A DNA stretch of 35,243 bases. Source: Fundidesulfovibrio soli. GTDB taxonomy: Bacteria > Desulfobacterota > Desulfovibrionia > Desulfovibrionales > Desulfovibrionaceae. The stretch is from positions 67,683-102,925 of the forward strand of contig NZ_JAKZKW010000014.1 in assembly GCF_022808695.1 (NCBI RefSeq), read 5' to 3'. This document shows, one piece after another, positions 1 to 35,243 of this stretch. Each line of letters begins with the position of its first letter. Position 1 is the first letter of the stretch. The position numbers and the translations under genes are program-made. The notes under the pieces were generated by a model that was not told the DNA's origin, ran no database searches, and saw only the letters and a list, made by a program, of their open reading frames with translations.

Positions 1-75
1 CCTGGGCCTGCTCCGGGCCGGGCAAGCCGATATATTTGAAGAATATCGTCATTCCCGGCCCGGAGCAGGCCCAGG
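1..75. repeat. Long palindrome with AT-rich loop, copy 1
   Basis: Positions 1-22 and 54-75 are perfect reverse complements (22-bp GC-rich arms) around a 31-nt loop. The loop carries an AT-rich core at 30-47, ATATATTTGAAGAATATC, which recurs in inverted orientation at 2350-2367 inside a second palindrome. Similarity to the second copy continues for about 30 nt beyond the right arm, including a GGTTCA stretch near 90. The left arm abuts the window edge, so it may be longer. It could act as a terminator of an upstream gene or be a mobile palindromic unit; the shared loop favours the latter. Confidence 0.75.
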
Positions 76-269
76 ACGGAGCCGGCGCGGTTCACTGCGG
101 CAGTGTGGCAGGGCAAAAACGTGAGGCACCCCCTTGCGTGGGACGGACACCCGGCGGTTCACGGCGGCAGGACTGCAATCCGGGAACACGAAACCGGGCC
201 GATTGCACCCTGCGGCCCATAATACGCAAAATTTCCGCCGAACGGCGTGAGACGAATCAAGGACTGGTT

Positions 270-1031
270 ATGATGCTCAAGGACAAGACCGTGGTGGTGC
301 TGGGCGGCGCGGGCCTTCTGGGCCGCAGGATCGTCGCGGCCGTGCTGGCCGAAGGCGGCAAAGCGGCCATCGCCGACTTCGACCTGGCCCGGGCCGAGGC
401 CGTCGCGACGGAATTCCCGGCCGGGGACGTCTCCTGCCATCAGGTGGACATGACCAGCGCCACCTCCCTGGACGAGTGCATCGCCCAGGTCACGGACCTG
501 CGCGGGCGCATCGACGCCCTGGTCTGCACAGCCTACCCCCGCAACAAGAACTACGGCCGCAAGCTGGAGGACGTGACCTACGCCGACTTCAGCGAGAACG
601 TCTCCCTGCACCTGGGGGGCTACTTCCTGGCGGCGCAGCGCTTCAGCCTGGCCTTCACCGCCCAGGGCGGGGGCAACGTGGTGTTCCTCTCCTCGATTTA
701 CGGGGTGATGGCCCCGCGCTTCGAGATCTACGACGGAACGCCCATGACCATGCCCGTGGAGTACGCGGCCATCAAGGCGGCGCTCCAGCACTTGGCCAAA
801 TACTTCGCCAAATATTTCAGGGGCAACGGCATACGCTACAACTGCCTGAGCCCCGGCGGCATCCTGGACGCCCAGCCCGAGGCCTTCCTGGCGGCCTACA
901 ACCGCCACGGCATGAGCAAGGGCATGCTCGACCCCGATGACATCATGGGCACTATCGTATACCTGCTGTCCGATGCCTCGGCCTACGTGAACGGGCAGAA
1001 CATCGTGGTGGACGACGGCTGGACCCTCTAG
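270..1031 (+). CDS. ptmA: PtmA-type SDR oxidoreductase (legionaminic acid pathway)
   Basis: A 253-residue short-chain dehydrogenase/reductase. The N-terminus has the Rossmann glycine motif GGAGLLG (about residues 12-18), a serine in FLSSIYG and the catalytic YxxxK pair in YAAIK, and it ends with the NGQNIVVDDG segment common in SDRs. The pattern AYPRNKNYGRK followed by LHLGGYF matches my recollection of Campylobacter PtmA, a flagellin-modification protein linked to the GDP-sugar feed of legionaminic acid synthesis. The open frame extends back to 36, but residues before the tandem ATG at 270/273 look non-coding and overlap the palindromic repeat, so I place the start at 270. It precedes legB by 127 bp. 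Its exact substrate is not deducible here. Confidence 0.85.
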   Translation: MMLKDKTVVVLGGAGLLGRRIVAAVLAEGGKAAIADFDLARAEAVATEFPAGDVSCHQVDMTSATSLDECIAQVTDLRGRIDALVCTAYPRNKNYGRKLEDVTYADFSENVSLHLGGYFLAAQRFSLAFTAQGGGNVVFLSSIYGVMAPRFEIYDGTPMTMPVEYAAIKAALQHLAKYFAKYFRGNGIRYNCLSPGGILDAQPEAFLAAYNRHGMSKGMLDPDDIMGTIVYLLSDASAYVNGQNIVVDDGWTL

Positions 1032-1041
1032 CGTGAACACC

Positions 1042-1067
1042 TTGAAAAACATGCCTATGTTTTTCAA
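1042..1067. repeat. AT-rich palindrome upstream of legB
   Basis: TTGAAAAACAT (1042-1052) and ATGTTTTTCAA (1057-1067) form a perfect 11-bp stem with a GCCT loop in a 127-bp gap between ptmA and legB. It is strikingly AT-rich for this neighbourhood. It could be an operator, a promoter element (TTGAAA resembles a -35 box, but no good -10 is visible) or a weak terminator. Each arm resembles the TTGAAGAATAT core of the palindromes at 1-75 and 2323-2395 with two differences in eleven bases. Confidence 0.5.
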
Positions 1068-1158
1068 ACTTAAATCACTGGTTTTGCGTGGCGCACCCTC
1101 GATCTCCGGGGACTGACTCCGGGAAACAGCGAGCAAAACCAACACGGGCGGGACGCGT

Positions 1159-2169
1159 ATGCAGCTTGCGGGCAAGAAAATCCTGGTCACCGGGGCCGAC
1201 GGCTTCATCGGCTCGCACCTCACCGAGCGCCTGGTGCGCATGGGCTGCGACGTGCGGGCCTTCGTGCTCTACAACTCCTTCAACTCCTGGGGCTGGCTGG
1301 ATTCCTCGCCCGCCGAGATCCGCAGGAGCCTGGACGTGTTCGCGGGCGACATCCGCGACCCCAACGGCGTGCGCACCGCCATGCGCGGCTGCGACGTGGT
1401 GCTGCACCTGGCCGCGCTCATCGCCATCCCCTATTCCTACCACTCGCCCGACACCTACGTGGACACCAACGTGAAGGGCACGCTCAACGTGGTCCAGGCC
1501 GCGCGGGACCTGGGCGTCTCCCGCGTGGTGCACACCTCCACCAGCGAGGTGTACGGCACGGCCCGCTTCGTGCCCATCACCGAGGAGCACCCTTTGCAGG
1601 GGCAGTCGCCCTATTCCGCCTCCAAGATCGGGGCGGACCAGATCGCGCTGTCGTTCTACTCCTCCTTCGAGACGCCGGTGAGCGTGATCCGGCCCTTCAA
1701 CACCTACGGCCCGCGCCAGTCGGCCAGGGCCGTGATCCCCACGGTCATCACCCAGATCGCGGGCGGCAGCCGCGTGATCAAGCTGGGCGCGCTGCATCCC
1801 ACCAGGGACTTCAACTACGTGGCCGACACCGTGGGCGGGTTCGTGGCCGTGGCAGAAGCGGACGCGGCCGTGGGCGAGGTGGTCAACGTGGGCTCCAATT
1901 TCGAGGTCTCCATCGGGGACACGGTGCGCCTGATCGCCGAGGTCATGGGCGCGGACGTGGAGGTGCTCTGCGACCAGGAGCGCCTGCGCCCGGCCAAGAG
2001 CGAGGTGGAGCGCCTCTGGGCGGACAACGCCAAGGCCCTGCGCCTGGCGGGCTGGCAGCCGGAGTACGGCGGGCTGGAGGGCTTCCGGCGCGGCCTGGCC
2101 GAAACGGCCGCCTGGTTCACCGACCCGGAGAACCTGCGGCTCTACAAGGCGGACAGGTATAATATCTAG
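1159..2169 (+). CDS. legB: LegB: NAD-dependent 4,6-dehydratase (GDP-GlcNAc type)
   Basis: A 336-residue extended SDR of the sugar-nucleotide 4,6-dehydratase family. The NAD motif GADGFIG is at residues 12-18, the active-site stretch TSTSEVYGTA follows, and the catalytic Tyr152/Lys156 pair lies in YSASK. Length and the LegC-LegH-LegI-LegG-PtmE neighbours identify it as the first committed enzyme of legionaminic acid synthesis, converting a nucleotide-linked GlcNAc to the 4-keto-6-deoxy sugar in the cytoplasm. The presence of ptmE suggests the GDP- rather than UDP-linked substrate; that is inference. The ATG at 1159 follows GGGCGGGA and directly begins the Rossmann strand. Confidence 0.9.
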   Translation: MQLAGKKILVTGADGFIGSHLTERLVRMGCDVRAFVLYNSFNSWGWLDSSPAEIRRSLDVFAGDIRDPNGVRTAMRGCDVVLHLAALIAIPYSYHSPDTYVDTNVKGTLNVVQAARDLGVSRVVHTSTSEVYGTARFVPITEEHPLQGQSPYSASKIGADQIALSFYSSFETPVSVIRPFNTYGPRQSARAVIPTVITQIAGGSRVIKLGALHPTRDFNYVADTVGGFVAVAEADAAVGEVVNVGSNFEVSIGDTVRLIAEVMGADVEVLCDQERLRPAKSEVERLWADNAKALRLAGWQPEYGGLEGFRRGLAETAAWFTDPENLRLYKADRYNI

Positions 2170-2202
2170 GGGATAAGAGGGGCGGGGGGATGCCTCCGGC
2201 GG

Positions 2203-2225
2203 CCAAAGGGAGTTCCTCCCTTTGG
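2203..2225 (+). terminator. Hairpin downstream of legB
   Basis: CCAAAGGGAG (2203-2212) pairs with CTCCCTTTGG (2216-2225) across a TTC loop, 34 nt after the legB stop. No U-run follows, so termination may be weak. From memory, hairpins preceded by a CCTCCGGCGG sequence are frequent after genes in Desulfovibrio relatives; this one has that lead at 2193-2202. Confidence 0.5.
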
Positions 2226-2280
2226 AATCCCATTCCGCTTCGCGCCCACAGCTGAAATAATCAGGGCGATGGGTTTCTGA

Positions 2281-2395
2281 AACCTGGACCATGCTTCCGC
2301 CATGAACCATGCCGGGTTGCGCCCCTGCCTCCGCCGCGCCGGGAGCGGGGATATTCTTCAAATATATTCACGTTCCCGGCGCGGCGAAGGCAGGG
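2281..2395. repeat. Long palindrome with AT-rich loop, copy 2 (inverted)
   Basis: Arms 2323-2344 and 2374-2395 are complementary over 22 bp with one mismatch and enclose a 29-nt loop. The loop core at 2350-2367 is the exact reverse complement of the core of copy 1 (30-47). Flanking sequence at about 2281-2322 resembles, on the other strand, the region just right of copy 1, with a shared GGTTCA motif. The arms differ in sequence between copies but each is self-complementary. The element separates legB from legC, which would normally be tightly linked. The remaining 266-bp gap (2170-2435) shows no gene. Confidence 0.75.
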
Positions 2396-2435
2396 CGGAA
2401 GCCTCAAACACGAAGGATTTCACACAATATACGCC

Positions 2436-3593
2436 ATGAGCACCTTCGAACAGATCGTCCGCATCGTCCGGGCCGCGCACCGCGCCCCGGAGGGCTTCGT
2501 CCCCCTGCACGCCCCGGTTTTCGGGGGCAACGAGGGGGCCTACGTGCAGGAGACCATCGACTCCACCTTCGTCTCCTCCGTGGGGGCCTTCGTGGACCGC
2601 TTCGAGGCCATGCTGCGCGAGATCACCAGTGCGGCCTGCGCCGTGGCCACGGTCAACGGCACGGCGGCCCTGCACGCGGCCCTGCGCCTGGCGGGCGTGG
2701 AGCAGGGCGAACTGGTGCTCACCCAGACGCTCAGCTTCGCGGCCACCTGCAACGCCGTAGCCTACTGCGGGGCCTCTCCGGCCTTCGTGGACGTGGATGC
2801 CGACACCCTGGGCCTCTCCCCCGACGCCCTGCGGGATTTCCTGGAAACCAACTGCGAAAGCGCAAACGGCCAGGTGCGCGAGAAGGCCAGCGGGCGGCGC
2901 GTGGCGGCCTGCGTGCCCATGCACACCTTCGGCCACCCCTGCCGCATCGAGGCCATCGCCGACATCTGCGCCGCCTGGGGCATCCCCCTGGTGGAGGACG
3001 CGGCCGAGTCCCTGGGCTCCGCCTCGGGCGGACGCCACACGGGCATCTTCGGGCTCCTGGGCACCCTCAGCTTCAACGGCAACAAGATCGTCACCTGCGG
3101 GGGCGGCGGGGCCATCCTGACCAACGACGAGACCCTGGGACGCCGCGCCAAGCACATCACCACCACGGCCAAGGTGCCGCACCGCTGGCTCTACCGCCAC
3201 GACGAGCTGGGCTTCAACTACCGCCTGCCCAACCTGAACGCAGCCCTGGGCTGCGCGCAGCTGGAGCGCCTGCCCCGCTTCCTGGCGGACAAGCGCGCCC
3301 TGGCCGCCGAGTACGCCACAGCCTTCAAGGGCCTGCCCCTGGCCTTCGTGGACGCCCGGGAGGGCACCACGCCCAACTTCTGGCTCAACGCCCTGCTTCT
3401 GGAAAGCCGGGACCAGCGCGACGCCTTCCTGGAATTCTCCAATGATGCCGGAGTTATGACGCGCCCCGTCTGGGAGCCGCTGCACACCCTGCCCATGTAC
3501 GCCCAGGCCCCGCGCGGCCCCTTGGACATTTCCCTGGACATCGCGGACAGGCTGGTGAACATTCCGAGCAGTTTCCGCAACATAACACCCTAG
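2436..3593 (+). CDS. legC: LegC: PLP-dependent aminotransferase
   Basis: A 385-residue DegT/DnrJ/EryC1/StrS aminotransferase. It opens with the LegC-like pattern PLHAPVFGGNE and STFVSSVG. The cofactor-binding lysine is Lys217 in SFNGNKIVTCGGGG, and VEDAAESLGS supplies the PLP-contacting aspartate. It should transfer an amino group to C4 of the keto sugar made by LegB. The chosen ATG has a poor ribosome-binding site (GAAGGA lies about 18 nt upstream), but the N-terminus matches the family length. It follows palindrome copy 2, so it may have its own promoter or be read through from legB. Confidence 0.9.
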   Translation: MSTFEQIVRIVRAAHRAPEGFVPLHAPVFGGNEGAYVQETIDSTFVSSVGAFVDRFEAMLREITSAACAVATVNGTAALHAALRLAGVEQGELVLTQTLSFAATCNAVAYCGASPAFVDVDADTLGLSPDALRDFLETNCESANGQVREKASGRRVAACVPMHTFGHPCRIEAIADICAAWGIPLVEDAAESLGSASGGRHTGIFGLLGTLSFNGNKIVTCGGGGAILTNDETLGRRAKHITTTAKVPHRWLYRHDELGFNYRLPNLNAALGCAQLERLPRFLADKRALAAEYATAFKGLPLAFVDAREGTTPNFWLNALLLESRDQRDAFLEFSNDAGVMTRPVWEPLHTLPMYAQAPRGPLDISLDIADRLVNIPSSFRNITP

Positions 3594-3604
3594 ACGGACC
3601 AGCC

Positions 3605-4246
3605 ATGACCCCCGACCCGGAAGCCATCCTGCTCGTAGGCGGCGGCGGCCACTGCCGCTCCGTCATCGACGTGCTGGAGGCGGCCGGCCGCAGGATCGCT
3701 GGCGTGGTGGAGCGCCCTGGCAGCGGCGTCAGTGAGGTGCTCGGGCACCCTGTGCTGGGCACCGACGAGGACCTGCCCGCCCTGGCCCGCCTCTACCGCT
3801 TCGCGCTCATCACCGTGGGCCAGCTTGAGAGCCCGCAGCCGCGCATGCGCCTGGCCGCGCTCCTCAAGGAGCTGGGCTTCTCCTTCCCCGCCGTGGCCTC
3901 GCCCCTGGCGCGGGTCTCGCCCCACGCCAGCCTGGGCCAAGGCACTGTCGTGCACCACTTCGCGGTGGTCAACGCCGGGGCGCGCGTGGGCGCGCACTGC
4001 ATCCTGAACACGCGCGCCCTCGTGGAGCACGACGCCGCAGTGGGCGACTTCTGCCACGTCTCCACCGGCGCGGTGCTCAACGGCGGGACGTCCGTTGGCG
4101 AGGGGTGCTTCATCGGCAGCGGCGCCATCTGCCGCGACAACATTTCCATCGGCGCGGGCTGCTTCGTGGCCATGGGCGTGCGCGTGCTCGCACCCCTGGC
4201 CCCTGGGGCGCGGCTCACGCCCGGCAACATCCGGGGGAACACATGA
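3605..4246 (+). CDS. legH: LegH: NeuD/PglD-type N-acetyltransferase
   Basis: A 213-residue protein with an N-terminal sugar-binding Rossmann-like part (LLVGGGGHCRSVID) and a C-terminal left-handed beta-helix of hexapeptide repeats (for example VSPHASLGQGTVV, then VGAHCILN and VGEGCFIGSGA). This is the NeuD/PglD architecture. In this operon it should acetylate the C4 amino group produced by LegC. It starts 12 nt after legC and its stop overlaps the start of legI as ATGA at 4243-4246, consistent with translational coupling. Confidence 0.88.
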   Translation: MTPDPEAILLVGGGGHCRSVIDVLEAAGRRIAGVVERPGSGVSEVLGHPVLGTDEDLPALARLYRFALITVGQLESPQPRMRLAALLKELGFSFPAVASPLARVSPHASLGQGTVVHHFAVVNAGARVGAHCILNTRALVEHDAAVGDFCHVSTGAVLNGGTSVGEGCFIGSGAICRDNISIGAGCFVAMGVRVLAPLAPGARLTPGNIRGNT

Positions 4247-5274
4247 GCCAAGGCAGCGCATCCCGGCGCCCCGTGCTGGTCATCGCCGAGGCCGGGGTCA
4301 ACCACAACGGGGACATGGCCCGCGCGCTGGACATGGTGGACGCCGCCGCCGAGGCCGGGGCGGACATCATCAAGTTCCAGACCTTCAAGGCCGAGCGCCT
4401 GGCCGCCGCCTCCGCCCCCAAGGCCGCCTACCAGAAGGAGCGCACCGGCTCCGGGGAATCCCAACTGGAGATGCTCAGGAAGCTGGAGCTGGACGTGGCC
4501 GCCCACGAGACCCTGATCGAGCGCTGCACCATGCGCGGGGTGGCCTTCCTCTCCTCCCCGTTCGACCTGGAGAGCGTGGACCTGCTGCGCCGCCTGGGCT
4601 CGCCCATCTTCAAGGTGCCCTCGGGCGAGATCACCAACCTGCCCTACCTGCGGGCCGTCGCGGACGCCGGGCTGCCGGTGCTGCTCTCCACGGGCATGGC
4701 GGACCTGGGCGACATCGAAGCCGCCCTGGCCGTGTTCGAGGCCAAGGGCGTGGAACTATCGTGCATCACGGTGCTGCACTGCACCACCCAGTACCCCACG
4801 CCCATGGACGAGGTGAACCTGCGGGCCATGAACACCATCGCGGCCGCCTTCCCCGGTGTGAACGTGGGCTACTCCGACCATACGAAAGGCATCGAGGTGC
4901 CCATCGCGGCCGTGGCCCTGGGCGCGACAGTGATCGAAAAGCACTTCACCCTGGACAGGTTCCTGCCCGGCCCGGACCACGCCGCCAGCCTGGAGCCCCG
5001 GGAGCTCGCGGCCATGGTGCGCGCCATCCGCAACATCGAGCTGGCCCTGGGCGACGGGCGCAAGCGCCCCACCGCCTCGGAGCTGCCCAACCGCGCCGTG
5101 GCCCGCAAGAGCATCGTGGCCGCCAGGGCCATCGCGGCGGGCGAAATCTTCACCGACGAGAACCTGACCGCCAAGCGGCCCGGCACGGGCCTTTCCCCCA
5201 TGCGCTGGGATGCGGTGCTGGGGCGCACTGCCGCCAGAGACTACCAACCCGACGAACAGATCGAGCTGCCGTGA
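4243..5274 (+). CDS. legI: LegI: legionaminic acid synthase (NeuB family)
   Basis: A 343-residue sialic acid synthase family enzyme. The N-terminal TIM barrel begins IAEAGVNHNGD; further family marks are FQTFKAERL, PSGEITNLPYL, LLSTGM, HCTTQYPTP and GYSDHT. The C-terminal SAF (antifreeze-like) domain is visible as RKSIVAARAIAAGE and beyond. It condenses a 6-deoxy-2,4-diamino-hexose with phosphoenolpyruvate to give legionaminic acid. The frame is open upstream, but ATG 4243 overlaps the legH stop and starts the conserved domain, so it is preferred. Its stop overlaps the legG start. Position beside LegB/C/H/G argues for the Leg rather than the Neu5Ac substrate. Confidence 0.92.
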   Translation: MSQGSASRRPVLVIAEAGVNHNGDMARALDMVDAAAEAGADIIKFQTFKAERLAAASAPKAAYQKERTGSGESQLEMLRKLELDVAAHETLIERCTMRGVAFLSSPFDLESVDLLRRLGSPIFKVPSGEITNLPYLRAVADAGLPVLLSTGMADLGDIEAALAVFEAKGVELSCITVLHCTTQYPTPMDEVNLRAMNTIAAAFPGVNVGYSDHTKGIEVPIAAVALGATVIEKHFTLDRFLPGPDHAASLEPRELAAMVRAIRNIELALGDGRKRPTASELPNRAVARKSIVAARAIAAGEIFTDENLTAKRPGTGLSPMRWDAVLGRTAARDYQPDEQIELP

Positions 5275-6437
5275 AAGCCGCCAAGCACTCCGTCTGCGTC
5301 TTCACCGGCACCCGGGCCGACTACGGGCTTCTGAAGCCCCTGCTGGAGGCCCTGCGCGCCGACCCGGACTGCGCCCTGCGCCTGCTGGTCAGCGGCAGCC
5401 ACCTCTCCGCCGAGCACGGCATGACCGTCTCCGAGATCCGCGCCGACGGCTTCGAACCCGACGAATGCGTGGAGATGCTTGGTGACGCCGACAGCCCGGA
5501 GGCCGTGTGCGCGGGCATGGGCCGGGCCCTGGCGGGCTACGGCCCGGCGCTCGGCCGCCTGGCCCCGGACCTGCTGGTGGTGTTGGGCGACCGCTATGAG
5601 GCGCTCTGCGCCGCTGCCGCCGCAGTGGTCATGGGCGTGCCCGTGGCGCACATCGCCGGAGGCGAGCTGACCTACGGGGCCACGGACGACGCCTTCCGCC
5701 ACGCCATCACCAAGCTCTCCCGCCTGCACTTCGTCAGCGCCGAGCCCTACCGTAAGCGCGTGATCCAGATGGGCGAAAACCCGGACACGGTGTTCACCGT
5801 GGGCGACCCGGGCCTGGACGGCCTGCGCCCCGAAAGCCTGCTCACCCGCGCCGAGGTGGCCAAGGCCCTGGACATAGGGGAGGAGCAACCCTTCCTGCTG
5901 GTCACCTTCCACCCCGTCACCCAGGAGGGGCACAGCTCCGCCGCGCAGTGCGAGGCACTGCTGGACGCCCTGGAGGCTTTTCCGGAGCTGGCTATCGTGT
6001 TCACCGGGGTCAACGCCGACGCCCACGGCCGCGAACACGCCCGGCTCATCGCGGAGCGCGTGGCCGCGCATCCGTCCAACTGGCGGCTGTTCGCCTCGCT
6101 GGGGCGGCTGCGCTACCTCTCGGCCATGCGCTGCTGCCAGGCCGTTGTGGGCAACTCCTCCAGCGGCCTGTTGGAGTCGCCCTCCATGGGCGTGCCCGCC
6201 GTGGACATCGGCAACCGCCAGTTGGGTCGCATCCGGCCGGACAACGTGACACACTGCGAGCCGGAGCGGGGCCTGATCGCCCAGGCCGTGCGCCGGGCCC
6301 TGAGCCCCGAATTCCGTAATTTGGCCCGGAACGTGCAAAACCCGTATCACCGCGAGGGCGGCGTGGCCCTGATGCTGGCCGCCATGAAGGCCTGGCTCGC
6401 AGGCCCGCGCGGATTCAAGACTTTTCACGACCTGTGA
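5271..6437 (+). CDS. legG: LegG: hydrolysing nucleotide-sugar 2-epimerase
   Basis: A 388-residue UDP-GlcNAc 2-epimerase family protein of the hydrolysing NeuC/LegG branch. Key stretches are FTGTRADYGLL at the start, LGDRYEAL, HIAGGELTYGATDD, FHPVTQEG and the nucleotide-binding GNSSSGLLE followed by VDIGNRQLGR. It should remove the nucleotide and invert C2 to give 2,4-diacetamido-2,4,6-trideoxymannose for LegI. The start is GTG at 5271, overlapping the legI stop as GTGA; the open frame upstream is an out-of-frame reading of legI. The gene order here is I-G, so coupling ensures LegI and LegG are made together. Confidence 0.9.
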   Translation: MKAAKHSVCVFTGTRADYGLLKPLLEALRADPDCALRLLVSGSHLSAEHGMTVSEIRADGFEPDECVEMLGDADSPEAVCAGMGRALAGYGPALGRLAPDLLVVLGDRYEALCAAAAAVVMGVPVAHIAGGELTYGATDDAFRHAITKLSRLHFVSAEPYRKRVIQMGENPDTVFTVGDPGLDGLRPESLLTRAEVAKALDIGEEQPFLLVTFHPVTQEGHSSAAQCEALLDALEAFPELAIVFTGVNADAHGREHARLIAERVAAHPSNWRLFASLGRLRYLSAMRCCQAVVGNSSSGLLESPSMGVPAVDIGNRQLGRIRPDNVTHCEPERGLIAQAVRRALSPEFRNLARNVQNPYHREGGVALMLAAMKAWLAGPRGFKTFHDL

Positions 6438-6450
6438 GCGGAGGCCCACC

Positions 6451-7548
6451 ATGCAGCCCATGATGCCCGAACAAGACAGAACCCCGTTCGACTGGCGCGC
6501 CCTGGCCATCGCCCCGGACCTGCCCTTCCTGGAGGCCATCCGCAAGATCGAGTCCGGCGCGCAGCAGATCGCCCTGGTGGTGGACGGCAGCGGCAGGCTC
6601 CTGGGCACCGTGTCCGACGGCGACGTGCGCCGGGCCATCCTCTCCAACATCCCGCTGGACAGCCCGGTGAGCCGCGTCATGGAGGGCTCGCCCACCACCA
6701 TCCTCAAGGACGAGGGCCGCCTGGCCGCGCTGCTCAAGATGAAGGAGAAGCTTATCCGCCACATCCCCGTGGTGGACCAGACCGGCCATCTCATCGGCCT
6801 GGAGACGCTCTCCGACCTCCTGCACCTGAACCTGATGCCCAACTCCGTGCTGCTTATGGCCGGGGGGCTGGGCACCCGGCTGGGCGACCTCACCAGGGAT
6901 TGCCCCAAGCCCCTGCTCAATGTCGGCCCCAAGCCCATCCTGGAGATCATCCTGGAGAACTTCATCGAGTACGGCTTCAAACGCTTCTACATCTCGCTCA
7001 ACTACAAGGGCGAGATGATCAAGGAGTACTTCGGGGACGGCTCCCGCTGGGGCGTGAGCATCCACTACATCTGGGAGACGCAGCGCCTGGGCACCGCCGG
7101 GGCGCTCTCCCTGCTGCCGGAGAAGCCCCAGCACTCCCTGGTGGTCATGAACGGCGACATCCTGACACGCGTCAACTTCCGCCACATGCTCGACTTCCAC
7201 GAGCAGCAGCGCGCCGCCGCCACCATGGCCGTGAAGGAGTACTCCTTCCAGGTGCCCTACGGCGTGGTGCGCATCAAGGACGGCACGCGCATGATCTCCC
7301 TGGACGAGAAGCCGGTGCAGAGCTTCTTCGTCAGCGCGGGCATCTACATTCTTCGCCCGGAGCTGATCGAGCTGGTGCCCCGGGGCATGCCCTACGACAT
7401 GCCGGACCTGTTCCAGGCCCTGCTCTCCCAGGGGGACCAGCCCTCGGTGTTCCCGGTACATGAGTACTGGCTGGATATCGGCCAGCGCCCCGACTTCGAC
7501 CGGGCCCACACAGACTACTACCGCGTGTTCGACAAGTCCGGGAACTAG
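6451..7548 (+). CDS. ptmE: PtmE: CBS-domain sugar-1-phosphate nucleotidyltransferase
   Basis: A 365-residue protein with a pair of CBS domains at about residues 10-125 (GTVSDGDVRRAIL, then IPVVDQTGHLIGLETLSDLL) followed by a nucleotidyltransferase domain with the signature MAGGLGTRLGDLT and KPLLNVGPKPILE. It ends with a WLDIGQRPDF segment typical of sugar nucleotidyltransferases. This is the PtmE architecture; in Campylobacter PtmE makes GDP-glucosamine, the entry to the GDP-linked legionaminic route. A good GGAGG precedes ATG 6451. Regulation through the CBS domains by an adenine nucleotide is possible but not shown by sequence. Confidence 0.87.
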   Translation: MQPMMPEQDRTPFDWRALAIAPDLPFLEAIRKIESGAQQIALVVDGSGRLLGTVSDGDVRRAILSNIPLDSPVSRVMEGSPTTILKDEGRLAALLKMKEKLIRHIPVVDQTGHLIGLETLSDLLHLNLMPNSVLLMAGGLGTRLGDLTRDCPKPLLNVGPKPILEIILENFIEYGFKRFYISLNYKGEMIKEYFGDGSRWGVSIHYIWETQRLGTAGALSLLPEKPQHSLVVMNGDILTRVNFRHMLDFHEQQRAAATMAVKEYSFQVPYGVVRIKDGTRMISLDEKPVQSFFVSAGIYILRPELIELVPRGMPYDMPDLFQALLSQGDQPSVFPVHEYWLDIGQRPDFDRAHTDYYRVFDKSGN

Positions 7549-7554
7549 GGCGGC

Positions 7555-9399
7555 ATGTTCCTCACGCAGCAAGGCGGCTACCATCCCCGGCCGGGGGACC
7601 GCTCCCTGGTGGTCTTCCTGGGGACCGCGCCGGACAAGGCCGTGCCCCGCGAACGGCGGCTGTGGTTCCCAAGCGCCAATGAGGCCGCCTTCGAAGCGGT
7701 GCGCGGCCTGGACCCGGGCCTGCTGCGCCACGGCGTGACCCTGGTGGTGGGCGCCGAGGCCTATGACAGGCACCCGGCCTGGGTGGACGCCGTGCAGAAG
7801 AACCTGGCCTGGCGCTACCTCAAGTACGTCTACCTGCCCCAGACCAGCCCCTCCGTGCCCGACGAGCTGGGCGTGCGCGCCCGGGAGGACGCCCCGGCCC
7901 TGCTCTACCGGGAGATCGCCCTGGCCCGGAACCACCCCCTGCACCTGCGCTGGCCCTTGTGCCGCGCCCTGGAGGGCAAGGGCGGCGCGCCCCTGGCCTG
8001 GCTGTTCCCCTCGCCCAGCCTGCCCCTGGTGCTGCCCGCGCTGGAGGAACTCAAGCGCACCTGCCTCATCGGCTGCATCTCGCTCTCATTGGGATTTTGC
8101 CTGGAAAACGGCGTGGAGCCGGACTTCGTGCTCCAGTTGGACACCGATTTCCGCTACCCCCACCTGCTGCGCCCGGGCCGCAAGCTCAAGAACACCTGGC
8201 TGGTGAGCCTCTCCGGGGCCAACATCTCCGATTCCGCCGGGGACTACGCCGGTGTTTTCTTCATGGAGGCCTTCAACACCACGCTGCTGCCCGACCCCTA
8301 CCGGCTGCGCGAATCCTGGACGGGCTGCGCCATCGCCTGCCTGGGCCTGGCCGAGTGCCTGGGCGCGCCGGACGTGTTCCTGGCCGGGGTGGACCACTCC
8401 TGGCCGGGCGAGGCCTCGGCGGAGCTGTACTACACGCCCGGGGCCAAAGAGCAGACGCCCTCCCAGGACGACCACCCGGAAGCGCCGCTGGTCTGCAGCC
8501 ACCGGCTGGACGCCGACTTGCTGGAGACAAACGCCGTGTTCCCCATGGCGGACGTCAACGGCCGCAAGGTGTGGACTCGCTTCAACTATTTCGGCATCGC
8601 CGCCGAACTGGAGGACGTGGCCCGGCAGATCGGCCGGGAGCGCGGCATGCGCTTCCACCGCCTCTCGGACACGGGCATCCTGGACGCGGCAGTGTTCCTG
8701 CCCGGCGGCCTGCAGGCCCTGGCCGCCCTGCCTGACCTGGACCGCGAAGCTCTGCGGGAGCGCATCGCCTCGGCCGCCAGGGCCGTCCCACCCGTGCGGG
8801 CAGCGGAACTGGCGCAGGCCCTCGGCGAACGCCTGCGCGACGTGGAGACGGCCGCCAGCCTGGCCCGCGAGGCCGAGGAGCGCGGACAACCCGTGCCCGA
8901 GCTTGCCGGTCTGGCCCAGTCGCTTCGCCGAACCGGCGAGTTGGACAGATATTTCCACCTGGAGACCGAGTCCGCCATGTTGGCCGGGCTGGCGGACACC
9001 CTGCGCGCCTGGGCCGAGGCCCTGCGCCGGGCCTTGGGGGTCGCCCTGGCCCATGCCCGCATCCAGGCCGGGGAGCCGCTCCCGGTGCTGGGCCTGCCCG
9101 GTGACGCCGAGGCCTGCGCCCAAGCCCTGGCCGCGCTCTACCCCACTGGCCGCTTCGCGCCGGTGGCCGCCCAGGTGCCCTTCAAGGGGCCAAGCGATTC
9201 AGGAATCCACGGGCTCTACGGATTGCTCGAAGGCGCTGGGGTCGTGGTGGTCAGCGAGGCGCTGGAGCGCGAGTTCGGCTACGCGCTGGCCAACGTTTCC
9301 GCCCGCCGCCTGGCTCCGGCCCGGCTGCTGCTCCATTCATCCGAGGCCGCGCCGGCTACGCAGGAACCGAACCATGCCAGCCAGCAACCAATTTTTTGA
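7555..9399 (+). CDS. Maf/DUF115 flagellin nonulosonic acid transferase-like protein
   Basis: A 614-residue protein whose central part, about residues 165-290, matches the DUF115/MptE-like core of motility accessory factors (Maf): an NGVEPDFVLQLDTD stretch near residue 186 and GVDHSWPGE near 277. Maf proteins transfer pseudaminic or legionaminic acid to flagellin serine/threonine, so its position seven bases after ptmE fits a role as the transferase for the sugar made upstream. The C-terminal third is charged and leucine/alanine-rich, probably helical. The family assignment rests on the DUF115 core; target protein and donor are inferred from context. The start follows a weak GGGCGG. Confidence 0.75.
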   Translation: MFLTQQGGYHPRPGDRSLVVFLGTAPDKAVPRERRLWFPSANEAAFEAVRGLDPGLLRHGVTLVVGAEAYDRHPAWVDAVQKNLAWRYLKYVYLPQTSPSVPDELGVRAREDAPALLYREIALARNHPLHLRWPLCRALEGKGGAPLAWLFPSPSLPLVLPALEELKRTCLIGCISLSLGFCLENGVEPDFVLQLDTDFRYPHLLRPGRKLKNTWLVSLSGANISDSAGDYAGVFFMEAFNTTLLPDPYRLRESWTGCAIACLGLAECLGAPDVFLAGVDHSWPGEASAELYYTPGAKEQTPSQDDHPEAPLVCSHRLDADLLETNAVFPMADVNGRKVWTRFNYFGIAAELEDVARQIGRERGMRFHRLSDTGILDAAVFLPGGLQALAALPDLDREALRERIASAARAVPPVRAAELAQALGERLRDVETAASLAREAEERGQPVPELAGLAQSLRRTGELDRYFHLETESAMLAGLADTLRAWAEALRRALGVALAHARIQAGEPLPVLGLPGDAEACAQALAALYPTGRFAPVAAQVPFKGPSDSGIHGLYGLLEGAGVVVVSEALEREFGYALANVSARRLAPARLLLHSSEAAPATQEPNHASQQPIF

Positions 9400-9452
9400 C
9401 ACCCGCCCCAGAGGCGCCGCCACTCCGCATCCTCGATCCTAAAGGAGACGCC

Positions 9453-10880
9453 ATGCACATCCTGCTCCTCTCCATGCCGACCCCTCACAACCCAAGCAGG
9501 GTCCAGATCGTTCCGCCCATGTCCCTGCTCTGCGTGGGAGGAATGCTCCGCAAGGAAGGCCATACCAGCGAGATCCTCAATCTCGACCTGCTCACCAGGG
9601 TAGGCCTGACGACAGAGGAAGCGAAGATCGAGCATGTGGTCAAGCGGCTCGAAACGGGCGAATTCGATGTTCTCGGCTTGAACTGCCTCGTCTCCTCCCA
9701 GTTCCCCTTCGCGCGGAAGCTGACGGAAGCTGTACGTGCCCGGGCGTTGAAGCTGCCGACCATTCTCGGCGGAATGCACGCCACGCTGTTCGCGCAGGAC
9801 ATCCTCACGAAGTGTCCCTCCTTCGATTACATCATCCTGGGCGAGGGCGAACGGCAGACCTCCAGGCTCATGCGCCACATCCAGAGCCCGACGGACGCCG
9901 TTTTAGCAAACATAGACGGTATCGCGTGGCGGAACGCCTCCGGCACCGTCCATGTCAACAAGCGCATGTCGCCGCTGGCCCCCGCCGAGATGCCGGCTCC
10001 CGCCTGGGACATGCTGCGGATAGATGACTACCGCTCCGACTATTCCAAATGGTACAACCCGAAAGGAAACAACATCACCCTCGTTGCGCCGCTGTACACC
10101 AGCCGCTCCTGCCCGTTGGACTGCACGTTCTGCTCAGCGTTCCACATGATGGGCCGCGGGCTCCGCTTGCGCAGGATTCAAGACATCTTCGACGAGATAG
10201 AATATCTGTACCACGAGCACTGCATTAATTATTTTTCTATCTTTGACGACAACTTCACACTGAACAAACAACACGTCATGCAGTTCTGCGACGAGATACG
10301 CAAACGCAACCTCAACATTCAGTTTGACTCATCATCCGGCTTCAACATCGCCGCTCTTGACGAGCATATGATGGCGGCCATGGCCGAAGCGGGCTGCATC
10401 CACTTCCCCATGCCCATTGAAAGCGGGAACGACAATATCCGGCAGAATGTCATCCACAAGAAGCTGCCCCGAGAAAAAATCTTCGAGATCGCCAGGCTCG
10501 CGAAGAAGCACAACATGCTCACGACAGGCATGTTCATCATCGGCTTCCCCGAGGACACGCCCGAAACGCTGGAAGACACGAGGAGAATGATCCTGGAGTT
10601 GGAGCTGGACAAATACCACGTTTACACCCTCATTCCATTTCCAGGAACGAAGATTTTCAAGCAGGCGCTCAAGGACAACCTCTTCACCGAGAGCATCGAC
10701 CTCTCGAAGTTGTGGGACGGAACATTCAACTTCGAGAAACCGCAAGGTGACTTCGCTTTGAAGCCGTACAACTGTTCCCTCGACACCCTTCGGAAATACA
10801 AGCATGAATTCGGCCAATACTGGTTTTTCAGCGACAGGGTAAAGGCCCTGCAGAAGCAACATTCCTCTGGCACGCCCTGA
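9453..10880 (+). CDS. Cobalamin-binding-type radical SAM enzyme
   Basis: A 475-residue class B-like radical SAM protein. Residues about 1-150 form a Rossmann B12-binding-type domain (LGLNCLVSS, then LGGMHATLF and YIILGEGE) without an obvious DxHxxG lower-ligand motif. The radical SAM cluster is Cys220-x3-Cys224-x2-Cys227 in SRSCPLDCTFC. A later GMFIIGFPEDTPETL is typical of the family. Such enzymes often methylate unactivated carbons or rearrange substrates. The ATG at 9453 has a strong AAAGGAG; an in-frame upstream start at 9396 would overlap the preceding gene and is less likely. Base composition drops in GC relative to the upstream genes, suggesting separate acquisition. The substrate is unknown. 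Confidence 0.82.
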   Translation: MHILLLSMPTPHNPSRVQIVPPMSLLCVGGMLRKEGHTSEILNLDLLTRVGLTTEEAKIEHVVKRLETGEFDVLGLNCLVSSQFPFARKLTEAVRARALKLPTILGGMHATLFAQDILTKCPSFDYIILGEGERQTSRLMRHIQSPTDAVLANIDGIAWRNASGTVHVNKRMSPLAPAEMPAPAWDMLRIDDYRSDYSKWYNPKGNNITLVAPLYTSRSCPLDCTFCSAFHMMGRGLRLRRIQDIFDEIEYLYHEHCINYFSIFDDNFTLNKQHVMQFCDEIRKRNLNIQFDSSSGFNIAALDEHMMAAMAEAGCIHFPMPIESGNDNIRQNVIHKKLPREKIFEIARLAKKHNMLTTGMFIIGFPEDTPETLEDTRRMILELELDKYHVYTLIPFPGTKIFKQALKDNLFTESIDLSKLWDGTFNFEKPQGDFALKPYNCSLDTLRKYKHEFGQYWFFSDRVKALQKQHSSGTP

Positions 10881-11287
10881 CGGTGGACGCGGTTCCCGCC
10901 AGAGCACGTTCTCTAGGAGGGAATTGCCCACCACACGCCGCGTCGCGCCGCACCCGAGGTTCTTCACCAGGGGCAGTCCCCCATTCGCCCCCCCGGCAGT
11001 ATGTTGCTGTCCGTTCTTATGACGGGTCCTGACGCAGGGGCATGCGCCCCTGCCCCACGCCAGAGCCCAAGCATTTCGGCATATATCTTGCTTGAAAACG
11101 CGCACGGACATGGGGAACGAAAAATACTCCTAGCGGCCGCCAGCCCCCGGAAGGGACTGCTGAGCAGAACTGCGGGAGGTTTACAGCCGCAGCCGTACTG
11201 GGGTATGCCTTCATGAATGACGGCACTGTTCCATACGAGAAAAACACGTCGCAGCAATTTCTCTATTCGTTTCCGAAGGAGCCACGC
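10881..11287. other. 407-bp intergenic region before the carrier-protein operon
   Basis: No convincing gene on either strand. A hairpin with 8-bp arms (11034-11041 and 11046-11053, loop ATGC) lies in the middle; no U-run follows it. An AT-rich stretch around 11080-11130 (CATATATC, TTGAAA, AAAAATACT) could hold a promoter, but I cannot place paired -35/-10 boxes with normal spacing. The gap and the change of composition suggest that a new transcription unit begins at 11288. Confidence 0.5.
11034..11053. repeat. GC-rich hairpin
   Basis: GCAGGGGC and GCCCCTGC form a perfect 8-bp stem around ATGC. It lies about 155 nt after the radical SAM gene and about 235 nt before the acyl carrier protein gene. 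It may be an inefficient terminator; there is no T-tract. Confidence 0.45.
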
Positions 11288-11536
11288 ATGAACGCCGTCG
11301 ATGCCCTGACTACAGTCAACACGGCCCTGCAAAAGGTGAAAAACGATCCGAATATTGCAGTCAGCATGGACACAGACATGTTGCATGACAAGATACTCGA
11401 CTCGCTTGACTGCCTTATGCTCCTGATGGAGCTTGACGAGTTGTGTGGTTTCTCCGTGCCTGAAGACATCGACCTAGTCGCAGGCGGGTATTTCAAGGTG
11501 GACAAGCTTATCTCACTCCTGGCTGACAAAGAGTAG
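11288..11536 (+). CDS. Acyl carrier protein (first copy)
   Basis: An 82-residue acidic protein of normal carrier-protein length. The 4'-phosphopantetheine attachment site is Ser39 in ILDSLDCL, the classical DSL motif at the start of helix II. ATG 11288 follows GAAGGAG at a good distance; the in-frame extension to 11213 lacks family similarity. It is a stand-alone carrier away from any fatty-acid synthesis genes and close to a KAS III-like enzyme and an adenylating enzyme, so it is probably dedicated to making a special acyl group. It is divergent enough that automated annotation may miss it. Confidence 0.85.
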   Translation: MNAVDALTTVNTALQKVKNDPNIAVSMDTDMLHDKILDSLDCLMLLMELDELCGFSVPEDIDLVAGGYFKVDKLISLLADKE

Positions 11537-11573
11537 ACCGGACCCTGAAACATCCTCCAAGCAAGGAAGAACT

Positions 11574-12182
11574 ATGGCCGACCCTCTGCGTATCCGGTTG
11601 CCGTTCCTGGGTGACAGACACTACCTCCACGGCTCCACACTCTTCGAGGCGCTGCTCCACTACTCCCAGGGCGTGCCTCCTCTCGATTTCAAGTTCAAGG
11701 GCTTCATCACCTCCAACATGCTCGAACTCCGCACAGGCAAGGAGCCGGAGCTGAACGCCCTCTCTCCCGTGGCGACGCTCACCTGGGGCGAGGAGCGGGA
11801 TTGCATCTGCGCCCTGGAGCTGCCTGCGGAGCACCCCATCGAGTCCATCCCGCTCCCCGAGGACGAGCTCATGGCGGCCATGCCCTTCGCCGACGACCGC
11901 GTGACCTACGACAAGCCCTGGCCCATGGGCTTCGCCGACACCCTTTTCTGCCTGCTCAAGAAGCTGGAGCTGCAATACAAGGCGAACGTGGGCGGCCAAT
12001 GGCTCTTCGGCGGGATGCAGCTAACCAGCCTGCCCCGCAAGGACGCGCCCATCTCCGCCGTCAAGGACCGCCTCCTGCCCCAGTGCCGGCTGCTGCGGAT
12101 GCAGCTGACTGCCGACGGCGTCCCCTTCGGGGTGGCCTACACCTCCTGGGTGCCCAACGACAAAATGCAGCCGGGCAATTGA
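11574..12182 (+). CDS. Unrecognised protein in carrier-protein operon
   Basis: A 202-residue protein I do not recognise. It has no signal peptide, no clear membrane segment and no metal-binding cysteine cluster. Visible stretches are RHYLHGSTLFEALLHY near the N-terminus and FKGFITSNMLEL around residue 40. A good AAGGAAGA precedes ATG 11574 and codon use resembles its neighbours, so it is a real gene. It lies between an acyl carrier protein and an acyltransferase, 8 bp upstream of the latter. A hotdog-fold enzyme acting on acyl-ACP (thioesterase or dehydratase) is one possibility, but I see no motif that proves it. Confidence 0.8.
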   Translation: MADPLRIRLPFLGDRHYLHGSTLFEALLHYSQGVPPLDFKFKGFITSNMLELRTGKEPELNALSPVATLTWGEERDCICALELPAEHPIESIPLPEDELMAAMPFADDRVTYDKPWPMGFADTLFCLLKKLELQYKANVGGQWLFGGMQLTSLPRKDAPISAVKDRLLPQCRLLRMQLTADGVPFGVAYTSWVPNDKMQPGN

Positions 12183-12189
12183 GGCCGTC

Positions 12190-12897
<708 letters not shown>

Positions 12898-12903
12898 ACT
12901 GCG

Positions 12904-13650
12904 ATGGAATCTCCCCAGGAGTTCAAGGAGCGCTGCGCCGAGGAAATCGCCGCCATGGGCCGGGACGAAGGGTTCGAGCGCTCCAGCCAGGAGTGGATGC
13001 AGCGCGCCGAGCTGCACCGCTACACCTATCATTTCGAATGGCTGGGCAGGCCCATCATCCAGTTCCCGCAGGACATCTTGGCCATGCAGGAGCTTATCTG
13101 GACCGTGCGCCCCGAGGTCATCGTCGAGACCGGGATCGCCCACGGCGGGTCCCTGGTGTTCTATGCCTCCATGCTGGAGCTCCTGGTCCAGTGCGGCATG
13201 ATCCAGCACGGCCGGGTCATCGGCGTGGATATCGACATCAGGACCCACAACCGCCAGGCCATTGAAGCGCACCCCCTGGCCAGGCGCATCACCATGGTTC
13301 AAGGCTCGAGCGTCGCTCCCGACACCGTGGCCGCAGTCCGCGCCCTGGCCGGGCGGAACGGCCCCTGCCTGCTGGCCCTGGACTCGAACCACACCCACGG
13401 CCACGTGCTCGCCGAACTGCGCGCCTACGCGGACCTCGTGACGGTTGGGAGCTACTGCGTGGTGTTCGACACGGCGATCGAGCATTCGCCCAACCCCGTG
13501 CAAGGCAGGGGCTGGGGCAAGGGAAACAATCCCCTCACGGCCGTCGACGAATTCCTGGCTGGCGACGAGCGCTTCGCCCAGGACAGCTCCATCACGGACA
13601 AGCTCCGCATAAGCGAATGCCCCGGCGGCTATCTCAAGCGCGTGCGCTGA
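12904..13650 (+). CDS. CmcI/RhmI-type protein (cephalosporin hydroxylase family)
   Basis: A 248-residue protein with the CmcI fold signature: IVETGIAHGGSLVFYASML near residue 75, then VIGVDIDIRTHNR and LDSNHTHGHV. The family (PF04989, cephalosporin hydroxylase/rhamnosyl methyltransferase) has a Rossmann SAM-binding fold; some members methylate sugars or small molecules, so methyltransfer is the likelier activity. It is 6 bp after the acyltransferase gene and 19 bp before the adenylating enzyme, clearly in the same operon. A substrate cannot be read from sequence; an acyl-carrier intermediate or the finished sugar are both possible. Confidence 0.82.
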   Translation: MESPQEFKERCAEEIAAMGRDEGFERSSQEWMQRAELHRYTYHFEWLGRPIIQFPQDILAMQELIWTVRPEVIVETGIAHGGSLVFYASMLELLVQCGMIQHGRVIGVDIDIRTHNRQAIEAHPLARRITMVQGSSVAPDTVAAVRALAGRNGPCLLALDSNHTHGHVLAELRAYADLVTVGSYCVVFDTAIEHSPNPVQGRGWGKGNNPLTAVDEFLAGDERFAQDSSITDKLRISECPGGYLKRVR

Positions 13651-13669
13651 CTCCGGACAGGACAGACTG

Positions 13670-15223
13670 ATGCTCAACATAGTGGATCGCTTCCTGGCCT
13701 CCGCCCGAAGGGCTCCTGACGACCCGGCCCTGTCGTTCGCGGGGGGGGACGTCTCCTACGGGGAGCTGCTGGGAGAGGCCCGGCGGATAGCCCGGGCATT
13801 GGATTCGGCCTGCCGCACGGAAACCGTCACCGTCTGGGCCGATAAGAGCCTGTCCACCTATGCGGGGGTCCTGGGCGCCCTGCTGTCGGGGAAGACCTTT
13901 GTACCGCTCAACCCCCGTTTTCCCTTGGAGCGCACCCAGGCCATGCTGCGGGCCAGCGGAGCCGACACGGTGGTCGCCTCCGCCGCAGGCCTGTCCGCCG
14001 CCATGCGGGCCGCCGTGAACACCGGCGCGGGCACGATCATCTGCCCCGACAAGCCTGCCGGGTCCAAGGAGGAATCCCTCGCCATCCTCGGCCGCGACTG
14101 CCTGCACACTAGCTCCGGCGGAGTTGACCGGCCGGAGCGGTGCAGCCCGAAGATGTACATCATGTTCACTTCGGGCAGCACCGGCAGGCCCAAGGGGGTT
14201 CCGGTGCTCCACGCCAACGTGGAGCCGTACCTCGACACCATCGCCGGGTTCTACGGCCTGTCCAGCCAGGACCGCTGCTCCCAACTGTTTGACCTTACCT
14301 TCGACCTCAGCGTGCATGACTTGTTCGCCACATGGCAGTCCGGGGCGTGTCTGTGCGTGCCGACAGCGGAAGAACGGATTTTCCCGGCGCGTTACATCCA
14401 GCGTGCCGGGCTGACGTCGTGGTTCAGCGTCCCGTCGCTGCTGCTGAGCATGGCCCGCCTCAAGCAGCTCGGGCCGGATTCCTTCCCTGGCATCAGGGTG
14501 AGCCTGTTCTGCGGCGAGGGGCTCCCGCACAGCTTAGTGCGCCAGTGGGCCGTGGCCGCGCCCAACGCCATTATTGAGAACCTCTACGGACCCACCGAAT
14601 GCACCATCGCGATCAGCCGACATGCCTGGTCCCCCGGGGTCGAAGCCTGCGTCAACGGGCTCGTGCCCATGGGCCGGACGTTCATCGGGCAGCATTTCAG
14701 CGTCCGGGACGAATCGGGCGAGGTCCTGCCGGCAGGAAGCAGAGGGGAGCTCTGGCTGAGCGGCTCGCAGCTCACCCCGGGCTATCTGGACCAACCGGAG
14801 CAGACCGCCAAGGCCTTCGCCGAGGAGGGCGGCCGGAGATGGTACAGAACCGGCGACCTCGTGCTGGAGGATGAGGACGGCACTCTGCATTTCATCGAGA
14901 GGATCGACCATCAGGTCAAGATCCGCGGATACCGTGTGGAACTCGTGGAGATAGAGAACCACCTGGCCGGGCTGCCGGGCGTGCACGGGGCCGTCGTCTC
15001 TCCGGCGCGAAATGCGGATGGCGTCTGCGTCCATCTCCACGCCTTCATCGTTGGCTCGGCCGACCCCGGCGAGGTGCTCCTCACATGCCGGACCAGATTT
15101 CCAGACTACATGGTGCCGCGCAGGGTGGAGTTCCTCACGGAATTCCCCCTGAACGCCAACGGCAAGATCGACCGCCCGAAACTGGAGCAAAAGGCGTCCA
15201 ACGCGTATGAACATTCTCACTGA
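13670..15223 (+). CDS. DltA-like AMP-forming adenylating enzyme
   Basis: A 517-residue ANL-superfamily enzyme. The P-loop is MFTSGSTGRPKG near residues 165-176, followed by NLYGPTECTI, YRTGDLV and the catalytic lysine in NANGKIDR near the C-terminus. Length and lack of fused domains resemble D-alanine-carrier protein ligase DltA and stand-alone NRPS adenylation domains. It should activate an amino or hydroxy acid as the AMP-ester and load it on the phosphopantetheine of a carrier protein, most likely the one encoded next (its gene overlaps the end of this one by 17 nt). The acid used is not predictable by eye. Confidence 0.88.
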   Translation: MLNIVDRFLASARRAPDDPALSFAGGDVSYGELLGEARRIARALDSACRTETVTVWADKSLSTYAGVLGALLSGKTFVPLNPRFPLERTQAMLRASGADTVVASAAGLSAAMRAAVNTGAGTIICPDKPAGSKEESLAILGRDCLHTSSGGVDRPERCSPKMYIMFTSGSTGRPKGVPVLHANVEPYLDTIAGFYGLSSQDRCSQLFDLTFDLSVHDLFATWQSGACLCVPTAEERIFPARYIQRAGLTSWFSVPSLLLSMARLKQLGPDSFPGIRVSLFCGEGLPHSLVRQWAVAAPNAIIENLYGPTECTIAISRHAWSPGVEACVNGLVPMGRTFIGQHFSVRDESGEVLPAGSRGELWLSGSQLTPGYLDQPEQTAKAFAEEGGRRWYRTGDLVLEDEDGTLHFIERIDHQVKIRGYRVELVEIENHLAGLPGVHGAVVSPARNADGVCVHLHAFIVGSADPGEVLLTCRTRFPDYMVPRRVEFLTEFPLNANGKIDRPKLEQKASNAYEHSH

Positions 15224-15485
15224 AGAGCGTATCCTGGGGACCATACTGTCCGCGCTGGGGAAGATCGCCGCAACCAAATTCATGGACGCGCCTCTCGACC
15301 CTGACACGAACATTCTGGAGGCCGGGTTCGACTCGTTTGATTTCGCCACCCTCATCCCCGACATCGAGGAGGATCTTGGCATCGCCATCGACCTTGCCGA
15401 CGCGGACCTCTCCGAGGTCATCACGATCAGCGGCCTGGCGGCCTTCATCGCCAGACAGAACGCGTCAGGCGCTGAACAGCCATGA
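15207..15485 (+). CDS. Acyl/peptidyl carrier protein (second copy)
   Basis: A 92-residue acidic carrier protein. Ser43 in AGFDSFDF is the phosphopantetheine site (DSF rather than the usual DSL). It begins inside the 3' end of the adenylating-enzyme gene and its stop overlaps the next start as ATGA, so translation of the three genes is probably coupled. By position it is the likely partner of the DltA-like enzyme, in the manner of DltC, whereas the carrier at 11288 may serve the KAS III-like enzyme. Confidence 0.85.
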   Translation: MNILTEERILGTILSALGKIAATKFMDAPLDPDTNILEAGFDSFDFATLIPDIEEDLGIAIDLADADLSEVITISGLAAFIARQNASGAEQP

Positions 15486-16198
15486 CCACCGACTGGGAGC
15501 GCCTGGATGCACTTCCCCTGCCCGGGGTCAACGGCTGCTGGCAAACGTGCGGGGGGTATTGCTGCGGCAATTTCGACGGCACGGGCGCAGGCTCCGCAGT
15601 GACGATCCCCTTCTTCCCCGGCGAATTCGAAGCCTACGCGCGCTCGCCCATCCGCCAGGGCACTAAGGTGACGCATCGGCGTTTCCCCTTGCCTGACGGC
15701 AGATCCCTGAAGATCGATTTCCTGCACTGCCAGTGCAACGGGCTATGCGAGCCGCACGGCTCCCGCCCGCTCGTCTGCAAGCTATATCCGTACTTTCCCC
15801 AATGCGACGCAGAGGGCAACCTCACCGGCATCGACGTCTGTTCCCTCGCCGACGTCTACTTCGAAGAGGTGTGCGGCCAGCGCAAATGCACCGTCTTCGA
15901 CCCCGAAGCAGCAGGCGACGAACGAATTCGTGCCGTACTCCAGGCGCTTGTTGAAGAGCCATGCAACATATTGTACGTGCGGCTGGCCACGCTTATACGC
16001 GAACACTTGCGCACGGCCCTCAAAGATTTCCCGCGTGAGCCCGACCCTTCCCTAGCTGGCAAGCTGCTCGCGCGGTTCAACATGCTGCTGTTTTCCCACA
16101 CCCCCTGGAGAACCGCCGCGTTTAGGAAGGAATTCGCGGAATCATACAACACCCTGCTCGGCAGGTTCGGACCCAACATCCTCCATGAAGGGAGCTGA
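15482..16198 (+). CDS. YkgJ-family cysteine-cluster protein
   Basis: A 238-residue protein with a cysteine-rich N-terminal half: TCGGYCCGNF near residue 20, CQCNGLCEPHGSRPLVCKLYP near residue 85 and a later DVCSLAD and CGQRKC. This matches the YkgJ/CxxCxxCC family, thought to bind zinc or an iron-sulfur cluster and related to flagellin lysine N-methylase FliB. No catalytic role is established for most members. Overlap with both neighbours (ATGA with the carrier protein, stop close to the KAS III start) places it firmly in the pathway. It may be a redox or methyl-transfer component; that is speculation. Confidence 0.78.
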   Translation: MTTDWERLDALPLPGVNGCWQTCGGYCCGNFDGTGAGSAVTIPFFPGEFEAYARSPIRQGTKVTHRRFPLPDGRSLKIDFLHCQCNGLCEPHGSRPLVCKLYPYFPQCDAEGNLTGIDVCSLADVYFEEVCGQRKCTVFDPEAAGDERIRAVLQALVEEPCNILYVRLATLIREHLRTALKDFPREPDPSLAGKLLARFNMLLFSHTPWRTAAFRKEFAESYNTLLGRFGPNILHEGS

Positions 16199-16202
16199 CG
16201 CC

Positions 16203-17252
16203 ATGAGCGACGATACTTTTCCCTCCAGGCGCGTGACGATTCAGAATGTGGCGTTTGTCGGCTGCAGGGCCGTGGTGCCGGGGCATGCGGTCACGATGGA
16301 CGAACTGGTCGCGCTGGCGCCGGACGAGAAATCGCGCGAGGAACTGCTGCGGGCGGCCCAGATGTCCGGCCTGGACGTGCGCTACAAGGCGAAACCGGCC
16401 ACCACGGCCGGAGACATGTGCGTCGCCGCCGCCCGAAAGCTGCTCGAAGATCTGCGGTGGAGCCCCGACAGCGTCGACCTCCTCGTTGTAGCCAACGTCA
16501 CCCCGGACGACCTCATCCCCCCCACGGGGTACCAGATTCACAGCTGCCTCGGGCTCTCCAAGCAATGCGTCGTGCTGGACACGATCATCGGGTGCTCGGG
16601 CTACACCCACGGGTTGTTCCTGGCCGCCTCCCTGCTTGAAAAAGGCGCGTTGAAGCGGGCGCTTCTTGTGACGGGCGACACCCTCTCGCGGACCATCGCC
16701 CCCGCCGACCTGAAGTCGGGCTCCCTGCTCGGCGACGCCGGGACCGCCACGGCCCTGGAATTCACGGAAGGCACGGCTCCAATGTACGTGCTGCTCGGTT
16801 CGGACGGGTCCAACTCCCAATGCATCAGGCAACCCGGCAGGGGCTACAGGGAGTCCGACAGCCCGCCGTATTTCCAGATGGACGGAGTCAAGGTGTTCAC
16901 GTTCTCCCACGGCATCGTTCCCAAGCTGCTTCAGGCCACCATGCGGCATGCGGACACCTCGATCGAACAGATCGATTCGGTCTGCCTGCACCAGGCCAAC
17001 CTGATGATCCTGGACGCCATCTCCAAGCAAGGCCGTTTGCCCCGCGAGAAGGTTGTCAACACCTTGCGCCTGTACGGCAATTGCGGCTCGGCCTCCATCC
17101 CGCTCGCCCTCTGCGAGACCTTTTCCTCGTCCGGCCACGAAGGGCCGTTGCGGCTGCTCCTCGCCGGGTTTGGGCTTGGACTCAGCTGGAGCAGCGTCTT
17201 GATGCAGGCGGCCGCCAATTCCTTCGGGGCCGTCATGCACGAGGACCTCTAG
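16203..17252 (+). CDS. KAS III-like 3-oxoacyl-ACP synthase
   Basis: A 349-residue thiolase-fold condensing enzyme of the FabH type. The triad is complete: Cys131 in IIGCSGYTHG, His263 in CLHQAN and Asn293 in YGNCGSAS. It should start chains by condensing an acyl thioester with a carrier-bound malonyl unit. ATG 16203 has AAGGGAG at good spacing; an in-frame ATG at 16185 overlaps the preceding gene and lacks a site. FabH and ACP homologues occur in the Pseudomonas flagellin glycosylation islands, where they serve acyl decoration of the glycan, so a similar role here fits. It is not with other fatty-acid synthesis genes. Confidence 0.87.
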   Translation: MSDDTFPSRRVTIQNVAFVGCRAVVPGHAVTMDELVALAPDEKSREELLRAAQMSGLDVRYKAKPATTAGDMCVAAARKLLEDLRWSPDSVDLLVVANVTPDDLIPPTGYQIHSCLGLSKQCVVLDTIIGCSGYTHGLFLAASLLEKGALKRALLVTGDTLSRTIAPADLKSGSLLGDAGTATALEFTEGTAPMYVLLGSDGSNSQCIRQPGRGYRESDSPPYFQMDGVKVFTFSHGIVPKLLQATMRHADTSIEQIDSVCLHQANLMILDAISKQGRLPREKVVNTLRLYGNCGSASIPLALCETFSSSGHEGPLRLLLAGFGLGLSWSSVLMQAAANSFGAVMHEDL

Positions 17253-17303
17253 CTCCGCGACAACCAGACGCTCCGTACGCAACATCTTTCACCAAGGCGC
17301 ACA

Positions 17304-18335
17304 ATGCTTTCTGACGTCTCGATCATCATCCCGACCAAGGATCGCCAGATCACTGTGCAGGAAGTGCTTGACTATTATGAAGGGACAAACGCCAACATCA
17401 TCATCGCTGACGCGTCCGACACAGCCATGGAAAACGGTGTTTTGCAGCGCAAAAACCTGCGCGTGACGTATTTCAGCGACACAACGCGGTCCTTCATAGA
17501 CAGAGTCAACTACTCGTTCCAATTCATTGACACGCCCTACACGGTTCTCCGCGCAGACAGAAGGCATATCGCCACCACAGGAATCCGCAGCGTCTGCGAC
17601 TTCCTGAACGCCAACCATGACTACAGCACCGCCCAGGGAAGGTGGTACGTTTTTGACAATGGATGTATCCTCAAGCGCTACACAGCGTACTCTGAGACGT
17701 TTGTTTCCGAGATCGAGGACACGGACGAGCGCGTCAAGAAGACCATGGCCATCTTCACGTCCACCATGTATGCTGTCTACCGGACGGAAACATTCAAGGA
17801 CGTGATGTCTTTCTTCCGCGACATCAAGACGGGCGTCATTATCGAACTGTGCGCGCATATGCTTTCGATGTATTCCGGGAAGCACAAGTCGCTTCCCGTG
17901 CCCTACGCCTTCATCGCGCCCTATGAAGCCTGCAGGCCGTTCAGCAAGCGCCTGACGTCGGGCAACTACACCACTCAGACAGAACAACTCGAACAATGGC
18001 CGGATCTGGGACACCGCATAGCCAGCCACCTCGGTCTGGATGACCCCAAGGCCTCGGCCCTGTTCGACGAGGCTCTCGAAATCTACTACATGGCCTTCTT
18101 CGCCTATACCGAAACCAACGACTGTAACCTGACCCTTGCAAACCGCTTTTTCAGCCCCTACTTTGACAAGGTTTTTTCCTGGTATGCTCCTTTGATTCTC
18201 AAGAAGGTGCTCCACCAAATCGAAAGGCATCCCGCTGACGACCTCTTCAATGAGCTTTCCGAGGTGCAGAAGAGGGATTTGCTTGCGATTCTGGCGCTTG
18301 GAAGGATACGTGTCACAGATGATTCAACGCAATGA
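17304..18335 (+). CDS. Probable GT2-like glycosyltransferase
   Basis: A 343-residue protein beginning SIIIPTKDRQITVQEVLDYY, the opening strand and loop of a GT-A glycosyltransferase, with LRADRRHI near residue 90 as the candidate metal-binding acidic motif. The overall look resembles the glycosyltransferase family known as TIGR00180/TIGR04440. There are no membrane segments. The C-terminal third is helical and of unknown role. The gene uses more AT-rich codons than the operon before it, suggesting different ancestry. It could attach the CDP-linked sugar made by the downstream genes. The donor and acceptor are unknown. Confidence 0.65.
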   Translation: MLSDVSIIIPTKDRQITVQEVLDYYEGTNANIIIADASDTAMENGVLQRKNLRVTYFSDTTRSFIDRVNYSFQFIDTPYTVLRADRRHIATTGIRSVCDFLNANHDYSTAQGRWYVFDNGCILKRYTAYSETFVSEIEDTDERVKKTMAIFTSTMYAVYRTETFKDVMSFFRDIKTGVIIELCAHMLSMYSGKHKSLPVPYAFIAPYEACRPFSKRLTSGNYTTQTEQLEQWPDLGHRIASHLGLDDPKASALFDEALEIYYMAFFAYTETNDCNLTLANRFFSPYFDKVFSWYAPLILKKVLHQIERHPADDLFNELSEVQKRDLLAILALGRIRVTDDSTQ

Positions 18336-18416
18336 CCTGGGTTCAAGCCGTGACACCGCGCGGTCCGTGCCCCTGCATGGGCCGTCCCTGGTCATAGTCA
18401 TGCCTGGAGGGGCTGC

Positions 18417-19184
18417 ATGAAAACCGTGATTTTGGCGGGAGGCCTTGGTACACGTATCAGCGAAGAATCACACCTCAAGCCGAAGCCCATGATAGAAATC
18501 GGCGGGAGGCCGATGCTATGGCATATTATGAAGATATACTCCCATTACGGCATACATGACTTCATCATATGCCTCGGCTACAAGGGATATGTCGTAAAAG
18601 AATACTTTACAAACTATTACATGCACATGTCGAATATCACGGTGAATATGGCAGACAACTGCCTCATCGTGCATGAATGCCATGCCGAGCCATGGAGCGT
18701 TACACTCATCGACACAGGGCAAGATACTTTGACTGGCGGACGGTTAAAGCGCGTCCGCGACTACATTGGTGACAGCACTTTCTGTTTCACATACGGCGAC
18801 GGTGTCAGCGATGTGAATATAGAATCAGTGATCAAATTCCATCAGTCGCACGGCCGTCATGCGACAGTCACGGCCATCCAGCCGCCCGGCCGATACGGCG
18901 CCCTTGAGGTGGAGAACGGCGCGGTGGCGAGCTTCCAGGAGAAACCCGCAGGCGACGGGGCTTGGATCAACGGCGGTTTCTTCGTTCTTGAGCCTTCGGT
19001 TTTCGACTACATAGACGGAGACTACACCAGCTTCGAGCAGGACCCCCTGCAGAACTTGGCAGCGGCGGGGCAGCTGATGGCCTACCAGCACAAGGGGTTC
19101 TGGCAGGCCATGGACACCCTGCGCGACAAGAACGCCCTTGAAAGATTGTGGGAAACGAATCCCCCCTGGAAGATATGGAAATAG
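18417..19184 (+). CDS. rfbF: Glucose-1-phosphate cytidylyltransferase
   Basis: A 255-residue RfbF/DdhA-type nucleotidyltransferase. The nucleotide-binding loop is AGGLGTRISEES, followed by KPKPMIEIGGRPMLWHIM, the TYGDGVSDV metal-binding aspartates and WINGGFFVLEP. It converts glucose-1-phosphate and CTP into CDP-glucose, the entry to CDP-6-deoxyhexoses. A strong GGAGGGG precedes the ATG. The first two thirds are visibly more AT-rich than the last third and than the next gene. It overlaps the following dehydratase gene by 10 bp. Confidence 0.92.
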   Translation: MKTVILAGGLGTRISEESHLKPKPMIEIGGRPMLWHIMKIYSHYGIHDFIICLGYKGYVVKEYFTNYYMHMSNITVNMADNCLIVHECHAEPWSVTLIDTGQDTLTGGRLKRVRDYIGDSTFCFTYGDGVSDVNIESVIKFHQSHGRHATVTAIQPPGRYGALEVENGAVASFQEKPAGDGAWINGGFFVLEPSVFDYIDGDYTSFEQDPLQNLAAAGQLMAYQHKGFWQAMDTLRDKNALERLWETNPPWKIWK

Positions 19185-20233
19185 GATTCCTCGGAAAGGC
19201 CTACCGTGGCCGCAGGGTGCTCGTCACAGGCCACACCGGCTTCAAAGGGAGCTGGCTCTCCCTGTGGCTTTCGCACTTGGAGGCCGACACCGCCGGCTTG
19301 GCCCTGGCCCCGGAGGAAGGCGCCCATTTCAGCTCCCTCTGTCTGCAAATGCGTAGTGTCATTGGCGACATACGCGACATGGATGCCCTGGCCGGGGTTT
19401 TCGCCGCAGCCCGGCCGGAAATCGTCTTCCATTTGGCCGCGCAGCCGTTGGTGCGAAGGTCCTATCGTCAGCCAGTCGACACGTTCGACGTCAACGTCAT
19501 GGGGACCGTCAACGTCCTTGAGGCCTGCCGCGCCTGCCCGGATGTGCGGGCCGTCGTGGTCGTCACGTCAGACAAATGCTACGCCAACAACGAATGGGTC
19601 TGGGGCTATCGGGAGAACGACCGGCTCGGCGGGAAGGACCCCTACAGCGCTTCCAAAGCCTGCGCAGAACTGGTCGCGGCGAGTTACCGGGACGCGTTTT
19701 TCCACTCTGGCGGACCGCTCCTGGCCACGGTGCGCGGCGGCAACGTAATCGGCGGGGGCGACTGGTCCGAGGACAGGCTGATCCCCGACTTGGTGAGGGC
19801 CGTCGGGGCTGGAGCCTCGCTGGAAGTCCGCAATCCCCTGGCCCGCCGGCCCTGGCAGCACGTGCTGGACTGCCTCGGCGGGTATCTGTGCCTCGGGGCG
19901 AAGTTGCTCGATGAGCGGAAGGATTTCGCGCAGGCCTGGAATTTCGGCCCCGACGCGGCGAAGGCCGTGACCGTCGGCGAACTGCTGGACCGCATCGCCT
20001 CCATCTGGCCCGCCGTGCGCTGGCACGTGGCGGAAAGCCCCGAACTCCGTGAGGCGCAGGCTCTGTCGATCGATTCGGCGAAAGCCCGCGCCCTGCTCAA
20101 GTGGGAGCCTGTCTGGAGCCTGGAGACCGCGCTGGCCCGCACCGGGCAATGGTACAAGGCCTTCATGGAGGATAATCGGGTGGAGAGCCACGCGCAGCTC
20201 GATGCCTATCTCGCCGACGCGGGCGGCAGGTGA
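19175..20233 (+). CDS. rfbG: CDP-glucose 4,6-dehydratase
   Basis: A 352-residue extended SDR of the RfbG/DdhB type. Marks are TGHTGFKGSWLSLWL at the NAD site, VVVTSDKCYAN in the active site, Tyr157/Lys161 in YSASK and RGGNVIGGGDWSEDRL. It forms CDP-4-keto-6-deoxyglucose. I choose ATG 19175 since the product then begins close to the usual family N-terminus; a GTG at 19148 would add nine residues. Either start overlaps rfbF, and the stop overlaps the epimerase start, so the CDP genes are tightly coupled. Confidence 0.92.
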   Translation: MEIGFLGKAYRGRRVLVTGHTGFKGSWLSLWLSHLEADTAGLALAPEEGAHFSSLCLQMRSVIGDIRDMDALAGVFAAARPEIVFHLAAQPLVRRSYRQPVDTFDVNVMGTVNVLEACRACPDVRAVVVVTSDKCYANNEWVWGYRENDRLGGKDPYSASKACAELVAASYRDAFFHSGGPLLATVRGGNVIGGGDWSEDRLIPDLVRAVGAGASLEVRNPLARRPWQHVLDCLGGYLCLGAKLLDERKDFAQAWNFGPDAAKAVTVGELLDRIASIWPAVRWHVAESPELREAQALSIDSAKARALLKWEPVWSLETALARTGQWYKAFMEDNRVESHAQLDAYLADAGGR

Positions 20234-20784
20234 TGACGATCATTCCGACCCCTGTCGACGGGCTGTTCGAAGTCTCGCATACCCGCTTCACCGACAGCCG
20301 GGGGCTGTTCGAGCGCCTGTTCTGCATCGAGGCTCTGGTCTCAATCCTGAAGGGACGGCACATCGTCGCGGTCAACCACTCCAAGACCGCATCCATCGGG
20401 GCGCTGCGGGGCCTTCACTATCAGATGCCTCCCCATGCGGAGATGAAGCTCGTCTGCTGCCTGCGCGGGAGCGTGCATGACGTGGCCGTGGACATCCGCC
20501 AGGGGTCTTCGACCTTCCTTCGCCACCACACGACAATTCTCACCGGGGACAACGCGCGCATGGTCGTCATTCCCGAGGGGTTCGCCCACGGCTTCCAGGT
20601 GCTGGAGCCCGACAGCGAGCTTCTGTACCTGCACACCGCGCCGTATGCCCCGGCATCGGAACGGGGCCTGGCCTGGAACGACCCGCGCCTTGCCATCGAA
20701 TGGCCCGGCCCCGTGACGGATATCTCCCAGCGCGATGGCGGCCATGCCTTCATCAACGACAGTTTTCAGGGGGTTCCCGCATGA
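20233..20784 (+). CDS. RmlC-like 3,5- (or 3-/5-) epimerase
   Basis: A 183-residue cupin-fold sugar epimerase of the RfbC/RmlC family. The catalytic base is His62 in LRGLHYQ, the conserved lysine follows in MKLVCCLRG, and Tyr138 in HTAPYAP is the proton donor; VIPEGFAHGF and AWNDPRLAIEWP are family signatures. As both catalytic residues are present, it is likely active. Next to rfbF-rfbG its substrate should be CDP-4-keto-6-deoxyglucose rather than the dTDP sugar. One-position epimerisation, as in NovW-type relatives, cannot be excluded. ATG 20233 overlaps the rfbG stop; GTG 20230 is an alternative. Confidence 0.87.
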   Translation: MTIIPTPVDGLFEVSHTRFTDSRGLFERLFCIEALVSILKGRHIVAVNHSKTASIGALRGLHYQMPPHAEMKLVCCLRGSVHDVAVDIRQGSSTFLRHHTTILTGDNARMVVIPEGFAHGFQVLEPDSELLYLHTAPYAPASERGLAWNDPRLAIEWPGPVTDISQRDGGHAFINDSFQGVPA

Positions 20785-22004
20785 ACTGCCGCCACTGCGG
20801 TACTCCCCTGACGGATACCGTTCTCGATCTGGGCTGCGCCCCCCCGTCCAACTCCTACCTGAACAAGGCTGACCTGAACTCGCCCGAGACGCACTACCCT
20901 CTGCGCCTCTTCGCTTGCAGCCGCTGCTTCCTGGTGCAGACGGAGGATTTCACCCGGGCGGACATGCTCTTCCACCCAGACTACGCCTATTTTTCATCCG
21001 TTTCCTCCACGTGGTGCGCGCACGCGGCCCGCTACGCCGCCATGATCCGGCGCAAGCTCCGGCTCGGGCCCGGGAGCTTCGTCCTCGAGGTGGCCTCCAA
21101 CGACGGCTATCTGCTCCGCAACTTCGTCGAGATGGGGATACCCTGCCTGGGCATCGAACCCACGGACCGCACCGCCGAGGCTGCGGAGCGCCTCGGCATC
21201 CCCGTCATCCGCGAGTTCTTCGGGCTCGGCCTGTCTAACAGGCTCACCGATGAGGGCCGGCAGGCCGACCTGCTCGTTGGCAACAACGTCTTCGCACACG
21301 TTCCGGACATCAACGATTTCACCGCGGGAATCAGGGAGGCCCTCAAGCCCGACGGGGTGGTCACGCTGGAGTTCCCGCACCTTTTGAAGCTTCTGCGCCT
21401 GGGGCAGTTCGATACTGTCTACCACGAGCACTACTCGTACCTCTCGCTGCGGACGGTTTGCGCCATATTTGAATCGGAGGGTCTCCGCGCCTGGCACGTG
21501 GAGCAGCTGCCCACGCACGGCGGAAGCTTGCGGGTCTACGGCTGTCGCCGCGACTCCTCACGTGCCAGGAACGCCTCCGTGTCCCGCGTGCTGGAAACGG
21601 AGCGCCGCTTCGGGCTGGACAGGATGGAGACCTACGGAGGCCTGCAGGCCAAGGCCGACCGGATCAAGGACGACCTTCTAGCCGCCCTGATCCGGCTGAA
21701 ACGCCGAGGTCTGCGCCTGGCCGCTTACGGGGCGGCGGCCAAGGGCAATACGTTGCTCAACTATGCGGGGATCCGGGCCGACCTTGTACCCTACGTCTGC
21801 GACGCCGCGCCCTCCAAACAGAACCGTTTCCTGCCCGGTTCGCGCCTGCCGATCCTGCCTGTGGAAACCCTGCGGGAGGACAAGCCCGACGTCATCCTGG
21901 TTTTGCCCTGGAACATCGTCTCTGAAATCGTGGAGCATCACGGCTACGTCCGGCAGTGGGGAGGGCGTTTCCTCACGGCCGTGCCCAGCCTGAAATTCCG
22001 TTAG
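20781..22004 (+). CDS. Sugar C-methyltransferase (NovU/TylC3 type)
   Basis: A 407-residue protein with three recognisable parts: an N-terminal zinc-binding site (Cys3, Cys6, Cys46, Cys49), a SAM-dependent Rossmann methyltransferase domain (LEVASNDGYLL, then LVGNNVFAHVPD and the YHEHYSYLSL motif) and a C-terminal domain with YGAAAKGNTLLNY. This is the architecture of NDP-4-keto-deoxysugar C-methyltransferases such as NovU and TylC3, which add a methyl branch at C5 or C3. It starts at ATG 20781 overlapping the epimerase stop. The carbon methylated here cannot be told from sequence alone. Confidence 0.87.
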   Translation: MNCRHCGTPLTDTVLDLGCAPPSNSYLNKADLNSPETHYPLRLFACSRCFLVQTEDFTRADMLFHPDYAYFSSVSSTWCAHAARYAAMIRRKLRLGPGSFVLEVASNDGYLLRNFVEMGIPCLGIEPTDRTAEAAERLGIPVIREFFGLGLSNRLTDEGRQADLLVGNNVFAHVPDINDFTAGIREALKPDGVVTLEFPHLLKLLRLGQFDTVYHEHYSYLSLRTVCAIFESEGLRAWHVEQLPTHGGSLRVYGCRRDSSRARNASVSRVLETERRFGLDRMETYGGLQAKADRIKDDLLAALIRLKRRGLRLAAYGAAAKGNTLLNYAGIRADLVPYVCDAAPSKQNRFLPGSRLPILPVETLREDKPDVILVLPWNIVSEIVEHHGYVRQWGGRFLTAVPSLKFR

Positions 22005-22013
22005 CGAAGCGCC

Positions 22014-23129
22014 ATGACCATGCAGCCCAAGATACACTACACAAAGCCCTCCATCACGGAGCTCGAAATCCGGTACGCCACGGACGCGGCCGCCAACGGA
22101 TGGGGGGAGCTCTGCTACGCCTACATCTCCCGTTTCGAATCCGAATTCGCCAGCTACCTGGGCGTTCCCCACGCCATAGCCACCTCCAGCTGCACCGGCG
22201 CGCTGCACATGGGGCTTGCCGCCCTGGGCATCGGCCCCGGTGACGAGGTCCTGCTTGCCGACACCAATTGGATAGCCACGGCGGCGCCCATTACCTACCT
22301 CGGGGCCACCCCGGTGTTCGCGGATGTGCTCCCGGATTCCTGGTGCCTCGACCCGGCCCGGGCGGAGCAGGCCATCACGCCCCGCACCAAGGCCATCATC
22401 GCGACGCACATCTACGGCAATCTGTGCGACATGGACGCCCTGCTCTCCATCGGCGCATCGCGCGGGATACCCGTGATCGAGGACTCCGCCGAAGCCATCG
22501 GCTCCATCTACCGGGGCAGCCGGGCAGGCTCCATGGGGCGCTTCGGCGCGTTCTCCTTCCATGGGACCAAAACCATGACCACCGGCGAAGGCGGCATGTT
22601 CGTCACCAGCGACCCCCTCCTCCACGAGCATGTTTTGACTCTCAGCAACCATGGCCGCAGCAGGACCCAGACGAAACAGTTCTGGCCCGACATGGTTGGT
22701 TTCAAATACAAGATGTCCAACGTGCAGGCAGCCATCGGCTGCGCCCAGTTGGAGCGCATCGAGGAACTCACCTTGCGCAAAAGGGAGATCTTCGCGAAGT
22801 ACCGCCGGGCACTGGGCTCCCTGCCCGGGGTAAGCATGAACCCGGAACCTGACGGCACCCGCAACGGTTATTGGATGCCCACCGTGGTCTTCGCCCCGGA
22901 AACAGGCCTGACGAGGGATCGGCTGACAGCCCTGTTCAAGGAGCAAAACATAGATGCCCGGGTGTTCTTCTCCCCGCTGAGCGCGCTCGGCCTGTTCGCG
23001 GCGCAGCCGGAGAACACCGTGGCCGGCGATCTGGCGGGGAGAGCCATCAACCTGCCCAGCTACCACGACATGACCGACGAAGACATCGAGCGCGTCGCGA
23101 CGACCATCCGCGGCGCCATGGGCCTCTAG
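22014..23129 (+). CDS. DegT/DnrJ-type sugar aminotransferase
   Basis: A 371-residue PLP-dependent aminotransferase of the DegT/DnrJ/EryC1/StrS family. Lys186 in FHGTKTMTTGEGG binds the cofactor; VIEDSAEAIGS carries the PLP-contacting aspartate. Similarity in the lysine region is closest, by eye, to perosamine synthase-like C4 aminotransferases. It would convert the 4-keto group of the C-methylated CDP sugar to an amine, giving a site for N-acylation. It is the last plus-strand gene; only 55 bp separate its stop from the convergent glycosyltransferase gene. Confidence 0.88.
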   Translation: MTMQPKIHYTKPSITELEIRYATDAAANGWGELCYAYISRFESEFASYLGVPHAIATSSCTGALHMGLAALGIGPGDEVLLADTNWIATAAPITYLGATPVFADVLPDSWCLDPARAEQAITPRTKAIIATHIYGNLCDMDALLSIGASRGIPVIEDSAEAIGSIYRGSRAGSMGRFGAFSFHGTKTMTTGEGGMFVTSDPLLHEHVLTLSNHGRSRTQTKQFWPDMVGFKYKMSNVQAAIGCAQLERIEELTLRKREIFAKYRRALGSLPGVSMNPEPDGTRNGYWMPTVVFAPETGLTRDRLTALFKEQNIDARVFFSPLSALGLFAAQPENTVAGDLAGRAINLPSYHDMTDEDIERVATTIRGAMGL

Positions 23130-23184
23130 CACCCCCTCCCGCAGCCGCTCCGCGCCACGCCTCAGCTACGTCTCAAGGCGCACT

Positions 23185-24216
23185 TCAGCCCCCCCGAACC
23201 GCCGCCGCCAGCTCCAGGTAGAACCGGCGGTGCTCCGGCGTGAGCGGCAGCTGCTCGTCCAGGGCCAGGATGGCGTAGGCGTTGGCCATGCGCGCCCGCA
23301 CGGCCGCGATGTCGCGCAGCCTGCGCGCGGGCGCTCCCTGCGCGGCCAGCCGCGCGGCCCAGGCCAGGATGGTTTTGGCCCGGGCTTCCACCGTATGCCT
23401 GCGCAGCGCCTTCTCCCTGCCCGAACGCGCGATCTCCTCCAGCTTGTCCCCGGCAAGGGCGGCCAGGGCGATCCCGGCGGCGGCGGGCGCGTCTCCGCGC
23501 GGATAGACCAGCAGATCCTCCCCAGGCGTGAACAACTCCCCCAGGCCGTTGCCGATGTCCTCGGTGAGCACGGCGACCCCGCAGCACATGGCTTCGAACA
23601 CCCGGAAATTGAGCTCCCCTGCGGCTGACTGGTTCAGCGCCAGCCTGCTGCGCGTGAACACCGGAGCGTAGTCCCCGCAGACCCGGGTCAGCGGGGCCAG
23701 GCGCTCGAAGGCGTCCAGAAAGGGTTTGCGCGCCGGGTTGGCCCCGGGGTCGGGCGTGCCCACGAAGGCCACGGGGATGTCCCGCCCGCCAGGCTCCAGG
23801 CCCGGCGGCACGCCCCGAAGCACGAAGGGATCGCAGAACAGCGGCAGCCACACGGCCGGGCGGGGGTGCTCGGCCTCGAACATGGGCAGGTAGTCCTTCT
23901 GGGCCACGAACACGGCGTCGAATCCGGCCGAATAGGACTGGTGCCAGGGGTTGAGATACTGGTCGATGGAGTAGGCCAGGGTGGGCCAGGGCAGGGTCTC
24001 CAGCCCGGCCACCAGGGGCGGCTTGCAGGTGTCGGCCCAGAGTACGGCGTCGGGGGCGAAGCCCCGGGCGTTCAGGATGTCGTGCAGATCCTTGAGGGAG
24101 AGGACGCGGTCCACGGGCACGTCCATGAGGCAGGACGGGCCGATGCCCAGGACCTCATGCCCCAGTTCGCGGAAGGCCCGCAGGAAGAAGTGTCCGTCGA
24201 TGCACAGAATCCGCAT
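23185..24216 (-). CDS. CgeB-like glycosyltransferase family 1 protein
   Basis: A 343-residue GT-B-type protein. The C-terminal half shows the group 1 glycosyltransferase pattern FRVFEAMCCGVAVLTEDIGNGL and FTPGEDLLVYP (Glyco_trans_1_2/CgeB type), and the N-terminal half opens MRILCIDGHFFLRAF. I choose the ATG at 24216, since the residues before it in the open frame look non-coding. It has no signal peptide. It converges on the glycosylation island and may contribute to the same glycan, but it has its own transcription. The acceptor and donor are unknown. Confidence 0.8.
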   Translation of the reverse strand: MRILCIDGHFFLRAFRELGHEVLGIGPSCLMDVPVDRVLSLKDLHDILNARGFAPDAVLWADTCKPPLVAGLETLPWPTLAYSIDQYLNPWHQSYSAGFDAVFVAQKDYLPMFEAEHPRPAVWLPLFCDPFVLRGVPPGLEPGGRDIPVAFVGTPDPGANPARKPFLDAFERLAPLTRVCGDYAPVFTRSRLALNQSAAGELNFRVFEAMCCGVAVLTEDIGNGLGELFTPGEDLLVYPRGDAPAAAGIALAALAGDKLEEIARSGREKALRRHTVEARAKTILAWAARLAAQGAPARRLRDIAAVRARMANAYAILALDEQLPLTPEHRRFYLELAAAVRGG

Positions 24217-24405
24217 GGCCAAGGTGTAGCCAAGCGGGGCCGGGCAGGCAACCGGGAAGCGGCGCAAAACCGGCGCTGGCAAGGCCCGGAGCGCCGGATT
24301 CAGCGCACCCTGGAGAGGTGCTTGCGTGATTGCGAACCGGGCCGCCTCGTCAAACCGAAGGGAGTGTCGCCCAGCCGAGGCCATTTCGGGGCGGCAGTGC
24401 GGAGG

Positions 24406-25575
24406 TCACGCCCAGACGCCGCACCCGGCCAGAATTTTGTCCACGCTCCGCCCGGCCTCAGCCTCCAGGGCCGCCAGCACGCGCCTGGCGTTGTTCAGCC
24501 GCCGGGTGATGGCCGCGGTTGCGGCCTCGTCCCCGGCGTGGAGGTCCAGCTTTTCCTGGAAGCGGGCCTCCAGGGGGATCAGGCTCGCGCCGCGCACGAA
24601 CTTGTCCGCCAGGTAGACCACCTCCCGCTCGCCCAGCAGTTCGCCCTCCGGCAGCGAGACATCGCGGTGCGCGGCCACGATAGCCGCCGTGTCGCTGAAG
24701 CCGTAGCCCCGCAACAGGACGCCCCCCTCCCTCTCGTGGTCGGGTTTGCCCTTGGCCACGTCGTGCAGCAGGCCGGCGGTGCGCACCGACTCCAGGTCCA
24801 GGGCGCGCCCGGCGGCATTGAGGGCCTTGGCGAAGCAGAGGGCCACCTTGGCCACGGCCTCCCCGTGGGCCCTGCCGCGCTCGTTCATGTCCAGGATGTC
24901 CAGCAGGGCCCGGGTCTCCTCCGGGGTGGCTATGCCCGAGCGCCGCAGCCTGATCTGGGCGGCCCGGTAGTCTTCCCCGGTGTCCATGTCGGTCAGTATG
25001 TTGCTGTCCGGCACGGGCACGTCCACCCCGGGGAGCCCGTTCAGGAGGGCTCGCAGCCCGCCGCCCTTTTGCCAGTTCAGGATGCGCTGGGCGTGGCCCA
25101 TGGAGATCAGCGGCGGATGCCCGCGCTTGCCGTTGAAGGAGGGCAGAAGCACCCCTGGGCCGTCGGAACGCCAGCGGGAGAGCAGCGTCTTCACCGTGGA
25201 GACGCGCACCAGGGGGATGTCCACCGGGAGCAGGAAGAAGGCCTCGGTATCCTCAGGGAGGGCGGCCACGCCGGCCTGTACGGAGCTGAACATGCCCCGG
25301 TCCGGATACGGGTTGCGCACGCCCTCGATGCCGAAGCGGGTGGCCTCGGCCAGCACGTCGTCCGCGCGGTGCCCCGCGACCACCATGATGCGCTCGACCC
25401 CGGCGTGGAAGAAAAGGCCCGCGCAACGGCGCAGCACGCTCACGCCGCCCAGGGGCAGCAGCGGCTTGAAGCCGTCCATGCGGGTGGAGAATCCGGCGGC
25501 CAGGACGAGCGCGGCCACGCGGCCGGGCCTGCCCCCTCCCGCCGGTGCGGGGTCATTTGCGATTGTGTGGTCCAT
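24406..25575 (-). CDS. MobA-like nucleotidyltransferase fused to HD domain
   Basis: A 389-residue two-domain protein. Residues about 20-215 are a MobA/MocA-like NTP transferase (LAAGFSTRMDGFKPLLPLGG, PVDIPLV, NGKRGHPPLIS). Residues about 230-345 are an HD hydrolase domain with GLLHDVAKGKPDHE carrying the metal-binding HD pair. MocA-like enzymes add CMP to molybdopterin for xanthine dehydrogenase-type enzymes; the HD partner suggests nucleotide or phosphate ester hydrolysis. Such fusions are, to my memory, found in Desulfovibrio relatives. No molybdoenzyme gene is nearby. The function of the fusion is not established. Confidence 0.82.
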   Translation of the reverse strand: MDHTIANDPAPAGGGRPGRVAALVLAAGFSTRMDGFKPLLPLGGVSVLRRCAGLFFHAGVERIMVVAGHRADDVLAEATRFGIEGVRNPYPDRGMFSSVQAGVAALPEDTEAFFLLPVDIPLVRVSTVKTLLSRWRSDGPGVLLPSFNGKRGHPPLISMGHAQRILNWQKGGGLRALLNGLPGVDVPVPDSNILTDMDTGEDYRAAQIRLRRSGIATPEETRALLDILDMNERGRAHGEAVAKVALCFAKALNAAGRALDLESVRTAGLLHDVAKGKPDHEREGGVLLRGYGFSDTAAIVAAHRDVSLPEGELLGEREVVYLADKFVRGASLIPLEARFQEKLDLHAGDEAATAAITRRLNNARRVLAALEAEAGRSVDKILAGCGVWA

Positions 25576-25731
25576 GCCCGCGTCCTCCTAGCGAATGGCG
25601 GCGTCAAGCTCAAGATGCCACCTTGCCGCAAGAAGTGCGGATATTCCAGTACGAATCCGGCGAGATGGGAACAAAAATAGACCAGCCCGCCTGCCCGCCC
25701 CGGATCAAGCCCCAGGGAGGAACACGGGCAG

Positions 25732-25767
25732 GCGCTCCGCCCGGCCCAGCAAGGCCGGGCGGAGCGC
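25732..25767 (-). terminator. GC-rich hairpin A, possible terminator
   Basis: Positions 25732-25746 and 25753-25767 are perfect 15-bp complements around CAGCAA. There is no T-tract on either strand, so it may act as an RNA-stabilising or rho-assisting structure rather than a classical terminator. Confidence 0.45.
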
Positions 25768-25811
25768 GCGCCGCGCCCAAGGCGGGAGGTTTCGCCGGGG
25801 GCGCGGCGCGC
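25766..25811 (-). repeat. GC-rich hairpin B, overlapping hairpin A
   Basis: Positions 25766-25778 and 25799-25811 are perfect 13-bp complements with a 20-nt loop. The first arm overlaps the last two bases of hairpin A, so the full forms of both stems cannot exist together. Confidence 0.45.
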
Positions 25812-25941
25812 CTCGCACAACTGCCGCCGCCACGGCTGCTGTCCGTGGAAACTATCTCCCGGCAGTCACACATCCTGGCCGATGGCGGCCTCAGGGCCGG
25901 GCAGGGTCAGCAACAGCGCCCGCGCGGCCCGGGGACGAGCC

Positions 25942-26313
25942 TCAGCGGGATTCGCACATGGCTTCCACCAAGGCGGTGCGCATGTCCTTGTCCTGGGGCA
26001 CGCCGTTGAGCTCCAGAGCGTTCATGTTCCAGCTGCGGTTGTGGGAATTGATGGTGAACTGCAGCAGGGCGTTCACCGTCTTGCCGGCGTAGTCCATCCT
26101 GCCGCGCACATTGACCACCACTTCGCCATCAGCCGTCTCGCCGGATTCCCAGCGGGGATTTTGCAGGAAATTGTCCACGATGTGGCCCATGTAATACTTC
26201 TTGCACTTGTTGAAGCTCTGCTGCCGCAGCCATTCGACCACCTCGGAGTAGGCGAAGCACGCCGAGGACGAGAACACGAGGCAAAGGGTGAGGAACAGGG
26301 ACCTGAAGAACAT
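25942..26313 (-). CDS. Small secreted protein of unknown function
   Basis: A 123-residue protein with a clear signal peptide: FFRSLFLTLCLVFSSSACFA, with cleavage likely after CFA at about residue 21. The mature part is charged, with single cysteines near residues 37 and 120 that could form a disulfide. GGAAGGAG lies at the right distance before the ATG, and the codon pattern is consistent, so it is a real gene. I do not recognise the family. It stands alone between non-coding stretches. Confidence 0.8.
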   Translation of the reverse strand: MFFRSLFLTLCLVFSSSACFAYSEVVEWLRQQSFNKCKKYYMGHIVDNFLQNPRWESGETADGEVVVNVRGRMDYAGKTVNALLQFTINSHNRSWNMNALELNGVPQDKDMRTALVEAMCESR

Positions 26314-26653
26314 GAAGCCGTCTCCTTCCGGGCTTCGCCCGCCTGCGGGCCCGAAGCGTTACAGAGTTGAGGCGCGCCACTTGGGCGAACTTGCAGGTTG
26401 AACTCCTTGGCGATGGTCATGATGGCCTTCTCCAGCTTCATATGCAGCGCCTTGGGTTCCTCCCCGGTAGATCCGCCGGGTCCCGGCGCGCGCGGCATGC
26501 CCTGCCGCTCCCGGAACGCCTGGGCTCGGGGACTCTATGCCTCCAATCGGGGGGGAAGTATGTGGGGGGAATCACTCAACCGCGTAGGGGGATTCCCCTG
26601 CACGGCGGCGCGGAACGCCGGTCAACGCGGCGCGATGCACCCGGGGGGACGTG
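26314..26653. other. 340-bp region with inverted repeats and a small doubtful frame
   Basis: It lies between the secreted-protein gene and the response regulator gene, both read leftwards. It contains a hairpin at about 26332-26357 and an 8-bp inverted repeat (26566-26573 and 26591-26598). A minus-strand frame starting at 26441 begins MKLEKAIMTIAKEFNLQ but then loses protein character and runs into the next gene, so I do not call it. Confidence 0.5.
26566..26598. promoter_or_regulatory. Inverted repeat GGGGAATC-N17-GATTCCCC, candidate operator
   Basis: GGGGAATC at 26566-26573 and GATTCCCC at 26591-26598 are inverted with a 17-nt spacer. A two-component regulator gene ends 56 bp away, and a leftward promoter for the secreted-protein gene would have to lie in this gap, so the repeat may be a binding site. 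No direct evidence of function. Confidence 0.35.
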
Positions 26654-27286
26654 TCATTTCATCCGTTGGATGGCGTGCTTCTTCAGGGCCTTCATGCCGC
26701 TGAGCCCCAGCTTGTCCATGATGCGCGCGCAGTAGGACTCCACGGTGCGGGCGCTGATGGAGAGCGCGGCAGCGATGTCCGCGGCGGATTCGCCCCTGCC
26801 CAGCAGGCCGAGGATCTGACCCTCCCGCTCGGAGAGCGCCCCCGCGTCCTGCCCGGCCCCGCCGGGGGCGCCCCGCTCCACCAGGCTCCTGCCCGCGCGG
26901 GGGCTCACGTAACGCCCGCCGGCCGCCACTTCGGCCAGGGCGTCCAGCAGCACGGAGGACACCTCGCGTTTGGTCACGTAGCCGCCCGCCCCCGCCGCGA
27001 AGGCCCGCTCGATGGTCTCCGCGTCCTCGTGCATGGAATAGATCAGGGCGGGGATGCCGCGTCGCCGCAGCTCCTCCAGCAGGGCCAGCCCGCTCTCCTC
27101 GCCCAGGGAGAGGTCCACCAGGGCGATCTGCGCCCCGGACGCCCCGACGCGCTCCAGAAACTCGGCCTTCCCGCCGGCCTCGCCGCAGACCGTGTGCCGC
27201 TCCTGCCCCAGCAGCAGGGCCAGGCCCTGGCGAACGGCAGGGTGATCGTCCACCAGGAAGACACGCATGCCCGGTGTCATTTCCAC
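26654..27286 (-). CDS. NarL/FixJ-type response regulator
   Basis: A 210-residue two-domain regulator. The receiver domain (about residues 7-125) has the acidic pair in FLVDDH, phospho-acceptor Asp58 in ALVDLSLG and the conserved lysine in YVTKRE. The C-terminal LuxR-type helix-turn-helix (LSEREGQILGLLGRGESAADIA, then ISARTVESY) binds DNA. The start is GTG at 27286 with AAGGAG 7 nt upstream; ATG at 27280 or 27268 is possible. It lies 36 bp after the histidine kinase gene, with which it should form a two-component pair. Confidence 0.9.
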   Translation of the reverse strand: MEMTPGMRVFLVDDHPAVRQGLALLLGQERHTVCGEAGGKAEFLERVGASGAQIALVDLSLGEESGLALLEELRRRGIPALIYSMHEDAETIERAFAAGAGGYVTKREVSSVLLDALAEVAAGGRYVSPRAGRSLVERGAPGGAGQDAGALSEREGQILGLLGRGESAADIAAALSISARTVESYCARIMDKLGLSGMKALKKHAIQRMK

Positions 27287-27322
27287 GTCAGCGCTCCTTC
27301 TTGAACGTGTTCCGGGGGGCCG

Positions 27323-29293
27323 TCAGCCCTCCGCTCCTGCCGGCCTGCAAGGCGCCGTGCAGCGGACCAGGGTGCCCCCGCCCGGGGCGTCCTCCACGGT
27401 AAGCTCCGCCCCGATGATCCGGGCCCTGTGGGCCATGATGCCCATGCCCAGCCCCCCGGAGCCGCGCGCGGCCGCACTCCTGCCGATGCCGTCGTCGCGC
27501 ACGGTCAGGGTCACGCTGCCGCCCTCCCGGCAGGCGAACTCCACCTGGATGCGGCCCGGGCTGGCGTGCTTCACGGCGTTGGCCATGGCCTCCTGCCCGA
27601 TGCGGTAGAGCTGGGTGACCAGCCCGTTGCGGCACCCCCCGCCGCAGCCCCGCCGCTGGCTGAACTCGATGGCGATGCCGCTCGCGGCGGCGGTGCGGCG
27701 CACCAGTTCCTCCAGGGAGGGGCCGTTGCCCCCGGGGCCGTGCTCCACGGGCCACAGCCCGCAGGAAAGATCGTAGGCCTGGTTCACGGATTCCTCAAGC
27801 AGTCCGGCCAGCTGCCTGAGTTCCCGGCTGTTGGCGTCACCCTCCGGGGTCTTGCGCGTAAGCACCTCGCAGCGCAGCCTGGCCCCGGTGAGCTGCTGGC
27901 AGAGGCCGTCGTGCAGGTCGTGGCTGAGGCGCCTGCGCTCCTCCTCGCTGATGTCCACGACGCGCCGCTCCAGGCGGGCGCGCTCGGCCATCTCCCGCTC
28001 CACGGCGTCGTTCTTGCGCTCCAGCTCCACCGAGAGCCTCTCCACCGAGGCGAAAGCCCGCGAGAACCGCAGCGACAGGGCGAACGCCTGGAACAGGATG
28101 AACACGAACATCCCCACAGGGAGCAGGTAGACGCTGTGGATCAGCCCCATGTCCGCGAGCATGTCGTTGATGCCCACAACCCCCAGCACCAGGAAGCCCC
28201 ACAGGATGAAGGCGGCCCCTTCCCGCCCCCTGCGCCAGGCCGTGAACAGCCTGCAGAGGCAATAGATGATCAGGCCGATGGACACGGAGTAATACGCCGG
28301 CAGCACGGTGCTGGCGGCCATCATTGGCAGCGCGGCTGTGGCCAGGGCGAAGGCGGCCGCCAGGACAGAGCAGGCCAGCTGCGGCAGGCGCGGGAACTCC
28401 AGCGGATACAGGGTGCGGAAGAAGGTGAAGCCGATGGGCACGGAGACGATGAAGCCAATCACGGAGATCCTGTCCATCAGGGCGGCGGAGACGTCAGGCA
28501 GGAACAGGCGGGCCACCCAGTCGCTGGAGTCGGCCTGGGCGTAGTTGACCATCCAGGCCAGGCAATAGCAGCCGAAGTACAGGGGCGAGCGGTTGGAGCG
28601 TCGGAACCAGAACAGCGCGAGGTGATAAACGCCCATCACCAGCAGGCTGCCCACGAAAAACAGGGCCACGCACCACTGCCTGGTCTGCGCCGCCTCCATG
28701 GCCGCGCGCGGCCCGATCCTGACGGGCGCCAGCACCCCGGCCTCGCGGTAGCTGTGGTTGGAGATCTGCAGCACCAGTTCCAGGGGCCCGCCCTCCGCCG
28801 GGAAGGCGGCCAGGAGCACGGAGGGCTTGGGCACTTCAGCCTCCGCGGAGCGGCTCACGATGCCGCTTTGCGCGCACAGGCGCCCGTTGACCCACAGGGA
28901 GGACGCCGAGTTGACCGAGGCCAGGCGCACGGCCAGTTCCTGCTTCGCCGCGCCGGGCAGCACGACCAGGCGCAGGGTGGCGCAGCCCGCCGAGGGCAGG
29001 GGCTTGCCCTCCACCTCGAAGGCGTTCCAGGCCGATGGCAGCTCCAGGTAGCCCGTGAGAGAGGGACGTTCACCGCCGGCGAGGCCGGAGCGGAAGTCGT
29101 CCGGCTGGAGCAGCTGGTTCCAGTAGAGTTCCCACTCCCCGTCCAGGCGAACCGGCCCGCCGCCCGCCAGCCCCATGCCGGAAAGGTCCAGCACGCCCCC
29201 GGCGGCGCGGGGCGCGCCCGGGCCGGACACGCAGCCGCAGCACAGCAGCGCGGCCAACACAGCGCAGGCGAGTACGGCGTTGCGCGCCTTCAT
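27323..29293 (-). CDS. 7TMR-DISM histidine kinase (NarX/DesK-type transmitter)
   Basis: A 656-residue sensor kinase. The N-terminus is a signal or lipoprotein-type sequence (VLACAVLAALLCCGC). Residues about 25-200 form an extracytoplasmic DISM-type beta-sandwich sensor (GEWELYWNQLL, then LWVNGRL). About seven hydrophobic segments follow, from CVALFFVGSLLVMGVYHLAL onwards. A short coiled coil leads to the HisKA_3 dimerisation domain with His461 in LSHDLHDGLCQQL and a HATPase domain (YRIGQEAMANAVKHA, DDGIG, GLGMGIMAHRA). Outer signals could be carbohydrates, but the ligand is unknown. I choose the ATG at 29293, which directly begins the signal sequence. Confidence 0.88.
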   Translation of the reverse strand: MKARNAVLACAVLAALLCCGCVSGPGAPRAAGGVLDLSGMGLAGGGPVRLDGEWELYWNQLLQPDDFRSGLAGGERPSLTGYLELPSAWNAFEVEGKPLPSAGCATLRLVVLPGAAKQELAVRLASVNSASSLWVNGRLCAQSGIVSRSAEAEVPKPSVLLAAFPAEGGPLELVLQISNHSYREAGVLAPVRIGPRAAMEAAQTRQWCVALFFVGSLLVMGVYHLALFWFRRSNRSPLYFGCYCLAWMVNYAQADSSDWVARLFLPDVSAALMDRISVIGFIVSVPIGFTFFRTLYPLEFPRLPQLACSVLAAAFALATAALPMMAASTVLPAYYSVSIGLIIYCLCRLFTAWRRGREGAAFILWGFLVLGVVGINDMLADMGLIHSVYLLPVGMFVFILFQAFALSLRFSRAFASVERLSVELERKNDAVEREMAERARLERRVVDISEEERRRLSHDLHDGLCQQLTGARLRCEVLTRKTPEGDANSRELRQLAGLLEESVNQAYDLSCGLWPVEHGPGGNGPSLEELVRRTAAASGIAIEFSQRRGCGGGCRNGLVTQLYRIGQEAMANAVKHASPGRIQVEFACREGGSVTLTVRDDGIGRSAAARGSGGLGMGIMAHRARIIGAELTVEDAPGGGTLVRCTAPCRPAGAEG

Positions 29294-29615
29294 GACCGGC
29301 GGGGCCTCATTCCCGGAATGTACCGGAAGAACGCGCCCCAAGGCAAGGCGGCCCGCCGGGGAGCTTCCCCGGCCTCAGGGTTGTGCGTGAAAGAGGCGGC
29401 GCGGCCTGCCAGCACGTCTCCGAGCATTCCCGAACCTGCCCGCCCCCGCCCGCACGCGGGCCCTGCTGCCCACACCTCTCCGCTCATACGGCAGCCCGGG
29501 CATGGGGCTTATGGCTCCTCCAGCCGGAGACGGTAGGCCGAACCGCGCGCCACCAAACGAAAAGCCCCCGAAGCGACCGCTGCGGGGGCTGCTCAAACGG
29601 CTGGCCGTGCCTGAT
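29294..29615. other. 322-bp intergenic region
   Basis: No convincing gene. It holds the arsC terminator at 29553-29590 and should carry the promoter of the leftward histidine kinase operon, but I cannot place convincing promoter boxes. Confidence 0.5.
29553..29590 (-). terminator. Rho-independent terminator of arsC
   Basis: AGCCCCCG (29563-29570) and CGGGGGCT (29583-29590) form an 8-bp stem. On the minus strand the stem is followed by TTTTCGTTT (29554-29562). It lies 26 nt after the arsC stop codon. Confidence 0.8.
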
Positions 29616-30044
29616 TCATCCAGCGGGCGGAAAGTTCATGACGAACGCCTTTATCTCGTCGCGCACCCGCCGGTAGTGGCCCATGACCTCCTCCTCGGAG
29701 GAGGCTCCGGCGGCCAGGGAGGGCGGGTCGTCGAACTGGGCGTGCATGATCCTGCCCGCCCCCGGCAGGATCGGGCAGTGCTCCTTGGCGTGGTCGCACA
29801 GGGTGACCACGAAGTCGAACTCCTTCACAGGCAGTTCGTCCACGGTCTTGGAGGTCTGGCCGGAGATGTCCACCCCGGCCTCGGCCATGGCCTTCACGGC
29901 CCTGGGGTTCATCCCGTGCTTCATGATCCCGGCCGACCAGGGCTCGATCTCCGGGGAGCGCAAGGCCCGCGCGAACCCTTCCGCCATCTGGCTCCGGCAG
30001 GAGTTGCCGGTGCACAGGAACAGCACCCTCATCTTCTGACTCAT
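29616..30044 (-). CDS. arsC: Arsenate reductase, thioredoxin-coupled LMW-PTP type
   Basis: A 142-residue low-molecular-weight phosphatase-fold arsenate reductase. The P-loop is Cys11-x5-Arg17 in CTGNSCRS, the two redox cysteines Cys83 and Cys90 are in VTLCDHAKEHC, and the catalytic aspartate lies in FDDPPS. It reduces arsenate to arsenite using thioredoxin. I choose the ATG at 30044, which follows GGGGGA; the longer open frame has no family support. No arsR, acr3 or arsB gene is in the window, so it stands apart from an ars operon. Its terminator follows at once. Confidence 0.9.
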   Translation of the reverse strand: MSQKMRVLFLCTGNSCRSQMAEGFARALRSPEIEPWSAGIMKHGMNPRAVKAMAEAGVDISGQTSKTVDELPVKEFDFVVTLCDHAKEHCPILPGAGRIMHAQFDDPPSLAAGASSEEEVMGHYRRVRDEIKAFVMNFPPAG

Positions 30045-30181
30045 AGGCTTTTCCCCCATTCGTTTGAATGATGACCTGCCACGTATCCCGCTTCTAGCAT
30101 CGCGGCGGCTGGGTGCAAGCAAAAGTCTCGTTTTTTTGCTGGCGGGAAGGTTCTGGACGGCCGTGATGGGGCCTGCGGGGC

Positions 30182-30889
30182 TCAGTTTTCCATGCGGGAG
30201 AGCTCTTCCAGGATGGCCGACGGGTCCAGGAGGGTGATGCTGCGGCGCGTGACCTTGATGAGCCCGCGCTCCTCGAAGGAGGCCAGCGTCTCGCTGACGG
30301 TCTGCTGGCAGGAGCCGGTCATGGAGGCCATCTGACCCTGGGTGAGTTTGGCGGGAACGTCCACGGGGCCGCCCTTGGCCTGGGCGATCTCGTCGTGGGA
30401 GAGGCAGACCAGCAGCTTGAGCAGGCGGGTGGCCACGCCGCAGGTCATCAGGTTCTCGAGCTGCCCCGTAAGGTAACGGATGCGCCGCCCCAGCACCTCG
30501 ATGGCGCGCCGGGCCAGCAGGGGGTGATCGAGCATCAGGTCCAGAAACTCCTTGCGGCCCACCTCAAGGATGACGCCGTCCGAGATGGCCTGGGCCGAGC
30601 ACTTGCGCGTCTCCCCTCCCACGATCTCGGCCAGGCCGAACATCTCGCCCGGGGAGCGGATGAAGAAGGTGGGCTCCTTGCCGTGCAGGGAGATGCGGAA
30701 AATCTTCACCGAGCCGTGGTCCAGGTAGTAGCAGCGGGTGCAGCGGTCGTTCTCGAAGAAGATGATGTCGTTCTTCTTCACGCGCCGCGTGGCGGCCAAG
30801 GCCCTGAAGGCCTCGAACTCGCGCTCCAGGCCGTCGAAGAAGCCGCCTTTGATCAGGTGCCAGTCCATGTGGGGGGTGTCGGGGGCCAT
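30182..30889 (-). CDS. Crp/Fnr-family transcription regulator
   Basis: A 235-residue regulator with a cyclic-nucleotide-binding-type beta-barrel (about residues 30-140; RVKKNDIIFFENDRCTRCYYLDHGSVKIF, shown in parts as VKKNDIIFF and YLDHGSVKIF) and a C-terminal Crp-type winged helix (LTQGQMASMTGSCQQTVSETLASFEERGLI, recognition helix around SCQQTVSE). No N-terminal cluster of cysteines for an Fe-S sensor is seen. It may belong to the HcpR-like regulators common in sulfate reducers, but I cannot fix the effector. It is followed by arsC on the same strand, 137 bp away. The start could be the ATG at 30889 or at 30868. Confidence 0.85.
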   Translation of the reverse strand: MAPDTPHMDWHLIKGGFFDGLEREFEAFRALAATRRVKKNDIIFFENDRCTRCYYLDHGSVKIFRISLHGKEPTFFIRSPGEMFGLAEIVGGETRKCSAQAISDGVILEVGRKEFLDLMLDHPLLARRAIEVLGRRIRYLTGQLENLMTCGVATRLLKLLVCLSHDEIAQAKGGPVDVPAKLTQGQMASMTGSCQQTVSETLASFEERGLIKVTRRSITLLDPSAILEELSRMEN

Positions 30890-31105
30890 GCTTCAAGCAT
30901 AGTCCCACCGTGCAGGAGGTCAAGGGGCCGCCCGAAGGCGGCGCTTCAGCCAGATGCAAAACCCCGAAGATGGGGTTTCGGGAGCCGCTGACGGGCAGCA
31001 AAGCCGCCCTGCTCCAAGCTCCGCTACGCGGAGGACTGCTGGCAAAGTCCCAAAGCCGCCTTTGCCAGCAGCCATGGGGCCGCCCGAAGGCGGCCCCTTA
31101 GGCTC
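30890..31105. other. 216-bp intergenic region rich in hairpins
   Basis: Between the crp-type gene and the AprB-like gene, both leftward. It contains at least three inverted repeats: AAACCCC/GGGGTTT at about 30959-30978, a 12-bp pair at 31036-31047/31060-31071, and a 9-bp pair at 31076-31084/31089-31097. The sequence GCCGCCCGAAGGCGGC occurs at both ends (near 30930 and 31079). No gene is seen. Confidence 0.6.
31076..31097 (-). terminator. Hairpin just after the AprB-like gene
   Basis: GGGGCCGCC and GGCGGCCCC form a 9-bp stem around CGAA, 8 nt beyond the stop codon of the AprB-like gene. No T-tract follows on the minus strand; the AAACCCC/GGGGTTT hairpin near 30960, which has a T-run on that strand, may complete termination. 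Confidence 0.55.
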
Positions 31106-31435
31106 TCAGTCCTCAATGTCCAGGCGGTTGCGGTACTTGTAGGTCACGGTCTGGCCGTGGATGTCCGTGCACTTCCAGGTGATGCTGTTCTTGCCCATGA
31201 TGGGTTTCAGCGTGGCCTTGTGGTAGCCCAGCTGGTAGGGGATGCGCGTCTCGATGGCGTTTCGCGGGCACATCTTCACGCAGGACATGCAGTCCCAGCA
31301 GTCCCGGTTGGCGTGGCAGTGGGATTTTCCGTCCGCGCCGACGTACATCAGGTCGCCCGGGCAGGCCTCCTCGCAGAAAGATTCCTCGCGGCCTTCACAG
31401 CCGTTGCACTTCTTCGGATCGACAATAGGCGGCAT
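31106..31435 (-). CDS. AprB-like two-[4Fe-4S] ferredoxin subunit
   Basis: A 109-residue ferredoxin resembling the beta subunit of dissimilatory APS reductase. Cluster one uses Cys10, Cys13, Cys21 and Cys25; cluster two uses Cys46, Cys49, Cys52 and Cys56 in CWDCMSCVKMCP. The tail after the clusters (YHKATLKPIMGKNSITWKC) recalls the AprB extension but is shorter; AprB is usually around 150 residues. It lies 11 bp after the AprA-like gene with a very strong AAAGGAGG, so it is the electron-transfer partner of that flavoprotein. It is a paralogue rather than the main AprB. Confidence 0.85.
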   Translation of the reverse strand: MPPIVDPKKCNGCEGREESFCEEACPGDLMYVGADGKSHCHANRDCWDCMSCVKMCPRNAIETRIPYQLGYHKATLKPIMGKNSITWKCTDIHGQTVTYKYRNRLDIED

Positions 31436-31446
31436 GGTTTCCTCCT

Positions 31447-33204
31447 TTAGGGCTTGTAGCGGTCGCCGGGCACCAGCTGCTCGTAGGGCCGGGTGAAGGT
31501 CTCGATCTCTCCCGTGGCCATGTTCCTGCGGCTCTCCACGTGGCAGTCGTAGGCGGGGTCCACTTCCGGGTAGTCGGCGCGGGTCTGCCAGCCCTGCCAG
31601 CGGGTCTCCTTGCGGAACTTCAGGTGGTGGCAGAGCACCTCGGCCACGTCGATGCGGTCGATGACCTCGTGCACGCTCATCAGGTCGTGCAGGTCCGTGG
31701 CCGCCAGGTATTTCGTCTGCTCCCGGAGCATGGCCAGGTGTTTCAGCGCGTAGTCCAGCCGCTCCTCGTTGGTGCGGTAGAACTGGCTGGTGCCGCCCGC
31801 GTACTCGTCCATGAGCCGCTGCAGGCGCTCCTCCATCTCCAGGGCGCGCAGGCCGTCGAAGCCCTCCCCGCGCAGCAGGGGCGCGAACACGCGGGCCTTC
31901 TCCGCCTCGATCTGCGCGGCGTCGGGTTCGGGCAGCTCGAGCCCCTTGATGTAGTCCGCCGCTCCGCGCAGGGCCAGCTTGCCCTCGGCCGCGCAGCCGC
32001 CCACGAACTTGTTGGGGTTGCCCCCGGCGGTTTCCCCGGCGGCGAACAGGCCCGGGATGGTGGTCATGCGCTCCATGTCCACCCAGAAGCCGGACTGGGT
32101 GTGCCCGCCCACGATGTACGGGTCGGAGCCGTAGATCTCGATGGGCTCCTTCACGGGGTCCTGGCCGCGGCTGGCCAGGAAGAGCACGAAGCTGGGGCGC
32201 TCGTTAAGGTAGTCGGTCATCATCTGCTTGGCCAGCTCCGGCTCCATGCCGCGCGTGTCGCAGTAGGTGGGGCCGCGCCCGGCCAGCCACTCCTCCATGG
32301 GGGCGTTGGCGCGGATGTAGCGCGGAGCCTTGTCCGCGCCCAGGTGGGCGTAGCGCTGCTTCATGATTCGCTCGCCCTTGGCGTTGATGATGGGAGCCTT
32401 GTAGCCCACGGAGATGGTGTCCACGGGGCCGCAGAAGTCCTTGGTGCGGGTGGCGACCCAGCGCTGCTCCATGGATGTCATCTCGGCGCCCTGCCGGATG
32501 CCCACGGCGTAGCCGGTGCCCACGCAGTAGGGGCACATCCAGATCTGGTGATGGCTGTCCGTGGCGTCGGCGGTGTAGCTCTTGTAGAGCCCGGCCGCGC
32601 CGCCCGTGGCGTTGATGGTGGCCTTGGCGTTGAACACGTAGAACTTGCCGTCGCGCACGCCGAAGCCCAGCGCGCCCACGCAGCGTCCGCCGTCCATGAG
32701 CAGCTGGGTGCAGGCCACGCGGTTGTAGATCCGGGCTCCAGCCTCGATGGCCTTCTCGGCCATGATGGGCTTGAGCTGCTCGCCGTGGATGGAGATGTCC
32801 CAGGCGCCCCGGTAGCGGATCTTGCCCTCGGCGTCCCGCAGGATGGGCAGGCCCCAGCGCTCCAGGTCGTCCACGGATTCATTGAGCTCGCGGGCGTTGG
32901 AGAGGGCCAGGTCCTCCCGGATGGGGCCGCCGCCCACCTGGGAACGGCACCAGCGCACCAGGTCCTCGGGGGTCTTGCCTTCGGGGATGTAGGTGTTGAT
33001 GGCGTCCATGCCCGCCGAGCACGCGCCGGAGCGCATGATGTGGGCCTTCTCCATGATGACGACCTTGAGCGAGGGGTCGAGCTTGGCGGCCTCCACGGCG
33101 GAGAAGCAGCCGGCGTTGCCGCCGCCGATGATCAGGATGTCGCAGTCCACCTGGACGGTTTCGACGGCGTCCAGGCTGGTGGGATTTTGAACCATGCGGG
33201 GCAT
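31447..33204 (-). CDS. AprA-like FAD flavoprotein (APS reductase alpha paralogue)
   Basis: A 585-residue flavoprotein of the APS reductase/fumarate reductase group. It has the FAD motif IGGGNAGCFSAVEAA near residue 28, SGACSAGMDAINTYI and LNESVDDLERWGLPI, which align by eye with AprA, EQRWVATRTKDFCGP with the arginine expected to contact substrate, a GGH motif, and the FAD-binding end GLFAAGETAGGNPNKF. AprA itself is about 660 residues, so this is a shorter, diverged relative. With the AprB-like subunit it should be a cytoplasmic two-electron reductase or oxidase. Whether it acts on APS or another oxyanion or organic acid is unknown. Confidence 0.85.
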   Translation of the reverse strand: MPRMVQNPTSLDAVETVQVDCDILIIGGGNAGCFSAVEAAKLDPSLKVVIMEKAHIMRSGACSAGMDAINTYIPEGKTPEDLVRWCRSQVGGGPIREDLALSNARELNESVDDLERWGLPILRDAEGKIRYRGAWDISIHGEQLKPIMAEKAIEAGARIYNRVACTQLLMDGGRCVGALGFGVRDGKFYVFNAKATINATGGAAGLYKSYTADATDSHHQIWMCPYCVGTGYAVGIRQGAEMTSMEQRWVATRTKDFCGPVDTISVGYKAPIINAKGERIMKQRYAHLGADKAPRYIRANAPMEEWLAGRGPTYCDTRGMEPELAKQMMTDYLNERPSFVLFLASRGQDPVKEPIEIYGSDPYIVGGHTQSGFWVDMERMTTIPGLFAAGETAGGNPNKFVGGCAAEGKLALRGAADYIKGLELPEPDAAQIEAEKARVFAPLLRGEGFDGLRALEMEERLQRLMDEYAGGTSQFYRTNEERLDYALKHLAMLREQTKYLAATDLHDLMSVHEVIDRIDVAEVLCHHLKFRKETRWQGWQTRADYPEVDPAYDCHVESRRNMATGEIETFTRPYEQLVPGDRYKP

Positions 33205-33216
33205 GATGAGGTCCTC

Positions 33217-34773
33217 CTAGTAGGGCCAGGGGGCGTTGGGGTTCCAGACGGGCAGCCCGAACAGGGCGTACCAGGGGGCCATGACGCAGATGCCGAAGGC
33301 GATGGCCAGCAGGATGCAGACCCAGCCGGATTTGGCGTAGTCCGCCGTGGAGAAGGTGCCCGTGCCGTAGGCGATGACGGCGGCGGTGATCTGCGTGGGC
33401 AGCAGGTAGGCGAAGGTGTCCACGTTGCAGATCAGCAGCGTGAAGGCCACCGGGTGCAGCCCCACCTTGGGGGCCATGGCGAAGACGATGGGGGCGAGCA
33501 TGGCAACGGCTGCCACGTTGGAGAGCATGCCGATGCGCAGCACCTGCGTGCCGAGCATCATCACCAGAAGCGTCTGCCACCAGCCCATGCCCTGGACCAT
33601 CACGTGTATGTGGTCGGCCATCCATCCGGCCAGGCCAGACTTGCTCATGGCGTCGGTCATGGTGATGGCGCCACCGAGGAGTAGGAAAGTTCCCCAGATG
33701 GTGCGGTCCTGCACGGCCTTCCACTTGAAGGGGAACAGGCCCGGGATGAAAAGGATCATGATGCCCACCAGCCCGATCACGCCCAACTGGTACTCGTGGA
33801 ACACCACGGGGCTGCCCTTGCCGGTCATGAACAGCACGCCGACCAGGCCGAAGACTGCGAGCATGGCCCACTCGGAGCGGGTCATGGGGCCGAGTTCCTT
33901 GTGCTGGCGGTGGATTTCCTCGTGGCCGCCCGCGATGACCACGCCGCCGGTTTTGAAGTGGAAGCGCACCCACCACTGGGTCAGGGCGAACATGCCGATG
34001 TAGGGCAGATGCAGGAGCATCCAGTTGAAGTAGCCCAGGTTGCGGAAACCGCTCTTCTCGAAGAGCCCGGTCATGATGAGGTTGGGCATGTGCCCGGTGA
34101 GGATGAAAATGCCCGAGATCATGCTGGCGTAGACCATCGACTGGATCACGATGGCCTTCTTGGCCTCGCGTTCGCGCGGGGTGTCGCCCAGGATGTTGGT
34201 GATGCCCTGGACGACGGGCATGACCGTGGCGGCGCGCGCGTTGGCGGCGGGGATCAGGAAGGCCAGCACGATGTTCACCCAGAACATGCCCCAGATGATG
34301 CGCCCCACGTTGGAAGCCTTGATCTTGTCCAGGATGGCCAGGGCGATGCGTTTGTCCATTCTCAGGAGTTGGATGATGGCCCCGGCGAAGAACGCGAACA
34401 GGCACAGCCACACTTCATGGGTGGTGAAGCCGGAAAACACCTGGCCCATGGGCGGCCTGCCGTTGTTCCAGGGCAAGGCCTTGGTGAGCACCAAGAGCGT
34501 GGGGATGGAGATGCCCGTGATGCCGACGGGCATGGCCTCGGTGACCCACATGATCGATGCCCAGACCAGGATGGCCAGGACGGACATGCCCTCTGGCTTG
34601 AGCCCCTCGGGCAGCGGCAACACGTTGTTGATGAGGAAGAACAGGCCCCAGGCGGCGGCATACCCGCCCCAGGTGGTCAGGGGGCTTTGCCCGCACTGAC
34701 TGAGATTCTCGGAAATGTAGGTTCCGAGCCCTCCCCTGCACGAATTGACGGTCTCTGCGGACCCGTTGGCCAT
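33217..34773 (-). CDS. DASS/SLC13-family anion transporter
   Basis: A 518-residue multi-pass membrane protein with at least eleven hydrophobic segments. It begins after a polar N-terminus at about residue 33, and has ILVWASIMWVTEAMPVGITGI, FLIPAANARAATVMPV and the family's SNxAxxxxLAP pattern in LSNVAAVAMLAP. The family imports dicarboxylates, citrate, sulfate or related anions with sodium. Its stop is only 12 bp before the AprA-like start, so importer and reductase form one operon; the importer probably supplies the substrate. A good GGAGGTG precedes the ATG. Confidence 0.88.
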   Translation of the reverse strand: MANGSAETVNSCRGGLGTYISENLSQCGQSPLTTWGGYAAAWGLFFLINNVLPLPEGLKPEGMSVLAILVWASIMWVTEAMPVGITGISIPTLLVLTKALPWNNGRPPMGQVFSGFTTHEVWLCLFAFFAGAIIQLLRMDKRIALAILDKIKASNVGRIIWGMFWVNIVLAFLIPAANARAATVMPVVQGITNILGDTPREREAKKAIVIQSMVYASMISGIFILTGHMPNLIMTGLFEKSGFRNLGYFNWMLLHLPYIGMFALTQWWVRFHFKTGGVVIAGGHEEIHRQHKELGPMTRSEWAMLAVFGLVGVLFMTGKGSPVVFHEYQLGVIGLVGIMILFIPGLFPFKWKAVQDRTIWGTFLLLGGAITMTDAMSKSGLAGWMADHIHVMVQGMGWWQTLLVMMLGTQVLRIGMLSNVAAVAMLAPIVFAMAPKVGLHPVAFTLLICNVDTFAYLLPTQITAAVIAYGTGTFSTADYAKSGWVCILLAIAFGICVMAPWYALFGLPVWNPNAPWPY

Positions 34774-35102
34774 GCGTCACCTCCAGTAGGGCCGCGAATG
34801 CGGCTTGGTATGGTGGACGTCTAGCCCGAAGCGGGAAAGGAGAGTATCGCGGCGGCGATAAAGCGGGAAAATTCGTCTCTTATTGCTGCCGCAGCGCAAG
34901 GAGGGCATAGAAACAATAGGAAGCGATGGAATCAAATGGCTTGTCAGGCTTGCGGCTGAGGGTGCCCCCTTTTGTTGGATCGAACTGAGGCCCGTGCAGG
35001 TCGGAATAGGAGACGCCCTGCCACTTATCCAGCCGAGATGAGCAGACCGCCCGCCTGCGGGCCGCACCGCCTCCCCCTCCCCTCATTCCTGCGCTCCAAC
35101 GC
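34774..35102. promoter_or_regulatory. Upstream region of the DASS-AprBA-like operon with direct repeats
   Basis: A 329-bp gap. AAGCGGGAAA occurs at 34829-34838 and again at 34861-34870, 32 bp apart (about three helical turns). Between them, on the minus strand, GATACT lies 16 nt after TTTCCC and could be a promoter -10. No convincing gene: a 68-residue minus-strand frame at 34880-35086 is not supported. Confidence 0.4.
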
Positions 35103-35133
35103 AGAAAGGCCCGTCGTTAGACGGGCCTTTCTG
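35102..35133 (-). terminator. Terminator of the rRNA operon
   Basis: Positions 35102-35115 and 35120-35133 form a perfect 14-bp stem around GTTA, about 15 nt beyond the 3' end of the 5S rRNA gene. It is the likely end of the rRNA transcript and shields the DASS operon from read-through. Confidence 0.85.
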
Positions 35134-35147
35134 TTTGGGAAAAGGAT

Positions 35148-35243
35148 CCTGGCAGCGACCTACTTTCCCACCAGCGGTCCTGGCAGTATCATCGGCGATG
35201 GAGGGCTTAACTTCCGAGTTCGGAATGGGATCGGGTGTACCCC
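35148..35243 (-). rRNA. rrf: 5S ribosomal RNA, 3' part (gene runs off window)
   Basis: The sequence matches the complement of bacterial 5S rRNA: CCTACTTTCCCACC near the 3' end, CAGTATCATCGGCG, and AACTTCCGAGTTCGGAATGG in the conserved core. About 96 nt are present; the 5' end of the gene lies beyond 35243. The orientation implies that 23S and 16S genes lie to the right, transcribed leftwards. Confidence 0.93.

What the first reader, a model, noticed from the sequence alone, without database searches (positions are those of the whole stretch)
11288..17252. Carrier-protein acyl-assembly module inside a flagellin/surface glycosylation island
Seen: two stand-alone carrier proteins with intact serine sites (Ser39, Ser43), a DltA-like adenylating enzyme, a KAS III-like enzyme with a full Cys131/His263/Asn293 triad, a NeuD-type acyltransferase, a CmcI-type protein, a YkgJ-type protein and an unknown protein, in tightly packed coupled genes. 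Known: FabH and ACP homologues occur in Pseudomonas flagellin glycosylation islands and serve acyl decoration. Inference: an amino or hydroxy acid is activated, extended and methylated on a carrier, then placed on an amino sugar made by the genes at 18417-23129. The particular combination with a DltA-like loader, YkgJ and CmcI may be a new pathway.
Basis: partly seen in the sequence, partly recalled or inferred. Interest (0 to 1): 0.8.

Follow-up and report, generated by a model that had tools for sequence, protein, structure and literature searches.

The report
Amino-acid/acyl cassette that decorates surface sugars
A sulfate-reducing bacterium carries a swappable set of genes that appears to load a small amino acid and a short fatty-acid-like unit onto carrier proteins and attach them to an unusual surface sugar, using two protein families that have no name yet.

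Summary
The eight genes are real, intact and tightly packed: carrier 1, an unnamed protein (U), a NeuD-like acyltransferase, a CmcI-family methyltransferase, an adenylating enzyme (A), carrier 2, a Cys-rich protein (Y) and a KAS III with a Cys-His-Asn triad. They lie in a 13.9-kb cassette that the nearest congener lacks at the same locus. The same eight-gene order recurs in another genus (G133), again near a sugar C-methyltransferase and aminotransferase. The set is two modules: A+carrier+Y (Y in 8 of 288 family genomes, A beside it in 8 of 8) and U+KAS III+N-acyltransferase (U in 7 of 288, both partners in 7 of 7); three genomes hold both. A most resembles solved entry 4oxi (AlmE, glycine; recalled). 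The nearest known pathway is the Pseudomonas syringae viosamine island, here without its reductase and with an amino-acid branch. Best reading: a glycyl/alanyl-containing N-acyl group is built on carriers and put on the amino group of a CDP-linked 3-C-methyl sugar. A flagellin target is not shown. "YkgJ" is not confirmed (0 of 7 relatives scanned reach PF03692); Y's predicted fold has no PDB match at E<=0.001. New variant of a known kind; Y and U are the new parts.

The parts
9334..23206 (.). Swapped cassette: not present at this locus in congener G135, whose homologous flanks (window 1140-9333 at 91.6% DNA identity; 23207-25677 at 89-91%) enclose 7.3 kb of other genes
   Evidence: G+C 0.622 against 0.697 and 0.678 in the flanks
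9444..10880 (+). B12-binding radical SAM protein at the head of the cassette
   Evidence: PF04055 77 bits, PF02310 66 bits
11288..11536 (+). ACP1, stand-alone carrier, Ser39
   Evidence: no Pfam match; weak DltC-model match, 23.5 bits against cut-off 68; 59% identical to G133 ACP1
11574..12182 (+). U, unnamed 202-aa protein, motif LPFLGxRxYLHxST
   Evidence: 0 of 7 members reach a Pfam cut-off; with KAS III and an N-acyltransferase in 7 of 7 loci
12190..12897 (+). NeuD-like left-handed beta-helix acyltransferase, candidate N-acyl transferase; usual catalytic His aligned with Glu
   Evidence: 34% identical to the acetyltransferase of the B. glumae vio genes
12904..13650 (+). CmcI/rhamnosyl O-methyltransferase family protein, candidate sugar O-methyltransferase
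   Evidence: PF04989 277 bits, cut-off 23.2; NF045824 only 80.5 of 400
13670..15223 (+). A, stand-alone amino-acid adenylating enzyme, predicted code DLHFLCLIAK (Gly or another small amino acid)
   Evidence: TIGR01733 327 bits, cut-off 317
15207..15485 (+). ACP2, stand-alone carrier, Ser43
   Evidence: PF00550 36.7 bits, cut-off 20.8
15482..16198 (+). Y, Cys-rich protein with eight cysteines invariant in 8 sequences (19, 23, 27, 28, 83, 89, 99, 136; CX3CX3CC start), no named family
   Evidence: AlphaFold2 pLDDT 79.5, pTM 0.82, no PDB fold at E<=0.001
16185..17252 (+). KAS III-like condensing enzyme, Cys-His-Asn triad
   Evidence: PF08541 81 bits, PF08545 51 bits
17304..18335 (+). TIGR00180-family glycosyltransferase
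   Evidence: TIGR04440 105 bits, cut-off 70
18417..19184 (+). Glucose-1-phosphate cytidylyltransferase (RfbF)
   Evidence: TIGR02623 455.6 bits, cut-off 300
19148..20233 (+). CDP-glucose 4,6-dehydratase (RfbG)
   Evidence: TIGR02622 455 bits, cut-off 278
20230..20784 (+). RmlC-like 3,5-epimerase
   Evidence: PF00908 183 bits; TIGR01221 148.1 bits, just under its cut-off 155.75
20775..22004 (+). Sugar C-methyltransferase
   Evidence: PF08421, PF08484; no NCBIfam match
22014..23129 (+). DegT-type sugar aminotransferase (VioA-like role)
   Evidence: PF01041 412.6 bits; below every NCBIfam cut-off listed; 34% identical to B. glumae VioA

Best explanation
The cassette makes a CDP-linked 4-amino-3-C-methyl-4,6-dideoxy sugar and acylates its amino group with a carrier-built group that contains an amino acid. 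A adenylates glycine (or alanine) and loads it on one carrier, most simply ACP2. Y then works on that aminoacyl-carrier. KAS III condenses an acyl-CoA with a malonyl carrier to a 3-ketoacyl group on the other carrier, with U as its dedicated partner. The acyl unit and the aminoacyl unit are joined, and the NeuD-like enzyme transfers the product to the sugar amine; CmcI O-methylates the sugar, and the glycosyltransferase at 17304 passes it on. Shown here: intact genes and motifs, conserved order, the two separable modules and their partners, the sugar genes. Inferred: substrate, which carrier takes which group, joining of the two units, order of steps, positions on the sugar, target polymer. 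Y's step is a guess: it goes with A domains of quite different predicted codes, so it more likely acts on the alpha-amine or the thioester than on a side chain; an iron-sulfur-dependent methyl transfer like that of FliB is one candidate.
For: The eight genes are collinear in G133, with aminotransferase and C-methyltransferase next to them. Y in 8 of 288 family genomes, with an A domain within 3.3 kb in 8 of 8 and a carrier or carrier-like protein in 8 of 8 (the carriers of the three MBOAT operons and of G197 were assigned by size, place and mutual similarity, not by a Pfam scan). U in 7 of 288 family genomes, with KAS III in 7 of 7, an N-acyltransferase in 7 of 7 (NeuD-like 4, AAC(3)-type 3) and a carrier seen in 6 of 7 (the seventh contig ends inside KAS III). 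Both in 3 genomes, in one locus each; 0.19 expected, P = 4.7e-4 if genomes were independent, which they are not, and computed after the fact. A code identical in window, G133 and the two Solidesulfovibrio plasmids although these are 45% identical to the window's A, and identical to 4oxi at 7 of the 9 code positions visible; [quoted passage not shown] VioA, VioS and VioB counterparts. Known glycans carry such groups: N-[(S)-3-hydroxybutyryl]-D-alanyl on Qui4N in E. coli O123 and 5-oxoprolyl derivatives (table in PMC10609480, one passage); N-acetyl-D-alanyl on Qui3N and Qui4N in Pseudoalteromonas (PMC3210612, passages).
Against: No enzyme that obviously joins the two units is present. Each module also occurs without the other (U without Y in 4 of 7 genomes, Y without U in 5 of 8), so they need not serve one product. 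A DegT aminotransferase was matched in only 4 of the 7 U loci, and the 20-kb G192 stretch matched none of eight sugar genes of the window. The NeuD-like protein lacks the usual His. In G133, 34 kb gave no dehydratase (rfbG) match and only a weak, 24% match to the cytidylyltransferase. Nothing biochemical was done.
Confidence: 0.5

Rival explanations
1. Two independent decorations: KAS III/U/ACP1/NeuD makes a viosamine-island-type N-acyl group, while A/ACP2/Y separately places an aminoacyl group elsewhere on the glycan, as AlmEFG and Dlt do.
For: The modules are separable. A+carrier+Y is found without KAS III or U in the fetched stretches beside an AAC(3)-type transferase on two Solidesulfovibrio plasmids and in three operons with an MBOAT protein and a third shared protein. 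U+KAS III occurs in four genomes where no Y was found, with no A match in the stretches fetched, 8 to 20 kb each.
Against: In the window and G133 only one N-acyltransferase (NeuD-like) is present in the set, and the two modules are interleaved (ACP1, U, NeuD, CmcI, A, ACP2, Y, KAS III) rather than side by side.
Confidence: 0.3
2. An ordinary viosamine-type N-(3-hydroxybutyryl) or N-acetoacetyl sugar, with A, ACP2 and Y silent or accessory.
For: VioA/VioS/VioB-like proteins are present; flagellin islands of Aeromonas have an ACP, a reductase and an AMP-dependent synthetase, and one of Azospirillum has ACP, ligase, SDR and KAS III beside a flagellin gene.
Against: A, ACP2 and Y are intact, overlap their neighbours and are kept in G133 at 37-45% identity. 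No vioR-like reductase lies in the cassette; the only SDR match in the window is PtmA-like at 36-1031, in the part shared with G135, and 34 kb of G133 gave no match to six SDR queries. A housekeeping FabG could still supply the step.
Confidence: 0.12
3. A small secreted metabolite made by a minimal NRPS/PKS hybrid that happens to sit in a glycan locus.
For: A, carriers and KAS III are also parts of such pathways; A's second-best solved relative over the binding region, 6akd (recalled as IdnL7), loads a small amino acid in macrolactam synthesis (function recalled).
Against: No condensation or thioesterase domain among the module's proteins; the sets in the window and G133 stand with sugar genes and a NeuD-like transferase, and the G197 set with an AAC(3)-type transferase and a surface-polysaccharide protein.
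Confidence: 0.06

Closest known systems
Viosamine island of Pseudomonas syringae flagellin (vioA, vioM, vioT, vioS, vioB, vioR, acp; PMC3927599) and what I take to be its counterpart on Burkholderia glumae pBGF3
   Same: Sugar aminotransferase, KAS III, carrier, NeuD-like N-acyltransferase, methyltransferase, glycosyltransferase; DegT2, KAS III and NeuD-like proteins are 34, 29 and 34% identical to the B. glumae ones.
   Different: CDP- rather than dTDP-sugar with a C-methyltransferase; no ketoreductase; adds an amino-acid-activating enzyme, a second carrier, Y and U. VioM was not compared with the CmcI-family protein.
AlmEFG of Vibrio cholerae (glycine on lipid A) and DltABCD (D-alanine on teichoic acids)
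   Same: Stand-alone A enzyme plus stand-alone carrier that delivers a small amino acid to a surface polymer; A resembles 4oxi (recalled as AlmE) in its binding residues.
   Different: No AlmG or DltB/DltD counterpart in the module; delivery is proposed to a sugar amine through a NeuD-like enzyme. Relatives of Y do sit in operons with an MBOAT (DltB-type) protein.
Flagellin glycosylation islands of Aeromonas (group II) and Azospirillum brasilense p3
   Same: ACP with an AMP-dependent synthetase or ligase and a reductase (plus KAS III in Azospirillum) near nonulosonate genes; in Azospirillum next to flagellin.
   Different: Their ligases are described as fatty-acid type and they have reductases. 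In the plasmid collection, which holds the Azospirillum record, U found no match and Y only the two Solidesulfovibrio plasmids. The window is not beside a flagellin gene.
FliB flagellin lysine methyltransferase
   Same: Cys-rich N-terminus (FliB CX4CX3CC, Y CX3CX3CC) and eight conserved cysteines (PMC8598068, passages).
   Different: No detectable sequence relation: none of the 7 Y proteins scanned matched any NCBIfam model at E<=10; NF038110, the FliB model, is an NCBIfam model.

Membership tests
Viosamine-island type N-acyl sugar pathway | Sugar aminotransferase + KAS III + carrier + VioB-like N-acyltransferase together | tested here: met
Viosamine-island type N-acyl sugar pathway | 3-oxoacyl reductase VioR in the cluster | tested here: not met
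   no SDR match in the cassette or in 34 kb around the G133 copy, six SDR queries at E<=1e-3
Viosamine-island type N-acyl sugar pathway | Product decorates flagellin | not testable with these tools
   0 of 6 flagellin-domain matches on the window's contig; the assembly is in 41 contigs
DltA (TIGR01734, NF003417) | Score over the curated cut-off | tested here: not met
   269 of 560 and 268 of 476 bits
Amino-acid adenylation domain (TIGR01733) | Score over cut-off; Asp at the amine-binding position; A10 Lys | tested here: met
   327 against 317 bits; D212, K499 (positions by recalled GrsA numbering)
AlmE-like glycine-loading enzyme | Same substrate-binding residues | tested here: inconclusive
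   7 of 9 visible positions identical to 4oxi; identity of 4oxi as AlmE is recalled; no assay
PF03692 CxxCxxCC (YkgJ) | Score over the gathering cut-off | tested here: not met
   0 of 7 proteins scanned (the near-duplicate on pDCAR1 was not); best 12.8 bits against 23
FliB-type [4Fe-4S] methyltransferase | Match to NF038110; iron-sulfur cluster; SAM-dependent methyl transfer | tested here: not met
   no NCBIfam match at E<=10 in the 7 Y proteins scanned; cluster and activity not testable
KAS III (FabH superfamily) | PF08541/PF08545 and Cys-His-Asn triad | tested here: met
NeuD/PglB/VioB acyltransferase (TIGR03570) | Score over cut-off and catalytic His | tested here: not met
   132 of 160.8 bits; His aligned with Glu

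The most novel reading that the evidence does not exclude
KAS III makes acetoacetyl-carrier, A makes glycyl- or alanyl-carrier, U and/or Y join and cyclise them (N-acetoacetyl-aminoacyl thioester, intramolecular aldol), giving a 3-hydroxy-3-methyl-5-oxoprolyl (from Gly) or 3-hydroxy-2,3-dimethyl-5-oxoprolyl (from Ala) group on the sugar amine. That would be a genetic route to the 5-oxoprolyl decorations known chemically from V. cholerae O5 and Plesiomonas O74, and Y would be a new type of Cys-rich enzyme acting on aminoacyl-carriers. Carbon count and the missing reductase fit; nothing else tests it.
Probability: 0.15. Interest if true: 0.75.

Novelty: new variant of a known kind. Interest (0 to 1): 0.52.

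Why it matters
It ties two biochemistries that are usually separate, amino-acid loading (Alm/Dlt) and KAS III-type acyl loading (viosamine islands), into one exchangeable surface-sugar cassette, and it singles out two unnamed protein families with constant partners in the family surveyed: Y with an A domain, whatever its predicted amino acid and whatever the acyltransferase nearby, and U with KAS III. Both are clear targets for in vitro work, and the cassette is a candidate route to amino-acid-containing N-acyl groups for which my searches found structures but no genes.

Tried and rejected
A profile of U found nothing credible in the PDB (best E 0.011, a short stretch of a ribosomal protein). 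Fold search of Y: no match at E<=0.001 in a library of 350,542 chains (best E 0.85). FliB: 0 of 99 family genomes, but no control genome rang either, so this says nothing about absence. Scan of genome contigs with A: one remote hit, 23% identical, not followed. Viral contigs with U: none. U in 395 phylum genomes: own genome only; G133 and G192, known positives, were not among the matches and so presumably not drawn. PF03692 over the order: 238 of 247 genomes, uninformative. Plasmid searches with U: none. Of three congeners whose right-flank locus was fetched, only G135 was comparable; in G202 and G183 nothing but the MobA-HD gene matched. Literature: no paper in the held library has all three of flagellin glycosylation, acyl carrier protein and adenylation domain, or three of the four O-antigen terms; the oxoprolyl strings occur in two glycan papers, one of them only in its reference list, and the passages shown give no genes; PMC3210612 was searched for six terms and holds no 'oxoprol'. 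PMC6309461 was seen in a listing only. The library lacks most subscription journals. E. coli O123 genes could not be located, so the link from structure to genes stays untested. Kansosamine as the sugar was considered (2-O-methyl, 3-C-methyl, 4-N-acyl; structure recalled, only the name seen in PMC4403928); it fits the gene set but is not tested.


Full report
What is there. Eight + strand ORFs fill 11288-17252: ACP1, U, NeuD-like, CmcI family, A, ACP2, Y and KAS III. Pfam and NCBIfam support hexapeptide transferase, PF04989 methyltransferase, AMP-binding, PP-binding (ACP2 only) and KAS III. ACP1, U and Y match no Pfam family credibly. Downstream lie a glycosyltransferase, CDP-glucose cytidylyltransferase and dehydratase, both over their cut-offs, an RmlC-like epimerase just below its cut-off, a C-methyltransferase and a DegT aminotransferase. 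Together these should give a CDP-4-amino-3-C-methyl-4,6-dideoxy sugar (inference from the families).

It is a cassette. The window is the right end of contig C14 of its genome. The nearest congener by the MobA-HD protein, G135 (89% identical, the other four matches 46-52%), shares window 1140-9333 at 91.6% DNA identity and 23207-25677 at 89-91%, but has other genes between them: an epimerase-2-like protein, a B12 radical SAM protein, a carbamoyltransferase and a 429-aa protein without Pfam match. So 13.9 kb in the window stand where 7.3 kb stand in the congener, and neither U nor Y was found elsewhere in G135. The insert has lower G+C, 0.622 against 0.697 and 0.678. The left flank encodes a nonulosonate set, legionaminate-type in my reading (its synthase is over the NeuB/NnaB cut-off), and an MptE-like protein of the kind called Maf (recalled).

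Relatives. The window U protein finds matches in 3 of 247 order genomes including its own. G133, of another genus in the same family, has ACP1, U, NeuD-like, CmcI, A, ACP2, Y and KAS III in exactly this order at 33-60% identity, preceded there by C-methyltransferase and aminotransferase, which in the window follow 3.5 kb downstream. After its KAS III come a CDP-glycerol glycerophosphotransferase and an NTP transferase. A similar pair lies about 2.5 kb from a shorter set, A + carrier + Y + AAC(3)-type transferase, on plasmids of Solidesulfovibrio magneticus and S. carbinolicus, with a ParA and a hypothetical gene between.

Module one, A + carrier + Y. A profile of eight Y proteins finds those eight genomes, and no other, in the 288 genomes held for the family (E<=1e-5); a four-sequence profile had found the same eight among 327 order genomes (E<=1e-10). 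At most 8 or 9 candidates per genome were scored, so weak members may be missed. In all eight an A domain lies within 3.3 kb and a carrier or carrier-like protein nearby. Except in G197, where two other genes intervene, A and Y are neighbours or are separated only by a carrier and/or one further protein. Three of the eight are Dlt-like operons: A, a small carrier-like protein, an MBOAT protein (over its Pfam cut-off in two, by 36-41% identity in the third) and a third shared protein that I call DltD-like from its place only, since the two copies scanned have no Pfam match. The predicted A codes are DLHFLCLIAK in window, G133 and both plasmids, DLFFLCLVYK in G197, and quite different in the three Dlt-like operons. 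Y therefore goes with different predicted amino acids and stands near three kinds of acyltransferase (NeuD-like, AAC(3), MBOAT). That argues for a step common to aminoacyl-carriers. Y has eight invariant cysteines; its model is fair (pLDDT 79.5, pTM 0.82) and has no PDB fold match at E<=0.001.

Module two, U + KAS III + carrier + N-acyltransferase. A four-sequence U profile finds 7 of 288 family genomes at E<=0.01, three of them new. All seven have a KAS III nearby (next gene in five) and a NeuD-like (4) or AAC(3)-type (3) transferase; six show the carrier, the seventh contig ends inside KAS III. The G197 member is only weakly similar to the window's (no useful BLAST match; hhalign probability 71%), but the profile that includes it pulled in the further members. 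Both modules occur in 3 genomes where 0.19 would be expected (P = 4.7e-4 without correction for kinship and computed after the fact). Against a fixed tie to sugar genes: a DegT aminotransferase was matched in 4 of the 7 U loci, and the G192 stretch matched none of eight sugar genes of the window.

Substrates. Over the binding region A's best solved match is 4oxi (117 bits), then 6akd (110.5) and 8k4r (106.5), with DltA 3e7w at 50. 4oxi is, from memory, AlmE. [quoted passage not shown] Glycine or alanine is therefore the prediction. KAS III with Cys-His-Asn should condense an acyl-CoA with a malonyl carrier (general knowledge of the family). The cassette has no ketoreductase, whereas the P. syringae viosamine island has vioR (PMC3927599, passages) and B. 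glumae pBGF3 has an SDR near its vioA and KAS III.

Chemistry that would fit. A table in PMC10609480 (one passage) lists N-[(S)-3-hydroxybutyryl]-D-alanyl on Qui4N of E. coli O123, 3-hydroxy-2,3-dimethyl-5-oxoprolyl on Qui3N of Plesiomonas O74 and 3-hydroxy-3-methyl-5-oxoprolyl on Fuc3N of V. cholerae O5; N-acetyl-D-alanyl groups occur in Pseudoalteromonas (PMC3210612, passages). The two 5-oxoprolyl groups have the carbon skeletons of alanine or glycine plus acetoacetate closed by an aldol step (my inference). I found no gene assignment for them, in a library that lacks most subscription journals. This is offered as the most novel reading, not as the result.

Observation right, apart from the YkgJ label. 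Interpretation right in outline (amino acid activation, carrier, amino sugar), unproven for flagellin, and probably wrong in placing the methylation on the carrier. The cassette is a new variant of the viosamine-type N-acyl-sugar pathway combined with an Alm/Dlt-type loader. What deserves bench work is Y and U.

Noticed in passing
L042 2480-9765 (G135), matching window 9334-23206: Congener has a different cassette at the same place: epimerase-2-like protein, B12 radical SAM, carbamoyltransferase and a 429-aa protein without Pfam match; both cassettes contain a B12 radical SAM gene.
   Followed up: partly
L026 9970-15317, L027 5691-11286, L028 8505-13792: Dlt-like operons (A, small carrier-like protein, MBOAT, a third protein without Pfam match in the two copies scanned) with the Cys-rich protein Y in three genomes of the window's family; A codes differ from the window's and from each other.
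   Followed up: partly
L015 11935-14790; L016 11944-14679: Leisingera and Phaeobacter plasmids carry one-protein versions, an A domain of nearly the same code (DLHFLCWISK, DLHFLCWIAK), a carrier-like stretch seen by eye and a C-terminal part not examined, inside polysaccharide loci.
   Followed up: no
L045 5767-11254 (Azospirillum brasilense Sp7 p3): Pseudaminate synthase, ACP, ligase, SDR and KAS III directly upstream of a flagellin gene; its KAS III is 42% identical to the window's.
   Followed up: partly
L047 8037-9975 (Azospirillum lipoferum AZO_p6): KAS III next to a CmcI-family methyltransferase, with neuB after two further genes.
   Followed up: no
L013 15993-22589 and L014 15537-22589: On both Solidesulfovibrio plasmids the A/carrier/Y set lies near a CDP-glycerol transferase and a cytidylyltransferase gene (a 207-bp CDS on pDMC1), a pair also seen in G133; a Tn3-family transposase gene is next to it on pDMC1.
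   Followed up: partly
L029 3643-4143: Short A-domain gene (166 aa) directly before a carrier, besides an intact A gene at 5019-6614 in the same locus.
   Followed up: no
L011 6538-12258 (G192): U/KAS III/carrier beside a second KAS III, an SDR, a DUF4910 protein and AAC(3)-like proteins, with no match to the window's sugar genes in 20 kb.
   Followed up: partly
window 12190-12897 and L009 14624-15325: NeuD-like protein in both full cassettes has Glu in a GED motif where two solved relatives have the VDHD/LSHG histidine.
   Followed up: partly
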